Positions 1 to 64,000 of a stretch of 64,000 nucleotides of DNA are shown here, in pieces. A program made the position numbers and the translations under genes. The notes below the pieces were generated by a model. It did no database searches. It saw only the letters and a program-made list of their open reading frames with translations, and was not told the origin of the DNA. The stretch's first letter is position 1; each line of letters opens with the position of its first letter. Origin of the DNA: Polyangiaceae bacterium. GTDB taxonomy: Bacteria; Myxococcota_A; Polyangia; Polyangiales; Polyangiaceae. The stretch spans positions 1 to 64,000 of the forward strand of contig JABSRN010000011.1 in assembly GCA_013214025.1 (NCBI GenBank). The letters are read 5' to 3'.

Positions 1-1
1 G

Positions 2-274
2 AGCCGGTATACGGCCCAATTCAAAGCTGAGGCGGTGCGAGCTGTGGAATCTCGTGGCAATCGAACGATCGGCGAGGTCGCATCAAGCCTCGGGGTTGCC
101 GAAGCGCTGCTTCACAGCTGGAAGAGCCGAATGACAGTCGAACAAGGTTCGAACGACCGCGGAGAAACGATGGAGCAGGAAGTACGCCGGCTTCGCCGCG
201 AATTGGCTGAGGTCAAGAAGGACCGCGACATCGTGGTAAAATCTATCGCCGTCTTCGTAAAGGAACGGAAGTGA
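2..274 (+). CDS. IS3-family transposase orfA (5' end outside window)
   Basis: The frame is open to the left edge of the window, so the N-terminus is missing; 90 residues remain. The start SRYTAQFKAEAVR and the following helix-turn-helix (TIGEVASSLGVAEALLHSW) are typical of the IS3 OrfA DNA-binding protein, which recognises the element ends. The C-terminal half (QEVRRLRRELAEVKKDRDI) is a leucine-zipper-like coiled coil, also typical of OrfA. Its TGA stop overlaps the GTG of the orfB frame by four bases (GTGA, 271-274), the usual IS3 arrangement in which OrfAB is made by frameshifting near the junction. A GTG at 35 is internal, not the true start. Identification is firm at family level; the subgroup cannot be told from this fragment. 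Confidence 0.85.
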   Translation, partial: SRYTAQFKAEAVRAVESRGNRTIGEVASSLGVAEALLHSWKSRMTVEQGSNDRGETMEQEVRRLRRELAEVKKDRDIVVKSIAVFVKERK

Positions 275-1148
275 ACAGCTTTGCTCACATCCGTACGGAG
301 GCGGCAGAACACCCCGTAACTCGTCTGTGCAAACTACTCGGCGTCTCCCGTTCGGGCTACTATGGCTGGCTCGAGCGCAGAGGCCAGGTGGGTGAGCTCG
401 CGACGACGAGCGCCTGTCGGCGCGAATCCGCGCAGCTCATCGCGAGTGCGAAGGCGCATACGGTTCTCGTCGAATGGCACGGCGGCTCAAAGAAGATGGC
501 GAACATGTCGGGCGGCGCCGGGTGCGGCGCTTGATGCGTGAGAACAGCGTATTCGCAGTGCAACCGCGCCGTTTCCGCAAGACGACGGATTCCGATCACG
601 ACTTCGGTATTGCGCCGAATCTGCTGGAGCAGGACTTTGACGTTAAGCAACTGAATCGAGTTTGGGTGAGCGACATCACCTACATCTGGACCGAGGAAGG
701 ATGGTCCTTCCTCGCCGTTGTGCTCGACCTTTGCTCCCGTCGAGTTGTCGGCTGGGCGATCGACGACAACATGAAAGCCGACCTGCCGCTAAAGGCACTA
801 GAGCGCGCTTTGAGGTCTCGACAACCGACGTCTGGGCTAATCCAGCACTCAGATAGGGGAAGTCAGTACGCGTCTCATCGATACCGCAAGCTGCTCGCCG
901 ACTGGGAGGCCATCGCCAGCATGAGCGGGACGGGCAACTGCTACGACAACGCGGTAGCTGAATCGTTCTTTGCGAGCCTGAAGAAAGAGCGCATCCGCCA
1001 TCAGGCCTTTGCCACTCGAACCGAAGCCCACGACGCGGTCGCCAAGTACATCGACGGCTTCTACAACCCCACCCGCTACCACTCGACGCTTGGCTACCTC
1101 AGCCCAGTGCGCTACGAACAAGAACAGAGGCTCGCTCAGGCGGCCTAA
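271..1148 (+). pseudogene. IS3-family transposase orfB, frameshifted
   Basis: OrfB supplies the DDE integrase catalytic domain. The first part (from GTG 271) has the normal IS3 N-terminal HTH-like sequence (LCKLLGVSRSGYYGWLERR). The frame then changes between about 397 and 405. Downstream, the correct continuation (DERLSARIRAAHRECEGAYG, then RRMARRLKEDGEHVGRRRV) is read in another frame and runs to the TAA ending at 1148. The catalytic triad is intact there: D in VWVSDITYI, D in LIQHSDRGSQY and E in NAVAESFFASLKKE. A one-base loss in the run near 400 would explain this. Programmed frameshifting in IS3 acts at the orfA/orfB junction, not inside orfB, so this copy is probably inactive unless the shift is a sequencing error. 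A short inverted repeat (CCGCT-AG-AGCGG, 1167-1178) just past the stop may belong to the right end. Confidence 0.8.
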
Positions 1149-1232
1149 TCATGACATGAACACTGTCCGCTAGAGCGGGATCACTCCAACGGCGGGTGGA
1201 CGCGAGCGGGCGGACGGCTAGGAGATGGCGCG

Positions 1233-2012
1233 CTAGTGGGCTCTCGGAGCTGCCGAGATACCGGCGTCGGCCTCGGGCTGTGCCGGTCGCCCGAGGAAGG
1301 GCACAAAGCGTACGGCGGTCCCCCGTTCGATCCCGAAGCAGTCACGGCTTTCTCCGCTCTTCAGTCGGGTCCAGCGCTGGATCTCTTGCCCATCCGTGAG
1401 CTCCCCGATGGGGATCACGAGGCGCCCTCCCATGGCGAGTTGAGTCAGCAGGGGAGGGGGCACCGCGGTGGGCGCCGCCGCCGCCACGATGGCGTCAAAG
1501 GGCGCGGCGTCGGACCAACCGTTGTACCCGTCGCCGATTCGCAGCTGCAGACGAGACCGGCTGTAGCCTAGCTGGCGCAGGTTTTCGGCTCCGCTGGCGG
1601 CCACCCGAGGCAAGTACTCGATACTGAATGTCTGTGAGCACAGCTCGGCTAGTACGGCCGCTTGGTAACCGCTGCCGGTACCGATCTCCAGCACCCGGGC
1701 GCTCTCGGTCAGACCCAAGGCCTCGCACATATAGCCGACCATGTATGGCTGGCTGATGGTTTGCTCGGATCCGATGGGCAGGGCTTGGTCCGCGTAGGCT
1801 AAGGGTTGTAAAGCTTTCGGTACAAAGGCGTGGCGGGGTACTCGCCGGAGAGCTGCCAGGACAGCTTCGTCCCGCACGCCGCGTTGGGCCACTGTGCTTT
1901 CGATACAGTGAGCGCGTTCCTCGCCGCGCTCGCCGAAAGCGCCCGGCTCCTGGGGCTTCGCGACGACCACAACTGGTGGGGCGGCCAAGGCTTGGTTGCG
2001 GGGGGAAGTCAC
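1233..2012 (-). CDS. pcm: Protein-L-isoaspartate O-methyltransferase
   Basis: The 259-residue protein has the PCMT signature: VLAALRRVPRHAFVP, then QTISQPYMVGYM (substrate and SAM loop), then the SAM-binding motif VLEIGTGSGYQAAVLAEL and the late GGRLVIPIG strand. The family methylates L-isoaspartyl residues in aged proteins using S-adenosylmethionine, starting their repair. The ORF begins with GTG at 2012 and has about 40 poorly conserved N-terminal residues, so a later start is possible. It is the last gene of a minus-strand series, 108 bases after the FAD oxidoreductase; that gap holds a 7-bp tandem repeat. Whether it is co-transcribed with the catabolic genes or merely lies beside them cannot be decided here. 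Its end faces the IS3 remnant. Confidence 0.9.
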   Translation of the reverse strand: MTSPRNQALAAPPVVVVAKPQEPGAFGERGEERAHCIESTVAQRGVRDEAVLAALRRVPRHAFVPKALQPLAYADQALPIGSEQTISQPYMVGYMCEALGLTESARVLEIGTGSGYQAAVLAELCSQTFSIEYLPRVAASGAENLRQLGYSRSRLQLRIGDGYNGWSDAAPFDAIVAAAAPTAVPPPLLTQLAMGGRLVIPIGELTDGQEIQRWTRLKSGESRDCFGIERGTAVRFVPFLGRPAQPEADAGISAAPRAH

Positions 2013-2043
2013 CTAGGCGCAAGCCTAGCGCGATTGGCCGCGG

Positions 2044-2071
2044 GGGGCACGGGGCACGGGGCACGGGGCAC
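2044..2071. repeat. Tandem repeat, four copies of GGGGCAC
   Basis: Four perfect 7-bp units lie in the gap between the FAD oxidoreductase and pcm, followed by a degenerate GGGGCGG. Slippage-prone repeat; no function is evident. Confidence 0.9.
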
Positions 2072-2120
2072 GGGGCGGGCCGCACACGACTGGGCCAGAG
2101 CGGTCCAGTGCTCCGGTGCT

Positions 2121-3596
2121 TCAGCTAGCAGCGAAATCTTCGCTGATGGCCTTTGAGGCCTCGAGGCCGGCGTGGGCACCGATGTCAACGGGTCCGCCAT
2201 CGCTCTCCATGGTCGTGCTGGCGATGTACAAACCGTCCACTCCCGGGACTCGTACGCCGTGGCGTTTCACTCCGGCCCAGATCCACGCCAAACAAGCCGG
2301 GCGCTCGACGAGTTGGTAGGCGGACCACTCCACGCATTCATCCAGATCCGAGTAGAATTCGTACAGGTAGTCTCGCACACGCCCGATCTGTTTCTTGGAC
2401 TCCTGCCAACTTACAGTCTCGGACTTCTCCAGCCAGCGACCGACAAAGGCGTGCAGCATGTGGTGACCCGGGGGCGCCATGGCCTGGGACGCCAGCGAGG
2501 GCAGGTGCCAGCCGCCGTTGTATCCCTTGCCGGGACCTGTGAGCACGCGGTTCCAACCTAGATGAGAATCCGGCTCTCCTGTGCTCCGAAGCTTGGGTGC
2601 GCGCGTCAGGCCCGCTTGCCAGCAGATGGCGTCGGCTTGTTCGTCTTCGAGCGCGGTGGCCATGGTTTTCCACTCAGAGCAGAGGTGGGCCGATCCGATG
2701 AGGGACGTCGCTTGCCACAGGGGGTAGGCGATGACGGTGGCGTGCGCCTCGATTTCCAGAGCGAGGTTCGCGTCGTTCACGGCGACCAGACCGGTGGCTC
2801 GTTTGCCTTCGTAAACCACGCACGCCGGCTTCATGCCGAGCAATATTTGGCCACCGCGTTCGACAATCGCGTCCGCGAAGGGCTGTATCAGTCCTTGGAT
2901 GCCGCCCACGGTCGGGTGGTTGGCGAAGGCGGGCTGGGGCTCGGGTACCGATGGATCCTGAAAGAAGAAGGCCATCACCCGGCCGGTACTCGCCCGCTCG
3001 GGGAACTCGCAGTAGACGACCTTGAGCATAGTGAGCACCGCCGTCTGCACGGCGAGGCTGTCCGTCTCGCCCTTCAGCCATTCGATCATGCTGACGGGCA
3101 GCATGGCCTCTCGTTCCGCCGTGTCCGCCATAGCGAGTTTCATGACGATGGTCATGAGGGTATTCACTTCGTCTTCCGGGCAACCGAAGATGGCCGTCGA
3201 CATTTGCAGAAACCCCTCGGGGCCCCATTTACCTGGAGTCATCGTCGCGCCGTCCGTGCCGGTGCCCGGCAGGTGATGCACGCGAACTACCGGAGGCACG
3301 ATTCTTAGCGGAACGGTCACGTCTGCGGCCTTGGCAGCCAGCTGTCCGTAACTCCAACCCACCTGAAGGTCTCCGATATCGGAGCCGTCCCGATGTCCGC
3401 CATCGATCCAGTACTTTTTGTAAGGCGTGGAGCCGCAACGCCCACCGATTTGGGGCGGCAGATCGATGATGACCACGCGCTTGCCCTGCTTGGCGAGAAT
3501 GGCGCCGGTGACGAGACCCGCGAGGCCAGCGCCGGCAATCACGACGTCGGTCTTGAGGGGTTGGGAAAAATCGATGTCTGTATTTATAGCGTTCAC
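2121..3596 (-). CDS. FAD-dependent oxidoreductase, phytoene-desaturase/amine-oxidase type
   Basis: From a GTG at 3596 the product is 491 residues. The N-terminus has the dinucleotide-binding motif of FAD amine-oxidase/phytoene-dehydrogenase-like enzymes (VVIAGAGLAGLVTGAILAKQ), an acidic strand end (VVIIDLPP) and the GGRCGS motif that follows it. The C-terminus has the second FAD-contact region (GVDGLYIASTTM, then GAHAGLEAS). Such enzymes desaturate or isomerise terpenoid or alicyclic C-C or C-N bonds; the substrate is unknown. The gene lies 45 bases after an amidohydrolase-fold gene and belongs to the same catabolic operon. Its start is ambiguous: a 20-bp tandem duplication covers it, and a TTG at 3626 would add ten residues. 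No good ribosome binding site is visible. Confidence 0.75.
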   Translation of the reverse strand: MNAINTDIDFSQPLKTDVVIAGAGLAGLVTGAILAKQGKRVVIIDLPPQIGGRCGSTPYKKYWIDGGHRDGSDIGDLQVGWSYGQLAAKAADVTVPLRIVPPVVRVHHLPGTGTDGATMTPGKWGPEGFLQMSTAIFGCPEDEVNTLMTIVMKLAMADTAEREAMLPVSMIEWLKGETDSLAVQTAVLTMLKVVYCEFPERASTGRVMAFFFQDPSVPEPQPAFANHPTVGGIQGLIQPFADAIVERGGQILLGMKPACVVYEGKRATGLVAVNDANLALEIEAHATVIAYPLWQATSLIGSAHLCSEWKTMATALEDEQADAICWQAGLTRAPKLRSTGEPDSHLGWNRVLTGPGKGYNGGWHLPSLASQAMAPPGHHMLHAFVGRWLEKSETVSWQESKKQIGRVRDYLYEFYSDLDECVEWSAYQLVERPACLAWIWAGVKRHGVRVPGVDGLYIASTTMESDGGPVDIGAHAGLEASKAISEDFAAS

Positions 3597-3621
3597 ACGG
3601 CATTTATAGCGTTCACACGGC
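3582..3621. repeat. 20-bp perfect tandem duplication over a start codon
   Basis: The unit ATTTATAGCGTTCACACGGC occurs twice back to back (3582-3601 and 3602-3621). On the minus strand each copy carries a GTG start context. The upstream copy (GTG at 3616) encodes only seven codons before a TGA at 3595-3593, next to the GTG at 3596 that probably starts the FAD oxidoreductase. Confidence 0.9.
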
Positions 3622-3641
3622 GGCAATCAATGGGTTGGCGA

Positions 3642-5012
3642 TCACGGGGAGCCAGGCAGCACTCCGCGTTCCTTAGCTTCGAGTACGGAGGCGCGGATCC
3701 AGCTCAGATCGTCTTCCTCTTTGGCTAGGGCGTCTAAGTTGACGCCGTAGACCCTGGCCGCATTGCCCCCGAGGATCTTCGCCTTCAGTTCGTCGGTGAG
3801 AGCGGGGTAGCCGTGCCGCTCTTGCAGTTCTTCAGGGATGGTAAAGGCGCGAAAGGCGTCGATCAGGGGCTGGGTGGGGCCGTACCAGGGGGAGTCCGTG
3901 CCCCACAGGACGTTGTCTGCTCCCACGTAGCGCAGCAATTTTCCGAGCACATGAGCGGCTTCTCGCGGCCGGCGCATGAGCAGGTACCAGGTCGAACCGA
4001 GCTCTGCGTACACATTGCTATTGGGCGCGATACCCGTTGCAATGAGACTGTGTAGCAGCCGGTTGGTGCCGACTCCGGCTGTCTCTTCGGTGTACGGCCC
4101 TTCTTCGACATCCCCGTGCGGGACTTCGTAGCCCGAGTGGTAGACGAGAAAATTGAGGCCGGGAAATCGCGCGGCCGCCGGGCCCACATCCGCAGGAGAT
4201 CCAGTGGGCGCGAGACCACTGAGTCCCTTGTGACAGCAGATGATCTTGACGCCGAGTCGTTGGGCGTTTTCTAGGAACGGGATGCCGCAGCGCTCATCGT
4301 CGAGCATCCACGGCGGCGCCTTCTTGGAGCCGTACAGCGTGTAGACCTTAAAACCGATGGGACGGTAGCGCTCGACCATCTGTGCCATCCTCTCGAGCTC
4401 GCCCGGCTCATTGGGGTGCACGATGGAATGGTGCAGCAGCCGAGGGCTTCCGGCGAAGCGTTCCGTGAGCTCTCGGGTGCCCGCGATCTCGGCATTGGAC
4501 AGAATATTGTAGGACTCTGCGCCGGGAGCGGAGGTGAGCACGGCGACCCGAGTCTCGCTTTCAATGAACACGCAGCGGAGAAATTCCGCGAGGCTAAGAT
4601 CGAGTGGCTCTTGGAGTCCCTCGAAGCGTTCGGGGGCGACATGGCGAATGAAGCCGAGCACACCTTTGGCGCCTTTCAGATCCCGGCGGTGGTCGGCGAT
4701 GTAGTGGGTCTGCACGTCAAAGACGGCGCCGGGTCCGGCAAACGCGCGCCGGGCATGTTTCGGATCCTCGGCGGATTCGCTCGAGACCTCGTAGTAGTCT
4801 TTGCCGCTGCCCTGGTTGATGGCCAGAAGGGTCCCGGCGGTGCCGGCGGGACTACTCAGATACTGTGGCAGACTGAGTTCGATGCGCTTAGCGTTGCGTG
4901 TCGCTCGATCGTTGAGCCAGCCGAGGGCCGACAATTGCGGCGCAGAATGCGCGGGGGCCGCGTATTCGTCAGTGCTTCGTAGCTGGAGTAAGGGCGGGAC
5001 GGGAGGGGGCAT
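3642..5012 (-). CDS. Amidohydrolase-2 family (ACMSD-like TIM barrel) protein
   Basis: The 456-residue protein has the ordered landmarks of the amidohydrolase-2/ACMSD barrel: strand 1 (FDVQTHYIAD, about residue 98), a strand with GFKVYTLYGS, then ICCHKGLSG, FLVYHSGYE, and the late Asp in VLWGTDSPWYG. The first-strand metal site, usually HxH, is QTH here. Members include decarboxylases, hydratases and hydrolases acting on ring-derived acids. About 90 N-terminal residues precede the barrel. ATG start at 5012. A 65-base gap containing 9-bp repeats separates it from the preceding shorter amidohydrolase gene. Its place between that gene and the FAD oxidoreductase suggests a role in the same degradation route; the reaction is not known. 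Confidence 0.75.
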   Translation of the reverse strand: MPPPVPPLLQLRSTDEYAAPAHSAPQLSALGWLNDRATRNAKRIELSLPQYLSSPAGTAGTLLAINQGSGKDYYEVSSESAEDPKHARRAFAGPGAVFDVQTHYIADHRRDLKGAKGVLGFIRHVAPERFEGLQEPLDLSLAEFLRCVFIESETRVAVLTSAPGAESYNILSNAEIAGTRELTERFAGSPRLLHHSIVHPNEPGELERMAQMVERYRPIGFKVYTLYGSKKAPPWMLDDERCGIPFLENAQRLGVKIICCHKGLSGLAPTGSPADVGPAAARFPGLNFLVYHSGYEVPHGDVEEGPYTEETAGVGTNRLLHSLIATGIAPNSNVYAELGSTWYLLMRRPREAAHVLGKLLRYVGADNVLWGTDSPWYGPTQPLIDAFRAFTIPEELQERHGYPALTDELKAKILGGNAARVYGVNLDALAKEEDDLSWIRASVLEAKERGVLPGSP

Positions 5013-5031
5013 GGGTTACCGGGAGGCTGGG

Positions 5032-5067
5032 CTTGTCGGGCTTGTCGGGCTTGTCGGGCTTGTCGGG
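5032..5067. repeat. Tandem repeat, four copies of CTTGTCGGG
   Basis: Four perfect 9-bp units lie between the two amidohydrolase genes. Neither gene extends into them. Likely a slippage repeat. Confidence 0.9.
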
Positions 5068-5077
5068 CTGAGGTCGC

Positions 5078-5905
5078 TCAGTATCGCGGCTTCCGCTCGC
5101 CGAACAGCACACGTTCGGCGTTCTCGAACAGGTACTTGTCCAACACGCCTTCGCGAAAGTCGATGGCCTTTGCTTCGTCGATACATCGCTTGGCGGGCAA
5201 CACAGGATGGTCGGAGGCGAACATCACCTTGTTCTGTCCCCTAGTGTTCATGAAGTGGATGAACTCGTCGGGCAAGTGTTTGGGGGCGTAGGCGGAGGTG
5301 ACCAGATACAGGTTCTTGTATTTGATCATCAACCGCATGGCCACGCCCCACCAGGGATCAGCACCGTGTTGCATGATCAACTTGAGCTGCGGGAAATGGA
5401 AACACACGCGGTCGAGATGAATCGGATCTTGGCACTCGCCGGGCATGGGCGGTCCGGGCAGCCCCGTGTTGATGCCGCACGCAATATCCAGCTCGATGCA
5501 TTTGGCGTAGAGGGGATAATAAATGGCGTCATTGGGTGGAACGTCCAGCAGAAAGGGCGCGACCCGGGCCATCACGACGGGGTGATCCTTGGCGATGTCT
5601 TCGATGGCCCAGAGAGCCTTCATGCCGTGTTTCAGGTTCGGTGCGAGGGCCAGGGCGAAGCGCTCCGGAAACTTCTTGGGAAAGTCTAGCAAGCGTTCGC
5701 TGGGTTTTTCGGGGTTCATGGAAATGACGCTCTTGGCGATGCCCGCCTCATCCATCAGCTCCACCAGCTCTTCGGCGCTGTAGTCGCGAAAAAAATCATC
5801 GTTCGCTTTGAAGTAGTCCTCTTTGACCCGAACCATGAACTGGGTCTTGGCCATGCGGGCCATGTCAGGGTTCACCCACAGATCGATTGCACGAGTCATT
5901 GTCAT
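5078..5905 (-). CDS. Amidohydrolase-2 family protein lacking the HxH metal site
   Basis: The 275-residue protein matches the short amidohydrolase-2 fold: ELVELMDEAGIAKSVISM, PERFALALAPN, ACGINTGLPGPP, PQLKLIMQHGADPWW and the terminal FASDHPVL followed by YLFENAERVLFG. In catalytic members the first strand reads HxH; here it is IDLWVNPD, so both histidines are absent. The mid-barrel His (QHG) and late Asp (SDHP) remain. The protein may be a metal-independent enzyme or a non-catalytic partner of the longer amidohydrolase that follows. Its ATG overlaps the end of the acyl-CoA ligase gene by four bases, so the two are probably translationally coupled. The family assignment is secure, the activity open. 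Confidence 0.75.
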   Translation of the reverse strand: MTMTRAIDLWVNPDMARMAKTQFMVRVKEDYFKANDDFFRDYSAEELVELMDEAGIAKSVISMNPEKPSERLLDFPKKFPERFALALAPNLKHGMKALWAIEDIAKDHPVVMARVAPFLLDVPPNDAIYYPLYAKCIELDIACGINTGLPGPPMPGECQDPIHLDRVCFHFPQLKLIMQHGADPWWGVAMRLMIKYKNLYLVTSAYAPKHLPDEFIHFMNTRGQNKVMFASDHPVLPAKRCIDEAKAIDFREGVLDKYLFENAERVLFGERKPRY

Positions 5906-7779
5906 TCCTCCAAAAATTGCGCCAATTGAGTCTTGTCCCGCAGCATATCTTTGAGCACCTTGCCCATGGCGTTGCGGGGTAGTGGTTCGCGTCGCTGCTC
6001 CCAGATGCTCGGGATCTTAAAGTAGGCCAAGGTCTTCCCGACAAAATTGCCGAGCTGTCCGATGTCCATCTCTGTGTTCGGCGTGGGCACGATTACGGCT
6101 TTGACGACTTGACCGAACTCGTCATCGTCGACGCCGAACACGGCGGCTTCTTCCACCGAGGGGTGAGCCTCCAGGCGCTGCTCGATCTCGGGCGGGTAGA
6201 CGTTCTCCCCGCCGCGCAAGATCATGTCCCGGGCGCGCGAGTGAATGTATAAGAAGCCGTTGTCGGCGTAGTGCCCAATGTCGCCGGTCTTCAGCCACCG
6301 GTCTTCGCTGAGTACGGCCGCTGTGGCTTCCGGTCGCCGCCAGTAACCCGCCATGACAGTGGGGCTCTTGATGCGAATTTCGCCCTCGCTACCGGTGGGC
6401 ACCACGGCGCCGTCAGCGTCGCGAATCTCTAAGTTTACCGTGGGTAACGGCGGTCCGACCGACTGGGGATGGGTGGTGAGCATGTCGGCGCCGCAGAGCG
6501 TCTGAGTGCCGGTGGCTTCGGTCAGGCCGTAGCCTAGCGATAGGGACCCCTGGGCGTTGGGGAACACCTCTTTCATGCGGTCGAGAAAATTTGCGTTCAT
6601 GGGAGCGGCTCCCGTACCCAAACGGCGGATGCTCGACAGATCGTATTTGCCCACATTGGGGTGGGAGGCGACGCGGAACAACATGGTGCCCATGGGCGCC
6701 CAGCTCATGATCTGTTCGCTCTCGATAATCTGCATCACCCGCTCGGGATCGAAGCGCCCCTTCTGCCAAACGGATTTTAGCCCGTTACCGAGAAAGGCGA
6801 CGGCGGCGGAGTACAGCCCTGTGAGATGAAAGAGCGGCGCGTTGATGAGCATGGAGTTGCGGGGCGCGCTGCCCGCCTTGTCAGAGTTCTTGCGGCCTGC
6901 AGAATCGGCTGATTTATTTGTACCGTCGTCGGGCTTGCGCCCACGGGTGCCGGGCGAGGGCGGACCGGGCACTGTGCCAGCTTCGCTCGGCTTCGCTGCG
7001 GGTTCGTGTGTGGGCGCTGAGGCCGTCTGCAGAAGAGCATCGTCAGGACGACCCTGGGCCCGCGCTTGTTGAACCATCGCCGAGCGCACGCCGGTGAAGA
7101 CCTGGAGGCGTTGCACCGCAAGGATACCGCGATGGGTGTTGATGACGCCTTTGGGTCGCCCCGTAGTCCCGCTGGTGTAGAGGATGCAGGCGGGATCGTC
7201 TTCGTCGATGGGCGTTTCCGACAAGTCGGCGCCGGGCGCGAACTCACTCAACTGCGTAAACTCCGTCTCGATCTCTAGGTTTGGTACTGCCAAATTCGCT
7301 CGGTCTAGGCGAGCGAGGCGTTGACTATCGGCGAGGAGCAACTTCGGTTCACAGTCGTTGAGAGCGAACTCGATCTCGTCCCGTACCCACCAGCCGTTCA
7401 TGCCGACGGCGATCGCTCCCAGGCTGACGGTGGCCCACCAGGCCAGGATCCATTCCGGGCAGTTCGCCGCCAGGATCGCCACTCGGTCGCCCTTCTTGAC
7501 GCCGTAGCTTTCCTCCAGGGCGCGGGCGACGCTGCCCACCAGACTGAGGTGCTGACGGAAGGTGATGCGCGTCTCTTCGCAGACGATGTATTCGGCGTCG
7601 CCGTATCGGGCGGATTTTTCGAGCATCACCCGGAGGGAGGCCTGTCGTTTCTTGAATACGTCCGTGGGCGCTCCGAGCACTGACTCTCGCGCGATCTCGA
7701 AATGTCCCCCGGCGGCGCACAGTTGCGCTTCTGCTTCGGAGTATTCCGGAAATTCGTCGGCGAATGATGGGGCAGTCAT
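5902..7779 (-). CDS. Acyl-CoA ligase (AMP-forming, FadD-like)
   Basis: Adenylate-forming enzyme that converts a carboxylic acid, ATP and CoA to an acyl-CoA. Motifs in order: the P-loop-like YTSGTTGRPKG, the A5 region GYGLTEATGTQ, the A7/A8 motifs (WLKTGDIGHY, DMILRGGENVYP) and the A10 lysine in LPRNAMGKVLK. I chose the ATG at 7779 (625 residues), which lies 34 bases after the upstream dehydrogenase; a start at 7866 would overlap that gene by 53 bases. Residues about 253-307, between the A3 motif and the PLFHLTG strand, are a Pro/Ser/Gly/Lys-rich insertion that looks disordered and is absent from most relatives. Position after two acyl-CoA dehydrogenases suggests it activates a ring- or side-chain acid of the operon's substrate. 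Confidence 0.88.
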   Translation of the reverse strand: MTAPSFADEFPEYSEAEAQLCAAGGHFEIARESVLGAPTDVFKKRQASLRVMLEKSARYGDAEYIVCEETRITFRQHLSLVGSVARALEESYGVKKGDRVAILAANCPEWILAWWATVSLGAIAVGMNGWWVRDEIEFALNDCEPKLLLADSQRLARLDRANLAVPNLEIETEFTQLSEFAPGADLSETPIDEDDPACILYTSGTTGRPKGVINTHRGILAVQRLQVFTGVRSAMVQQARAQGRPDDALLQTASAPTHEPAAKPSEAGTVPGPPSPGTRGRKPDDGTNKSADSAGRKNSDKAGSAPRNSMLINAPLFHLTGLYSAAVAFLGNGLKSVWQKGRFDPERVMQIIESEQIMSWAPMGTMLFRVASHPNVGKYDLSSIRRLGTGAAPMNANFLDRMKEVFPNAQGSLSLGYGLTEATGTQTLCGADMLTTHPQSVGPPLPTVNLEIRDADGAVVPTGSEGEIRIKSPTVMAGYWRRPEATAAVLSEDRWLKTGDIGHYADNGFLYIHSRARDMILRGGENVYPPEIEQRLEAHPSVEEAAVFGVDDDEFGQVVKAVIVPTPNTEMDIGQLGNFVGKTLAYFKIPSIWEQRREPLPRNAMGKVLKDMLRDKTQLAQFLEE

Positions 7780-7813
7780 AGCAGTGCAGGTGTTGGAAAA
7801 GCCGCGGCCGCGA

Positions 7814-8974
7814 TCAGATGCCGAGCCGTCGGGCGTAGGCATCCGTGTGAAACGAGCTGTCCCCAAGGGTGAGTTCGGCTACCTTGGCGCGTTTGAGGAA
7901 TAGCCCGATGTCGCTTTCGTCTGTGACGCCGATGCCGCCGTGCAATTGAACGGCTTCGGCCGTTGCCAAGCTGCACAAACGACCCAGTCGGGCCTTTCCG
8001 TGGTGGGCGAGGGACATCCAGTCATCGCGACCTTCGTCGACGCCGCTGTTTGCATCCATCAGTACCGAACGGCTCAGCTCAAGCTCGATGTACCAATGGG
8101 CCATTCGGTGTTTGAGCGCCTGAAAACTCGCGAGTTTCTGGCCGAACTGTTCCCGGGTCCGTAGATGCTCTTGGGTGCGCTCGAACAACTCTGCGGCGAT
8201 GCCCATCATCTCTGCTGCTTGTGCCAAAGCTGCGCGAGCTAATACCTCTTCGAGCACGGTGGCGTGATGGGGCGGCGGGGAAACATCCCCGAGCACCGCG
8301 TTACGCGGCAGCTTGACGTCGTTCAAACGTACGGTGGCGGAGTTGCGCCCGTCGATCAGAGTCGTGCGTGTGAGGTCCACTCCGGGGCTGTCGGCTTTCA
8401 CCAGCAGGATCCCCAAGCTGGGTTCCGATAGGCCCTCGATGTTTGCGCTGACCAGCAGCCAATCGGCAATGTGGCCGTCGATCACGAAGCGCTTCTCGCC
8501 GGACAGGCTGAGCTGGTCGCCTAGCAATTGAGCCACGGTGTCTACGTGCTCCGGGTTGTGGCGCGATCCCTCTTGGTATGCTGTGGCTATCAGTAAATCG
8601 CCGGTGGCGACTTCCGTGAGCAAGGCGCGTTGTCTTTTAGTGCCCAATTCCGTCAGAAGTCGGGAGCTGAGCAGGATGCAGGAAATCATCGGAGTGGCGG
8701 CGAGTTGCCGCCCGCACTGTTCGAGCACGAGGCCGAGCTCCGCCATGCCCCCCAGCTCGCTCTCTGTGCCTGTTGAGTCGCCTGTGTCGTCAGGATCGGT
8801 GTCGAGCCCGAGACAGCCTAGCGTTGCCATTTGGCGCCACAGTTTTCGGGAAAGGCCGTCCGGATCCGCCTCATTTCGTAGGCGGCGATGTTCGGATACC
8901 GGTGAGTTGGCGTGCAGCAAGGCGCGCACGGACCGTCGGAATTCGGTCTGGGTTTCCGTGAGTACGAGGGCCAT
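7814..8974 (-). CDS. Acyl-CoA dehydrogenase, probable non-catalytic subunit
   Basis: The 386-residue protein shows the acyl-CoA dehydrogenase fold: LVLEQCGRQLAATP in the helical N-domain, a beta domain (LSGEKRFVIDG), the FAD-contact helix RTREQFGQKLASFQALKHR and AVQLHGGIGVTDE. The C-terminal region, where catalytic members have a Glu (as in EGT or EGGTSE), reads VAELTLGDSSFHT and lacks it. Paired dehydrogenases of steroid side-chain catabolism (FadE/ChsE type) are alpha2beta2 heteromers with one subunit lacking the catalytic base. The ATG at 8974 shares its first base with the TGA of the preceding dehydrogenase gene (TGATG), which favours coupled synthesis. The heteromer is inferred from family precedent. 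Confidence 0.85.
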   Translation of the reverse strand: MALVLTETQTEFRRSVRALLHANSPVSEHRRLRNEADPDGLSRKLWRQMATLGCLGLDTDPDDTGDSTGTESELGGMAELGLVLEQCGRQLAATPMISCILLSSRLLTELGTKRQRALLTEVATGDLLIATAYQEGSRHNPEHVDTVAQLLGDQLSLSGEKRFVIDGHIADWLLVSANIEGLSEPSLGILLVKADSPGVDLTRTTLIDGRNSATVRLNDVKLPRNAVLGDVSPPPHHATVLEEVLARAALAQAAEMMGIAAELFERTQEHLRTREQFGQKLASFQALKHRMAHWYIELELSRSVLMDANSGVDEGRDDWMSLAHHGKARLGRLCSLATAEAVQLHGGIGVTDESDIGLFLKRAKVAELTLGDSSFHTDAYARRLGI

Positions 8975-10191
8975 CAGTCGGGCATCCCCAAGACGCGTTT
9001 CGCAATAATGTTGAGTTGGATCTCACTGGTACCGCCCTCGATGGAGTTCGCCTTTGAGCGGAGCCAGGCACGGGTGGTCGCCAGATCGCGCGGTTTGTAC
9101 TCGCTGCCGTCCCAGCCGAGTCCTTGGGTGCCGAGGATGCTCATCAACACTTCGTAGCGCTTCTTATTCAGTTCGGTTCCGACGTACTTGAGGATGGCTC
9201 CCGTGCCGCCGACTGTGCCCTCGCGTTTTTCTTCGCCTACCCGCCGTGCGCTGAGGGCCATGGCGGATTGGTCCATCTTGAGCTGGGCGATGCGGAGTCT
9301 CAGCTCGGGATCGGCCAGCGTGCCGTGCTGGAGACCCACGACCTCCTTGGCCAGCTCCAGCATGGATCCGCCGCCCACAGCGGAGCTGCCGCCGAGACTG
9401 GCGGCAGCGCTGCGTTCGTATTGGAGGAGCTTCTTGGCGATGCCCCAGCCGCCGGTGGGCTCTCCGAGCATCTGCGCTTTTGGCACCGTGACGTTTTCGA
9501 AGAAGGTTTCGCAAAAAGGCGACTCGCCGCTGATGAGCCGAATCTTGGAGGTAGAGATCCCCGGGGACTTCATGTCAATCAGCAGAAAGCCGATACCGTC
9601 ATGCTTCTTGGCGTCAGGATCCGTGCGGACGAGGCAAAAAATCCAGTCTGCTCGATCCGCATAGGAGGTCCATAGTTTGGAACCATTGACTAGGTAGTGG
9701 TGTCCCTGATCTTCTGCCCGACACTGCAGGCTAGCGAGATCGGAACCGGCACCGGGCTCGCTATATCCCTGGCACCAACGAACCTGTCCCCGGGCGATCT
9801 TCGGGAGGTGTTCAAGCTTTTGTGTTTCCGAGCCGACCTCCAGCAACACTGGCCCCAGTAGTAGTTGTCCTACGCCGGTGAGGGCGGGGCGTGCGCGCAG
9901 TGCCTTGAGCTCTTGGCGCAATATTTTCGCTTCGGCTCGATTGAGGCCGCCGCCGCCGTACTCCACAGGCCACTCGGGAAGCGTGAAACCCTGCTCAGCC
10001 ATACGGGTCAGCCACAAGCGGGAGTCTTCGCTCTGGTCCGCTTGATCTGAGCCTCCCCAATTGAGCCCCTCGCCGGGGGGCACGGGGCCGCGCATGGACT
10101 GCGGGCACGCATCGGCTAACCACCGTCGTGTGTCCTCGCGAAACGCGTCGAGATCCGCGGGGGGCTCGGGGCTGGTCGGGGGCGAGCTCAT
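8974..10191 (-). CDS. Acyl-CoA dehydrogenase, probable catalytic subunit
   Basis: The 405-residue flavoenzyme introduces an alpha-beta double bond in acyl-CoA thioesters. Visible landmarks: LPEWPVEYGGGGLNRAE, the FAD-contact stretch WCQGYSEPGAGSDLASLQ, WTSYADRADWIFCLVRTD, and a C-terminal NSIEGGTSEIQLNIIAKR that supplies the usual catalytic Glu. This last motif is typical of the catalytic subunits in actinobacterial and proteobacterial steroid-type heteromeric dehydrogenases. The ATG at 10191 is one base after the Rieske oxygenase stop and the gene overlaps the second dehydrogenase, so all three are almost certainly co-transcribed. Its electrons would normally go to ETF, which is not encoded here. 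Confidence 0.9.
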   Translation of the reverse strand: MSSPPTSPEPPADLDAFREDTRRWLADACPQSMRGPVPPGEGLNWGGSDQADQSEDSRLWLTRMAEQGFTLPEWPVEYGGGGLNRAEAKILRQELKALRARPALTGVGQLLLGPVLLEVGSETQKLEHLPKIARGQVRWCQGYSEPGAGSDLASLQCRAEDQGHHYLVNGSKLWTSYADRADWIFCLVRTDPDAKKHDGIGFLLIDMKSPGISTSKIRLISGESPFCETFFENVTVPKAQMLGEPTGGWGIAKKLLQYERSAAASLGGSSAVGGGSMLELAKEVVGLQHGTLADPELRLRIAQLKMDQSAMALSARRVGEEKREGTVGGTGAILKYVGTELNKKRYEVLMSILGTQGLGWDGSEYKPRDLATTRAWLRSKANSIEGGTSEIQLNIIAKRVLGMPD

Positions 10192-10192
10192 T

Positions 10193-11188
10193 TCACGCCT
10201 CGGCGGGGCTGGCGCTCTCTTGGCTATCCGCGGATTTTGCGCTGATGCTCGCTGGATAGAACTGTTTGCACCATCGACGCCAAGAGCCCACAGGTCCGTC
10301 CCCTTGGGCGAGGATGGGATTTTCGATGTAGGATTTGTTCTCCCAGATCGGCATATCCTGTTCGATCTCCTCGGAGACCCGCTGGGAGAGGGCCTGACCC
10401 AAAGCTTCGGTGACGGCGATGTTCTCGTAAACTTTCGGAATAAAGTTGAGACGGATCTCCGTGTACTCTTCGTCGATGGGGGTACGGGTGATCGCGATGC
10501 GGCTCTCTACCTTGCCGTAAAAATAATTCATGCTCAGCCCGAGGCCCCAGAGGGTACGGTTGATGGCCTGGATGAACTTGGCAGATGGCGCGTCCGGGGC
10601 TGGTTTCGTTTCCACGCGGAAGACTGGGCCTTTGCCCTCCGCCTTCACCAACTCGGGAATCAAGTCTTTGTGGACGACTGCGATGTGGGCGGTGTCAAAA
10701 CCGTTCTCCCCGACGTCTTGCACATGCACGCGAACCTTGTAGGTCTTGCGGCCATAGACTCGCCATTCGTCTGGTGGCATCTCGGGCAGCTCGGGGGTCC
10801 AGGTTGGGGCTTCCGCTTTGGAGTCGTAGAAAACGATGACGAGGCCGGCCCACTCAATCACCGGGTAGGTGCGCAACCTCGCTACGGGCAGCCGCTTGGC
10901 GTAGGGCACGTCCACCAGATCGCCGCTTTTGCCGTCGTACTTCCAGGCGTGGAAGGGGCAGCTGATGCAGTCGCCGCTAATTTTTCCGCCGTGACCGAGA
11001 TGCGCGCCCAGATGGGGACAGTGGGCGTCCACGACGATCGCTTGCCCGTCAGCCCCGCGGTAGGCCGCGAGATCTCGTCCAAAGAAGAACAAGGCCTTCG
11101 GTTCGTCTCTGGTCAGATCAGCGGACTCAGCGATGCAAAACCAGCCATTGGGAAACGGGGGGAACGGGTAACGATATCCAGGTGCCAT
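10193..11188 (-). CDS. Rieske non-heme iron oxygenase, KshA/cholesterol-desaturase-like
   Basis: From the ATG at 11188 the product is 331 residues. It has an N-terminal Rieske domain: CPHLGAHLGHGG followed by CISCPFHAWKYDG gives the C-x-H and C-x2-H ligands of the 2Fe-2S cluster. The mononuclear iron site follows in ENGFDTAHIAVVH. The opening YRYPFPPFPNGWFCIA resembles 3-ketosteroid 9-alpha-hydroxylase oxygenase subunits and the DAF-36/Neverland sterol 7-desaturase group. These insert oxygen or a double bond into ring substrates and need a separate reductase, which is not in this window. Upstream in-frame codons to 11374 are rejected because homology begins at this ATG and a promoter lies at 11223-11250. 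It is the first gene of the operon. Confidence 0.85.
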   Translation of the reverse strand: MAPGYRYPFPPFPNGWFCIAESADLTRDEPKALFFFGRDLAAYRGADGQAIVVDAHCPHLGAHLGHGGKISGDCISCPFHAWKYDGKSGDLVDVPYAKRLPVARLRTYPVIEWAGLVIVFYDSKAEAPTWTPELPEMPPDEWRVYGRKTYKVRVHVQDVGENGFDTAHIAVVHKDLIPELVKAEGKGPVFRVETKPAPDAPSAKFIQAINRTLWGLGLSMNYFYGKVESRIAITRTPIDEEYTEIRLNFIPKVYENIAVTEALGQALSQRVSEEIEQDMPIWENKSYIENPILAQGDGPVGSWRRWCKQFYPASISAKSADSQESASPAEA

Positions 11189-11222
11189 GGGGCCTCGTGC
11201 AGTCCGCGGGAGTGAGTAAACG

Positions 11223-11250
11223 GTTATGGTCGGGCCTCTAGCTAGGTCAA
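11223..11250 (-). promoter_or_regulatory. Probable promoter of the catabolic operon
   Basis: On the minus strand a TTGACC -35 box (11250-11245), a 16-bp spacer and a CATAAC -10 box (11228-11223) precede the Rieske ATG at 11188. This gives a short leader of about 28 bases. The -35 box matches 5/6 and the -10 box 4/6 of the sigma-70 consensus. No clear repressor palindrome is visible. Confidence 0.5.
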
Positions 11251-11403
11251 GTAAAACCAGCCGCAGCCGGCTCCTGGGGGTCTGCTGACAAGGAGCGCTA
11301 GTGTCGGCACGGGGGGAGATTCGGGAGGCTGAACCAGCCGGGAGCCAGCTACGGGACAGGCGATATTCATCCACGAGCTGGCCGGTACGGCGGCGACCGT
11401 CGT

Positions 11404-11688
11404 CTAGCGCTTGTCTTCCAGTGCGCTCTCCAGCCGTGCATCGAGCTCGATCGCACCCCCGTCCAGGCTCACGACTTTGTCACGGCTGGACTCCCCGCTG
11501 ACGATCTGGATCGCACTCTTCGGCAATCGGAATGTTTTGGACAGGAAGCGGATCAACTCCTTGTTGCCCCGACCGTCGACAGGGGGCGCAGCGAGGGCGA
11601 TCTCGAGCTTGCCGTTTCGTTCGCCGACAATGCGCGTGACCGATGCTCGAACTTTTATCCAAAGCTTCAGATGATAGGCATCAGACAT
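11404..11688 (-). CDS. DUF167/YggU family protein
   Basis: The 94-residue protein matches the small DUF167 (YggU) fold from end to end: LKLWIKVRASVTRIVGERNGKLEIALAAPPVDG is characteristic, followed by GRGNKELIRFLSKTF and the VSGESSRDKVV loop. The family is widespread in bacteria and archaea and has no established biochemical role. The ATG is at 11688. It stands alone on the minus strand, about 215 bases upstream of the operon's Rieske gene and divergent from the large exported protein; the operon promoter lies between it and the Rieske gene. It is probably a separate transcription unit, though read-through into the operon is possible. Confidence 0.85.
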   Translation of the reverse strand: MSDAYHLKLWIKVRASVTRIVGERNGKLEIALAAPPVDGRGNKELIRFLSKTFRLPKSAIQIVSGESSRDKVVSLDGGAIELDARLESALEDKR

Positions 11689-11956
11689 CGGCGTTTAGCG
11701 GGTGTATCGCGGGGCTGGCCGAGCTGGGGAGATTGGACGGGTGATGGCTTATTCCGCCCCAAGTGTTGGATATGATAGATCAAGTCAGGACCCAGGAGCG
11801 AACCTGCGGGGGAGGGTTGCAGTCAGCAGGAGCGCAGGGGCGGGCGCAGAGCGGCGGCGGACGTCGGGTCTGCCCCAAGACATACGGTGCAGCGGCTACC
11901 GAAGGGCTCGTGCCATACTGGTGAAGTCCGCGCAGGCGGGACTTATGGGAGGGTAC

Positions 11957-14044
11957 ATGTTGCGGCAAATCCGTGGGATTGGTGTGGCAGCTTTGGCTGC
12001 TCTTGGCTTTTGGGCATCTAGCGCGTCAGCGGAACTGACGGACTCTGAGAAGAGTCAGGTGAAGGGCCTCGTTCAACGCGCCGAAGCGCGGAGCGCCTCT
12101 CAATTGCGTTCACTCGTGGCGCGATCCGATCTCACTCCCGCCGAGGTCATGCAACCGTTGGTCGACGGGTTCTCGGAGTTTGCCTTCGACGAACAGCGAG
12201 AAGCATTTGTCGAAGGCCTACTGTTTGGTTCCGGCTCAGCCGCCGCACGTAACTTGCTCACCCCCGGTGTCGTCGCTGGACTGTTGGAGAGAGCCGATAC
12301 TTTGCTCGGCAAGGCCCACAAGGGGCTTGGCGGCTCCGGTGGAGCCAGCGCGCTGGACGAGGCCTTCCGGATCCATCGATTCATTGATGCGAAGATTGCG
12401 AACGCGGGTGTCTCGTCCTTTGACGGACATGATGCCGGCGCTGGAATTCGGGACGATGCATTGCGCCTGGTTGCGTTGAGTTACAAAGACCACTTCGAGA
12501 AGAACCGTCGATTCCTACGCTTGGGGGCTAAGTTGCGCCCTGGCTGGATGGAGCTCCGTGTGCAGGCCTGTCTCGGCCTCGTGGAGATCAGCCGGGGGAT
12601 TTTCGGCCGTCACCAGGTGAGCGAATGGTTGGCACTGGACGGAAGTCGCAGAAGTCTATTCGAACGTCATGGCGTGCTACTGGTTGATGGCGGCACGGCG
12701 AGTGAAGAACGACTGGCGGCGGCCGTGAAGATGTTCGAATCCACGCCCGCGCGTGACACCGACGTCAGCGTTTGGTTGATCAGCAAATCCCTGCTGTCTC
12801 AGATCAGCGCCCAGGGGCGCGTGCTGAGGGCGCGAACTCAGCTTTCTCGCGCACCGGCACCGCTGATTGCCTCTCGTTTTTGGGCGCCGGGAGTGGCACC
12901 GTCGACACCGGATCGGGAGTTAGCTGAGATCGCTCTGTCCTTGGGCACTCTGATCAGTGAGCTCAGTTTGGCGCGCGACGGTGAGTTGCGGCTGGATGCA
13001 ACCGCTGCGGTGGAGCGGGCGCGGACCGAAGGGGCGTCGGCATACCTTTCCCATGCCTTCGCTCGGACGGCGGTTTTCCCGCCAGTGACTGCAGGGAACG
13101 GAGTGCCGGGCGCGACACCGGCGGCGTTGATCTCCTACGCAGTTCAAATGCTACTTGTGGACGCTCCTCGGTCCTTGGATCTCGCTCTGATTCGCGCAGC
13201 CGCGGGTTTCGACGCGCCCTTGAAGCAACTGCTGACGGCGGTAGGCGTGCTGGCGACGGGCCGAGAAAAAGCGAAAACTCTGTCCCTGGGTTCGACGGGC
13301 ACCGGCGGAATTCTCTCGAAGGTCGAGTTCACGGAGTTGACTTTCGACGGCGATCGAGTCCGCAGCTTTCGATTGGGTGACGATCTCTACGTCGTCGGCA
13401 AGGTGAAAGATCGCGTCATCTTGAGAAAAAACGGCGAGGCGCCGTTGGCTCACGAACTGGCTGGCTTCCAACTGGAGACAAGCGAACACGGACCCTGGAC
13501 GAGTCCAAGCGTCGCGTTTGAGCGCTTGTATGGCGGTCCTGAAGCGGGCGTCATCGGGGATGGGCGCTTCGTTTTGGTGGCGCCGGCTCAGGCTGGCGGA
13601 TTCGATAGCGTGGTGGCTGGTGGCACGGCGGCTGATATGAAGATCTCAGCGCAGATCCAGATCGACGCTGGAGGCGGTGGATTGATCGCTAGAACGAGCG
13701 TCGGCCCCAGTAGCTTTGCCGGTGTTGCTCTTAGCCTCAAAGGCGGCGACAAGCCGACCGCGCAGCTGCTGCATGTTGATGGGAAGGCCCGCGCATTTGC
13801 CGTCACCGCGGCGATGGCTATCAAGCCGCCCAAAAAATCCGAGGGCTACCGTCTCACGTTGAAGGTCAAAGATGACAAGGTCACAGCATCGGTGGATGGC
13901 GTGAAGCTGAAGGGAAAATTGGAGCGCCGCCTCTCCGCTGGGAGAGCCGGGTTGTTCGTGATGCCCGGCGGTAAGCTGACAGTGCGCAAATTCAAGAGCT
14001 CGGTGAAGGACACACCCAAGGCCGCGGATACTCCTGAAGGCTGA
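11957..14044 (+). CDS. Large exported protein of unknown function
   Basis: I placed the start at the ATG 11957: a good ribosome binding site (GGGAGGG) lies just upstream and a Sec signal peptide follows at once (MLRQIRGIGVAALAALGFWA, cleavage near SASA-EL). The mature protein of about 670 residues has no family I recognise. Residues roughly 30-450 look mainly alpha-helical. The last 160 residues (from GDGRFVLVAPAQAGGFD to GKLTVRKFKS) look like a beta-sandwich of the concanavalin/laminin-G or DUF1080 type: alternating strands, GGGLIARTS, and the late RAGLFVMPGGKLTVRKF. This suggests a periplasmic or surface binding protein. It is monocistronic and divergent from the DUF167 gene. Confidence 0.7.
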   Translation: MLRQIRGIGVAALAALGFWASSASAELTDSEKSQVKGLVQRAEARSASQLRSLVARSDLTPAEVMQPLVDGFSEFAFDEQREAFVEGLLFGSGSAAARNLLTPGVVAGLLERADTLLGKAHKGLGGSGGASALDEAFRIHRFIDAKIANAGVSSFDGHDAGAGIRDDALRLVALSYKDHFEKNRRFLRLGAKLRPGWMELRVQACLGLVEISRGIFGRHQVSEWLALDGSRRSLFERHGVLLVDGGTASEERLAAAVKMFESTPARDTDVSVWLISKSLLSQISAQGRVLRARTQLSRAPAPLIASRFWAPGVAPSTPDRELAEIALSLGTLISELSLARDGELRLDATAAVERARTEGASAYLSHAFARTAVFPPVTAGNGVPGATPAALISYAVQMLLVDAPRSLDLALIRAAAGFDAPLKQLLTAVGVLATGREKAKTLSLGSTGTGGILSKVEFTELTFDGDRVRSFRLGDDLYVVGKVKDRVILRKNGEAPLAHELAGFQLETSEHGPWTSPSVAFERLYGGPEAGVIGDGRFVLVAPAQAGGFDSVVAGGTAADMKISAQIQIDAGGGGLIARTSVGPSSFAGVALSLKGGDKPTAQLLHVDGKARAFAVTAAMAIKPPKKSEGYRLTLKVKDDKVTASVDGVKLKGKLERRLSAGRAGLFVMPGGKLTVRKFKSSVKDTPKAADTPEG

Positions 14045-14207
14045 GCGACAGATTCGGAGTGGAGGGGTAGGTGACTACTGGTCAACTCTGCATTGACGAG
14101 CGGGTCTTAGCCCGGGCATTTACCGACGGCTTGAACTGGCGCGAGAAACGATGCGAGATATCTCGCCGCCGAACTAGCGAGGCGCAGCGCCGTTGCTATG
14201 CTTGAAT

Positions 14208-14636
14208 ATGCATTCGGAGCCGTCTCGCCAAGGTCTAGCGCCACGTCCACGGGTGCTCGTGGCCAAGCCGGGATTGGACGGTCATGATCGTGGTGCGAAA
14301 ATCGTTGCCCGAGCGCTTCGGGACGCGGGCTTCGAGGTTGTTTATACGGGCTTACATCAGACGCCCGACATGATCGCCAGCGCAGCGATTCAAGAGGACG
14401 TGGATGCCGTGGGGCTGTCCATCATGAGCGGGGCTCACAACACTCTATTTCCAGCGGTGATAGAGGCGCTACAGCGCGCGGGAGCCGATCGGGTGCTTGT
14501 ATTTGGTGGGGGAATCGTCCCCGAGGGCGACATGGCGGGCTTGGAGCGGGCGGGAGTCTCCAAGGTTTTCAAACCTGGAGCTACCTTGGACGAGATCATC
14601 GAATGGGCGAATCTGCACATCGTGCTCCGCGAGTGA
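14208..14636 (+). CDS. B12-binding small subunit of a methylmalonyl-CoA-mutase-type enzyme
   Basis: From the ATG at 14208 the product is 142 residues and consists of a single cobalamin-binding Rossmann domain. The motif DGHDRG (D-x-H-x-x-G) holds the lower axial His ligand, followed by [13 protein letters not shown] (the S-x-L region) and [11 protein letters not shown] (the GG loop). Stand-alone domains of this kind are small subunits of coenzyme-B12 acyl-CoA mutases such as methylmalonyl-CoA mutase. No large catalytic subunit, MeaB GTPase or epimerase is nearby, so it must pair with a subunit encoded elsewhere. A TTG at 14193 would add five residues. A 16-bp perfect palindrome lies 35 bases after its stop. 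Confidence 0.85.
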
Positions 14637-14671
14637 GTGCAGGGCTGGTCGGCTTGCGGGTCTAGGGATCA

Positions 14672-14687
14672 CGCCCAGCGCTGGGCG
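14672..14687. terminator. 16-bp palindrome CGCCCAGCGCTGGGCG, possible terminator
   Basis: A perfect self-complementary sequence 35 bases after the B12-binding gene. It could form a hairpin in the transcript, but no T-run follows, so an intrinsic terminator is only possible; a protein-binding site is the alternative. Confidence 0.35.
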
Positions 14688-14901
14688 GAGCCCGCGCGCC
14701 CGCGGTAGCGAGGTGTCGCGGCCGCATTGTCGGCCGAATCGGCATGGCGAGGCTGCTTTGGCCATTATCCGTAGGCTCGCCGGAATCAGGCAGTGTCGCG
14801 CGAGCCCACTTTTTGATTGCTTCAGTAAGTGCATCAAATGTTCAGGTATTGAAGTGTGCCGCCAGAAGGTGCTGTTTTTAGCGAGTTTTTGCCTATGGTG
14901 T

Positions 14902-14930
14902 TTGACATTTGGCTGGGCGACCAGTTAGCT
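14902..14930 (+). promoter_or_regulatory. Probable dcw cluster promoter
   Basis: A perfect TTGACA (14902-14907) is followed after 17 bp by TTAGCT (14925-14930), a weak -10 box. Transcription would start near 14937, inside the MraZ box repeats, about 60 bases before mraZ. Confidence 0.55.
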
Positions 14931-14932
14931 TT

Positions 14933-14967
14933 TGGGCACTAAGTGGGAAAGAGTGGGTCCAGGTGGA
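14933..14967 (+). promoter_or_regulatory. MraZ-binding box (TGGG repeats)
   Basis: TGGG occurs at 14933, 14944 and 14954, with a degenerate TGGA at 14964, that is every 10-11 bp on one face of the helix. Direct TGGGN repeats with 10-bp period upstream of mraZ are the known operator of the MraZ repressor in several bacteria. The box overlaps the expected transcription start, which fits autorepression of the cluster. Another TGGG at 14914 is out of register. Confidence 0.75.
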
Positions 14968-14995
14968 TCACCTTTCTATTTGGTGGGCAAAGAAC

Positions 14996-15439
14996 ATGTT
15001 TCGCGGTCAGTTTCTTCACTCGGTCGACCAAAAGGGGCGTACGAGCATGCCTGTACGCTTCCGCGACGCCGTGATGGCCGATGGCGACCAGCGGGTGGTG
15101 GTGACCAAGGCGCCGTTTGATCCCTGTCTTCATGTCTACCCCTTTCGAGCATGGGTCGCTTACGAGGCCAAGATCTCGGAGCTCCCGAGCCATGACCCCA
15201 ACATCGTTCGATTCCGCCGCACGTACATCTCACCTGCCCTCGAAGTGGAAATCGATAAGGCGGGACGGCTCAGACTCTCCGCCGAGTTCCGCGAGCAAGC
15301 GCAGCTCTCCCAGGAGGTGTTGTGGGCAGGCATGGGCAAGATCATCGAGCTCTGGAGCCGCGAGCGATGGGACGAAGCCGTGTCCATGGCAGAGGCAGAC
15401 GCGGCGAGTTACCGCGACACCATTGGAGCGCTCATCTGA
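14996..15439 (+). CDS. mraZ: Transcriptional regulator MraZ
   Basis: From ATG 14996 the product is 147 residues, normal for MraZ. It has the two SpoVT/AbrB-like half domains, each with the D-x3-R signature: SVDQKGRTSMPVRFRD near the N-terminus and IDKAGRLRLSAEFRE in the second half. MraZ binds TGGG repeats upstream of its own gene and represses the dcw cluster; matching repeats lie at 14933-14967. The frame is open upstream to 14909, but homology begins at MFRGQFLHS. The stop overlaps the rsmH start by one base. It is the first gene of the division cluster, the usual position. Confidence 0.93.
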   Translation: MFRGQFLHSVDQKGRTSMPVRFRDAVMADGDQRVVVTKAPFDPCLHVYPFRAWVAYEAKISELPSHDPNIVRFRRTYISPALEVEIDKAGRLRLSAEFREQAQLSQEVLWAGMGKIIELWSRERWDEAVSMAEADAASYRDTIGALI

Positions 15440-16362
15440 TGATGATGTCCGTGCTGGCCTTCGAAGAGGAGCTCGACCTAGTGCCCCATAGAACAGTGAT
15501 GCGTGAGGAAACGGTCAACTACTGCGTGAGATCGGGGCCGGGCCTCTACCTGGATGTCACAGCCGGGTGGGGTGGACACAGCGAAGCAGTGCTGGAAAAA
15601 AACCCAGACGCGCGATTGATCGCCTTTGATCGAGATCCCAGCGCGGTGGCCGCAGCGAGCGAGACTCTCGCGCGGTTCGGCTCTCGCGCGAGAGTCGTGC
15701 ACTTGAGCTTTTCGGAGCTGCGCCAATGGCTGGCCGACGAAAATGTCGGACCCATCGCCGGGTTGATTGCCGATCTGGGGGTGAGCTCGCCCCAAATTGA
15801 TTCGGCCGAACGGGGTATGAGTTTTCGCGCCGAGGGGCCGCTGGACATGCGCATGGATCCCACTCGCGGAGAAACCGCCCTAGAGCTAATCCAGCGGGTG
15901 ACCCAGGATGAGCTGGCGGACATTATTTTTCAGTTCGGCGACGAGAGGCGATCTCGTGGAATCGCGCGACGTATTAAGCAGGCCCTCGCTGAGCAAAAGC
16001 TACAAACCACCTTAGATTTGCGCCGGGCTGTGATTCAGGCGGTCGGTCCGCGGCGGGTGGGCGGAATTGATCCCGCCACTCGAACGTTTCAGGGTCTACG
16101 TATCGCCGTCAACGAAGAGCTCAAGCAAATTCAAGATCTGCTTGAGCTGACTAGCGAAATCTTGGAACCCGGCGCGGTGGCTGCGGTGATCAGCTTCCAT
16201 TCATTGGAGGACCGGCTCGCCAAGCGGGCATTTGCCAAGCGGGATGTGTGGGAGCGACTGAACAAGAAACCTCTGATGGCTGGCGCAGTTGAACACGAGG
16301 CGAATCCACGCTCCCGGAGCGCTAAGCTCCGTGCTGCGCGTCGCCTGGTCGATGAGGGCTGA
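15439..16362 (+). CDS. rsmH: 16S rRNA (cytosine-1402-N4)-methyltransferase RsmH
   Basis: The enzyme methylates N4 of C1402 in 16S rRNA with S-adenosylmethionine. The 307-residue product has PHRTVMREETVNY at the N-terminus, a SAM-binding motif (YLDVTAGWGGHSEAVLE), the conserved LIADLGVSSPQID and RGMSFRAEGPLDMRMD, and the C-terminal AAVISFHSLEDRLAKRAF. Three ATG codons in a row (15439, 15442, 15445) overlap the mraZ stop; any may be used. Its place between mraZ and ftsL is the standard dcw order. The frame continues upstream inside mraZ but without family similarity there. Confidence 0.95.
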   Translation: MMMSVLAFEEELDLVPHRTVMREETVNYCVRSGPGLYLDVTAGWGGHSEAVLEKNPDARLIAFDRDPSAVAAASETLARFGSRARVVHLSFSELRQWLADENVGPIAGLIADLGVSSPQIDSAERGMSFRAEGPLDMRMDPTRGETALELIQRVTQDELADIIFQFGDERRSRGIARRIKQALAEQKLQTTLDLRRAVIQAVGPRRVGGIDPATRTFQGLRIAVNEELKQIQDLLELTSEILEPGAVAAVISFHSLEDRLAKRAFAKRDVWERLNKKPLMAGAVEHEANPRSRSAKLRAARRLVDEG

Positions 16363-16365
16363 GTC

Positions 16366-16707
16366 ATGAAGCGCCCCTCCAACCCGTTCTTGGTTCTGTG
16401 GACGATGGCGGTACTGGCGACCACGTCTGCCTTCGTTCTCCACCTGACTATCCGCGTGAAGGCCGTCGAACTGGGCTATGAGCTCGGCCGAGCCCAAGGG
16501 CAAATATCGAGGCTCCGGGAAGTGCGACGAGTATTGGAGCTTGAGCTCGCTAGCGGCAAAATGCCGGAGCGTGTGGACATGGTGGCCCGAACTTTGCTCG
16601 GCATGAGCGAGCCGACGGCGGACCGCATATTCCCGGCTGGGCCGCTTCCGACGGTGGAGGAGCAAGAGAGTCCCGAGAGGGCTGTGGCTCAAGGCGGCAC
16701 GCCGTGA
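16366..16707 (+). CDS. ftsL: Cell division protein FtsL
   Basis: The small bitopic protein (113 residues) has a short cytoplasmic N-terminus, one membrane segment (FLVLWTMAVLATTSAFVLHL, about residues 8-27) and a periplasmic heptad-rich helix (GYELGRAQGQISRLREVRRV). This is the architecture of FtsL, which forms the FtsQLB complex that activates septal peptidoglycan synthesis. Sequence identity in this family is low, so the call rests largely on topology and position between rsmH and ftsI. The gene starts three bases after rsmH and overlaps ftsI by four (GTGA). The tail after about residue 85 is Pro/Glu-rich and probably flexible. Confidence 0.85.
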   Translation: MKRPSNPFLVLWTMAVLATTSAFVLHLTIRVKAVELGYELGRAQGQISRLREVRRVLELELASGKMPERVDMVARTLLGMSEPTADRIFPAGPLPTVEEQESPERAVAQGGTP

Positions 16708-18770
16708 ATCGGCTCAATAGTGAAGAGGGACGATGGATCCGCATGCGCATGGGGATTCTTTGCGGCCTGCTGACTTTGGGGATGGGACTGGTGGTGTCAT
16801 CCGCCTACACGCTCACCATCACAGACGGCAGCCGGTGGCGTGAGTTGGCTGAGCGGCAGCGGGAACGTCGGCTTCGTCTGCAGCCCAAACGAGGGACGAT
16901 TTACGACCGGCGCGGAGGTGCTTTCGCTGTCAGCGTCGATGTGCCGACAGTCACGATGGACTCGGTCGAGCTGCTCAGAGGGGTACCCCGTCAACAGATC
17001 CCCGGAGTCGCGCGTAGTGCGGCGAATCGAATCGCCGCGGCCCTTGGCATTGATGCGGCCCGCGTGGAGCGGCGCATCGTCACTCGGCGGCGCTTTACTT
17101 TTCTGAAACGCCGGGTGAGCAAAGCCGAGGTCGAAAAGGTCCGGCGGTTGAGCTCGTCGGACGCCGGCGATTCGCGAATTCGCGGCCTTCGAGTGGAGGG
17201 TGAGGGGCACCGCTACTACCCGAACCGCGAACTATCTGGCTCTCTGCTCGGATTTGTGGGCCCCGACGGGGAAGGCAAGGACGGGCTGGAGTATTCCCTC
17301 AACGACGACCTGAAGGGGCACGTGGAGCAGCTCAGGGGACTCCGAGATCGCAGCGGCCGGGTGCTGCTGTCCGAAGGCCGCTCGGGCGATCAAGCTCTCG
17401 CGGGCAACGACATTTACCTCACGATTGATCAAGGCATTCAGTTCGCCGCCGAGCGCGCGCTACGAAACACGCTTCGTACCTACGAAGGTGTTGGCGGATC
17501 CGTGGTCGTCGTCGAGCCTGTGACGGGTGAGATTCTCGCGATGGTGAGTTTGCCGTCTTACAACCCAAACGACTATCGGGAGAGCGCCGTAGCGGCGCGT
17601 CGAGACCGAGCGGTGGCGGACCGATTCGAGCCGGGCTCCACGATGAAAATCTTCACTGTGGCGGCCGGGCTTGCCGGAAAGGCCATCGCCCCCACCGAGG
17701 AGCTGTACTGCGAAAAGGGTCGCATGAGTCTCGACGATGTCGTGATTCGAGACACCCACCCGTCAGAATGGCTGACCATCTCGAGAATTCTTGCGGTGTC
17801 ATCGAATATCTGTGCGGCGAAAATCGGATTGAGCCTGGGCGGCGAAAAGCTGTACGAAAGTCTGCGTCGTTTTGGCTTCGGGCAGAGTCCGGGGCTTCCG
17901 GTACCCAGCGACACTACCGGCGTCTTGCGTCCGAGAGGCCGTCCCTGGGTTCAGGTGGAAACGGCATCTGCGTCGTTTGGCCAGGGCATCAGTGTGACCA
18001 ACCTTCAGATGGCGATGGCCACCGCGGCGATCGCGAACGGTGGCAAATTGATGGATCCCATCATCATCAAAAAGGTCGTCAGCGCGACGGGTCATGTCTT
18101 GCGTGAGGGGGTTCCGCATGTGCGAAGGCAAGTCGTGTCAAAGCGCATCGCGCGAACGGTCGCGGAGATGATGGTATCGGTCACCGAGGGGGACGGCACC
18201 GGGGTCAATGCGGCGATATCCGGGTTTCGCGTCGCAGGAAAAACGGCCACCGCGCAGAAGACGGATCCGAGGACGGGCCGCTATTCCTTAGACAAGTACG
18301 TTGCTTCCTTCGTCGGCTTCGTACCAGCTCGAAACCCGAAGGTCGTGGTGTCCGTCGTCGTGGACGAACCGATGGTCGATCATGCCGGCGGGACCGTCGC
18401 CGCTCCCGTATTTCGACGGGTCGCTGAAATCGCGCTCAAGTACTACGGCAAGACACCGCGTAATACTGCCCCGGCAGATTTGGCAGAGCTGGCGCGCTCA
18501 GCTGACCGCGCTAACGCCACGATGAAGTTCATCCGTGGCGCGGAATCGTCCGTCCAGAAAGTGGTGGAGGGCGGAAAGGTCGGGGAAGGGCAAGTGCGTA
18601 TTCCCGACATGACGGGGTGGCCCATGCGTGAGGTGGTTCGGCGCAGTCATGAACTCGGAGTCGTGCCGACTGTTAGCGGCACAGGCCTCCTATCCAAGCA
18701 GAGCCCTGGGCCTGGTGTCATTGTCGAAAAAGGGCGGTCTTTGGTACTGGTATTCGAGTCACCCACGTGA
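16704..18770 (+). CDS. ftsI: Septal penicillin-binding protein FtsI (PBP2B/SpoVD-like) with one PASTA domain
   Basis: Class B transpeptidase that cross-links septal peptidoglycan. The 688-residue product has a membrane anchor (GILCGLLTLGMGLVVSSAY), the pedestal motif RGTIYDRRGGAFA, and a transpeptidase domain with the nucleophile Ser in EPGSTMKIFT (about residue 312) and SSN (about 366). The third motif reads GKTATAQ (about 513): KTA instead of the usual KTG. After the catalytic domain lies one PASTA-like repeat (VRIPDMTGWPMREVVRRSHE to the end), as in SpoVD-type proteins and unlike E. coli FtsI. GTG start at 16704 overlapping ftsL; the end overlaps murE by four bases. Confidence 0.93.
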   Translation: MNRLNSEEGRWIRMRMGILCGLLTLGMGLVVSSAYTLTITDGSRWRELAERQRERRLRLQPKRGTIYDRRGGAFAVSVDVPTVTMDSVELLRGVPRQQIPGVARSAANRIAAALGIDAARVERRIVTRRRFTFLKRRVSKAEVEKVRRLSSSDAGDSRIRGLRVEGEGHRYYPNRELSGSLLGFVGPDGEGKDGLEYSLNDDLKGHVEQLRGLRDRSGRVLLSEGRSGDQALAGNDIYLTIDQGIQFAAERALRNTLRTYEGVGGSVVVVEPVTGEILAMVSLPSYNPNDYRESAVAARRDRAVADRFEPGSTMKIFTVAAGLAGKAIAPTEELYCEKGRMSLDDVVIRDTHPSEWLTISRILAVSSNICAAKIGLSLGGEKLYESLRRFGFGQSPGLPVPSDTTGVLRPRGRPWVQVETASASFGQGISVTNLQMAMATAAIANGGKLMDPIIIKKVVSATGHVLREGVPHVRRQVVSKRIARTVAEMMVSVTEGDGTGVNAAISGFRVAGKTATAQKTDPRTGRYSLDKYVASFVGFVPARNPKVVVSVVVDEPMVDHAGGTVAAPVFRRVAEIALKYYGKTPRNTAPADLAELARSADRANATMKFIRGAESSVQKVVEGGKVGEGQVRIPDMTGWPMREVVRRSHELGVVPTVSGTGLLSKQSPGPGVIVEKGRSLVLVFESPT

Positions 18771-20299
18771 GTTTAGGAATGGCGAGCTCTCCCAATACTG
18801 AGTTCTCGACGGAGGCGTTGTGCACCGCGCTGCAGTCGGTAGGGGCCGTGTTGAGCGGTGACGGGACGGTGGAGTTGCGAGATCTTCAGCAGGATTCGCG
18901 TCGTGTTTCCGCCGGGGACCTGTTTGCTATTCGGACGACCGATGCAGAGCTCAGGGCACGTTTCTTGACCCAAGCATTGAAGCGCGGAGCGGTAGCCGTG
19001 TTGGCGGAGGACGGTGCAGAGCTGCCGCCTTTGAGTGTACCTGTTCTACGCGTGAGTAACATCAAGGTTGCCATCGGGGTGGCTGCCGAGGCGGTGCACG
19101 GCGCACCGAGTCGCTCCTTGTCCTTGGTGGGTATCACTGGAACCAACGGAAAGACAACGACCGCCTGGCTTCTTGAGCAGGCCCTGCGCGCCGCATCCGT
19201 GCGGGCCGGAAGACTCGGAACGCTCGGCTACAGCTTTGAGCTGGATCGCGAGGATTCGCAGCTGACTACGCCTGAGGCGGATACGATTTCGCGCTACTTG
19301 GCTCGGGTGCGCGATCGCGGGGGTAGCCACTTTGTTGCTGAGGTTTCAAGCCATGCGCTGATACAGAATCGTGTCGACGCGCTCAGTTTTGAGGTGGCGG
19401 CATTTTGCAACCTTTCCCAGGACCATCTCGATTTCCATTCGACTATGATGGAGTATGGCGAAGCGAAGGCGCGATTGTTTCTTGAGTTGCAGCCCAAGGT
19501 GTCGGTCATCAATGTCGATGACAATTTCGGACAAGCCTTGGCGGAGCGTATCTCAGGGCGCGTGATACGGGTGTCCAGCCACACTCCGGCTGACACCGCG
19601 CTCTCTGATGCAGTGTTCCCGGAACGCCTCACCCGCGGAGCCGCCGGGATCGACGCTCAAGTTCGCGTGCCTTCGGGAAGCGTGCGTCTTCGCAGTTCGA
19701 TGGTCGGAGCGCACAACGTTGAGAATCTGCTGATGGTGCTGGGGATTGTCGACGCCTTGGGAGTCGATGTTTCACGCGCAGCTCTTGGTTTGGCCGGAGC
19801 TAAATCCGTCCCGGGCCGCCTAGAGCGATGTGATTCCGAGGAGGACGATCTGACGGTCCTCGTGGACTACGCCCACACTCCCGATGCTTTGATGCGTGCC
19901 TTGACCGCCGCGCGGGAAGCCACCACAGGCAAATTGATCTGCGTATTTGGCTGTGGTGGGGATCGCGACGCCAGTAAACGGGCCCCGATGGGGGAAGCGG
20001 TCGGCTCACTGGCGGACATCGGCATCGTAACCAACGATAACCCCCGTTCCGAAAATCCTGAGGAGATCGCCGAGGCGGTGCTCAGTGCATTGCGGAGCCG
20101 GGGCAGCGTCTCTGAACTATGTCTGGACCGCGCCGCGGCGATTTCTCAGGCGATCTCTCAGGCGACGCCGGGCGACTGCATTCTGATCGCTGGCAAGGGG
20201 CACGAAAATTACCAAATCATCGGCGACCAGCGCCGGCACTTCGATGACCGGGAAGAGGCTCGTCGAGCGCTCGTCGAGCGACGAAGGGGAAGCGACTGA
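18767..20299 (+). CDS. murE: UDP-MurNAc-L-Ala-D-Glu:meso-diaminopimelate ligase MurE
   Basis: ATP-dependent cytoplasmic ligase that adds the third stem-peptide residue. The 510-residue product has the Mur ATP-binding loop VGITGTNGKTTTAWLL (about residues 121-136), the carbamylated-lysine region HLDFHSTMMEYGEAKARLF, and VDYAHTPDALMRAL in the C-terminal domain. The DNPR motif (in VTNDNPRSENPEE, about residues 424-427) marks meso-diaminopimelate specificity, so the peptidoglycan is of the Gram-negative A1gamma type. The GTG at 18767 overlaps ftsI by four bases; an ATG at 18779 is an alternative start. Its stop shares a base with the murF ATG. Confidence 0.95.
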   Translation: MSLGMASSPNTEFSTEALCTALQSVGAVLSGDGTVELRDLQQDSRRVSAGDLFAIRTTDAELRARFLTQALKRGAVAVLAEDGAELPPLSVPVLRVSNIKVAIGVAAEAVHGAPSRSLSLVGITGTNGKTTTAWLLEQALRAASVRAGRLGTLGYSFELDREDSQLTTPEADTISRYLARVRDRGGSHFVAEVSSHALIQNRVDALSFEVAAFCNLSQDHLDFHSTMMEYGEAKARLFLELQPKVSVINVDDNFGQALAERISGRVIRVSSHTPADTALSDAVFPERLTRGAAGIDAQVRVPSGSVRLRSSMVGAHNVENLLMVLGIVDALGVDVSRAALGLAGAKSVPGRLERCDSEEDDLTVLVDYAHTPDALMRALTAAREATTGKLICVFGCGGDRDASKRAPMGEAVGSLADIGIVTNDNPRSENPEEIAEAVLSALRSRGSVSELCLDRAAAISQAISQATPGDCILIAGKGHENYQIIGDQRRHFDDREEARRALVERRRGSD

Positions 20300-21747
20300 T
20301 GGCGACTCCTATTCCTCAGAACGTCGCCCCGTTTTCCCGCAGTGAGGTGGAAGCTGCCGCTTCGGCTCGTTGTGCGGGCGCTTGGGATGCTGTGCGCGGA
20401 GTCGTGACGGATTCGCGGGAATCCGTTGAAGGCAAGCTGTTCGTTGCGCTGTCCGGAGAAAGTTTTGACGGTCACCGTTTCGTGGACGACGTGTTAGCCC
20501 GAGGGGCCGCCTGTGCCGTCGTGGAGCGGGAGCTGATTCCGTCGCGGGACCGACCGACCGCCACTGTCGCCTCCGCCCTGGATGCTTTGGGACAATTGGC
20601 AGCTCACCATCGTCAACGTTGGGGACGCTTGCTGGTGGCAGTCGGTGGCTCAGCTGGGAAGACGACAACGCGGAACGCGATTTCAAGCGTGTTGCGTGAA
20701 ATTCGTGGGGAGCGGGTTCACTATTCCGACGGAAACCTGAACAATCGGGTGGGCGTACCGATGGTGTTGTTGGGGCTGACGGACGGACACGATATCTGCG
20801 TAGCGGAGCTCGGTACGAATCAGACGGGGGAGGTGGAGACGCTGCGTCGCATGACGACCCCGGACATCGCAGTGATGACCTTGGTGGCGATTGAGCATTC
20901 CGAGGGACTCGGCGGCATTGACGCCATCGAGGATGAGGAAGGGGCTCTGTTCCAAGGCTTGTCCCCCGATGCGATCGCTATCGGTAACGTGGACGATTCA
21001 CGCGTGGCTCGTCTTCTGCGGGACTGTGGGGCCCGTCAGGTGGGCTATGGTTCCGCCGAGGATGCCGATTATCGCCTGGTGTCCCGAACGCCGATCGGAA
21101 CGACCGGCTCGTCGCTACTTATCGAGCGACCCTGCCAACCGTCGGAGTTGCAGGGAGAGCGGGAGATGGTCCGGGTTGATTCGCCGCTGATTGGGTATCC
21201 GGGTTCGTTGGCGGTCACCGCGGCTCTCGCGGTGGCCGACCAGCTTGATGGCTCTCCGATCCGTGGTGAGATTCTAGCGCGTGCCCTGGCGGATGGATTT
21301 CGCCCCGAGCCGGGCCGCTTGTTTCCCTGCGAGCTAGCGGATGGGACCTTGGTGTTGGATGACAGTTACAATGCCAACCCGGCGAGTGTTCGTTCGTCTA
21401 TGGAATGCGCCCGCGAGATCGCGGAGGCCCGCGGTGCACGTCTGGTGCTGGTTCTCGGGGAAATGCGAGAACTCGGGGAGTGGGCCGCGCCAGAACATCG
21501 TGATATCGGTTCTTCTCTGCCAGCCTTCAGCCCTGGGTGGGTGCTCGCTATCGGAGGCCAAGCGGTCGGCTACCTATCATCGTTGGGGGATATCCCGAAT
21601 CACTTCGTTGAAGATGCCGCCGGCGCCGCTTCTTGGGTGGTGAATCACGTTGAGGCTGGCGATGTAGTGCTGGTCAAAGCTTCGCGAGGAGTTCGAGCGG
21701 AGCGGGTGGTGGACGCATTGGTGAAAGCTCGAGGCTCCCTCGCATGA
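20299..21747 (+). CDS. murF: UDP-MurNAc-tripeptide:D-alanyl-D-alanine ligase MurF
   Basis: The ligase adds D-Ala-D-Ala to complete the UDP-MurNAc-pentapeptide. The 482-residue protein shows the N-terminal substrate domain (GVVTDSRESVEGKLFVALSG), the ATP loop in VGGSAGKTTTRNAI, the conserved NLNNRVGVPMVLLGL and ELGTNQTGEVETL, and in the C-terminal domain VLDDSYNANPASVRSSME. The ATP loop reads GGSAGKTTT where many MurF proteins have GSNGKTT. The gene shares one base with murE and overlaps mraY by four (ATGA), so translation is probably coupled. Confidence 0.95.
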   Translation: MATPIPQNVAPFSRSEVEAAASARCAGAWDAVRGVVTDSRESVEGKLFVALSGESFDGHRFVDDVLARGAACAVVERELIPSRDRPTATVASALDALGQLAAHHRQRWGRLLVAVGGSAGKTTTRNAISSVLREIRGERVHYSDGNLNNRVGVPMVLLGLTDGHDICVAELGTNQTGEVETLRRMTTPDIAVMTLVAIEHSEGLGGIDAIEDEEGALFQGLSPDAIAIGNVDDSRVARLLRDCGARQVGYGSAEDADYRLVSRTPIGTTGSSLLIERPCQPSELQGEREMVRVDSPLIGYPGSLAVTAALAVADQLDGSPIRGEILARALADGFRPEPGRLFPCELADGTLVLDDSYNANPASVRSSMECAREIAEARGARLVLVLGEMRELGEWAAPEHRDIGSSLPAFSPGWVLAIGGQAVGYLSSLGDIPNHFVEDAAGAASWVVNHVEAGDVVLVKASRGVRAERVVDALVKARGSLA

Positions 21748-22874
21748 TTTACGAACTACTTTATCCCTTGAGCGAACGTTTTGGCTGGGCCGGGGCACTC
21801 AACGTGCTTCGCTACATCCCGTTTCGCATCATTATGGCGACCATCACCGCGATGGCCATCTGCTTCTTTGGCGCTCCGGCCTTCATTCGACAGTTGCAGA
21901 AAAAGCAGATCGGCCAAGTGATTCGCTCGGATGGCCCCGAGAGCCATGCAGCGAAGGCGGGCACTCCGACCATGGGAGGCGCGCTCATCTTGTTGGCGGT
22001 TCTGGTGCCCACTATTTTGTGGGCGGATGTGAGTAACGTATTTGTCATCGCGACGGCCGCGGTTACCGCTGGCTACGGGGTGATCGGCTACGTTGATGAC
22101 CGACTGAAGCTCGTCGGAAAAAACACCAAGGGCTTGCCGGGACGTTACAAACTCCTGGGTCAGTCCGTGATTGGTACGGCGGCGCTCTCCTACGCTTTCA
22201 TCGGTGAGTCTCGCTTGCCCGCTGATTGGATCGCCATCCGAACGCGGTTGAGCATCCCTTTCGTTGCCTTTTCGAAGTTCTCACCCGAACTGCCGTTGTG
22301 GCTCTATATCGCCTTCGCGGTTTTCGTTGTCGTGGCGATGAGCAACGCCGTGAACCTCACCGACGGCCTCGACGGCTTAGCCATCGGCCCGGTAATGATC
22401 AATGCCGGAACTTACGTCATCTGGGCGTATCTGGCGGGCTCGGTACTGTTTGGTCGACCCCTGGCTGCCTACCTCGATATCGCGGGCAGCACGGAGATGG
22501 GGGAGCTGGCGGTTTTTGGGGCTGCCATGGTGGGCGCAGGGGTGGGTTTCCTTTGGTACAATACCTATCCCGCGCAGGTTTTCATGGGTGATGTCGGCTC
22601 GCTCGCGTTGGGCGGCGGCCTGGGCATGATGGCCGTGCTCACCAAAAACGAACTGTTGAGCATACTCATTGGCGGAATCTTTTTCGTCGAGGCGGTGAGC
22701 GTTATCGCCCAGGTGGCTAGTTTCAAGATGTTCGGTAAGCGGGTCTTCCTGATGGCTCCCATCCATCATCACTACGAGAAGAAGGGGTGGCCGGAGCCCA
22801 AGATTATCGTTCGTTTCTGGATCATATCGGTCCTCGCGGCACTGGTCGCGCTCTCCTCGCTGAAGCTCCGATGA
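21744..22874 (+). CDS. mraY: Phospho-N-acetylmuramoyl-pentapeptide transferase MraY
   Basis: Integral membrane enzyme that transfers phospho-MurNAc-pentapeptide to undecaprenyl phosphate, forming lipid I. The 376-residue protein has about ten hydrophobic segments. Family motifs seen: HAAKAGTPTMGGALIL, the aspartate pair region VIGYVDDRLKL, KNTKGLPGRYKLLGQ, the catalytic loop NLTDGLDGLAIGP, FMGDVGSLALGG, and the cytoplasmic APIHHHYEKKGWPE. The length is slightly above the usual 360. The gene overlaps murF and murD by four bases each. Confidence 0.96.
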   Translation: MIYELLYPLSERFGWAGALNVLRYIPFRIIMATITAMAICFFGAPAFIRQLQKKQIGQVIRSDGPESHAAKAGTPTMGGALILLAVLVPTILWADVSNVFVIATAAVTAGYGVIGYVDDRLKLVGKNTKGLPGRYKLLGQSVIGTAALSYAFIGESRLPADWIAIRTRLSIPFVAFSKFSPELPLWLYIAFAVFVVVAMSNAVNLTDGLDGLAIGPVMINAGTYVIWAYLAGSVLFGRPLAAYLDIAGSTEMGELAVFGAAMVGAGVGFLWYNTYPAQVFMGDVGSLALGGGLGMMAVLTKNELLSILIGGIFFVEAVSVIAQVASFKMFGKRVFLMAPIHHHYEKKGWPEPKIIVRFWIISVLAALVALSSLKLR

Positions 22875-24229
22875 TGAACGCTGCCCCTTCCTCCTTGTCA
22901 GGCCAGGATGTGGTCGTCGTTGGTCTCGGCCGCAGCGGTGTGGCTGCGGCCTCATTATGCGCGCGTCATGGTGCGAGAGTCGTGGCGACGGATTCGCGCC
23001 CCCTTATGGAGCTGTCGGAGCAAGCGCGCGCTTTGGATGCGACGTTGCTGGTGGGCGGTCACGAAGAAGTGAAGTTCAATGAGGCGGACAGGATTGTGAT
23101 CTCTCCAGGTGTGCCCAGTCTGGAACCCATCGAGAGTGCCCGGGCCCAGGGTGTCAGTGTCATCGGTGAGTTGGAGCTAGCCTGGAGTTTTTGCTCGGCT
23201 CCGGTGCTGGCAGTCGGGGGCACCAATGGCAAGAGCACAGTCACTACGTTGTTGGCCGAGATGCTGGCGGCTGAATTTGGCGCTGTGTTTTCGGGGGGCA
23301 ATCTCGGAGTGCCCCTCTCCGAGGTGGTGGAGGAGACCTGGGATGCACTTGTTCTCGAAGTGTCGAGCTTCCAACTGGAACGTGCTCCGACTTTTCGCCC
23401 GGCCATAGGCGTACTGCTCAATATTTCTGAAGACCACCTCGATCGCTACGACTCGTTTGAGCATTACGCGGCTGCGAAGGGAAATGCCTTCGTCAATCAA
23501 GCCGGCGACGACACCGCCGTGCTCCCGGCAGGGGACGCCTTGTGTGAGCAGCAGTGCGCTCGCGGTGCTGGAAAACGGAGTTACTTCGGAAATACCACAG
23601 CTTCGCAGGCGGACTATCAGGTAGCGGATGACAGATTGCTTGAGCGCTCCACGGGGCATTTGATCGACCTTCGTGAGGTCCGACTATTCGGCGAGCACAA
23701 TCGCCTGAACATCGCCGCGACGGTAGCCGCCGCGCGCGCATTTGGTACGAGCTGGCAGAGCATCGAGGAAGTCCTCGGCAGTTTCGAGGGGCTCCCCCAT
23801 CGAATGCAATGGATCCGTTGCGCCGAGGGCGTTGACTACTACGACGATTCCAAAGCCACCAATGTGGACGCGGCTCTTTGCGCGGTTCAGGGGGTGAAAG
23901 CCAAGCGGGTAGTGCTGATTGCCGGCGGACGCGATAAGGGTGGTTCCTACGCACCACTGGCCGCTGCCCTGGCGTCCCGTGCGGGCGCCGTCATCGTGAT
24001 CGGTGAGGCGGCCGGTAGAATCGCGGCGGCGATGCCGGACGGTGTGGAGCTTCGCCGAGCAGCGACGTTGGCAGACGCGGTGCTGACGGCCGCAGCCATG
24101 GCCACACGCGGGGATGCGGTACTGCTCAGTCCCGCGTGTTCGAGTTTTGACCAATACCGTAGCTATGGCGAACGCGGCGACGACTTTCAACAGGCGGTTC
24201 AACGCCTGACCGACGGAGTGACACGATGA
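22871..24229 (+). CDS. murD: UDP-N-acetylmuramoyl-L-alanine:D-glutamate ligase MurD
   Basis: The ligase adds D-glutamate to UDP-MurNAc-L-Ala. From ATG 22871 (or 22874) the product is 452 residues. The N-domain has a Rossmann-like VVVVGLGRSGVAAASL; the ATP loop is VGGTNGKSTVTTLLAEML; the central domain has LEVSSFQLE and ISEDHLDRYDSFEHYAAAK; the C-domain has YYDDSKATNVDA and LIAGGRDKGG. The open frame extends back into mraY, but homology starts at the chosen ATG, which overlaps the mraY stop as ATGA. The end overlaps ftsW by four bases. Confidence 0.95.
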   Translation: MMNAAPSSLSGQDVVVVGLGRSGVAAASLCARHGARVVATDSRPLMELSEQARALDATLLVGGHEEVKFNEADRIVISPGVPSLEPIESARAQGVSVIGELELAWSFCSAPVLAVGGTNGKSTVTTLLAEMLAAEFGAVFSGGNLGVPLSEVVEETWDALVLEVSSFQLERAPTFRPAIGVLLNISEDHLDRYDSFEHYAAAKGNAFVNQAGDDTAVLPAGDALCEQQCARGAGKRSYFGNTTASQADYQVADDRLLERSTGHLIDLREVRLFGEHNRLNIAATVAAARAFGTSWQSIEEVLGSFEGLPHRMQWIRCAEGVDYYDDSKATNVDAALCAVQGVKAKRVVLIAGGRDKGGSYAPLAAALASRAGAVIVIGEAAGRIAAAMPDGVELRRAATLADAVLTAAAMATRGDAVLLSPACSSFDQYRSYGERGDDFQQAVQRLTDGVTR

Positions 24230-25485
24230 ATGCTGCTGTAAGAAGTCTGCTTCGGTCCAACCCTCAGCATGGCCCCGTCGACCCGGTGCTGGCGGCTATC
24301 GTGGTGGCCCTCTTGGGATTCGGCGTCACGATGGTGTTCAGCGCCAGTGCGATTGAGGCCACTGTCGTGTTTCACGATCCCTTCGTATTCCTAAAACGTC
24401 AGGCGCTCTACGCGAGCCTCGCACTCCTGACGACAACGGTGGTGTCCCGCATCGATTACAAGCGACTCTTGCCGTTGACCTACCCGATCTTGGCGCTGGT
24501 GACTTTGCTGTTGACCTTAAGCGTGATCGGCTTCGGCCAAACCGGTGGCGGGGCGGCTCGCTGGCTGCGGATTGGACCGGTCAATGTCCAGCCGTCCGAG
24601 GCTGCCAAGCTCGCATTGGTTCTGTGGCTGGGCTACTCCCTCGCGAAGAAACGTTCGTCCGTGGTGAGTTTTTGGTACGGCATGTTGCCGCATTTGCTGA
24701 TGGTTGGGTTGCTCATGTTGTTGTGCCTCAGCCAGCCCGACTTCGGCGGGGCCGTAGTGCTGCTGTTCCTCACCTTTGCGCTGCTCTTTGTTGCCGGAGC
24801 TCGAATTGGTTATCTGTTGGGAGTTGGCATGCTCGGCGTTGTGGCGGCTGCCATTCTCGTGCGCAGTGCCGACTATCGGTGGGCACGGGTGGTGGCGTTC
24901 ATGAACATGGACGAACACCGGGGCGATCTCGCCTACCAGCCCTTTCAATCCGTCATGAGTTTTGGTTCTGGGCAGTGGTCTGGCATGGGTTTGGGCAAAG
25001 GTCTGCAGGTATTGTATTTGCCCGAAGCGCACACGGACTTCGTGGCAGCGATTATCGGCGAGGAGCTGGGCTTCATTGGGATTCTCTGCCTCTGCGTTGT
25101 GTATGTGTTGATCGTGGCGCGGGGGGTGCGCGCGGCCTTGCGAGCCGATGACGACTATGGTGCCTATGTTGCGTTTGGCATCTCCGTACTGTTCGGGATT
25201 CAAGCGCTGATTAACTTGAGCGTGGCAATGGCGATGCTGCCTACGAAGGGCCTCACTCTTCCCTTCATTAGCTATGGCGGGTCTTCACTGCTCGTCAGTG
25301 CGGCGGCCATGGGCATTTTGCTGAATATATCGCGTTCGCGCGCCGCACAGGTCAATCGTCGTAGCGGCGAACCGCACCCAGAAGCGAGCGTCTTGCTCGT
25401 CTCAGAAGCCGAACAAGCCCCCAGCAGAAAAAAGCGCCGGAAGAGCCAAGTCGCTCCAATTTCCGACCCTGAGTTGAGCACATGA
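24226..25485 (+). CDS. ftsW: SEDS-family septal glycosyltransferase FtsW
   Basis: Polytopic membrane protein (419 residues) of the SEDS family, the peptidoglycan polymerase that works with FtsI at the septum. Typical motifs: GVTMVFSASA in the first membrane segment, RWLRIGPVNVQPSEAAKLAL with the periplasmic/loop signature, QPDFGGAVVLLFLTFALLF, ILVRSADYRWARVVAFMN, AHTDFVAAIIGEELGFIG, and the C-terminal PTKGLTLPFISYGGSSLLV. A charged, probably cytoplasmic tail of about 50 residues follows (KKRRKSQ). It overlaps murD and murG by four bases each, within the continuous dcw transcript. Confidence 0.95.
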   Translation: MNAAVRSLLRSNPQHGPVDPVLAAIVVALLGFGVTMVFSASAIEATVVFHDPFVFLKRQALYASLALLTTTVVSRIDYKRLLPLTYPILALVTLLLTLSVIGFGQTGGGAARWLRIGPVNVQPSEAAKLALVLWLGYSLAKKRSSVVSFWYGMLPHLLMVGLLMLLCLSQPDFGGAVVLLFLTFALLFVAGARIGYLLGVGMLGVVAAAILVRSADYRWARVVAFMNMDEHRGDLAYQPFQSVMSFGSGQWSGMGLGKGLQVLYLPEAHTDFVAAIIGEELGFIGILCLCVVYVLIVARGVRAALRADDDYGAYVAFGISVLFGIQALINLSVAMAMLPTKGLTLPFISYGGSSLLVSAAAMGILLNISRSRAAQVNRRSGEPHPEASVLLVSEAEQAPSRKKRRKSQVAPISDPELST

Positions 25486-26621
25486 GTTCCAATACGATTT
25501 TTTTTGCTGGCGGAGGTACAGGCGGACACGTTTATCCGATGCTGGCGGTCGCAGCGGCTCTTCAGCAGCTTCGTCCGAGTACACGAATTGTATTTGTTGG
25601 CACGTCGAGAGGCATGGAAACAGAGATGGTGCCGGATGCAGGGTTTGACTTGGAATTGCTCGATGTCCGGCCCCTTCGCGGGGGCGGTGTATCCGGCGCG
25701 CTGAGGGGGGTGGCTCGGGCTGCGATGGCAATTTCGGAAAGCCGAGCGCTGTTGCGTCACTATCGGCCTTCTGTGGTTTTTTCGATCGGCGGATACGCGG
25801 CGGGTCCGGTGTCCCTGGCGGCTCGAACCCTTGGAATTCCTGTTGCCCTGATGGAACCCAATAGCGTGGTGGGTCTCGCCAACCGCTTGTCGGCGCCTTT
25901 CGTTCAGCGGGCGTACACGAACTATTCGGCAGCGGAAGCTCAGTTTTCTTCGGCTGGCGTCAGGAGAACTGGGGTCGCGATTCGGGATGGCTTTGAATGC
26001 CGATCTTATGAGGGGCCGGGAGGCACTATTTCCGTGTTGGTGTTGGGAGGAAGTCAGGGGGCGTTGTCATTGAATCAGACGCTTCCCGAGGCCTTTGCGG
26101 ATGCGGTGACCCCGCTGCGGGTGGTGCATCAAACTGGGGAGGCACACGTGGACGAGGTGCGCGAGCGTTACCGGAAGTTGGGCGGAGCCCAAACGGTAGA
26201 TGTTGTGCCGTTTATCCGCGACATGCCGGCGCACATCGGGGCCGCTGACTTGGTGATCAGTCGGGCTGGAGCGAGCGCCGTCGCTGAGATTTGCGGGATA
26301 GGTCGCGCCAGCATGTTATTGCCCTACCCCTTCGCGGCGGGCGACCATCAGCGCCTCAACGCGCTAGCATTGGAGGCTACTGGGGGATGTGTCTGTATCC
26401 CCGCCGAGCGATGCAGTCGCGACGAAATTCGCACGACGATCGACGAGCTCTGTTCGGACCCGACGCGGCTGCGCGAGATGGCGACCGCGGCGGCGGTATT
26501 AGGCAAACCGAATGCCGCTCACGAAGTCGCAGCTGACCTGATCGGGCTGGCGGGCTGGGATAAACTTTCGACGCCGGGTCGAGGCGCCGGGGGCCGGTCC
26601 TTGGAACAGGAGGCTTGCTGA
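25482..26621 (+). CDS. murG: UDP-GlcNAc:lipid I GlcNAc transferase MurG
   Basis: Peripheral membrane GT-B enzyme that adds GlcNAc to lipid I to give lipid II. The 379-residue protein has the N-terminal G-loop FFAGGGTGGHVYPMLAVA, VGTSRGMETEMVPDAGF, a third G-rich loop at VFSIGGYAAGPVSLAAR, the MEPNSVVGLANRL segment, and the donor-binding half with VLVLGGSQGALSLNQ, VISRAGASAVAEICGIGRAS and LPYPFAAGDHQRLNA. The ATG overlaps ftsW by four bases; the stop shares one base with murC (TGATG). A C-terminal Gly/Arg-rich tail of about 20 residues is not conserved. Confidence 0.95.
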   Translation: MSSNTIFFAGGGTGGHVYPMLAVAAALQQLRPSTRIVFVGTSRGMETEMVPDAGFDLELLDVRPLRGGGVSGALRGVARAAMAISESRALLRHYRPSVVFSIGGYAAGPVSLAARTLGIPVALMEPNSVVGLANRLSAPFVQRAYTNYSAAEAQFSSAGVRRTGVAIRDGFECRSYEGPGGTISVLVLGGSQGALSLNQTLPEAFADAVTPLRVVHQTGEAHVDEVRERYRKLGGAQTVDVVPFIRDMPAHIGAADLVISRAGASAVAEICGIGRASMLLPYPFAAGDHQRLNALALEATGGCVCIPAERCSRDEIRTTIDELCSDPTRLREMATAAAVLGKPNAAHEVAADLIGLAGWDKLSTPGRGAGGRSLEQEAC

Positions 26622-28015
26622 TGTTTCGTGGGCGCGTACGCCATGCTCACTTTATCGGTGTCGGTGGTATCGGCATGAGCGGGCTTGCAGAGATTCTGGT
26701 CAGCCTTGGTTTCGAGGTTTCGGGATCGGACATGAAGTCCGGAGAAACCACGGCGCGACTGGTTCGCCTGGGAGTGCGTATCGACCTGGGGCACCGTGCC
26801 AAGAACGTCCATGGCGCCGATGTCGTGGTCTTTTCTAGCGCGATCGCGGGGACCAATCCTGAGATCCTAGAGTCTCGCTCGCTGGGGACGCCAGTGATCT
26901 CTCGCGCTGAGATGTTGGCCGAATTGATGCGCGTCAAATACGGCGTCGCCATCGCCGGCTCCCATGGCAAGACGACGACCACCTCACTAGTTGCCACCGT
27001 GCTCCGGGCCGCCGAATTGGATCCTACCGTGGTGGTGGGCGGACGGATGGCATCCATCGGCAGCAACGCCCAGCTCGGCGAAGGCAACTTGCTCGTCGCC
27101 GAAGCCGACGAGAGCGACGGCTCCTTTCTGCGGCTGTCGCCGACCGTTGCCGCCATCACGAACATCGATCCGGAGCATCTGGACCACTACGGTACTCACG
27201 AAAATCTAAAGAACGCTTTCGTGGAATTCGCACAAAAGGTGCCGTTCTACGGGCTGGCGGTCCTGTGCTTAGATCACCCGCACGTTCAGGACATCCTCCC
27301 TCGGATCCAACGCCGGCACGTTACCTATGGCTTGAGCTTTCAAGCCGACTACTGCGCCAGCTCATTGGAGTATCAGGGCATTCACTCGACTTTTCAGGTG
27401 GCTGTACGGGGGCAGAGCATGGGCGAGTTTTCGGTGCGGATGCCGGGACAGCACAACGTGCTCAATTGTCTCGCTGCTATCGCGATCGCAGACGAATTAG
27501 AAGTTCCCTTGGACGTGATGAAGTCGTCCTTGGAGAGTTTTCATGGAGTGGCTCGCCGTTTTACGATCCATTCCGAGATCAACGGCGTAACTCTTGTCGA
27601 CGATTACGGCCACCACCCGGCCGAAGTGCTCGCGACTTTAGAGGCCGCGCGGCGGGCGTTTGCGGGCAGGGTGATTGTCGCTTTCCAGCCCCACCGCTAC
27701 TCCCGGACTGAGGCCCTTTTTGACGAGTTCTCCCGGGCCTTCAACAAGGCTGACGAAGTTCGCGTGGTAGACATTTATCGGGCAGGAGAATCCCCCATTG
27801 AAGGCATATCCGCCGAAAGCCTGAGCGCGTCGATTCGGCGCCATGGGCACCACGGAGCCAGCTACGCACCGGATCGCGCGGCGATGTGCGAAGAGTTGGC
27901 CGAGATAGCGCGTCCGGGGGACGTAGTGATCTCCCTGGGAGCTGGGGACATCAACAAGATCCTCCCGATGATCGCGTCAAATTTGGCGTCTCTGGGTGGT
28001 CCGGATAGCCCTTGA
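26621..28015 (+). CDS. murC: UDP-N-acetylmuramate:L-alanine ligase MurC
   Basis: First amino-acid-adding ligase of the pathway. From ATG 26621 the product is 464 residues. The N-terminal motif HFIGVGGIGMSGLAEIL, the ATP loop AIAGSHGKTTTTSLVATVL, EADESDGSFLRLSP, NIDPEHLDHYGTHENLK and the C-domain VDDYGHHPAEVLATLEAAR and FQPHRYSRTEALFDEF are all present. An in-frame TTG six bases earlier is less likely than this ATG, which shares a base with the murG stop. Seven bases separate it from ftsQ. In many bacteria murB and ddl follow here; neither is present. Confidence 0.95.
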   Translation: MFRGRVRHAHFIGVGGIGMSGLAEILVSLGFEVSGSDMKSGETTARLVRLGVRIDLGHRAKNVHGADVVVFSSAIAGTNPEILESRSLGTPVISRAEMLAELMRVKYGVAIAGSHGKTTTTSLVATVLRAAELDPTVVVGGRMASIGSNAQLGEGNLLVAEADESDGSFLRLSPTVAAITNIDPEHLDHYGTHENLKNAFVEFAQKVPFYGLAVLCLDHPHVQDILPRIQRRHVTYGLSFQADYCASSLEYQGIHSTFQVAVRGQSMGEFSVRMPGQHNVLNCLAAIAIADELEVPLDVMKSSLESFHGVARRFTIHSEINGVTLVDDYGHHPAEVLATLEAARRAFAGRVIVAFQPHRYSRTEALFDEFSRAFNKADEVRVVDIYRAGESPIEGISAESLSASIRRHGHHGASYAPDRAAMCEELAEIARPGDVVISLGAGDINKILPMIASNLASLGGPDSP

Positions 28016-28022
28016 GCTGAAG

Positions 28023-28880
28023 ATGGCGATCAAGAAGCGAAAAAAGATAAAGGCGCGGCCCACCGTCGCGGCCCCTCGAGAAGGCGGCTCGGGGCCCGAA
28101 GACGAAGCGCCAGGCTCGAATTGGGCACTGCTTCTTTGGTCTGGAACCAAATTGTTATTCGGTGTCGCGCTGGTCTTGGGGGCGTCGACGGCCATCGCTC
28201 TGGGGGCCTATCACCTCGCGCTGACGACACCGAAGTTCGGAATTCGCGACTTTGAGGTGGCAGGGAGCCGTCGTCAGAGTGCCGAACAGCTGGCCAGAAG
28301 CGCTGGGGTGCAGCTGGGAGAGAATCTCTTTGGGGTGGATATCGACGAATCGGAGGGACGTTTAGTCGCCGAGCCCTGGATTCGGACCGCCAAGCTGTCC
28401 CGACAATTGCCTCATACTTTGAAAATCAAGGTGAGCGAATACGAGGCCCGGGCGATTGTGGCGGTGGGCGGCAAGCTGTATCTGGTGACCCCGGAGGGCC
28501 AGAGTTTCAAACAGCTGGAAGCTGGTGACCCCGCAGATCTTCCAATCATTACGGGGGTTACGGCAGACGGCCTCTCGCTCGACCGACAGCGCGAAGTGGC
28601 CCGTGTCAGAAGTTGTCTGGCGCTCATCCAGGACTACTCGGAGCTACCCCTCGGCCGACAATATCCCGCCCAGGAAGTCCACGTCGAGCAGGACGGCACC
28701 ATGACGTTGAGCATCGGTCGGCAGGGAATCGTGCTGGCACTAGGCGCTGACTCCCAGAGAAAGAAACTGCTCATGGCTCAGCGGGTAGTTAGAAAGCTGA
28801 AGGCCAAGGGCCGGCTGCCTGGCGTGGTGTTTCTCGACAACGAAGGGCCCGTTCAGCGGGTCGTAGTGAGAATGCGGTGA
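28023..28880 (+). CDS. ftsQ: Cell division protein FtsQ
   Basis: Bitopic divisome protein, scaffold of the FtsQLB complex. From ATG 28023 the product is 285 residues: a Lys/Arg-rich cytoplasmic tail (AIKKRKKIKAR), one membrane segment (LLFGVALVLGASTAIALGAY, about residues 45-64) and a periplasmic POTRA domain (KFGIRDFEVAGSRRQSAEQL then NLFGVDIDESEGRLVAEPWI) followed by the FtsQ beta domain. It is seven bases after murC. A 120-base non-coding gap follows before ftsA, the first real break in the cluster. Confidence 0.88.
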   Translation: MAIKKRKKIKARPTVAAPREGGSGPEDEAPGSNWALLLWSGTKLLFGVALVLGASTAIALGAYHLALTTPKFGIRDFEVAGSRRQSAEQLARSAGVQLGENLFGVDIDESEGRLVAEPWIRTAKLSRQLPHTLKIKVSEYEARAIVAVGGKLYLVTPEGQSFKQLEAGDPADLPIITGVTADGLSLDRQREVARVRSCLALIQDYSELPLGRQYPAQEVHVEQDGTMTLSIGRQGIVLALGADSQRKKLLMAQRVVRKLKAKGRLPGVVFLDNEGPVQRVVVRMR

Positions 28881-28958
28881 ACTCTCACAGGATCAAATCG
28901 TCGAGCCCGAAATTTGGCCCGAATTCCAGTGGCGTGGCAGCGTCAAGACGCGCTGAGA

Positions 28959-28970
28959 CGAAAGCTTTCG
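28959..28970. promoter_or_regulatory. Palindrome CGAAAGCTTTCG in the ftsQ-ftsA gap
   Basis: A perfect 12-bp palindrome about 30 bases before ftsA, followed by TTGACA at 28975-28980. It could be part of a separate control point for ftsA-ftsZ; there is no direct evidence. Confidence 0.3.
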
Positions 28971-29000
28971 CGCATTGACAGCAGAATCGATGGTCACCAG

Positions 29001-30263
29001 ATGAACACCTTTAGCACTCCCCAAATTGTTGTTGGACTCGATCTCGGCACCACCAAGGTTTCGGCCGTGGTGGGCGAGGTTGACGAGGATGGGATCACCA
29101 TTCTCGGGGTAGGAAACGTCCCTTGCCGCGGTTTGCGAAAGGGCGTGGTTTCTAACATCGACTGGACCGTTCGCTCGATTCGGGAAGCGGTGGATGCCGC
29201 TCAGACGATGGCCGGCGTGGAAATCCGAACCGTCTATGCGGGCGTGGCTGGCAGCCATATTCGGAGTCTAGTTTCGGACGGAGTGGCCGCCATCTCAGGG
29301 AGGGAAGTAACCCAGGGCGATCTGGAGAGGACCCTGGAGGGAGCGCGCGCGATTCCCGTCGATGCGGATCGCATGATTCTCCACGCCCTCCCAAAGGAAT
29401 ACATCGTCGACAATCAAGACGGTGTCCGTGACCCGATCGGCATGAGCGGTGTCCGGCTCCAGGTCCGGGTGAATCTAATCACCGCGGCGACGTCCTGTGT
29501 CGAAAACGTTGTCCGGTGCGTGGAGCGCTGTGGTCTTGAAGTTGCGGATGCCGTGCTCGAACCGCTTAGCTCTGCCGACGCGGTATTGAGTGAAGACGAG
29601 AAAGAGATTGGCGTCGCAGTTGTCGACATGGGTGGCGGCACAACCGACTTGTTGATCTACGCCGATGGCGGCATCGCCCACAGCAGCGTTATCCCGGCTG
29701 GCGGTAACAATATCACCAACGATGTTGCGGCCGGATTGCGCACGCCCCTAGCTGAGGCGGAGCGGCTGAAGCGAAACTACGGTTGTGCGCTGGCCCGCAT
29801 GGTCTCCGACGATGAGGAAATTGAGGTTCCAGGCGTGGGCGGACACCCACCCCGCCGCGTCAGCCGGCGACTGCTCGGCGACATCATTGAGCCGCGCGTC
29901 GAGGAAATATTCAGCGAAATTCGTCGGCGTATGGAAGAAACGGGGCTCATCGAGCAGGCGTGCGCGGGAGTCGTTCTTACCGGTGGCGCCGTGCTAATGG
30001 AAGGAATGGCGGAGTGCGCAGAGGAGACTCTGGGCATGCCTGTCCGCTTGGGATTCCCCATCGGGGTCAAGGGCATTGTACAACTCGTGCAGGGCCCGCA
30101 GTACGCGACCGGAGTCGGACTTGTCCGCTGGGGTGCGCGGCAGCTCGCCGAAGCAGAGCTTCACGGTACAGCGTACCCGGAGCCCACCATCTCGGACGTG
30201 GCCGAGGTGGCGCCCAATCGCGGCGGGGCGAAAATTTGGAATTGGTTTAAGGCGGCGTTTTAG
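29001..30263 (+). CDS. ftsA: Cell division protein FtsA
   Basis: Actin-like ATPase that tethers FtsZ to the membrane. From ATG 29001 the product is 420 residues. It has the actin-fold phosphate motifs VVGLDLGTTKVSAVVGEV (phosphate 1) and VAVVDMGGGTTDLLIYADGG (phosphate 2), the FtsA-specific 1C domain region and VLTGGAVLMEGMAE near the adenosine motif. The C-terminus ends in AKIWNWFKAAF, the short amphipathic helix that serves as membrane anchor in this family. The frame is open for 29 codons upstream, but homology begins here. A 112-base gap with hairpins separates it from ftsZ. Confidence 0.95.
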   Translation: MNTFSTPQIVVGLDLGTTKVSAVVGEVDEDGITILGVGNVPCRGLRKGVVSNIDWTVRSIREAVDAAQTMAGVEIRTVYAGVAGSHIRSLVSDGVAAISGREVTQGDLERTLEGARAIPVDADRMILHALPKEYIVDNQDGVRDPIGMSGVRLQVRVNLITAATSCVENVVRCVERCGLEVADAVLEPLSSADAVLSEDEKEIGVAVVDMGGGTTDLLIYADGGIAHSSVIPAGGNNITNDVAAGLRTPLAEAERLKRNYGCALARMVSDDEEIEVPGVGGHPPRRVSRRLLGDIIEPRVEEIFSEIRRRMEETGLIEQACAGVVLTGGAVLMEGMAECAEETLGMPVRLGFPIGVKGIVQLVQGPQYATGVGLVRWGARQLAEAELHGTAYPEPTISDVAEVAPNRGGAKIWNWFKAAF

Positions 30264-30288
30264 AGCCGCAAAGATGTAAGGCACGTAG

Positions 30289-30304
30289 GAAAACAACAGT
30301 TTTC
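30289..30304. promoter_or_regulatory. Hairpin in the ftsA-ftsZ intergenic region
   Basis: GAAAAC-AACA-GTTTTC forms a perfect 6-bp stem. A second small hairpin, GGGC-GAGA-GCCC, lies just before the CGGAGG ribosome binding site of ftsZ. They could affect ftsZ expression; nothing in the sequence proves it. Confidence 0.3.
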
Positions 30305-30375
30305 GGTTTCCAATAGAAGTTAGGCAGGCTTCAGAAACCGGCAGAAACGGGCGAGAGCCCACCCGGAGGCACGAG

Positions 30376-31614
30376 ATGAGTTTCTCAATTGAGTTCGCGG
30401 ACGATCTTCAGCAATACCAGGCGAGGATCAAAGTAGTAGGTTGCGGCGGATCTGGCGGCAACGCGATCAACACCATGATCAATTTTGGTCTGGAGGGGGT
30501 CGAATTTGTCAGTGTCAACACCGATGCGCAGGCGTTGAACGCCAACTCCGCCGCGGTGAAGATCCCCATCGGCCAGAGTGTGACGCGTGGATTGGGCGCC
30601 GGGGCGAATCCTGAGCGGGGTCGTAAAGCGGCTCTGGAGGACGCTCAAAAAATCAAAGAGGCCATTTCGGGAGCCGACATGGTGTTCGTGACCGCCGGCA
30701 TGGGCGGCGGCACCGGCACGGGCGCAGCACCCGTCATCGCTCAAATGGCTCGCGAGGAAGGCGCCCTCACCGTGGGCGTCGTGACCCGCCCGTTTTTGTT
30801 CGAAGGCCGGATGCGAGCCAAAAAGGCGCAGCAAGGTCTGGACTGGCTATCTGAGCACGTCGACACGCTCATCACGATCCCCAACGAAAAACTGTTGAGT
30901 GTCGGAGATGATGAACTCACCTTTGTGGAGGCATTCCGCAAGGCTGACGAAGTGTTGTTCCAGGCGGTTCAAGGGATTAGCGATCTGATCACCCAAGAGG
31001 GCATCGTGAACGTTGACTTCGCAGACGTGAGAGCTGTCATGGACGGTATGGGTCGAGCGTTGATGGGCACCGGTTGTGCTCAGGGCGATGGTCGAGCGAG
31101 TCTGGCGGCGCAGCAGGCGATCACATCGCCATTGTTGGACGACATTTCTGTAGACGGAGCCACTGGAGTCTTGATCAACGTAGTCGGCGGACCCGACATG
31201 AAGATGCGAGAAATCCAAGAGGCGGCTAGCCTGATTCAGGAGCAGGCCCACGAAGACGCGAACATCATCTTCGGTGCGACAATCGATGAAACCATGAACG
31301 AAATGGTGAAGGTGACAGTGATCGCCACCGGTTTCGATCAGGTGGAAGAAGAGCCCGTTGAGTTACTGAAACAAGCGGTCCGTCAGCCTCTCGAGGCCAA
31401 ACACCGCGATGCCGCGTCGGTGACCCGAGCGTCGGGACGCCCTCAGGAATCGCAGGTGCCCGCGTACTCTCAACGTCCGGCGACCCAGTCGGTACAGCCG
31501 CCGACGTCCACCGCTGGTCCCGCGGTTCGCCAAGGCATCAACTTCCCGTCGTCTTCCACAGGCGGAGACACCGATTGGGATGTTCCGGCGTACCAGCGCC
31601 GAAACGCGGGATAA
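30376..31614 (+). CDS. ftsZ: Cell division protein FtsZ
   Basis: Tubulin-like GTPase that forms the Z ring. The 412-residue protein has the N-terminal [16 protein letters not shown], the GTP-binding tubulin signature [15 protein letters not shown] (about residues 113-127), [14 protein letters not shown] and the synergy-loop region [20 protein letters not shown] flexible Pro/Gln/Ser linker of about 70 residues leads to the C-terminal peptide [13 protein letters not shown], which binds FtsA and other partners; the usual Leu before Arg is Gln here. A clear ribosome binding site (CGGAGG) precedes the ATG. It is the last gene of the cluster, followed by a 552-base non-coding stretch. Confidence 0.97.
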
Positions 31615-31850
31615 TCTCCCGCCTTCTACAGCGCACAACTGCGCCTGGACCCTCCGGTCTTGGCGCGGTGGTGGTTTTGTCCACGATCTCGGCAGAATCG
31701 TCTACTCAAAATGCCTACTTGCGCCATGAGCTGGCTGATTACTTTCGGCATGGGTCACAGGCGACATCGTGTGAGGAATTCCTCCTCGTTGCCCAATGAG
31801 ATGGCCGCAAGAGGCGTCATGGCAGAAACGGTAACGGCTCTGAGTCGCGG

Positions 31851-31878
31851 GGGATGTCTAGGTTACTACGGACATCCC
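31851..31878. repeat. Inverted repeat GGGATGTC/GACATCCC
   Basis: Perfect 8-bp arms (31851-31858 and 31871-31878) with a 12-base loop. Confidence 0.6.
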
Positions 31879-32032
31879 TACGGTAGCTGCCGGCAAGCTT
31901 GAATGCCGGACGGCAGTGACCGGAATTCGAGTTACCCCTCGCCACTTCCGTTTGAACGGTGCCCTGGTGGCTTTGCCCGCCGAGGTGGGCCCAGAGTGGG
32001 GCTACTGCCCGGAGCGCCCCTAATGCGGGATT

Positions 32033-32117
32033 CAGAAACACGGAAGGGCACTCGAGATAACTGCTCACTCGGGGTGAGAGCAGTTATCTCGACGAAATAG
32101 GGATAACTCTGTTTCTG
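32033..32117. repeat. Nested inverted repeats, possible terminator or structured RNA
   Basis: Inner arms CGAGATAACTGCTC (32053-32066) and GAGCAGTTATCTCG (32078-32091) are perfectly complementary over 14 bp with an 11-base loop. Outer arms CAGAAACA (32033-32040) and TGTTTCTG (32110-32117) pair perfectly over 8 bp. No T-run follows the inner stem. The region lies between ftsZ and the end of the convergent cheY-like gene, where a bidirectional terminator would be useful. Confidence 0.6.
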
Positions 32118-32166
32118 CCGCAGGATCTTATGGTCGCGATACCCTTCAAGTGAAGTGAATCACGCA

Positions 32167-32529
32167 CTAGCCCAGTAGGGCGGCGTGCGTGTCCTTGAAG
32201 TTGTCGGCGGTAAAGGGCTTTGTGATGAGAAGTGCCGCCCCGGCGTCGATGGCGCGCGACCTCATTTCGGGAGTGCCTTCGGTCGTGACGAAGCCCAGCG
32301 TGACTTTCACTTCAGCCGCGTTGAGAGTCTCCAATAATTCGATGCCCGTCATCTCGGGCATATTCCAATCTGACAGTACCAAGTCGGGCTTCGCCGCTTG
32401 GATCTTGTCGAACGCTTCTTTCCCGTTGACCACTTCCTCGACGGTATAGTCGCCGAATCCCGCTTGTCGCAGAGTACGTTTCACGATCATACGCATCGCC
32501 TTGCTATCATCGAGCACCAAGATATGCAT
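32167..32529 (-). CDS. CheY-like single-domain response regulator
   Basis: From ATG 32529 the 120-residue protein is a lone receiver domain: acidic pair in ILVLDDSKAMRMIV, the phospho-acceptor Asp in PDLVLSDWNMPEMTG (about residue 53), the switch Thr region LGFVTTEGT and the Lys in LITKPF. An ATG six bases earlier (32535) is possible; GGAG fits the spacing for 32529. Single-domain receivers act by binding a target when phosphorylated, for example in chemotaxis or motility. No histidine kinase is adjacent. It is divergent from a small ORF and a PilZ-domain gene only 43 bases away. Confidence 0.9.
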   Translation of the reverse strand: MHILVLDDSKAMRMIVKRTLRQAGFGDYTVEEVVNGKEAFDKIQAAKPDLVLSDWNMPEMTGIELLETLNAAEVKVTLGFVTTEGTPEMRSRAIDAGAALLITKPFTADNFKDTHAALLG

Positions 32530-32572
32530 CGTCATACTCCGCGCTGGATTGTGAGTTTCGATAGGAGGCGAA

Positions 32573-32734
32573 GTGTTTGCTGAGGACCCGGAAACCGTCG
32601 AGGCCCAATCGATGCCGCAAGTGGCGGTGCAGCTAAAAATCGTTAGACACCGATCCGACGTCGCCGGTCTGGCGATCGCCATTGACGAGCGAATGGAGGC
32701 TGTTCGAGCGATGTCGCGCGAGGCCACTGGATGA
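32573..32734 (+). CDS. Small 53-residue protein coupled to a PilZ gene
   Basis: This short ORF starts with GTG at 32573, preceded at the right spacing by a strong ribosome binding site, AGGAGG (32563-32568). Its TGA (32732-32734) overlaps the ATG of the PilZ gene as ATGA. The product begins MFAEDPETVEAQSMPQVAVQ, has a central QLKIVRHRSDVAGLAIAID stretch and ends MEAVRAMSREATG. I recognise no family; it is acidic at the N-terminus and probably helical in the second half. An internal ATG at 32612 could start a 40-residue form. The strong ribosome binding site and the coupling support a real gene, perhaps encoding a small partner of the PilZ protein. Confidence 0.6.
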   Translation: MFAEDPETVEAQSMPQVAVQLKIVRHRSDVAGLAIAIDERMEAVRAMSREATG

Positions 32735-33246
32735 CCATTCCGGTGCCGCCCGGCCCCGTCGTTTCCAGCATGCGCCCGTCGATGGCGCCGGATGGGCGCC
32801 CCAATCTGTCGGACTATCCGGAAATGGCGCGGGGGCTGGATGGGGCTTACGGAACGCCACTACAGGACGAGCTCGAGGCGTTTCTTACGCGATTTCGGGC
32901 GAAGCGGGTGCCAAGACGCCGATGTGATGTTGTGGCCAAGTTGATTTGGCATTTTCGAGACCAAGGGCTGATGGAAACGGTGGTGGTCAAGGATATCTCA
33001 GAAACCGGCCTGCAGATCGCGGGGCATCGCAGCACGGAGATCTCCGCCAATGACCTCGGCCAATCGACATTTATCGTCCGAGTGACGACGCCGGAGGGCG
33101 AGCGGCATCTGGAGCTATCAGCCCACCGGGTGTGCAGGGTCAGCGTCACGCTTGAGTATCGATACTTCGCATTCCAGTTCGACGGCTTGAGCTCGAGTGA
33201 AGCTGTGTTTCTCTACAATGTCCGCCACCCTCGGCAGCCCGCCTAG
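32731..33246 (+). CDS. PilZ-domain protein (probable c-di-GMP receptor)
   Basis: The 171-residue protein has about 50 variable N-terminal residues and then a PilZ domain with both c-di-GMP contact motifs: the Arg motif in KRVPRRRCDVVAK (R59-x3-R63) and DxSxxG in VKDISETGLQI (residues 88-93). PilZ domains bind the second messenger cyclic di-GMP and control motility, adhesion or exopolysaccharide. The gene overlaps the preceding 53-residue ORF by four bases and is divergent from a CheY-like gene, so the three may form a signalling unit. Ligand binding is predicted, not shown. Confidence 0.82.
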   Translation: MTIPVPPGPVVSSMRPSMAPDGRPNLSDYPEMARGLDGAYGTPLQDELEAFLTRFRAKRVPRRRCDVVAKLIWHFRDQGLMETVVVKDISETGLQIAGHRSTEISANDLGQSTFIVRVTTPEGERHLELSAHRVCRVSVTLEYRYFAFQFDGLSSSEAVFLYNVRHPRQPA

Positions 33247-33336
33247 AGCGGCGTGAGCCCGCTCCAGCAGATGGGCCGAGCGGAGTCTCGCGCCACTGCG
33301 GAAGTTTGATATGGTGCCCCCCTCAAGGGAGCATTC

Positions 33337-35274
33337 ATGATCACGCCGAAGTCGAATATTGCAAGCCATGCCCGCGTAAAATCTCTGACGGAGTACGAGA
33401 AACTATACGCGGAGTCGATGGCGGACCCTTCGTCGTTTTGGAGCGAGCAGGCGCAATGTTTGGACTGGTTCAGTCCTCCGCGTGAAATTGTAGACGATGA
33501 TCTAGAGGCGGTTGATATCAGTTGGTTTAGTGGAGGCAAGCTAAACGCTTGCTACAACTGCGTGGATCGTCATGTGGCCGCTCGTGGCGACAAGACCGCC
33601 ATCATCTGGGCTAAAGACGAACCCGGTGAGTACGAACGCATCAGCTTTCGCCAACTGAGGCGCGAGGTGAGTCGAACAGCAAATGCTCTGGCGGCGCTGG
33701 GTGTGCGGCGGGGGGACCTCGTTTGCATCTACTTGCCGATGATCCCGGAACTGGCGTACGTGATGCTGGCTTGCGCCCGGCTCGGGGCGATTCATTCGAT
33801 TGTGTTCGCTGGATTCTCGGCTGAATCCTTACGGGACCGGATTGTGGACGCAAATTGCGCTGTCGTCGTGACAGCAAATGAGGGCCTGCGCGGGGGCAAG
33901 CGCATTCCGCTCAAGGCGATCACTGATGATGCGGTCGCTGAGCTCCCGGGAGTCGAGCACGTATTGGTCGTGAAACGCACGGACGGGGAGGTTGCCATGA
34001 GGGAGGGCCGCGACTGTTGGTTCCATGATCTGGTCAAGCGCCAACGCCCCACGGCTCCCGTGGAAAGCATGGATGCGGAAGATCCGCTCTTTGCCTTGTA
34101 CACGTCGGGATCGACGGGAAAACCCAAGGGGGTAGTGCACACTACAGGCGGGTACCTCGTCTACGCGGCGACCACTCATCGATACGTATTCGATATTAAG
34201 CCCGACGACGTTTACTTTTGCGCGGCTGACATCGGGTGGGTGACTGGCCACAGCTACATCATTTACGGCCCGCTCGCTAATGGCTGCACGACTGTCATGT
34301 TCGAGTCAGTGCCGACGTACCCGGATGCGGGCCGCTACTGGCAGGTCGTCGATGACCTAGGAGTGAATATTTTCTACACAGCTCCGACAGCGTTGCGCGC
34401 GATCGCTAGTCAGGGAGACGAATGGGTAAAAAAGTACAAGCGTGACAGCCTACGGGTACTCGGCACGGTGGGTGAACCCATCAACCCTGAAGTCTGGACT
34501 TGGTATCACGATGTCATCGGCGATAATCGCTGCGATATTGTCGATACTTGGTGGCAGACAGAGACGGGGGGTATTCTCATCACACCGTTGCCCGGTGCGA
34601 CGCCGTGCAAGCCGGGGTCGGCGACCTTGCCTTTCTTCGGTGTGGAGCCTGTGCTCGTCGACGAGCAGGGCAAAGAACTCACCGGCAATGGCGTTTCTGG
34701 GTATCTGTGCGTGAAGCGCGGGTGGCCAGGCCAGGCCAGAACGATTCTGGGAGACCATCAGCGTTTTGTCGAGACCTACTATTCTACCTACCCAGGACTC
34801 TATTTTACCGGGGATGGCTGCCGTCGGGACGAGGACGGATATTACTGGATCACGGGGCGTGTCGATGACGTGCTCAACGTATCGGGACATCGCATGGGGA
34901 CCGCGGAGGTCGAGAGCGCTTTGGTTTCTCACGAGTCTGTAGCCGAGGCCGCTGTAGTGGGCTGCCCACATGAAATCAAGGGCACCGGGATCTACGCCTA
35001 TGTCATTCTCAATGCGTCCGCATCTGGCGGTGACGACATCGTGCCCGCGTTGCGCGCTCAAGTTCGCAAAGTGATCGGCCCCATCGCCACTCCCGATTCG
35101 ATTCAGATCGTGGCGGCGTTGCCCAAGACCCGGTCCGGTAAGATCATGCGGAGGATCCTCAGGAAGATTGCCGCTGCAGAATACGAGGAGCTGGGCGACT
35201 TGAGCACGTTGGCAGACCCCGGAGTGGTCCCGACATTGGTGGACGGTCACCGGAGCTCCGTCCAGGACTCGTAG
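33337..35274 (+). CDS. acsA: Acetyl-CoA synthetase (AMP-forming)
   Basis: Converts acetate, ATP and CoA to acetyl-CoA, AMP and pyrophosphate. The 645-residue length and motifs fit Acs: the N-terminal [17 protein letters not shown], the P-loop-like [19 protein letters not shown], the acetate/CoA region [42 protein letters not shown] and the catalytic, acetylatable Lys in [16 protein letters not shown] good ribosome binding site (AGGGAG) precedes the ATG. The gene lies 90 bases after the PilZ gene and ends 12 bases from the convergent gamma-glutamyltranspeptidase gene. It is probably its own transcription unit and feeds acetate into central metabolism. Confidence 0.95.
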
Positions 35275-35286
35275 ATCGCCGCGAAG

Positions 35287-37155
35287 CTATGGCGTCGGAG
35301 GGGCGGCCGTGAGCTGACTCGGCCCGAGTGCCAAGCCGCCTTCTCTCGGATCCGCGTAGCCATAGATTTCGTCTCCCACCGCCATGATGTTGTTCGCGTC
35401 GCCGATGGCAGTAAGCCGGGGGTGGAGTTTGTGTCCTCGAGATTTCAGCGCCTCTAGGATTTTCGGAGCCTGCCAACGGCGGCGCTCATAGCGGACTTGG
35501 TCGGGGACAAATCCGTGGTGCAGTCGCGGAGCGTCGATAGCGCGGCTGAGTGTCATGCCGTCGTCGATGATATGACTGAGTATCTGGACGACCGTGTTGG
35601 GGATGGTATCGCCTCCGGGAGAGCCCAGGAGCAGAACTGAGTGTCCGGCGTTGCGAACCAGGGTGGGGCTCATGGAGCTGGTCATGCGTCGTCCGGGTGC
35701 CGGAACATCGGCACCCGCCGTACCGAAGGCGGCCACCGAGTTGTTCAGCACAACCCCGGTGCCCGGGGCAATGAGCTTCGCGCCAAAGGCCGCGGAGAGA
35801 GTTGTCGTGACAGTGACAGCAAGCCCGTGCTGGTCCATCACGGAAAAGTGTGTCGTGTGTTCCAGTTCTTTTCGCGCGGCTTCATAGAGAGGGTGGAGTT
35901 CCGCAGACGGCGTAGCAGCCGTCGGTTGGGGCACTGGAGTGGCATCCAGGAGAAAGCGAGTTTGCAGCCAGTTTTTCCGGAGGGTCTGGTAGCTGCCTGG
36001 GTCGGTGGAATCCGGATCGACTACATGAAATCTACGGTGAGCGTGAGCCCGCTTCGCGACTTCGATAAACCAGTGCGCCGCGGCGCCCGGATCGGTGCCC
36101 GGCCAGTTCAAGGAGGCTCCCAGCGCTTGCAGCATGAGGGCGACGGCTACGCCGCCGGCAGATGGTGGCGGCATGCAGTCCACTTGGTAGCCTCGGTAGT
36201 CGAAGCTGAGGGGCTGCCGTTCGAGCGCACGGTAGGCGATCAGGTCGGCTTCGGTGAGCAGCGAATGTTTGCCGAGTTGGCTGAGCGCCTTGGCTGTCGC
36301 CCCGGCATAGAAGCCATCGTTTCCCTGTTGCGCGATGGTCCTCAGTGTGCGCGCGAGATCCGGCTGGACCAGTCGTTCTCCTTGGCGTTTTGCGCGCTGG
36401 CCGTTGCCAAATATCTTGCGGGCTTCCGGAGACTTCTTCAGCCGCTTCCAATTCCAGCCGAGGCTGAGTGCCTGACGCGCGCCGATAGCATGCCCGTCGG
36501 CGGCTAGGGTGATGGCGCCGGCCATCACGGTATGTCGCGGTAAGCTGCCGTAGTGGTCCAACGCGTAGTTGAGCCCGGCGACACTGCCCGGCACTCCGAC
36601 GGCGCCAGCGTCGCGAGCGCCGGCTGAGATCATGCGGTCAAAGTTCTTTTGGGTGAGGGCAGCGGGCGCCCTCTCGCGAAAATCGATGGCGACGGGCGCT
36701 TTGCCGGCCGAGTGAATCAGCATGAAGCCCCCGCCACCGATATTCCCCGCGCTCGGGTGGGTGACGGCCAGAGCGTAGCCAACAGCGACGGCGGCATCGA
36801 CGGCGTTGCCGCCGGCCTCCAAAATATTGACGCCAGCTCGGGTAGCGTGGCTCTCGACGGAGGTCACCATGCCCAAGCGACTATGAACGCTCCCGGGCCC
36901 GCCTCCCGGCAGATCGTTGGCGGGTTTGTGGGCTGGCCCAGCACTGGTCAGGGGAGTCGGAGAGCTCAGCGAGGGCGCTGGCGATGTCGGGGCGCTAGCG
37001 CTGGGGGCCCCCGGGCGCGCCTGGGCCTCGGCTGGAGCTGATTGCGGCGAGCGCTGAGTACACCCTAGGGCAGGGCACAGCAGACCGGAGCTGAGTACGA
37101 TGAGCCAGCGCCCGGGGGCGGGCATCCGGAACCTATGCGCTCCTTGCGAGTTCAT
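35287..37155 (-). CDS. ggt: Gamma-glutamyltranspeptidase, probable lipoprotein
   Basis: Ntn-hydrolase that cleaves the gamma-glutamyl bond of glutathione and related peptides. The 622-residue precursor matches the family along its length: GMVTSVESHATRAGVNILE, AVTHPSAGNIGGGGFML, FRERAPAAL, and the self-cleavage site with catalytic Thr in ELEHTTHFSVMDQHG (about residue 428), followed by NNSVAAF and LLLGSPGG. The N-terminus has a hydrophobic segment ending in ALGC, a plausible lipobox, and then a Pro/Ala/Ser-rich linker of about 60 residues, so it may be anchored to a membrane rather than free in the periplasm. An ATG ten codons downstream is an alternative start. It is convergent with acsA. Confidence 0.92.
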   Translation of the reverse strand: MNSQGAHRFRMPAPGRWLIVLSSGLLCPALGCTQRSPQSAPAEAQARPGAPSASAPTSPAPSLSSPTPLTSAGPAHKPANDLPGGGPGSVHSRLGMVTSVESHATRAGVNILEAGGNAVDAAVAVGYALAVTHPSAGNIGGGGFMLIHSAGKAPVAIDFRERAPAALTQKNFDRMISAGARDAGAVGVPGSVAGLNYALDHYGSLPRHTVMAGAITLAADGHAIGARQALSLGWNWKRLKKSPEARKIFGNGQRAKRQGERLVQPDLARTLRTIAQQGNDGFYAGATAKALSQLGKHSLLTEADLIAYRALERQPLSFDYRGYQVDCMPPPSAGGVAVALMLQALGASLNWPGTDPGAAAHWFIEVAKRAHAHRRFHVVDPDSTDPGSYQTLRKNWLQTRFLLDATPVPQPTAATPSAELHPLYEAARKELEHTTHFSVMDQHGLAVTVTTTLSAAFGAKLIAPGTGVVLNNSVAAFGTAGADVPAPGRRMTSSMSPTLVRNAGHSVLLLGSPGGDTIPNTVVQILSHIIDDGMTLSRAIDAPRLHHGFVPDQVRYERRRWQAPKILEALKSRGHKLHPRLTAIGDANNIMAVGDEIYGYADPREGGLALGPSQLTAAPPTP

Positions 37156-37232
37156 GGAGTCAGCTTAGCCGGAATGTCGCCGGAGCGGATAACTCAGGAC
37201 AGAAAACTAGAACGATGACTCTGCTGGGCCGG

Positions 37233-37292
37233 TCGCGCTGAATCGCCTCGCGCTGAATCGCCTCGCTCGGAATGCTCTCCCACTGAATCCTC
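37233..37292. repeat. Four imperfect 15-bp tandem units upstream of moaB
   Basis: TCGCGCTGAATCGCC occurs twice exactly (37233-37247, 37248-37262), followed by two diverged units with a shared GAAT core (37263-37292), in the gap before the MoaB-like gene. Confidence 0.6.
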
Positions 37293-37366
37293 TCGCACAT
37301 TACCTGGGGACGATTATGATCGGTTCACCGCGCCTGAAGTGTTCCGTGCGCGAGATCGAGGAAAAT

Positions 37367-37897
37367 ATGAGCCCAGCACTCACCCCGCTTAGGATCGCGA
37401 TTCTTACTGTGAGCGATTCACGCACTCCAGAAACCGACAAGAGCGGCGATGCTATCAGCGACGCGCTGTTGCAAGCCGGGCATCAAGTCGTGGGTCGCAC
37501 GATCCTCGCGGATGATCGGGACCGATTGGAGGCCCAATTCCGAGTCTTGATGGAGCGCGACGAAGTCCAGGTGGTGATCGCCACGGGAGGCACGGGAGTC
37601 ACGCTGAGGGACGTCACCCCCGAAGCGCTGGAGCCGCTGGTCAGCAAATGGATCCCGGGGTTCGGGGAATTGTTTCGCTACTATAGTTTGGCGGATGTCG
37701 GCGTCAGCACGATTCAGTCACGGGCCTGCGGGGCCGTCTGTCAGTCCACGTTGATGTTCCTGCTCCCGGGGTCCACCGGCGCAGTCCGCCTCGCTATGGA
37801 TAAGATACTGCTGCCCCAACTCGATAGTCGAACCCGGCCGTGTAATTTCGCTGAGCTGTTGCCGAGGATTCGTGAAGAGGCACCGCCTGCGGGCTAG
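37367..37897 (+). CDS. moaB: MoaB/MogA family molybdopterin protein
   Basis: Member of the MoaB/Mog fold that adenylylates molybdopterin during molybdenum cofactor synthesis. From ATG 37367 (GAGG ribosome binding site just upstream) the product is 176 residues. It has [19 protein letters not shown], the phosphate/AMP loop [39 protein letters not shown] and [19 protein letters not shown], typical of MoaB. The frame stays open upstream to 37316, but homology begins here. No other moa or mog gene is near. The promoter region contains 15-bp imperfect repeats; a palindrome-rich gap follows. Confidence 0.9.
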
Positions 37898-37965
37898 ATC
37901 GTCATTCTCGTCCGAGCTGTAGCGTTTGGACGGGACAAAAACACAGCTTGTGTGGCAGTGAAATG

Positions 37966-37981
37966 GCGTGGCATGCCACGC
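37966..37981. repeat. 16-bp perfect palindrome GCGTGGCATGCCACGC
   Basis: Self-complementary over all 16 bases, 68 bases after the MoaB-like gene. It could be an operator or hairpin. Confidence 0.5.
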
Positions 37982-38063
37982 TCAGCGGTGCGGACACATT
38001 AGCAGTCACATTTTCGCTAAGAAATCGCCGCCCCGGGCGTCGCTTGTCTGCGAAGCGAAGGGA

Positions 38064-38081
38064 GTTGACCGGCTTGTCAAC
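38064..38081. repeat. Inverted repeat GTTGAC-N6-GTCAAC
   Basis: Perfect 6-bp arms in an 18-bp symmetric site, the usual size of a dimeric regulator's operator. Confidence 0.4.
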
Positions 38082-38205
38082 GGGACGGCGGAAAGCGCGC
38101 CGTGTACGTCAAGTTTTCGACCGCCGCGGGTTGTCGTGAGCGAGCTAGTTCTTTCTACGGGTCTGCGTTTGAGTGACGTTCATTGGAGCGGTCATCCCCG
38201 CGGAG

Positions 38206-38217
38206 TTGTCACGACAA
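38206..38217. repeat. Inverted repeat TTGTC-AC-GACAA
   Basis: Perfect 5-bp arms, about 120 bases before the IS3 orfA start. Confidence 0.35.
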
Positions 38218-38338
38218 TTGCAAAGAATTCAAGGAGCACTAATGGGATAGCTAGAAACAGATTTGGCGGACGCTGAGGAGGCGTGGATCCGGATTTGTAG
38301 ACTGCCGGAAGGGAGAGATACTGGAGACCGGAGTCCAC

Positions 38339-38611
38339 ATGGGAACGAAGAAGAGAAGAAAGTTTACGCCTGAGTTCAAGGCTGAGGCCGCCGAACTAGT
38401 GCGATCGAGTGACAAGCCGATTGCCCAACTCGCGGAGGACCTCGGGATTAGTGAAAAATCGCTGTACCGTTGGGCAAAGCAAACCGACGTCGACAAGAAG
38501 GCCGAGCCAAAAGGGCAACTCATGACCCAGGAGCGCGAGGAGCTGGCGAAGCTACGGAAGGAGCTGAAGCAGGTCACGATGGCGCGCGACTTCCTAAGAA
38601 AACGGTCTTGA
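38339..38611 (+). pseudogene. IS3-family orfA remnant without orfB
   Basis: The 90-residue ORF begins KKRRKFTPEFKAEAAELV and has the HTH stretch PIAQLAEDLGISEKSLYRWA and a coiled-coil tail (ELAKLRKELKQVTMARDF), clear OrfA features. It ends abruptly as LRKRS where relatives continue with an alanine-rich stretch and the frameshift window, and no orfB frame follows in the next 258 bases. It is therefore the left part of an element whose catalytic half has been lost. It is not the same sequence as the IS3 copy at the start of the window. The adjacent glycosyltransferase gene also ends abnormally, so one deletion could have removed both ends. Confidence 0.75.
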
Positions 38612-38869
38612 TCTCAACAGGTCATTGCAACATCTTGGCTAGTTTATCTGCTGGCGAGGCAAAGCACGCAGTGAGCCGGCCAGATGTCGTATCCCTGGCC
38701 CTCGCCCTGGAATGGCTCGTCGCGGCGCCGTCGTTGCCTCCCAAAGCCCGGCGGGTGAAGTTCTGGTGGTGTCGGTCGACAATCCGATTATCATCGCGTG
38801 GTGGGTACGGTGAGGTCCCGGCGATCGAGGGGGAGCTCGTTTCTCAAGAGGAACCCTCCTACGACGAAG
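38612..38869. other. Unassigned stretch between IS remnant and glycosyltransferase
   Basis: I see no recognisable gene here, no orfB remains and no clear terminal inverted repeat. A frame continuing to 38883 has no family-like sequence. Confidence 0.4.
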
Positions 38870-39910
38870 CTATCTTGGGTTGAGCCTGCCCTTCGACGAA
38901 TGAGCTAGCCAGAGGCCGTAGTCGCTAGCGGCCCAAGCGGGAATATCACCGCACGGAAGCGATACCACTGGGGTGCCCAGGGCTCGGGCTTCACGAATCG
39001 CCGTCGGTGATCCCTCGAGCAGAGAGCTAGAGACGAGCACGTCAGCTGCAGAGATCCAAGTGAGGGTGGTGGGCCGATCTAGTTCGCCCAGGAAACTAGT
39101 GCCGGGAAATTGTTGTCGCAGGGGGCCGAGCTCCGGACCGCCGCCAATGACTATGGGCCGTAGACTGTCGATTTTTTCCAGCGCACGCAGGGCGACGTCG
39201 ATCCTTTTGCTGGCGATCAGTCTTCCGACCACTAGCGCGATTTGAGATGTTGGGGCCAAGCCCAGCTCGCTTCGAGCGATCCGGTGCTCCGGCACATTGC
39301 CGAGCTGGATGGGGGAGGGCTGGATGCGAGCGGCGTCTTTCAGATCAACAGCGCACAGTTGTTCGAACTGGCTCAATAGATCGGCGGATACAAAGCGCAG
39401 CGTAAAGTGGTTTCGAAGCACACGTTGACCGAGGCGATGCCGAACAAGGACGGGCAGCGTTGCCAAGAGGGCGACATCACTGCCGTGGGCGACGAGCTCG
39501 ATACGAGTGGAGTAGGCCTCGCGGAGGAGAGCGGTCCAGGGGAGCAACCAATGGGCCACAATGAGATCGACGCCAGCCGTGGAACGAACTGTGGATAGGG
39601 TCTTGGCCACAAATCCGGCGGCGCGCAGGCAGCAGGCCGGATTGCGTCGGATATTTTCGAGCAGCCCGGGAGGACCGAAGCTATCGCCTCCGGGGTAGCC
39701 CAGCAGTCGTGGGTTCAATCCTCGGTCGCAGCGTTGCGCTTGGGGAGCGAGGACGGTGACTGCCCAGCCATCAGCCGCCAAAGCTACGGCTTCGCTTTCC
39801 ACAAAATGCCCCGAGTAGTCTCCCGCATGCTGCGGATAGGAGCTGCTGATGACCAGGGCGCGACGGGAAGTGCGCTCCGCGCGCAGAGCGTCTGGGGCGG
39901 AGGGGGTCAC
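38870..39910 (-). CDS. Glycosyltransferase family 4, shortened at the C-terminus
   Basis: GT-B glycosyltransferase (346 residues). The N-domain has LVISSSYPQHAGDYSGHFVE and VDLIVAHWLLPW; the C-domain has the nucleotide-sugar-binding features IALVVGRLIASKRIDVALRA, GGGPELGPLRQQF, and the E-x7-E motif in EGSPTAIREARALGTPVVS. After DYGLWLAHSSKGRLNPR it stops, where related enzymes continue for roughly 20-40 residues through the final helix. The end lies about 260 bases from an IS3 fragment, so the tail may have been replaced. It may still fold. The likely substrate is a lipid- or polysaccharide-linked sugar. The start lies five bases after the DUF971 stop, suggesting co-transcription. Confidence 0.8.
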   Translation of the reverse strand: MTPSAPDALRAERTSRRALVISSSYPQHAGDYSGHFVESEAVALAADGWAVTVLAPQAQRCDRGLNPRLLGYPGGDSFGPPGLLENIRRNPACCLRAAGFVAKTLSTVRSTAGVDLIVAHWLLPWTALLREAYSTRIELVAHGSDVALLATLPVLVRHRLGQRVLRNHFTLRFVSADLLSQFEQLCAVDLKDAARIQPSPIQLGNVPEHRIARSELGLAPTSQIALVVGRLIASKRIDVALRALEKIDSLRPIVIGGGPELGPLRQQFPGTSFLGELDRPTTLTWISAADVLVSSSLLEGSPTAIREARALGTPVVSLPCGDIPAWAASDYGLWLAHSSKGRLNPR

Positions 39911-39915
39911 GCTTG

Positions 39916-40266
39916 TCAGGGAGAGGGCGATGGCAGTTCCGGTAACAGCTGGGTCATTTGGGCGCCGTGCTCATCGTGCCATGCCGCGAGCGCATGAAGG
40001 AAATCGTAGGAGTACAGCCCCGAGCCGTGCCGGTCGCCCCAAGTGAGGCGGATCGCGTAGTTGCCAACCGTGGCGAGCTCCACCAGTTCTAGATCCCCAC
40101 CGCCGTGAAAGGCGATCTTGCCCGAATGGCCCTGGCAGGTTGCACAGGGGCAGTATCCGCGAAGGATCTCGTGAGGGATCGTGCTGCTTTCTCCGTCGTT
40201 CCAGTCGATTCCGAGCTGGCGGGCATCATGGGGGGCACTGATTTTGGTGGGGCGGCGTTTGGACAT
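39916..40266 (-). CDS. DUF971 family protein
   Basis: The 116-residue protein matches DUF971, the small domain also found at the N-terminus of gamma-butyrobetaine hydroxylases. The conserved pattern is visible: LGIDWNDGESSTIPHEILRG, then the CPCATCQGH cysteine motif, VGNYAIRLTWGDRHGSGLY and YDFLHALAAWHDE. The cysteines probably bind a metal. Stand-alone members are often linked to iron-sulfur metabolism in genomes, but this is not established here. It is followed after five bases by the glycosyltransferase and is divergent from rpsU. Confidence 0.85.
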   Translation of the reverse strand: MSKRRPTKISAPHDARQLGIDWNDGESSTIPHEILRGYCPCATCQGHSGKIAFHGGGDLELVELATVGNYAIRLTWGDRHGSGLYSYDFLHALAAWHDEHGAQMTQLLPELPSPSP

Positions 40267-40448
40267 GGGGTTCGCCCACGGGTCATGGAGCGAATCGGCC
40301 CCGGAGTCCAGTGTCTGGCGTCTCGCATTCCGAGCAGCGGGCAGAATCGGGCACCTGGGATCCGGCGCGGTCAGGCGACCGAAATCTGGATAAAGCCCGG
40401 GTAAAATCCCTGGGTTCGTGAGCCGTTATCAAGAGCCTCACAAATCCC

Positions 40449-40478
40449 TTGCAGCTCTGGGGAGGGGCTGTCTATATA
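40449..40478 (+). promoter_or_regulatory. Probable rpsU promoter
   Basis: TTGCAG (40449-40454), an 18-bp spacer and TATATA (40473-40478) lie about 45 bases before the TTG chosen for rpsU. Transcription would start near 40485, which excludes translation from the in-frame TTG at 40449. Confidence 0.5.
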
Positions 40479-40523
40479 GCCGGCGTTTTGACGAATCCGA
40501 GCGAAGCAGTTCAGTGTAGGCCG

Positions 40524-40715
40524 TTGGAAGTCGCCGTTGGTGACCGGGGTATCGAGCGTGCGATCAAGCACCTCAAACGTAAGATGGCCGGTGAGGGCAT
40601 TCTACGGGAGCTCAAGCGCCGACGACACTACATGAAGCCGTCCATCAAGAAGCGCAAGAAGATGAGCGAAGCGGCTCGTCGTCGTCGTAAGCGCGAACGC
40701 ATGACGCCCATGTAG
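40524..40715 (+). CDS. rpsU: 30S ribosomal protein S21
   Basis: Small basic subunit protein near the 3' end of 16S rRNA, needed for initiation. The 63-residue product LEVAVGDRGIERAIKHLKRK then ILRELKRRRHYMKPSIKKR with a basic tail is a clear S21. Homology starts at PLEV, and the only close in-frame start is the TTG at 40524; another TTG at 40488 would add 12 residues and cannot be excluded. No strong ribosome binding site is seen, which is common for S21 in organisms that autoregulate it. A GC hairpin follows the stop directly. Confidence 0.88.
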   Translation: MEVAVGDRGIERAIKHLKRKMAGEGILRELKRRRHYMKPSIKKRKKMSEAARRRRKRERMTPM

Positions 40716-40732
40716 ATGCAGCCCGGCTGCAT
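40716..40732 (+). terminator. Hairpin after rpsU
   Basis: ATGCAGC-CCG-GCTGCAT forms a perfect 7-bp stem immediately after the rpsU stop. Only a short T-run follows about 12 bases later, so termination is plausible but not certain. Confidence 0.4.
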
Positions 40733-40933
40733 GCATCGCGCTGTTTGAACGAGGCTGTGTGGTGTACGGCTACTGCAGCCATCGCATCAGGCTAGATACC
40801 CGGCCCGCCGCAGCTGCGCGCGGGCTGTGCCTGCTGCTGCGTCGTGTTGGGCAGAGCCAGCGCGCCAGCAGAGTCAGTCCGCGACTGGCAGTTGGGAAGT
40901 TGGCCGTGCCTCAGCGCTCGGATAGGGTGCCCC

Positions 40934-42238
40934 ATGGTCCGGACTCCGGTTCCCGTTGAACTTGAGACAGTCCCAGTCGTTCCGCTGCCGCCGATACGTC
41001 TTCGATATGTGCTTCTGCTGGCCTTAGTTGCGGGGGGAGCTTGGTGGACGAAGCCCCGGGCGCTGGCAGCCTGGAGCCTGCACGACAAATCGGCGGTGTT
41101 CGCGGACTACGCACTGTGCATGGTGGGCCCCACCGGTGTGGCCCATTTGCGGGACAACTCTCCCGAGTTTCGCAAGCTCGTACGTCGTCGGCTCGTCGCG
41201 GCGGCGCCGGATGCCCGCCCCTTCAGTCGTTGCGCGAAGGCAGCGAGAGAAATTACCGGTTCATCCGCCATCGAGCAGGCTCACTTGGTGGACGCTCGGG
41301 AGTTCGTTGAATACGGATTGGCTGGCGCGAAGATCACAACGAACGTCGACATGCTCAAGGTGACAACCGCGCCTCTGGCGAAGCTGGCGAGCTTGGCCTG
41401 GCCGTTCTCCCGCGGCGGCTACACCCGTTTGATCAAGCCTTCGCTCAGCGCGCCCCAGGTGGCGCATCCGGTGGCACCGCCGAAGCCCAGCGTGGGTCGA
41501 GGGCTGCCGGCCTGGCGCAGCAGCTATCGAAACGTGAGTGTGGAGGGTGGGGCCCATTGGCTGAGCGTCGGACGCGGCGCCAACGTGAGCGCCTATCGCT
41601 CTGTTGATCACGGGGCGGCATGGCTCAGTGTGGCTGTGGACCGCAATAAACTGTCTGGCCAGGCTGGCCAATGTCCGGTCGGAGACGACGGGCGAGCCTT
41701 CCGGATCGAACTCGACGCGTCCGGTGAGGTGCTCATCGTGAGTTCTCGGAATACGTCGGGCATTGTGCATCGCGCCCGCTTGGCGAACGGAACCATGCGC
41801 GTGGTCGGGGCTTCTTGTGACGGCGAGACGATGGTGGTGGGGCTCCAGCATGCCAAACAGAAGGCCGTTCAATTGTTCTCCTGTCCCTATGCCGCGAGTT
41901 GTAGCGCGTTGAAGGGGCCCCAGCTGGACGGCAAGAACCGGTCGCTGCAGTTCCCTCTTGATCTAGCGCAAGTCGACGGCACGACGGTGTTGTCGGTCAC
42001 TGAAGGCGGCTTGGTGCGTATCGCGACTAGCCGCGACGGAGGTCAGACCTGGACACCCTTCGTGGTCGTATTTGATCGCGCCGAGTATCCAGAGAATCAG
42101 ACCGATGTTAAAATCGCGGGGCGCTTGCTTCGAGTCGGTTCTGAGCTGTTGCTCTACGGAGGAGCTGCGAACGCGAAAGCGACCTATCCACAGCTTCGCT
42201 CCAAGGACCATGGCGCCAGCTGGCACGCCGCTAACTGA
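40934..42238 (+). CDS. Membrane-anchored or exported protein with Asp-box (BNR) repeats
   Basis: From ATG 40934 the product is 434 residues. An N-terminal hydrophobic segment (YVLLLALVAGGAWW, about residues 23-36) is either a signal anchor or an uncleaved signal. The C-terminal two thirds contain Asp-box motifs of the S-x-D-x-G-x-x-W type: YRSVDHGAAWLS, TSRDGGQTWTPF and RSKDHGASWHA, which mark beta-propeller blades as in sialidase and BNR proteins. Enzymatic residues of sialidases are not evident, so a binding or scaffold role is as likely. The gene ends eight bases from the convergent small TPR gene. Confidence 0.7.
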   Translation: MVRTPVPVELETVPVVPLPPIRLRYVLLLALVAGGAWWTKPRALAAWSLHDKSAVFADYALCMVGPTGVAHLRDNSPEFRKLVRRRLVAAAPDARPFSRCAKAAREITGSSAIEQAHLVDAREFVEYGLAGAKITTNVDMLKVTTAPLAKLASLAWPFSRGGYTRLIKPSLSAPQVAHPVAPPKPSVGRGLPAWRSSYRNVSVEGGAHWLSVGRGANVSAYRSVDHGAAWLSVAVDRNKLSGQAGQCPVGDDGRAFRIELDASGEVLIVSSRNTSGIVHRARLANGTMRVVGASCDGETMVVGLQHAKQKAVQLFSCPYAASCSALKGPQLDGKNRSLQFPLDLAQVDGTTVLSVTEGGLVRIATSRDGGQTWTPFVVVFDRAEYPENQTDVKIAGRLLRVGSELLLYGGAANAKATYPQLRSKDHGASWHAAN

Positions 42239-42245
42239 GTGCCGG

Positions 42246-42878
42246 CTAACGCTGGCTGAGCCGCACTAGGGAGCGTCGGACCCAACTGGGGTGGTCTTGG
42301 CCGAGTGCGACGACATCGGTTTCTGCCGCCAGCGCACTCAGCGCCAGCCCTTGGCTACGCGACACGTTCGCTGTCGTCAGCGTCCGAATTTTTCGCCAGG
42401 TTGCGAGGGCGGCGGCCCAGGCCCCACTCTGGCTGTAGCGCGTCATGAGCTCCCGCAGGGCGGGGTGGTGGCTTGGATCGAGTTCGACGGCAGCTTCTAG
42501 ATCTGCGAGCGCGGCTGGGGCGTGACCTATGCGGAATCGGAGCCCGGCGCGTCCGCGAAGGGCAGCCGCCTTGCCAGCGGGGAGTGACAACGCAGCCGTG
42601 TACACCAACTCAGCGTCCTGATACTGACCGAGTCGCTCGCGAACGGATGCCAGCCGAAGAAAGCCTTCTGCGTAGTGGGGGGCGAGTCGGGTCGCATCGG
42701 TGTAGTGGCGGAGCGCGCGACTGAGCCGCCCTCGTTTTTCTTGCTGAGCACCGCGGCGTATCAGCACTTTGGCACTGGATTCGCCCCAAATTTCGGCCGC
42801 TGCCGTGCTCGGGGCGACCAAGAGGAGCGCGAGCACTCCGGCTGTGGCCAGCCGCCCAGAGCGGTAGGAACTTTTCAT
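42246..42878 (-). CDS. Small exported TPR protein
   Basis: The 210-residue protein has a Sec signal peptide (ATAGVLALLLVAPSTAAAE, cleavage about residue 28) followed by about four TPR-like helical pairs: RGAQQEKRGRLSRALRHYTD, YAEGFLRLASVRERLGQYQD, AALRGRAGLRFRIGHAPAAL and HPALRELMTRYSQSGAWAAA. Such proteins usually act as periplasmic or outer-membrane adaptors. Its gene follows the giant TPR gene by 144 bases on the same strand and could be part of that transcript. The precise partner is unknown. Confidence 0.75.
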   Translation of the reverse strand: MKSSYRSGRLATAGVLALLLVAPSTAAAEIWGESSAKVLIRRGAQQEKRGRLSRALRHYTDATRLAPHYAEGFLRLASVRERLGQYQDAELVYTAALSLPAGKAAALRGRAGLRFRIGHAPAALADLEAAVELDPSHHPALRELMTRYSQSGAWAAALATWRKIRTLTTANVSRSQGLALSALAAETDVVALGQDHPSWVRRSLVRLSQR

Positions 42879-43022
42879 GCCTTAGAATGTCCTAGCACGG
42901 TTCCACCGCAACCGCCGGCGACTGAGGCCGACGATGACGGGGGGCGAGCCCCGGCAATAGGGGCTCCGGGACTCTGGAACTATTAAGCCGAAGCTGTACT
43001 GGGGCCCGAGACCGGGTCCGCT

Positions 43023-46000
43023 CTAGCTCACTCCGATTTGTCGTCGGCTGGCAGCGTAGGAGTCGCTGACGCTGAATACGGCCAAGTCGCGCGCCTCGGC
43101 ATTCCGCACGATCCACTTGAGTCGGTCGGCACCTGATTCGGGGAGTTCGGCGCGGTTGCTCAAGGCGATGGCTGTAATGGCAGCGCTAGGATCCCCCACT
43201 GCCAACAGCGCGGCCCGGTTCCCCCATTGATTGACGGCGGTTGCCAATTGGCTAGCTCGGTTCCCAACAGCCGTGGCAACTTCGAGGGCGACATCTCCGA
43301 GTTGTGGGCTGAGCGGCGATTGGATGGCGCTCTGAAGCCGCCGTCGCGCATCCGCAAACTTGCGAGCTTCCACGTTTTGCGGGACCCAACTGGGGGATAG
43401 CACACTGATGAGCGCGGCGACCATGGGCCAAATCTCTACGGGTGCCAGCCGGGCGATGGCGGCTCCGCGAACCCGCAGGATCGTGAGCGACTGAAACAGC
43501 GCGAAGTTAACGACCAGCGCATTCGGATGAGCGAGCAGTTCTTCGCCGATGACGACTTGAGCGGGTTCGCTCCGCGTCGCGATGCATTTCGGCCCGATGC
43601 TAGAGGAGACCAGTACCTCCAGCTGACTTACGCCAAACTCGACGGCGATTTGCTGAATTTGTCCGACGGTCGCCTGCATGTCTTCGTTGACCGGGTGAGC
43701 CCCGAGTGCCTTCAGATCCATCGGATAGGCTTCGTCCAATACGCCGCCCATTTCAGCTATCAGCAGACGAACGGGAGCCGTCAGTAGCGTCGGCGCCAGT
43801 AGTTCATCCAAGTCGGAGGAGCCGGCCAGCGCCCCCGCGCCGTCGACGCTGGAGCTGCCCCCTTCCAACGCCGCCAAAGTAGCCCGCGCTAGCTCGGCCG
43901 CGTCTTCTCCGCCCCGAAGCTCAGCGATGGTCGCTAATATTCCGAACAAGTCGGGGTCGAAGCGGCCGGTACTCAGCGCCCGCCTGGCGTCGTTCTGCGC
44001 GCGATCGAGCAGCGAATTCAGGCTGGTCTCGTCACCCTTGCGCTGGAAGAACGTGGCGAGGGCCCGCAGAACTCTGGGATCCTGAGGCCATGACTTTCGC
44101 GCCCTTTCCAGGGTTTGCGCCGCCAGCTCCATGTCGCCCACGAATTCTTCGTAGACGCTCGCGAGGGCGACCGTGCGCTCACACTTTTCGTCCGTGCTCC
44201 CGGAGCGCTCGAGCAATTCGAGCTGCAGCTCGACCGCTTGCTGCGGCTCTTCCAGGCGTCCGTAGATCTGTACCAGTTTAGTTGTCGCCGGCACGTCACC
44301 TGGCTGCCTCTTGAGCACTTCCCGGTAGCAGAGCTCAGCGCGTTTGGGGTTCGGCAGATCGCTGAAGTACAGGTCGGCGAGTCGCATGTACATTTCGGCT
44401 TGGCGGGCCGGTTCATCGAGCACCCGGGCGAGACGAATCCACGCTTGTTCAGCCGCTCGCCAATCGCCATCCGTCGCGCAGAGGTTCGCGAACACCTCAA
44501 GGGCGTCCGCGTGGTCGGGATTCGCGTCCAGAGCGGATGTTAGAGCGCGCCGTGCGGCGCCGGCATCGCCGATGTCGGCTAAGGCCTGGCCCCGGCTGAT
44601 CTCAAGCTGGATCCGTTCGACCGGGTCGCTGCAGTTTTCGATGCGCTGGTCGAGTAGCGTCGCCAGCTTGTCCTGGTTGCCAGCGTCGATGTAGCTCTTC
44701 TTTAGCCGTTCGAACACGGCGACGGAATCATCCCCGGCCTCTACCGCTCGCTCCAAGGCGGCCATGCCTCGTTCGGCCTGCTCCGTCCGGCTCAACCAAA
44801 GCTCGCCCGCGGCTAGTAAGTGCTGGATTCGGTGGGCCTCCACGTGGCTGGACTGTGCGAGCGCTTCCAAGCAATCGGCGGCATCTTCCCACTGTTCCAG
44901 TTCTTGCAGCAGCGCGGCCTGCTCGGTCAGGGCGACGATGTGGTCGGGGGATATTTCCACAGCCGAACTGACCAGGTCGAGTGCTTCTTTGTGGTCGCCC
45001 AGGCTGCGTGCGGACTGGGAGGCGCGGAGCAGCAGGGCCGTGCGATCGAGCTCTCTGTCTGTCCGGGTAGACAACATTTCGTTGGCGAGACGGCGTTGTT
45101 TCGGAGAACCCTCGCGCTGACCCACTGCTGCTCGGAGAGCCCAGAGGGCGACGGGGTCTCGAGCCAACGCTTCCTCGACAAGACTGCGGGCGTCGGTAGA
45201 GTCGAGGCCGAGCGCGAGAACTCCCAGTCGGGCGTGGGCATCCGCTTCAGACTCCCCCAGGACCCGCGCAAGAGTGGATGCGACGGGCGCGATGTCGTCG
45301 ATGGCGCCCTCGCTGAACTTCGCTTTTTCGAGGGCTCGCAGGGCGGAAAGGGCGGATGGATCCTCCCCGAGGATGGCCGCGTGCCACTTCAAGCTCTCTT
45401 CGTCCGCACCTCGATTGGCGGACAGACCCTGCAGGCGTTCGTATATTTCGCGACGCGCTGCCGGGTCCTTGACCCGAGCTGCCGATTCCACCAGTTGTTG
45501 TTCCAGAACGCGGCCGTGCTCATCAGCCCCTGCCAGCCGTTCGGCGCTGATCTTCCCTAGCTCGCTGCCGAGAGCCGCGCCGGCTCTCGCCAGTCGTGCA
45601 GCGCTAGCGAGATCTCCGCGGCGTTCGAACTCTAGGGCGGCCTCCACCCGGAGTCGTTCTTGGGTTCGTTCGTCCACTGCAGCTTCGGCGGCACTTTCTC
45701 GCCAGGACGCCCGGTTGTCGCCGTCCGACGGCGAGAGCCGCTCGTGAAGCTCGTGCAGCGCAACATCCTCGGGGCGTATGCCCGTACTGCTTTGCAGCAG
45801 CGCGGCGGCTTCTCCTTGGTCATCGTCGGCCACGAGCAGTGCTTCCCGAACCAAATCCAACGCTTGCTCGCTTGGATCCGGGGAGTTCTTGCGCCGATCT
45901 CGCAGCCAGCTTAGCGCGGCGGGTCCGTCACCAGCAAGCCGCGCACTCAGATAACCGAGCTCGTAGCTGAAGGGGAGTGACGGGGCCATCTGAGCTGCGT

Positions 46001-48635
46001 CAGCCAGGAGCGCTGAGCTCTCTTCGGGAGATGCCTCCGCCGCTCCCAGTCTGAGCGCCGCCTCGATGTTGAGCAATCCTTGCTCAATTGGATCCTTGCC
46101 GACTCCTGCGTCACTGAGCAATTGGGCGAGCCGTGTGGCATCGCTGCTGTTGGCGAGGGCCCGCGTGGCGGTAAGCCCGTGAACGCTGGAGCTGAGCAAG
46201 GCCTCGTAGTCGGCTTGGGCCTTGTCAAATTGTCCACGGGCGTGTTGGAGCGACGCGCTCAGAAAACGCCCGCCGACTCCCTCATTGCTGCTTTCTGCTT
46301 GCGAAGAAGCAAGCGTGCTGAGTCGCTTCGATAGATCATCCTGATTGCCGGTCGCTAACGCTAGCTCCAGCCCGATCACACCAGCGAGCTGGCCGTCGAT
46401 TTCGGCGCTGGTGAACTTATCGAGGAGTTCTGGGAGGTGTTCCGAAGATTCCGTCTGCGCCAGACCGCGTCCGAGAGCGAGGGCACTGGTGACGGCCGCC
46501 TCCACAGGGGGGATATCGACTTCGACCTGGGACCCCATGGCAATGGCTGAGGCTAGAGCGCGGTGCCCTTCCTGATCGGCGAGTTCCTTGAGCCCAGCCG
46601 CCAGGTGGTCTTTTCCGGCGCCGATCAGTGTGGCGAGCGCCACCCGGTCCACGGTGGAGAAGGGGCAAGCTGGCTCGTTGGCTTCGTGCGTGACCGGCTT
46701 GCCTTCAATATCAGATTGCGCGGAGGCGGCGAGGGCGAGTTGTACTCTATCGTAATCGCCTTGTTCGACGGCTCTAGCCGCCAGCGCCCGATGTACGTGG
46801 GCTGTCGGCTCAAGGGAGAGCAGCTCGTTGAGGCTGTCGATGGCCTTCGCTCTTGTGCCCGGGGTCGGGGCGCAAAGTGCGGCGTTCAACCAAAGCGCTC
46901 CTTGCCGGAGCTCGGGCACTTGGGTGAGGTGCTCGAGGGCGGTGCTGGCTGCGCCAATGTCGGCCTTGCCCAATGCGAGGCGGAGCTGGTGGAAAGCAGT
47001 GATCGGAAGCGGGTGCGGGGCGCCCAGGGACGGGCTTCTCAAGATGGCCAACGCTTCTAAAGCGGCATCAAACTTTTCTGACAACGCCGACTCGGGCCAG
47101 CGGAACTTCGCGGGTTTGGTATCGGCTCCGAGCAGTAGCGCGAGTTTGAGCGCCGGCGCACGAGGATCAGCGGGCAATGCCCGTTGCGCCTGGTCGAGCT
47201 TTTTTGAGGCTGCAGCGGAGTCGTCTCGCAGGACTCGATGAATTTCTGCACTCATGTGAGCGGCGTGAGCTTTGGACTCGGCCGTCGGCGATGTCCTCGA
47301 CTCGATTTCGAGGGCTCGAAGCACGCCGTCCCAGTCGGCTTCAACTGCTGCGAGCGTTCGCACTTGCCGTGAGGCGAGGTGATTTTTCCGGTTGGCCTGG
47401 GTGCTTACCTGGGCGGTGCGAGCGGCGGCGGCGTTGTCCCCGCAGCCGGCGAACAACTCGCTCGCCGCGAGCAACAGCCGGGAGCGCCGGTCTAAGTCGG
47501 TTTCGGCTTCGGCTTCGGCTTCGAACCAATTGGCGGTGGTGAATGAATCGTCGACCTCAGCGGGGGCCGCGCTGTCTGCAGCCACTGCGCCCTCGAAACC
47601 GACAGAATATCGATCGGCTTCAAGAGCCTCGAGTTCTTCGGGGGTTACAGCCGCTTCTGTGCGGAGCTCAATTTCGCCGCTCGACGCGCGGGGGTCGTGC
47701 CCCGGGGCATCTCCCTGGCGTTGCACGATGGCTTCTAGTTCTTCTGGACTCAAGTCAGCGTCGCCGCTGATTTGGAGGTGCATGCCCGCCGGGGCAGAGT
47801 CGCGGTCCGTTGCCATGGCCGCGTCCATTGAGATCACGACGGCGTCATCCGGGAGCGTCGGCTCCTGGTCGCGGTGTTTGCCTGCTCCAGCAGGCGGCGG
47901 CGCGGATGAGACGGATGCGGCGATTTTTGTTGCGGGGTCGCTGCTGGGTGCCGCTTCGAGCGTGTCGAGAGCTTTTGCATCGGCGAGGGTGGATTCCGCC
48001 GCAGCGGGCGGAGGCTGGGAAGCGGCAGTTTTCACAAGCTCTGCGGCCTCGGCCAGCACCTGGGCGTTGCGGGTCATGTCCCCGGCATCAGCAACCAGGG
48101 TTTCCAGCTCGTCGCGGTAAGGGTCTTCGCCCCTCACCGAGCTCAACGGTTCGTCCAGTTCAGCGGTGTTAACCTTGGGCGGCCGGATGGAAATCGGCGC
48201 CAGCGCTGACTCTAGCTCGTCGTCATCGAAATCGCCCGATAACAGCTTCTTGGGCAGCGGTGGTTTCGAGCGACTCGCCGAAGGAGACGAGGTAACTCCG
48301 TCGGCGGGCATGGGGGGCACAGCGGGGGAGCGGACCACCGCCGGTCGCGAGCTGAGGGGGGCCGGTCCAGACAACACTGGAGGGCTCGTGGGGCTTACGG
48401 CCGGTAAGAAGGGCTCTCTGCGTAAGCCGGGAGGATTGACGCCCGGAGGGCGAGCCGTTGTGTCCGGTACAGGTAGGCGACCGGGCGGTTTCGCCGGGCT
48501 CGGGAGTCGTCCGCTGGTCCCTTTGCTTTTCGACGGCAGAGGCAGCTTGGGTTTCGGTAGGGGTGGGCGCGCTTTATTAACGCTCCCTGGTTTCTTTGGC
48601 GGTGTAGAACCGCCGCTGGCTCTGCCCTCACTCAT
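43023..48635 (-). CDS. Giant TPR protein with Pro-rich N-terminus (1870 residues)
   Basis: No signal peptide or membrane segment is evident, so it is probably cytoplasmic or associates with another protein. Residues 1 to about 170 are Pro/Ser/Lys-rich and look disordered (PPLPKPKLPLPSKSK). From about 380 to 1590 the sequence is a long array of TPR-like helical pairs (for example EQAALLQELEQWEDAADCLE and LAQQALERA-type repeats), forming a solenoid. From about 1600 to the end lies a compact domain (LLAPTLLTAPVRLLIAEMGG, then QVVIGEELLAHPNALVVNF) also found, diverged, at the end of the neighbouring 1594-residue protein. Its ATG overlaps that gene's stop by four bases. The function is not known; scaffold is the natural guess. 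Confidence 0.7.
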   Translation of the reverse strand: MSEGRASGGSTPPKKPGSVNKARPPLPKPKLPLPSKSKGTSGRLPSPAKPPGRLPVPDTTARPPGVNPPGLRREPFLPAVSPTSPPVLSGPAPLSSRPAVVRSPAVPPMPADGVTSSPSASRSKPPLPKKLLSGDFDDDELESALAPISIRPPKVNTAELDEPLSSVRGEDPYRDELETLVADAGDMTRNAQVLAEAAELVKTAASQPPPAAAESTLADAKALDTLEAAPSSDPATKIAASVSSAPPPAGAGKHRDQEPTLPDDAVVISMDAAMATDRDSAPAGMHLQISGDADLSPEELEAIVQRQGDAPGHDPRASSGEIELRTEAAVTPEELEALEADRYSVGFEGAVAADSAAPAEVDDSFTTANWFEAEAEAETDLDRRSRLLLAASELFAGCGDNAAAARTAQVSTQANRKNHLASRQVRTLAAVEADWDGVLRALEIESRTSPTAESKAHAAHMSAEIHRVLRDDSAAASKKLDQAQRALPADPRAPALKLALLLGADTKPAKFRWPESALSEKFDAALEALAILRSPSLGAPHPLPITAFHQLRLALGKADIGAASTALEHLTQVPELRQGALWLNAALCAPTPGTRAKAIDSLNELLSLEPTAHVHRALAARAVEQGDYDRVQLALAASAQSDIEGKPVTHEANEPACPFSTVDRVALATLIGAGKDHLAAGLKELADQEGHRALASAIAMGSQVEVDIPPVEAAVTSALALGRGLAQTESSEHLPELLDKFTSAEIDGQLAGVIGLELALATGNQDDLSKRLSTLASSQAESSNEGVGGRFLSASLQHARGQFDKAQADYEALLSSSVHGLTATRALANSSDATRLAQLLSDAGVGKDPIEQGLLNIEAALRLGAAEASPEESSALLADAAQMAPSLPFSYELGYLSARLAGDGPAALSWLRDRRKNSPDPSEQALDLVREALLVADDDQGEAAALLQSSTGIRPEDVALHELHERLSPSDGDNRASWRESAAEAAVDERTQERLRVEAALEFERRGDLASAARLARAGAALGSELGKISAERLAGADEHGRVLEQQLVESAARVKDPAARREIYERLQGLSANRGADEESLKWHAAILGEDPSALSALRALEKAKFSEGAIDDIAPVASTLARVLGESEADAHARLGVLALGLDSTDARSLVEEALARDPVALWALRAAVGQREGSPKQRRLANEMLSTRTDRELDRTALLLRASQSARSLGDHKEALDLVSSAVEISPDHIVALTEQAALLQELEQWEDAADCLEALAQSSHVEAHRIQHLLAAGELWLSRTEQAERGMAALERAVEAGDDSVAVFERLKKSYIDAGNQDKLATLLDQRIENCSDPVERIQLEISRGQALADIGDAGAARRALTSALDANPDHADALEVFANLCATDGDWRAAEQAWIRLARVLDEPARQAEMYMRLADLYFSDLPNPKRAELCYREVLKRQPGDVPATTKLVQIYGRLEEPQQAVELQLELLERSGSTDEKCERTVALASVYEEFVGDMELAAQTLERARKSWPQDPRVLRALATFFQRKGDETSLNSLLDRAQNDARRALSTGRFDPDLFGILATIAELRGGEDAAELARATLAALEGGSSSVDGAGALAGSSDLDELLAPTLLTAPVRLLIAEMGGVLDEAYPMDLKALGAHPVNEDMQATVGQIQQIAVEFGVSQLEVLVSSSIGPKCIATRSEPAQVVIGEELLAHPNALVVNFALFQSLTILRVRGAAIARLAPVEIWPMVAALISVLSPSWVPQNVEARKFADARRRLQSAIQSPLSPQLGDVALEVATAVGNRASQLATAVNQWGNRAALLAVGDPSAAITAIALSNRAELPESGADRLKWIVRNAEARDLAVFSVSDSYAASRRQIGVS

Positions 48636-51600
48636 CGAATTCCCATCCCAAGTTTTTCACGAATTGATAGATACTCGGGCGACAACACGAAGCTCAACAG
48701 GCGCTTCGCTCGCGCGTTCATCTCGTGAGAATCTTCTAAGCGCCCCCGCTCCCCGTCGAAGGCGAGCACCCACGAAACATCGCCCGCTGCGATGGTTGCC
48801 ATCCGATCCAAACTCGAGCGAGCGGAATCTGCCCAGTCCTCGGTGGTCACGCCTTCGGCCTGAATGCGTTTGCAAACATCGACGATTTGCTTTTTTACTT
48901 TGCGTGGTGCGTGTTTGCTCAATTGATGTTCGAATTCCCCGAGCAAGGCGTAATCTGGCGACTCAAGGGGGGAGCCCGAGAGGCGGCAGGCGGCAGCCAC
49001 CATCGCAGCGACGTCGGGCGATTCCCGGTGGCGAAGTAGGCTGGTCCCCCGGCGGAGGGCGAGCAACTCGCGGGCGACTCGCTGTCGGAACTGGGGCTGG
49101 AGCGGGGCGGACACCGCTGTCCCGATGACCAGGATCGGTTTGTCGCTGGCCACCGCGGTCACCGTTTCATCGTCCGCCCCCCCCACATAAATTTCCAGAT
49201 TTTCGACACCCAAGGCGCCCGCCCACGCAATGATTTCATTGCGAATCGCCAGTCCGGAGTTGGCCTTCAATCGATCTCGACGGCCGACGCCCAGCCGATC
49301 GAGACTAGGGCCTATGGACTTGGTGATGGTGGGTGCCAATAGCTGGAACAGTTCGGCGATGGCGCCGCCGTCTTCGGGATCGCACAGGTTGTTGATGGCG
49401 GCTTTGTCGAGCTTGATCTGGGGAGTGCTGGCGACCCGTCGGTCCAGCGCCAGCAGTTCGGCCTCCACGTCGGCGTTGCTTTGGCTCAAGCACAGCGACA
49501 CGCCGAGGGAGGCTTGTAAGAGTTGCAGATCCTCGAGGTGCTCGGAGATGGCCGTCAAGCGCCCCACATTTTCCGCGTCCATCGGTTCTGCTCCGAGCTT
49601 GCGCACCAGAGCTCGGCTTCCGGACGTCAGAAGGGGGGTGCTGAATTCGCTGGGGAAAATATTGCTCAACAGCAGGTCTAGGGCTTCGCCATCGTGAGGG
49701 ATCTCGGCGAGTAGGCGCGTTACGGCGACTTCAGCTCGCTCCGGCTCCGCCAATTTATCGCGATAGATAGCTATCGTGAGACGAGCGGCTTGGGCCCGGC
49801 CGGCGCTGTCCTCTCGCTTCTGCATGAGTTCGGAAAGGGCCGTGATGGCGGTCTCCCACGCGGCCGCTTTGGCTGCGACTCGGGCCAGACGTTCGCGGAC
49901 GGGCATGGTGCTGAGTCCAGAAGCGTGCAGAGCCGACAGCACTTCCACGGCGCGGTCTAGATCCTTGAGCTTGTTCTCGTAGAGATCGACGGCAGCCACC
50001 CCACTCATCAGTCGTTGTTTGTCTGGAGCGTCTTCTAAGACGGAGAGGCGTGCCAATTTTTCGGCGGCTTCCTCAAAACGCCCGGCGGTGATGTGGATTT
50101 CGCCAGTTAAGGCCAAAGCCCCGACATGATCCGGTTCGAGCAGCGTGACGTTGTCCAGCGCTGCCAATGCCTGCTCTGTGTCGTTGAGTTGTCGATAGGC
50201 CCGTGCCCGCTCCCAATACAGCTTCGCGATCTGTTTCGGATCGTCTGCTACCTCCAGCCGGCGTTCGATGAGCTCAAGTAGGGCCGGGTTGTCTTTTCTG
50301 GCTCGGAGGATGCGGAACCAGCGGTCGAAGCAGCTGAATCGGTCTATGTCTTTCGAGACAGCTCGTTCCAGAGCTTGCTCGCCGCGCTCTTCATCGCCGA
50401 GCTGGTCGAGCAATATGTGGGAAGCCTCCTCCCACAGGGCAGCTCCTCGGAGCGGATCGGCTGTGATGTCTCCCAGGGCGGCGCAGGCTTCGGCGAGCAT
50501 TTCTGGATCGCCCAGCGCCGTCGCGGCATCCTTGAGACCCTGCCAAACGAACAACTCGTCGGGATGCGTTTCCAAGGCTCGCCGGAATTCTTCCACTGCC
50601 GCACTCGCGTTGTTAGCTTTCAGCCAGTTGAAGCCAGCCAAAGCGGCGGCCATGCCGGAGGTCGAGTCTCCGAGGCTGCCCCCCACATTGGAGAACGCGC
50701 GAGCTCGGCGCTCCGCATCGCCGCCGGGCTCCGCCAGCTCCAAGTTCGTAAGCACGGCCGCTGGCGAGCGGCCGCGCAACAGCTCCGGAGGGGAGGCGCC
50801 GCGCTTCAGATGTTGCAGCAGACTGGCGCTGGCCTTGAAGGCGTCGACTGCGGTGTCGTCCCCGATATCGCTGATATGTCGTGCCAGGGACAGCCGAGCG
50901 GCGATTTCCGCGGATTGATCTTTGCGAGCGACGGCGATGCCGAGAATTTCTAGCGCAGAGGGCAGGTCGCCACTTTCCGCGGCCCAAGCGGCGGCCCATC
51001 GCGGGACGCTCTTAGGATCGGAAGCCGTATCAGCGAGGGCGGCGTAGTAGCGGCGGGAAGCCTCCAAGGCTCGCGCCTCGCTGCCCAGTTCATGGAAATT
51101 CAGCCAGTGCCCAGCTTCGTCATCGGAGGCGTCGGCGAAGCAGGCGGAGGCGAGCTTGGCAGCGTCGCGAAACCCACGGCTGTCGGCGGCGCTCAAGTCC
51201 TTGAGCGCTTCGGTTCCTAGCGCTTCGTTGCGCTCATGAACGGACAAGCCCCAGCTTTCGAGCACGCTGAGCTCCGGCATCGGCCCGCCCATTGAAGTGC
51301 TCACCAGAGTCTGTCGGCGGGACGGCAGATCGTCGGGTGCCGAAGCCCGCAGCGCCCACTGCACGAGCTCCTCAGACCCGGTACCGGCGGTCCGGAACGT
51401 TTCGATAGCCAGAGTGCGTTCTCCAGCGCTCCATTGCAGCATGCCGGCTTCCAATTGCAGCGCTGTCCGAAGATCGTCCTCGGGAAGGCTGTCCGCACAA
51501 GATCGGAGAATGGCGGCGGCCGCCGTAGGATCGTCGGTTCGCATGAGCACGCTCAGCAAAGCGGCCACCACCGCTTCGGACGGATCAGCCTGCTGGAGCT

Positions 51601-53416
51601 CCGTGAGTTGAGCTATGGCGCCGGCCCTGTCCTTCATCGCGAGCTGCCGAAGAGCGGCGGCCAGGCGAAAGCAGCGGGCGCGCTCGGGATCCGATTCCAC
51701 GGCGGCCAGCTCAAGCAGCGGCGTCGGAGCCGAGTCTTCTGCTGTTTCGGTTCCTGTCGCTGCCGTTGATGCTTCGGGCGGCGCGGTCTCCGGTGAAGTT
51801 GCCGCAGCCGCCCGCATCGCGGGGATTACGTAGCTGCTCATGGCGGCTGCGAGCCAGGCGCCGTCCGGGTGGGCGCCGGCGTTCTTTACCGCGTGACTGC
51901 AGGCGTCGAGATTGCCTTGTAGAAGACTGGACAAGGCGAGTTCGAAGCTGAGGCTGAGCTTTTCGGTGTCGGACTCGGTGGTCGTGATGAGACGACGAGT
52001 GGATTCCTCGTACCACGCGGTGTCTTTCGCGAGGGAGGCGAGCATCCGACCCACCCGAGCGAGAGTCGGCTTATTCGCCCCCGAGAGTCCTGCTTGCGCC
52101 AACGCCGCTTGCGCGCCTTGAACGTCCCCCGCGTAGCGAATCCAAGCTTCCGCGCTCAGCAGGAAAAACTTTCCTTTGGTCTCGTCGTCGGAAAACTGCT
52201 CGGCGGTTTCTTCGAGGGCGGTGGGGTAGTCGGCACCGTGAAGATTGCCGGCTAGCAGATCGAGCAAGAGGCTCCGCGCGGGCACGCAGCCCGGGTCCTC
52301 TTTGAGCGCTGAAGAGAGTGCGTTGACGGCACCCGAGGCGTCTCCTTGGGAAGCGCAAGCTTCCGCGGTCCTCATCCAGAGCGACGCGGCAGGCGATCCC
52401 TTCACTCCGTGCTCCAGCTCTGCTTGGGCGCGGGCTGCCGCCGACTCCGTGTCGTTCAGGGCTTCGGCTAATTGAAGTCTCGCGTGTAGCAACAACGATT
52501 CGTCAGGCAGTACACGGAGAGCTCGGTCCAGTAGGGCGCAAGCAGCGGTGCTATCCCCCTGCCGGCGATGAGCTTCCGAGGCGCGGAGCCAGGCGTCGGC
52601 GATGTACGGACTTTTGCGCTTGTATCGGGGGATTCCGCGGGCCGTCGCGCCGTCCTCGTCGTCCAAACTCTTGGTGAGGAGGGAGGCTTGTCCTTCAAGG
52701 GCTCGGGCCAGCGTTTCGTTGTTGTCGAGCTCGCGGGCGAATTTTTCGAGGCTGAGCAGAGCGGCGAAGCTGGCAGTGCTCTTGCTTTCGACCACTTCCA
52801 CAGTCAGCCGAAGCGCCTTGTCGCCTTCCCCTGCCGACATCGCGAGTTCGGCGAGATCCAATCGCAATAGCGCTGCCCAACTCGCATCAATCGTGTTGTG
52901 GAGGCGCCCCTCGATGGCTTCGGCAGCCGCTTCGGGGTCTTCGGAACGCCGCGCCGCTAGCTCGAGCAGTAGCCCCGCGCTGGATTCCTCTTTGTTGAGT
53001 TCGAGAGCTCGTCGAAGTTGAACTTTTGCCTCGTCGAAATCGCCTTTGTTTTGAATCAAGAACGCCGCGTATTCCACCAGCGCGTGGGTCGACTCTTCCG
53101 TACCTTCGGCGGAAGCGCTCAAACGCTCCAACAGTTTGCCTAAGTTCTTAGCGGACTCGCGTCGCCGAAGGATCGAAACTAGGTGCTCCAGCGGCTCGCG
53201 AAATTTCTCGACAGCACTGACCGCGCCAAGCAAGTCGCGGGCGGCACTGGAGTCGTCCTCCGCTTGCTCTTCCAGCAGAGCGATCTCGTAGAGCAACGTC
53301 GCCTGTGCTTCTGGGACCGTCGTCTCACCAAACTCAGAACGCAGCCTGCCGATGCTGTCGGCGAGGGGCCCGGGGTCCGGAGGTGTCGTGTTCGGCGGCG
53401 GAAGTGAAATCGACAT
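48632..53416 (-). CDS. Giant TPR protein (1594 residues)
   Basis: The protein lacks a signal peptide. After a short Pro-rich start (SISLPPPNTTPPDPG) it is a near-continuous solenoid of TPR-like repeats to about residue 1340, for example VEYAAFLIQNKGDFDEAKVQ and AKLYWERARAYRQLNDTEQA. Residues about 1350-1594 form a domain shared with the next giant protein: ELFQLLAPTITKSIG, KPILVIGTAVSAPLQPQF and RVARELLALRRGTSLL. The RELLALRRG helix recalls the position of the HExxH helix in M48-type peptidases, but no zinc ligands are present. The ATGA overlap with the 1870-residue gene indicates coupled, probably stoichiometric synthesis. Confidence 0.7.
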   Translation of the reverse strand: MSISLPPPNTTPPDPGPLADSIGRLRSEFGETTVPEAQATLLYEIALLEEQAEDDSSAARDLLGAVSAVEKFREPLEHLVSILRRRESAKNLGKLLERLSASAEGTEESTHALVEYAAFLIQNKGDFDEAKVQLRRALELNKEESSAGLLLELAARRSEDPEAAAEAIEGRLHNTIDASWAALLRLDLAELAMSAGEGDKALRLTVEVVESKSTASFAALLSLEKFARELDNNETLARALEGQASLLTKSLDDEDGATARGIPRYKRKSPYIADAWLRASEAHRRQGDSTAACALLDRALRVLPDESLLLHARLQLAEALNDTESAAARAQAELEHGVKGSPAASLWMRTAEACASQGDASGAVNALSSALKEDPGCVPARSLLLDLLAGNLHGADYPTALEETAEQFSDDETKGKFFLLSAEAWIRYAGDVQGAQAALAQAGLSGANKPTLARVGRMLASLAKDTAWYEESTRRLITTTESDTEKLSLSFELALSSLLQGNLDACSHAVKNAGAHPDGAWLAAAMSSYVIPAMRAAAATSPETAPPEASTAATGTETAEDSAPTPLLELAAVESDPERARCFRLAAALRQLAMKDRAGAIAQLTELQQADPSEAVVAALLSVLMRTDDPTAAAAILRSCADSLPEDDLRTALQLEAGMLQWSAGERTLAIETFRTAGTGSEELVQWALRASAPDDLPSRRQTLVSTSMGGPMPELSVLESWGLSVHERNEALGTEALKDLSAADSRGFRDAAKLASACFADASDDEAGHWLNFHELGSEARALEASRRYYAALADTASDPKSVPRWAAAWAAESGDLPSALEILGIAVARKDQSAEIAARLSLARHISDIGDDTAVDAFKASASLLQHLKRGASPPELLRGRSPAAVLTNLELAEPGGDAERRARAFSNVGGSLGDSTSGMAAALAGFNWLKANNASAAVEEFRRALETHPDELFVWQGLKDAATALGDPEMLAEACAALGDITADPLRGAALWEEASHILLDQLGDEERGEQALERAVSKDIDRFSCFDRWFRILRARKDNPALLELIERRLEVADDPKQIAKLYWERARAYRQLNDTEQALAALDNVTLLEPDHVGALALTGEIHITAGRFEEAAEKLARLSVLEDAPDKQRLMSGVAAVDLYENKLKDLDRAVEVLSALHASGLSTMPVRERLARVAAKAAAWETAITALSELMQKREDSAGRAQAARLTIAIYRDKLAEPERAEVAVTRLLAEIPHDGEALDLLLSNIFPSEFSTPLLTSGSRALVRKLGAEPMDAENVGRLTAISEHLEDLQLLQASLGVSLCLSQSNADVEAELLALDRRVASTPQIKLDKAAINNLCDPEDGGAIAELFQLLAPTITKSIGPSLDRLGVGRRDRLKANSGLAIRNEIIAWAGALGVENLEIYVGGADDETVTAVASDKPILVIGTAVSAPLQPQFRQRVARELLALRRGTSLLRHRESPDVAAMVAAACRLSGSPLESPDYALLGEFEHQLSKHAPRKVKKQIVDVCKRIQAEGVTTEDWADSARSSLDRMATIAAGDVSWVLAFDGERGRLEDSHEMNARAKRLLSFVLSPEYLSIREKLGMGIR

Positions 53417-53587
53417 GCGATCGAGGTGGGGGCGAAGCGTCTAGGACGCTGCCCGGGATTCTAGGCGACAGTGCCGGGCCTGCCTAGTGGTGTGCCGCAG
53501 TCCTCGGTGAATCGTTACCGCTTGGGTTTGGTGCATCGTCTGAGACGCGCCATGCATGTGAATCGATTGTATCGGAGAGTGCTACTT

Positions 53588-54130
53588 CTACTTGACGCGG
53601 CGGACAATCCAGTAGCCGCGGGGTGTGTCGATCGGTTCGTCGTTCACGTCCTTTTTCGCCAACGTGAACAATGCATACTCGGCTGCGGGTTCTAATACTC
53701 CCCTGGGGATGTGTCCGGCGTTTGATGTGGACCCTGGGTCACCGAGTTTTACGGCTGTCTTGAAGTCCTTCTTGGCGGCCGCAACGATTTCTACGGCCTT
53801 CTTTCTGGCTTCGGCTTTGGTCCGCGCACCTGGACGGGCTCCCTGAGCTTGACGGTGAGAGACGAGAATTACGCCGAAGGTGACCCCTTTGGGGGCATCG
53901 TCAGGCAGAGGAAGGACGCCCTCCACGGAAGTTTCCGCGCCCCCGCCATCCTTCGGGGCTGCGGCGTCCACCGGGATTTTAGCGGGTTTCGCGGGTTGGG
54001 CCGAAGCCGGCGCGGCGACCGGCTGGGACTGCGGTTCCGGCACCGGCGTTTGCTTAGATTTGTATATCGCGACTGCGAGCACAAGAATCAACAGTCCGCC
54101 AAGCGCGATGGGGGTGCGACGCTCCTTCAT
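53588..54130 (-). CDS. Membrane-anchored parvulin-like (PpiC) protein, probably not catalytic
   Basis: The 180-residue protein has a short basic N-terminus, one membrane segment (ALGGLLILVLAVAIYK, about residues 8-23), a Pro/Ala-rich linker and a C-terminal parvulin-type domain (about 80-180): VILVSHRQAQGARP, RTKAEARKKAVEIV, DFKTAVKLGDPGSTSNAG and GYWIVRRVK. In active parvulins the first strand begins with His (HILV) and the last reads GYHI; here these positions are Val and Trp. The domain may therefore bind peptides without isomerising prolines. It lies 171 bases upstream of the two giant TPR genes on the same strand and is divergent from the zinc-ribbon/TPR gene. Confidence 0.72.
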   Translation of the reverse strand: MKERRTPIALGGLLILVLAVAIYKSKQTPVPEPQSQPVAAPASAQPAKPAKIPVDAAAPKDGGGAETSVEGVLPLPDDAPKGVTFGVILVSHRQAQGARPGARTKAEARKKAVEIVAAAKKDFKTAVKLGDPGSTSNAGHIPRGVLEPAAEYALFTLAKKDVNDEPIDTPRGYWIVRRVK

Positions 54131-54377
54131 CCGACCTGCCGCCTAGCACGAAAAGGGGGCGTTCCGTGGATTTTTGGGCTCGGAATGGTCGCGCTCATAT
54201 TGAACTGTCCAGGATCGCTGCTGGGTATCGTGCTGACGCCGGTCCGACCCCAAAAAATAAGTGAGATTGTGCGGTGTATCGGATTTCTCCCGGCGTGCTG
54301 CTTGGCCTAGACTGGACCTGATCCCCGTTCCGGCAGTGTCGGGGTGGGACGCGAGGAAGTAAGGGTCAGATTAATCG

Positions 54378-57300
54378 ATGTTTAAGGTCGAGTGCCCGGG
54401 GTGCAAGGCTCCGTATCAGGTAGACGAACGCCGCGTGCCTGCAACTGGATTGCAGATGCGTTGCCCAAAGTGTGGGAGTAGTTTCAAGGTGGAGGCGCCT
54501 GGAGCGGCTGGCGCACCTGAAGCGGTTGGAGGGGCTGCAGGTGCCGCCCCCCGTCCTGCGCTGAAAAAGCAGCCGGCGATGAAGGGCACGATGCTCGGAG
54601 TCGCGGTGCCGCCGGGGCTGTTGGCGAAGGCGACAGCAGACGCGCCGGCCGAAGATGTGGGTTTGCCGGTGGTGAACGCCGACGGACCCGCAGAGGGGGC
54701 GGATTTGCCGTCGCCCGCTAAGGCTGGCGTTCCGCGCCCGCGGGGCGGCACCTTAGCTGCGAATACAATTCCAAGGCCGATGGCGCCGTCAGCGCCTGCC
54801 TCGCCTTCTGTAGATCCCTTCGCCGTACGTGCGCCGTCGATCATGCCTCACCCGCTACCCAGCCCAAAAAAGGGTGGCACGCTTCCGGGCCGTACTGCTC
54901 CTGGGGCCGACATTCCGTTACCCACCGTGGGAGGAGACGCGGCCGATCCCTTCGCGGCCGCTCCCTTCGCAGCGCCTGGCGCTGCAGATCTGCCGGCGCC
55001 CGTTGTGCCGGCGGTCGCCCCGCTCCCCGGACCTGCTGTCAAGGGCGGCACCTTACCGGGGCGTGCGCCCTTGCCCGTTGTGGATGACAGCGCTGGGCTG
55101 CCATCTCCAGTTGGCGCTGATGCCGGTGGTGCCGATCTTCCGGTGTTCACCGGAGGCATCGATCTGCCGTCACCTGCGGGTGGTCTTCCTCGACCGGATG
55201 AAGCCGATCTCCCCGCAGTCGGTGGCGCGGGAACTGCGGATGATCCCGAGGTCTTTGGCGCAGACTTGCCATCCCCTGCAGGCGCGGATCTGCCGTCGCT
55301 CGGAGGCATCGATTTGCCAACTCCGGGCGGTGCAGCGCTTCCGTCGCTCGGAGGCATCGATTTGCCGACTCCAGGCGGAGCGTCACTTCCATCCCCCGGA
55401 GGCGTCGGCTTGCCATCCCCCGGAGGCGTCGGCTTGCCATCCCCCGGAGGCGTCGGCTTGCCATCCCCTGGAGGAGCAGCGCTGCCATTACCTGGGGGAG
55501 CCGGCTTGCCCGCGGCAGCTGCCGACTTGCCGTCACCGGGGGCGGGATTGCCTGCTGCCAGCGACGGATTCGGCGAGCTGGAAGCACCCGGCGGGGGCGT
55601 GTTTGACGAGGTCTCGGCGGAGGGGGACCCATTCGCTAGCCCGGCCGCCGAGGTTGACCCATTCACCAGCCAAGCCGCAGAAGCAGACCCTTTTGGCGCC
55701 CCTCCCGCTCAGGGTAGCGATCCCTTTGGAGCGCCGCCTCCGGGGCATGGTATTGGGGCGGCCGAAGCGGCGGAGGATCCCTTCGGAGCCCCACCAGCTG
55801 AAGCGGATCCTTTTGGCGGCGACGACGCGGCAGCCGATCCCTTCGGAGGGGTGGCAGCGTCGGATGACGGTGGCTTCGGTCAGGGCGAAGCGGCAGATTC
55901 TGGCGGATTTGGCGATTCGGCTGGAGCGGATCCCTTCGGGGCGCCACCAGGCGATGGCTATGCGGCGCCCGAGGCAGAGCCCAGCGGATTCGGATCGCCC
56001 GAACCAGTCAGCGATGCCTTTGGCGCCGGTGACGAAAATGACGGATTCGGCGGTGACGACAGCGGTGGCTTCGGCGAGCCGGACGAAGATGACTCTTTCG
56101 GTGCGTCTGACGGTGAAGGCTTCGGTAGCGATTCTGAAGCGCCTGATACTTCAGGAGGTGGCGCCGGTTACGGCGAGGTCGATCTCGGCGGCGGTGCGGA
56201 TAGCGAAGATGACGCTCTCGGTTCCCTCGTTAGCGAACCACCTCCGTCGACGTCTGACCCAGGCGCCATGGAGTTTGGCGGGATCCCTCAAGAAGAGGAC
56301 GACGACGGCGCGGAAATCGCGCGACCGTCGATGGTCGTGCAAATGCCGACCGCGGCAGGCGTCGGTATTTCCGAAGAGGAACACCAGAAAAGCCGACGTC
56401 GCAAGCGGGTCGGCATTGCGCTCTTCATGATTGTGCTCCTGTCGGGCGGCGCCTTGGCGCTGCTGCCGGAATACGGCGCATTCGGCTATCGCCGGATTGC
56501 GGACAAGTTAAAAGAGGGCGACCACAAAGATCTGCTGGAGAGAACCGTCTTGGTGACACGGGAGAACTTTGGGAAGGACACGTTCCCGGACGCTGACAGC
56601 GCACTAAAACAAGCGGAGGCCGCGACACAGGAAGCAGTACGTTTTCGCCCCGTGCAGGCCTACGCTGCCTACGTGGCCTACGCGCGGATTCTACGTTTTG
56701 GCCCGGCATCGGAGGTGCGCGCTCGAGCCAAGGTGACACTGGATGGCCTGGCTCAATTTCCTGAGACCGCCAAGCTCGAGTTGGCCCAAGCGGCCCAGGC
56801 AGCCGCTAGTGGGCAACTCGGCCAGGCCCGGGAAATTGCCACGACATTGGTGGCGCGCAACGGCAACGACGTAGACGCTTTGGTGTTGTTGGGCGAAGTG
56901 GAGCTCCGGAGTAAAAAATACGCCGCCGCCGTGAAGGCCTGGGAAGCGGCAGAGTCGGCAGGCCGCGATGCACGATCGATTTATGGTCTCGCGCGCGCCC
57001 TAGCTGGGACAGGGGAATCCCAGAAAGGTGAACAGCTTTGTCACGCAGGGATCAAACTCAACGCCAATCACGTTGGGTTCAAAATCCTGCTGGCTCAGCT
57101 GATTTGGGATACTCGCCACGAAGAGGCGGAGGCCAGCAAGCTGCTGTTGGCGGTGATCAAGGCGGCCAAGCTCGCCGGTAAGCACGAAGTCGGTCGGGCT
57201 CAGACCTTGCTGGGCGAGATCTACCTATCTCGCGGACTGATTGGGCGCGCTGACCACGCTTTCGAAGAAGCGCTAAAGATCAACCCGAAGAACGCACGCG

Positions 57301-58820
57301 CCCTGTCGGGCTTCGGTGACGCTTTGTACCAATCGGGACGTTACTCTGAGGCGAAGGGGCGATTCGAAGCAGCGATGCAAACGGATCCCAAAGACGTGCA
57401 CGCGATGCTTGGCTTTGCCAAGACGAGTATCGCGCTAGAGAGGCTCGACGACGCCAACCAACTGCTTGAGAAGCTAAAGAAGGACCATCCGGAGGATGCG
57501 GAAGTCGCCTATTGGTTTGGCGTGGTGGCCCGAGAACTGGGCGACCGGATGACGGCTGAAGCCAGTTTTAAAAAGGCGATTTCTGTCGGCGAGAGTCGCC
57601 CGAGCGCGGTGAAATCCTACATCGCCTTGGCGATGTTGCAGATCAATCTGGGCCGGGACGACGAAGCGGGGCAGACCCTGTCCAAGGCGGAAAGAAACCT
57701 ACCGGGTAGTGCCGAACTTCACAAAGCCTTGGGCAAGGTGAAGATGAGCCTGGGTGAATACGACCTGGCGCTGCAGCGCTTCGGGCGGGCTCTGGCGTTG
57801 GATCCTGAAGATATCGATGCGCGGTTTCGTATCGGTGTGGCTTATCGTCGGAAGCGAGACTTTGACAAGGCTTTGGCGACATTCGCCGAGGTAGAAAAGG
57901 TGGACCCGGATCTGCCTCAGCTGGCACTAGAACGCGGCATCGCGCTGGAAGAGTCGGGAAGTAGCGCGGATGCGCTCCAGGCCTACGAGGCGGCGTTGGC
58001 GAAAGCGCCGAACGACACGGATCTCATGCTGCGAGTTGGCTGTAGCAAGGCGGCCGCAGGCTACGGCGTTCAGGCCCAGGAGATGCTCGAAAAGGTTCTA
58101 CAGAAGCGCCCGAAGCATGCCGAGACCAACCATTGTCTCGGTCGAGCGCTGATGAACGCCGGCACGTTATCGGACGCTGTGAAAAAGTTGGCGCGAGCGG
58201 TCAGTATCGATCCCAACAACGCGACCTATCATCTCTATGTGGGCTGGTGTGAAAACCGCTTGGGCCACCGAGCGAAAGCGAACACTTCCTTGCGCAAGGC
58301 GCTCAAGCTGGACAAGGGTCTCGCTGAGGCCTACTGGCAGCGCGCGGTGCTCCGAAACAGCCAGGGAGCCCACCAAGACGCCGTAAAAGATCTTGTGTTG
58401 GCGCTCGAAAAGCGTCCCGACCTCGTCGAGGCGCATGCGGAGCTCGCTCGGGCCTACAAGGACTTGGGGGGTCACGACGTCCAAGCCATCCAGCACTACC
58501 AAATCGCAGTTCGACGCATGCCGGATGACGCTCGGACTCACTATCGCTTCGGCCGTTTGATGAGTGAAAAAGCCAACCGCGTGCGTTGCGTTGAGCTGTT
58601 GAACAAGGCGATTCGGATCGTCAAACTAGAGCGAGAGAAAATCGCCCCCATGTGGCTAGCCGACGCGCACCACCTGGCCGCCGACTGCCTCGGAGACAGC
58701 CGGCAGGCGGTTGACCACTGGAAAGCGTATCTGCGGATTCGGAATCTCTCCGGTGACATTTACCGAAAAGACGGTATCGCGTTCCTCAAGCGCTATGGCA
58801 TCAACTGGGAAGACGAATAA
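54378..58820 (+). CDS. Zinc-ribbon, transmembrane, TPR envelope protein (1480 residues)
   Basis: Four regions are visible. Residues 1-40 are an MJ0042-type zinc ribbon (C6-x2-C9 and C29-x2-C32). Residues about 45-640 are a Gly/Pro/Asp-rich low-complexity region with GLPSPGGV repeats and many DPFGAP-like units. A basic stretch (KSRRRKRVGIALFM) leads into one membrane segment (about 679-698), giving N-inside, C-outside topology. Residues about 720-1460 are at least 15 TPR repeats, for example FDKALATFAEVEKVDP, which would lie in the periplasm. The combination of cytoplasmic zinc ribbon, flexible linker and membrane crossing recalls the gliding-motility protein AgmX/GltJ of Myxococcus, although GYF and TonB domains are absent. 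The ribosome binding site is AGGAAG. It is divergent from the parvulin-like gene. Confidence 0.8.
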   Translation: MFKVECPGCKAPYQVDERRVPATGLQMRCPKCGSSFKVEAPGAAGAPEAVGGAAGAAPRPALKKQPAMKGTMLGVAVPPGLLAKATADAPAEDVGLPVVNADGPAEGADLPSPAKAGVPRPRGGTLAANTIPRPMAPSAPASPSVDPFAVRAPSIMPHPLPSPKKGGTLPGRTAPGADIPLPTVGGDAADPFAAAPFAAPGAADLPAPVVPAVAPLPGPAVKGGTLPGRAPLPVVDDSAGLPSPVGADAGGADLPVFTGGIDLPSPAGGLPRPDEADLPAVGGAGTADDPEVFGADLPSPAGADLPSLGGIDLPTPGGAALPSLGGIDLPTPGGASLPSPGGVGLPSPGGVGLPSPGGVGLPSPGGAALPLPGGAGLPAAAADLPSPGAGLPAASDGFGELEAPGGGVFDEVSAEGDPFASPAAEVDPFTSQAAEADPFGAPPAQGSDPFGAPPPGHGIGAAEAAEDPFGAPPAEADPFGGDDAAADPFGGVAASDDGGFGQGEAADSGGFGDSAGADPFGAPPGDGYAAPEAEPSGFGSPEPVSDAFGAGDENDGFGGDDSGGFGEPDEDDSFGASDGEGFGSDSEAPDTSGGGAGYGEVDLGGGADSEDDALGSLVSEPPPSTSDPGAMEFGGIPQEEDDDGAEIARPSMVVQMPTAAGVGISEEEHQKSRRRKRVGIALFMIVLLSGGALALLPEYGAFGYRRIADKLKEGDHKDLLERTVLVTRENFGKDTFPDADSALKQAEAATQEAVRFRPVQAYAAYVAYARILRFGPASEVRARAKVTLDGLAQFPETAKLELAQAAQAAASGQLGQAREIATTLVARNGNDVDALVLLGEVELRSKKYAAAVKAWEAAESAGRDARSIYGLARALAGTGESQKGEQLCHAGIKLNANHVGFKILLAQLIWDTRHEEAEASKLLLAVIKAAKLAGKHEVGRAQTLLGEIYLSRGLIGRADHAFEEALKINPKNARALSGFGDALYQSGRYSEAKGRFEAAMQTDPKDVHAMLGFAKTSIALERLDDANQLLEKLKKDHPEDAEVAYWFGVVARELGDRMTAEASFKKAISVGESRPSAVKSYIALAMLQINLGRDDEAGQTLSKAERNLPGSAELHKALGKVKMSLGEYDLALQRFGRALALDPEDIDARFRIGVAYRRKRDFDKALATFAEVEKVDPDLPQLALERGIALEESGSSADALQAYEAALAKAPNDTDLMLRVGCSKAAAGYGVQAQEMLEKVLQKRPKHAETNHCLGRALMNAGTLSDAVKKLARAVSIDPNNATYHLYVGWCENRLGHRAKANTSLRKALKLDKGLAEAYWQRAVLRNSQGAHQDAVKDLVLALEKRPDLVEAHAELARAYKDLGGHDVQAIQHYQIAVRRMPDDARTHYRFGRLMSEKANRVRCVELLNKAIRIVKLEREKIAPMWLADAHHLAADCLGDSRQAVDHWKAYLRIRNLSGDIYRKDGIAFLKRYGINWEDE
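55389..55460 (+). repeat. 24-bp tandem coding repeat, three copies
   Basis: Three identical 24-bp units encode a PSPGGVGL octapeptide in the low-complexity part of the zinc-ribbon/TPR protein. Because the unit is a multiple of three, copy-number change would keep the frame. Confidence 0.9.
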
Positions 58821-58854
58821 CCGCCGACAATACGAAGCTTGGCTAGCGGCGCGT

Positions 58855-60759
58855 CTAGCTGAGCCCTCGACGGCGGCGAGCTCGCTCAGCCTGTTCACGC
58901 AGTAGCGTCAACTCCTCGTCCAATTCTCCGGAGGCAGCGGCTCTCTCCAGTTCTTGAAGGGTTTCATTCTTCAGCCGATGGCCGTCCAGAACCTTCAATT
59001 TTTCTAAGTTGAGCTGTGCCTCGATCTTGGAGGAGTCGATGTCCGTGTGTCGGGGGGCCGCAAGACGGGCGGCGGCATAGCGGCGAATTTTCTCAGCGAG
59101 AGATTCGAGAAAACTCGTTACATCGAGGGAGCCGTCGGGCCCACGGTGAGTCCGTAGGGTAGCGACGGCTAGCGCAAGATCGCCTTCCAGCAGAGCGAGC
59201 GCGTCCTGGAGATCGTCGTCTTCAAGTAGCGCCGGAAAATCGAGCAAGGCGCCGAATATTTCAGTGGATACAGCCCCCTGAGGCGAGTGCGACCGCGCGC
59301 GGTGGGGCGGCTCGGCTCGCGGCGCTTGAGGCCCGGCGTCGTTCTCCGGATCGGAAAATCGGGTGGCGCTGCGAATTTTTTGAGATAGGGCACGGAGGGT
59401 CCTGGCGTCGGCGATTCCCAACCGCTCCGCGATACGATCCGCGTGGGCCTCCGCCATCGCACGTAACGCGGGGTCGTTTTCTTCCCGAATCAGCTCTGTG
59501 ACCTCGTTGATTTTCGCGGCTCGAGCCTGGGCGTCGTCGGCCGAAAATCCACTGTCAAGCGCCGACTCAATCAGGTGTTCCAGCAGACTCTTGGCGCCAT
59601 CGATACACGCTTTGAGTCCGTCGACTCCCCGCTCGCGAATCAGATCGTCCGGATCTTTGCCATCTGGGAGTCGACCGACCCGAGCGATGAGTCCGCAGTC
59701 CAGCACGGGACTACGAGCACTCTTGGTGGCGCGGCGACCGGCCTTGTCGCCGTCAAAGAGTAAGGTGATGTTTTGCGTGTAGCGCTTCACTTGCGCGGCT
59801 TGCTCTGGGGTGAAGGCAGTTCCCAGCGGAGCGACTACGTTGCGGATGCCGCGCGCGTGCAGGCTGACGACGTCGAAGTTCCCCTCCACCATGATGCAAC
59901 GGTCTTCGCGTCGTACCGCGTCGCGAGCTTGGTAGAGTCCGAATACCGCCGCGCGTTTCTGATAAACGGGGGACTCGGGAGAGTTCATATACTTGGCGGG
60001 CTCTTCGCCGGGCCGCCCCATTCTTTCGAGGCTGTGCTCGCGCAACGCGGCATCATCCGGTTCGTCCAATGCGCGACCGCTGAAGGCGATGACTCGACCT
60101 CGCAGATCCGTGACGGCGAACATGAGCCGATGTCGAAACTTGTCGAAGTGTCCGCCGCCGCTTCGACGGGGGCTCAATAGACCCACCTTTTCGGCGGCGG
60201 TGTGGCTCATGCCGATTTTACGCAAGTGCTTGCCCAGGCCATCCCAGGCGTAGGGTGCGTAGCCTAGGCGAAACGCCGCCATTGTCTCTTTGGTGAGCTC
60301 GTCTTTGACGTCCAAACCTCGACGCAGGATTTCGGCCTGTGCCAACTCCGCGCACGGCGCGGTCCGTAAACACTCTTCGAAAAAGGCGGCGGCAGCGTTC
60401 CCTACCTCGAATAATTCGTCCTTGCGGCGACGGGCTTCCTCTCGTTGCCTTCGATCTGCGTCGCTGATGTTTTCGACGATGGAGATGCCGGCGCGCTCAG
60501 CGAGATCCCGGATCGCCTCGACAAAAGACAGGCCTTCGGTTTCTTGGATGAATTTGATGGCGTCACCGGACGCCTGGCAGCCGAAGCAATGGTAAAAACC
60601 GCGCTCGTCGTTGACGTGAAAGCTTGGCGTCTTCTCCTTGTGAAAGGGGCACAAGCCGGTGGCGCTACGTCCCCGCTTCTGTAACTTGACGCGTTCGCCT
60701 ATCAGTACGCTCAACGTCGTTGACGACCGAACCTGGTCGATGGTGTCTTGGTCGATCAC
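58855..60759 (-). CDS. dnaG: DNA primase DnaG
   Basis: Synthesises RNA primers at the replication fork. The 634-residue protein has the N-terminal zinc-binding domain (CPFHKEKTPSFHV then YHCFGC), the RNA polymerase core with TLFDGDKAG-type TOPRIM aspartates (LLFDGDKAGRRATKSA) and the TOPRIM Glu in MVEGNFDVVSL, where many relatives have EGYMDV. The last 150 residues form the helicase-binding helical domain. GTG start at 60759. The gene converges with the zinc-ribbon/TPR gene (34 bases apart) and is divergent from the radical SAM gene. The usual macromolecular-synthesis neighbours rpsU and rpoD are not adjacent; rpsU lies about 18 kb away. Confidence 0.95.
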   Translation of the reverse strand: MIDQDTIDQVRSSTTLSVLIGERVKLQKRGRSATGLCPFHKEKTPSFHVNDERGFYHCFGCQASGDAIKFIQETEGLSFVEAIRDLAERAGISIVENISDADRRQREEARRRKDELFEVGNAAAAFFEECLRTAPCAELAQAEILRRGLDVKDELTKETMAAFRLGYAPYAWDGLGKHLRKIGMSHTAAEKVGLLSPRRSGGGHFDKFRHRLMFAVTDLRGRVIAFSGRALDEPDDAALREHSLERMGRPGEEPAKYMNSPESPVYQKRAAVFGLYQARDAVRREDRCIMVEGNFDVVSLHARGIRNVVAPLGTAFTPEQAAQVKRYTQNITLLFDGDKAGRRATKSARSPVLDCGLIARVGRLPDGKDPDDLIRERGVDGLKACIDGAKSLLEHLIESALDSGFSADDAQARAAKINEVTELIREENDPALRAMAEAHADRIAERLGIADARTLRALSQKIRSATRFSDPENDAGPQAPRAEPPHRARSHSPQGAVSTEIFGALLDFPALLEDDDLQDALALLEGDLALAVATLRTHRGPDGSLDVTSFLESLAEKIRRYAAARLAAPRHTDIDSSKIEAQLNLEKLKVLDGHRLKNETLQELERAAASGELDEELTLLREQAERARRRRGLS

Positions 60760-60983
60760 GCGACCGTCACTCCTGTCCCCGGGTCTGCCGTCCGCGAAGG
60801 AGACCCTGCAACTCAGAGTCGCGGCGATCGAAGCGTGCCGAGGGGGGAACAGAGTAGCTGAGCGACACGGTCGAATGAGACTCCGGCGCTTTGGGAGGAA
60901 TCACAAGCCCCTTGCTGCACTCTATGTGGCTGCGGGATGGCGCCCGACAGCCAGCTTGCTTGACCTGTTCAGATGTTCAGTTC

Positions 60984-62021
60984 ATGGTTTTCGCTGTGAA
61001 GCGGCTTGATGTCTCCAATCCCGACTCTCGTTTTCAGAGTCGCTCTGTGGAGTACTTTGACCGACAACCCACGCATTTGGAACTGTTCCACGATGAAAGC
61101 CGATCCATCGTGTCCAAGAACGACAGTCCCGATTTGGATTTTCGCTACAGCGTCAATCCCTATCGCGGGTGCATGCATGGCTGCGCCTACTGTTACGCGC
61201 GGCCGAGCCACGAATCCCTCGATTTCGGAGCCGGGACAGATTTCGAGAGAAAGATTGTACTCAAGCGAAACGCAGCCCATCTTCTGCGTCGCTTTTTTCA
61301 GGCCCCGAGTTGGCGGGGCGAACCCATCGTCTTCAGCGGTAACACTGATTGTTACCAGCCCATCGAGGCCACCGAAAAGCTGACGCTCGACTGTCTGCGT
61401 GTTTGCGAGGAATACCGGAATCCAGTGTTCATAATAACCAAGAGCTCGCTGATCGAGCGCGACATAAAACTGCTGGGCTCTCTGGCTCAGCTGACGGGTC
61501 TTGGCGTGGCCATCAGCATTCCTTTTTGGGATGCCCGGATGGCCCGCGCCATCGAGCCCTACGCCCCGACCCCCCAGCGACGCATCGCCACCATCGAGCG
61601 GCTTCGCAGTGCGGGTATCCATGTAACCGTAGCTGTCGCTCCGGTCATTCCGGGGCTGGCGGACGACCAGCTAGTGGATATCTTACGTGCGGCGGCCGGG
61701 GCGGGCGCCCAGCGCGCGTTCACGACCTATCTGCGGTTACCGAGAGCTGTCCGCGAGGTGTTCTTTCAATGTCTTCAGGAATACGCGCCGGATCGTGTCG
61801 CCAAGGTGAAAGCACGAGTGAGGGAGGCCCAAGGGCCGAGCGGCAGCCACCCGCGCTTCGGAGTACGCATGGAAGGTCAGGGCCCCTACGCTCAGGCCGT
61901 GCGTTCGCTGTTTCAGAACACTGCCCGAGAGCTCGGTTTAGAGACTGCAGGGAACAAGTTCTGGCGAGGATTTCGCCGCCCCGAACCGCTGCCGACTCAA
62001 CTGCAATTGTTCGGCCGATGA
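60984..62021 (+). CDS. Radical SAM protein of the PA0069/Rv2578c (SplB-like) family
   Basis: From ATG 60984 the product is 345 residues. The 4Fe-4S motif is CMHGCAYCYARP (C62, C66, C69), preceded by NPYRGC as in SplB-like proteins, then FSGNTDCYQPIEATEKLTLDC, ITKSSLIERDIKLL and SIPFWDARMARAIEPYAPTP. SplB-like enzymes repair spore photoproduct, but this non-sporulating branch has no established reaction. The frame is open upstream to 60891; homology begins near the chosen start, although no good ribosome binding site is visible. It is divergent from dnaG and 325 bases before atpD. Confidence 0.82.
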   Translation: MVFAVKRLDVSNPDSRFQSRSVEYFDRQPTHLELFHDESRSIVSKNDSPDLDFRYSVNPYRGCMHGCAYCYARPSHESLDFGAGTDFERKIVLKRNAAHLLRRFFQAPSWRGEPIVFSGNTDCYQPIEATEKLTLDCLRVCEEYRNPVFIITKSSLIERDIKLLGSLAQLTGLGVAISIPFWDARMARAIEPYAPTPQRRIATIERLRSAGIHVTVAVAPVIPGLADDQLVDILRAAAGAGAQRAFTTYLRLPRAVREVFFQCLQEYAPDRVAKVKARVREAQGPSGSHPRFGVRMEGQGPYAQAVRSLFQNTARELGLETAGNKFWRGFRRPEPLPTQLQLFGR

Positions 62022-63816
<1,795 letters not shown>

Positions 63817-63825
63817 TAGAACGTC

Positions 63826-64000
63826 ATGGCGGATGAAATCAGTCTAGAAATCGTGACCCCGGAGGGGCCGCAGATCTCTGTAATGGTGAGCGAGTTCACG
63901 GCCCCCAGTGTCGATGGCGAGTTTGGCGTGTTGGCAGGCCATCGTCCCTTGTTGGCTGCCACGCGTGCCGGCATCGTTTCCTATCGTCAGGGTGGGGAAG
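63826..64000 (+). CDS. atpC: F1 ATP synthase epsilon subunit (3' end outside window)
   Basis: The first 58 codons of the epsilon subunit are present, starting MADEISLEIVTPEGP, then VSEFTAPSVDGEFGVLAGHR and PLLAATRAGIVSY, the typical N-terminal beta-sandwich that contacts the gamma subunit and rotor. The ATG at 63826 lies nine bases after atpD, so the two genes form an atpDC pair. The C-terminal helical domain is beyond the window. Confidence 0.9.
   Translation, partial: MADEISLEIVTPEGPQISVMVSEFTAPSVDGEFGVLAGHRPLLAATRAGIVSYRQGGE

Follow-up and report, generated by a model that had tools for sequence, protein, structure and literature searches.

A conserved gene cluster of Polyangiaceae encoding two giant TPR proteins with a GltI-type C-terminal domain, a bitopic zinc-ribbon protein and a pseudo-parvulin

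Trans-envelope scaffold machinery of the Glt/Nfs kind is so far known from gliding and sporulation. Within it, GltI (AgmK) is a giant TPR protein that has neither a signal peptide nor a membrane segment (PMC3169522), and GltJ is reported to be acted on by MglA in M. xanthus (PMC12288465). The stretch of DNA analysed here (the window) comprises 64,000 nucleotides of a Polyangiaceae bacterium (contig JABSRN010000011.1), in which an earlier note had picked out five open reading frames, P1 to P5, as parts of a candidate envelope system; all five were present at the coordinates noted. No description of the P5-P4-P3-P2 cluster was found in the open-licence literature, and this cluster is real, conserved and undescribed there. 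New here are the C-terminal domain that P2 and P3 share with GltI and the finding that the best solved match of the zinc ribbon of P5 is GltJ/AgmX. The features of the locus are the following:

42246 to 42878, reverse strand: P1, exported TPR protein of 210 aa; an accessory neighbour, not a conserved member
43023 to 48635, reverse strand: P2, giant TPR protein of 1870 aa, predicted cytoplasmic, with a proline-rich N-terminus
43026 to 43820, reverse strand: C-terminal domain of P2, common to P3, GltI and other giant TPR paralogs; no HExxH
48632 to 53416, reverse strand: P3, giant TPR protein of 1594 aa, paralog of P2, with its stop codon overlapping the start of P2
48635 to 49417, reverse strand: C-terminal globular domain of P3 (pLDDT about 95, AlphaFold), homologous to the ends of P2 and GltI
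53588 to 54130, reverse strand: P4, 180 aa, N-terminal membrane anchor and pseudo-parvulin domain (residues about 79 to 180)
54378 to 58820, forward strand: P5, bitopic protein of 1480 aa; gene divergent from P4
54378 to 54497, forward strand: zinc ribbon of P5 (C6, C9, C29, C32), best solved match GltJ/AgmX 7zok
54498 to 56378, forward strand: linker of P5, predicted cytoplasmic, with repeated DLP/GLP motifs
56397 to 56465, forward strand: membrane segment of P5, with SRRRKR on its N-terminal side

P3 and P2 share 4 bp (ATGA) at the junction of their genes, which makes translational coupling probable. On the strand of P3, and 171 bp upstream of it, comes P4, which is separated by about 250 bp from the divergent P5; P5 and dnaG (58855-60759) converge, and beyond them, at 62347, there is an atpD-like gene. 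TPRs were matched by Pfam in P1, P2, P3 and P5. P1 displayed, besides its TPRs, an N-terminal hydrophobic signal-like stretch, and the small exported TPR protein of the earlier note was thus found as described; since it occurs close to P2 in just 7 of about 45 loci, however, it was rejected as a member of the group. Neither motor (AglRQS) nor outer-membrane Glt genes were seen among the eight proteins scanned (38870-60759). Elsewhere in the window, about 10 kb upstream of the cluster, the starts of the ORFs indicated a run of mur/fts-like division and cell-wall genes ending in an ftsZ-like ORF (15300-31700), and IS3-type transposase-like ORFs were read from the sequence at the window edge (2-1148).

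Judging from their sequences, P2 and P3 are paralogs of each other. A 19-residue hydrophobic window above 1.6 was absent from both, no signal peptide was seen, and the two proteins are predicted to be cytoplasmic, which agrees with the pair of giant cytoplasmic TPR scaffolds first proposed. They resemble GltI/AgmK (MXAN_4863) in being giant TPR proteins that lack both a signal peptide and a membrane segment, whereas they differ from it in length (1.6-1.9 kaa vs. 3.8-4.2 kaa in GltI), in forming a tandem pair located outside the glt G1-type cluster, and in being limited to the Polyangiales and an allied family. The identity of P3 went down to 35-47% across the loci compared.

The C-terminal 260 or so residues of both giants make up a conserved domain, which was searched for with profiles built from the last 420 residues of P2 and P3. 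The same domain was present on three further giant TPR proteins of the window's genome (L090 on contig C170, L091 on C57, and L092 on C32), on proteins from other families and classes (L099, L100, and L108), and at the end of a protein of 4158 aa from another class (L104). The L104 protein adjoins a protein scoring 431 bits with the GltG model, short of its cut-off of 650, and was taken as GltI because of this GltG-like neighbour. The window's genome also contains a glt-like cluster (C47, L155), where a GltG match (343 bits, again below the cut-off) stands beside a GltI-like protein of 3789 aa ending in the same domain (E 4.8e-11 with the P2 profile and 5.7e-17 with the P3 profile); the C-terminal domain of P2 and P3 is therefore shared with the GltI-like proteins of both L104 and the window's own genome. 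Giant TPR proteins with this domain constitute an unnamed family in Myxococcota, and at least six of them were counted in the window's genome (P2, P3, the GltI-like protein, and three others). One of these paralogs (L091, G000:C57:19000-38000; 7310-12736, 13253-14746) has type II secretion-like (gsp) genes and the gene of an MshEN-domain protein as its neighbours. The same genome encodes a TPR protein of 3774 aa (L089, G000:C99:110-11434) that lacks the GltI-type C-terminal domain, and a relation of P2 and P3 to this protein was rejected for that reason.

The C-terminal domain of P3 was predicted by AlphaFold to be globular, with a pLDDT of about 95. Pfam offered no consistent match by which to name the domain across 52 members and no match to M48 peptidases, and a sequence search of the PDB with the domain gave no match. 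Structural comparison of the P3 domain with Foldseek and VIA-align yielded clear matches only to the leading TPR helices, with no M48 match of note in Foldseek; this outcome does not show the fold to be new. In profile-profile alignments (hhalign) against 20 M48 peptidases from the same order, the probability of the match was 92% with the paralog profile and 79% when all 104 domains were combined, as compared to at most 0.4% in reversed and shuffled controls; it dropped to 3% with the P3 profile alone and to 3-5% with either P3 or P2 alone. In the alignment, the HExxH helix of the peptidases faced a helix devoid of the motif, and their ExxAD helix was paired with a conserved T-A-D-R stretch; HExxH occurred in 0 of the 104 domains examined. 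The domain is thus like M48 metallopeptidases (HtpX, BepA) by remote profile similarity over the HExxH and ExxAD regions, but has no HExxH and is placed behind a cytoplasmic TPR array. It is probably a degenerate, catalytically dead M48-like domain, whose relation to M48 would be remote.

P5 is composed, in this order, of a zinc ribbon, an LP-rich linker, one membrane segment, and about 700 residues of TPRs, which matches the divergent zinc-ribbon/TPR membrane protein of the earlier note. The zinc ribbon is intact, with four Cys, and not degenerate (Zn_ribbon_4, 43 bits with a cut-off of 30), and C6, C9, C29, and C32 were unchanged in 16 orthologs. It belongs to a widespread type; its top match among solved structures was AgmX/GltJ (7zok, E 8.7e-6). 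The linker contains 28 LP vs. 6.5 expected from its composition, and the same excess was found in all 16 orthologs (14-35 vs. 5-12 expected). Hydrophobicity indicated one strong membrane segment at about residues 674-696, with the hydrophobic window at 678-696 and strong TPRs after it. The SRRRKR stretch on the N side of this segment suggests an N-in, C-out topology, and the TPRs are predicted to be periplasmic. P5 therefore shares with GltJ/AgmX (MXAN_4862) the type of N-terminal zinc ribbon, the long linker, and the single membrane segment, whereas the LP repeats of the linker and the about 700 TPR residues past the membrane segment set it apart, as does the lack of a match to the GltJ equivalog NF033761 at E<=1e-5. 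A score of 109.6 with the SycD/LcrH model, just above its cut-off of 104.8, was rejected as an identity for P5 and attributed to generic TPR similarity, because this short chaperone model summed several matches along the long TPR array; NCBIfam TPR matches to MamA, PrsT, PilW, GltE, and LapB stayed below their cut-offs and were likewise considered generic.

P4 matched Pfam Rotamase above the cut-off and showed an N-terminal anchor by hydrophobicity. The AlphaFold model of its parvulin domain (residues about 79-180; pLDDT mostly >94) matched Pin1, PrsA, and SurA in the PDB. In an alignment with two parvulins of a related genome, the positions of the catalytic His were occupied by V87 and W174; among the P4 orthologs His was found at neither position (36 out of 36), position 87 being V, A, or I and position 174 W, Y, V, or L, with W retained in 31 of the 36, whereas the parvulin relatives L014 and L015 presented His at both. 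P4 is thus similar to PpiC/parvulin prolyl isomerases (PrsA, SurA, Pin1) in fold and Pfam match, but differs from them in lacking both catalytic His and in consisting of a single anchored domain. This points to a maintained binding domain rather than an isomerase, and agrees with the membrane-anchored inactive parvulin put forward earlier. Also as claimed before, the encoded proteins have parts on both sides of the inner membrane according to their predicted topology.

The distribution of these proteins was determined in 76 Polyangiales genomes (threshold E<=1e-20 for P3 and P2). P3 was detected in 66 and P2 in 73 of them, a few of the weakest matches being paralogs or GltI, and P5 in 66, nearly always in single copy. 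P3 and P2 were adjacent in 48 of the 61 genomes having both (49/62 in the raw count, which included G295, where one protein was matched by both profiles). Most non-adjacent cases were on contig fragments; only in G114 (5 contigs; P3 on C1 and the best P2 on C3) is the tandem clearly divided in a good assembly, and this genome seems to be a genuine exception. P4 (>=125 bits) appeared only in the family of the window and in family f8. In a sample of 187 genomes of the phylum, P3 and P5 occurred together in 29, P5 only in 3, P3 only in 1, and neither in 154. Strong P3 matches came only from Polyangiales, family f14 (G160, G248), and G131, and the range of P5 was the same with the addition of a weak match in G060; other matches to P3 across the phylum were mostly different giant TPR frames, many of them of 3.4-4.2 kaa, the size of GltI. 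The P3-P2 tandem and the single-copy P5 thus span the Polyangiales and one allied family, with practically no occurrence in the rest of Myxococcota. The conservation across Myxococcota considered in the earlier note consequently failed for the phylum and held for the order as regards P3-P2 and P5, with the full cluster in Polyangiaceae only; co-occurrence in related genomes was likewise observed for P2, P3, and P5 but not for P4, restricted to two families, and elsewhere the parts stood at separate loci. In G131, a genome from another family, P5 and P3 were on one contig (G131:C1, L105), with a P2-like frame behind P3 and similarity at the within-family level. G074, of the same genus, had no P3; because of this and of the shared contig, the G131 contig is probably a contaminant, or possibly a transfer. 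Within the order, co-presence of P3 and P5 was only weakly coupled in near-complete genomes (p=0.16), so the phylum-wide association of the two may be largely due to shared ancestry.

In a tree of P3, built by a quick method and with long branches, P5-P4-P3-P2 was the prevailing arrangement in the main Polyangiaceae clade, with 24 loci having all four genes; one subclade had no P5 nearby and a sister group had P4-P3-P2 alone. The joint presence of P4 and P5 required 4 changes on this tree vs. 14.4 when labels were shuffled. In family f8, P4 follows atpD and atpC, and P3-P2 and P5 are found at other loci; in f3, f5, and f9, P5 and a zapA-like gene diverge, and in f6 P5 lies beside dnaK-like genes. 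The divergent zapA-like neighbour of P5 in other Polyangiales families, with uvrC close by, was seen at loci L109, L110, L113, L122, and L123. As P5, P4, and P3-P2 occupy distinct loci outside the main Polyangiaceae clade, separate loci have been united; the four-gene cluster is old in Polyangiaceae only, and relatives keep its parts apart. Around it, dnaG was near P5 in some loci only and the far flank was variable. The strongest argument that the genes share a function is this union of separate loci, followed by retention amid changing flanks. The conserved neighbours (zapA, uvrC, dnaK, atpD, dnaG, nadD, panB, and coaE, read from sequence starts) were rejected as a functional clue, since they are housekeeping genes and differ between families.

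Taking these factors together, we tentatively favour a model in which P3/P2, as a GltI-type scaffold pair, and P5 form an inner-membrane-linked scaffold resembling GltI/GltJ; the model supposes that the proteins bind one another and that they serve some process. P3 and P2 would be duplicated GltI-type cytoplasmic scaffolds with TPR arrays and a dead M48-like end. P5 would cross the inner membrane and dock P3/P2 through its cytoplasmic zinc ribbon and DLP/GLP motifs, while its periplasmic TPRs would recruit envelope proteins; in Polyangiaceae P4 may add a non-catalytic, client-binding part on the periplasmic side. Such a scaffold would operate in the manner of GltI and GltJ in gliding, except that it would have neither a motor nor outer-membrane components of its own. 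The complex suggested earlier is supported in part, by the co-occurrence of the genes and by their predicted topology, whereas nothing points directly to motility, secretion or envelope assembly, or to any other particular process such as division. More speculative, and in our opinion rather doubtful, is the wider proposal of a Polyangiales-specific trans-envelope scaffold machine, made of a duplicated GltI-type giant and a P5-type adaptor, to which the pseudo-parvulin was added in Polyangiaceae and which would represent a second, motor-less branch of the Glt/Nfs kind.

It is also quite conceivable that no single system exists: P3-P2 would be a pair on its own, P5 an independent lineage-specific envelope TPR protein, and P4 a leftover chaperone fragment, with clustering reflecting gene-order inertia after a chance rearrangement. 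The separate location of P5 and P4 in most other families, the lack of P4 across most of the Polyangiales, and the non-significant association between P3 and P5 in near-complete Polyangiales genomes are consistent with this; in contrast, the joining of separate loci that then stayed united through deep divergence while their flanks changed, and the equally narrow taxonomic range of P5 and P3-P2, speak against it.

A variant or accessory module of the gliding machinery (Glt/Agl), with P2/P3 as additional scaffolds of the GltI type and with P5 as an alternative to GltJ that uses the Agl motor or the MglA polarity switch, seems unlikely. The C-terminal domain common to P2/P3 and GltI, the proximity of the P5 ribbon to GltJ among solved structures, and the action of MglA on GltJ in M. 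xanthus (PMC12288465) argue for it. However, a separate glt-like G1 cluster of the genome encodes a GltI-like protein, and weak matches to GltJ-like zinc ribbons occur at other places in it; given this GltI-like gene, the cluster is not the gliding machine. Moreover, no motor or outer-membrane genes were seen in the P1-P5 cluster, and the sampling of other classes yielded no P5 or P3 orthologs, G131 aside. A scaffold for the assembly of a type II secretion system or type IV pilus is the least probable option. Two observations speak for it: the L091 paralog with the same C-terminal domain adjoins gsp-like genes as well as an MshEN-domain protein, and in G248 (L103) the gene immediately upstream of the P3-P2 tandem codes for an MshEN-HEAT protein. 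At the loci examined, however, with neighbours judged from the starts of their sequences, no secretion genes were noticed beside P2-P5 themselves.

Few parts of the bacterial gliding machine are as poorly understood as GltI, and the results presented here place this protein in a family of giant TPR proteins with an apparently dead peptidase-like end, of which there are several per genome and one duplicated pair is kept order-wide. The domain of about 260 residues provides a tractable handle on the role of giant TPR proteins. If P5 docks P3/P2, as in the inner-membrane-linked scaffold that we tentatively favour, the Polyangiales would possess an undescribed inner-membrane scaffold.
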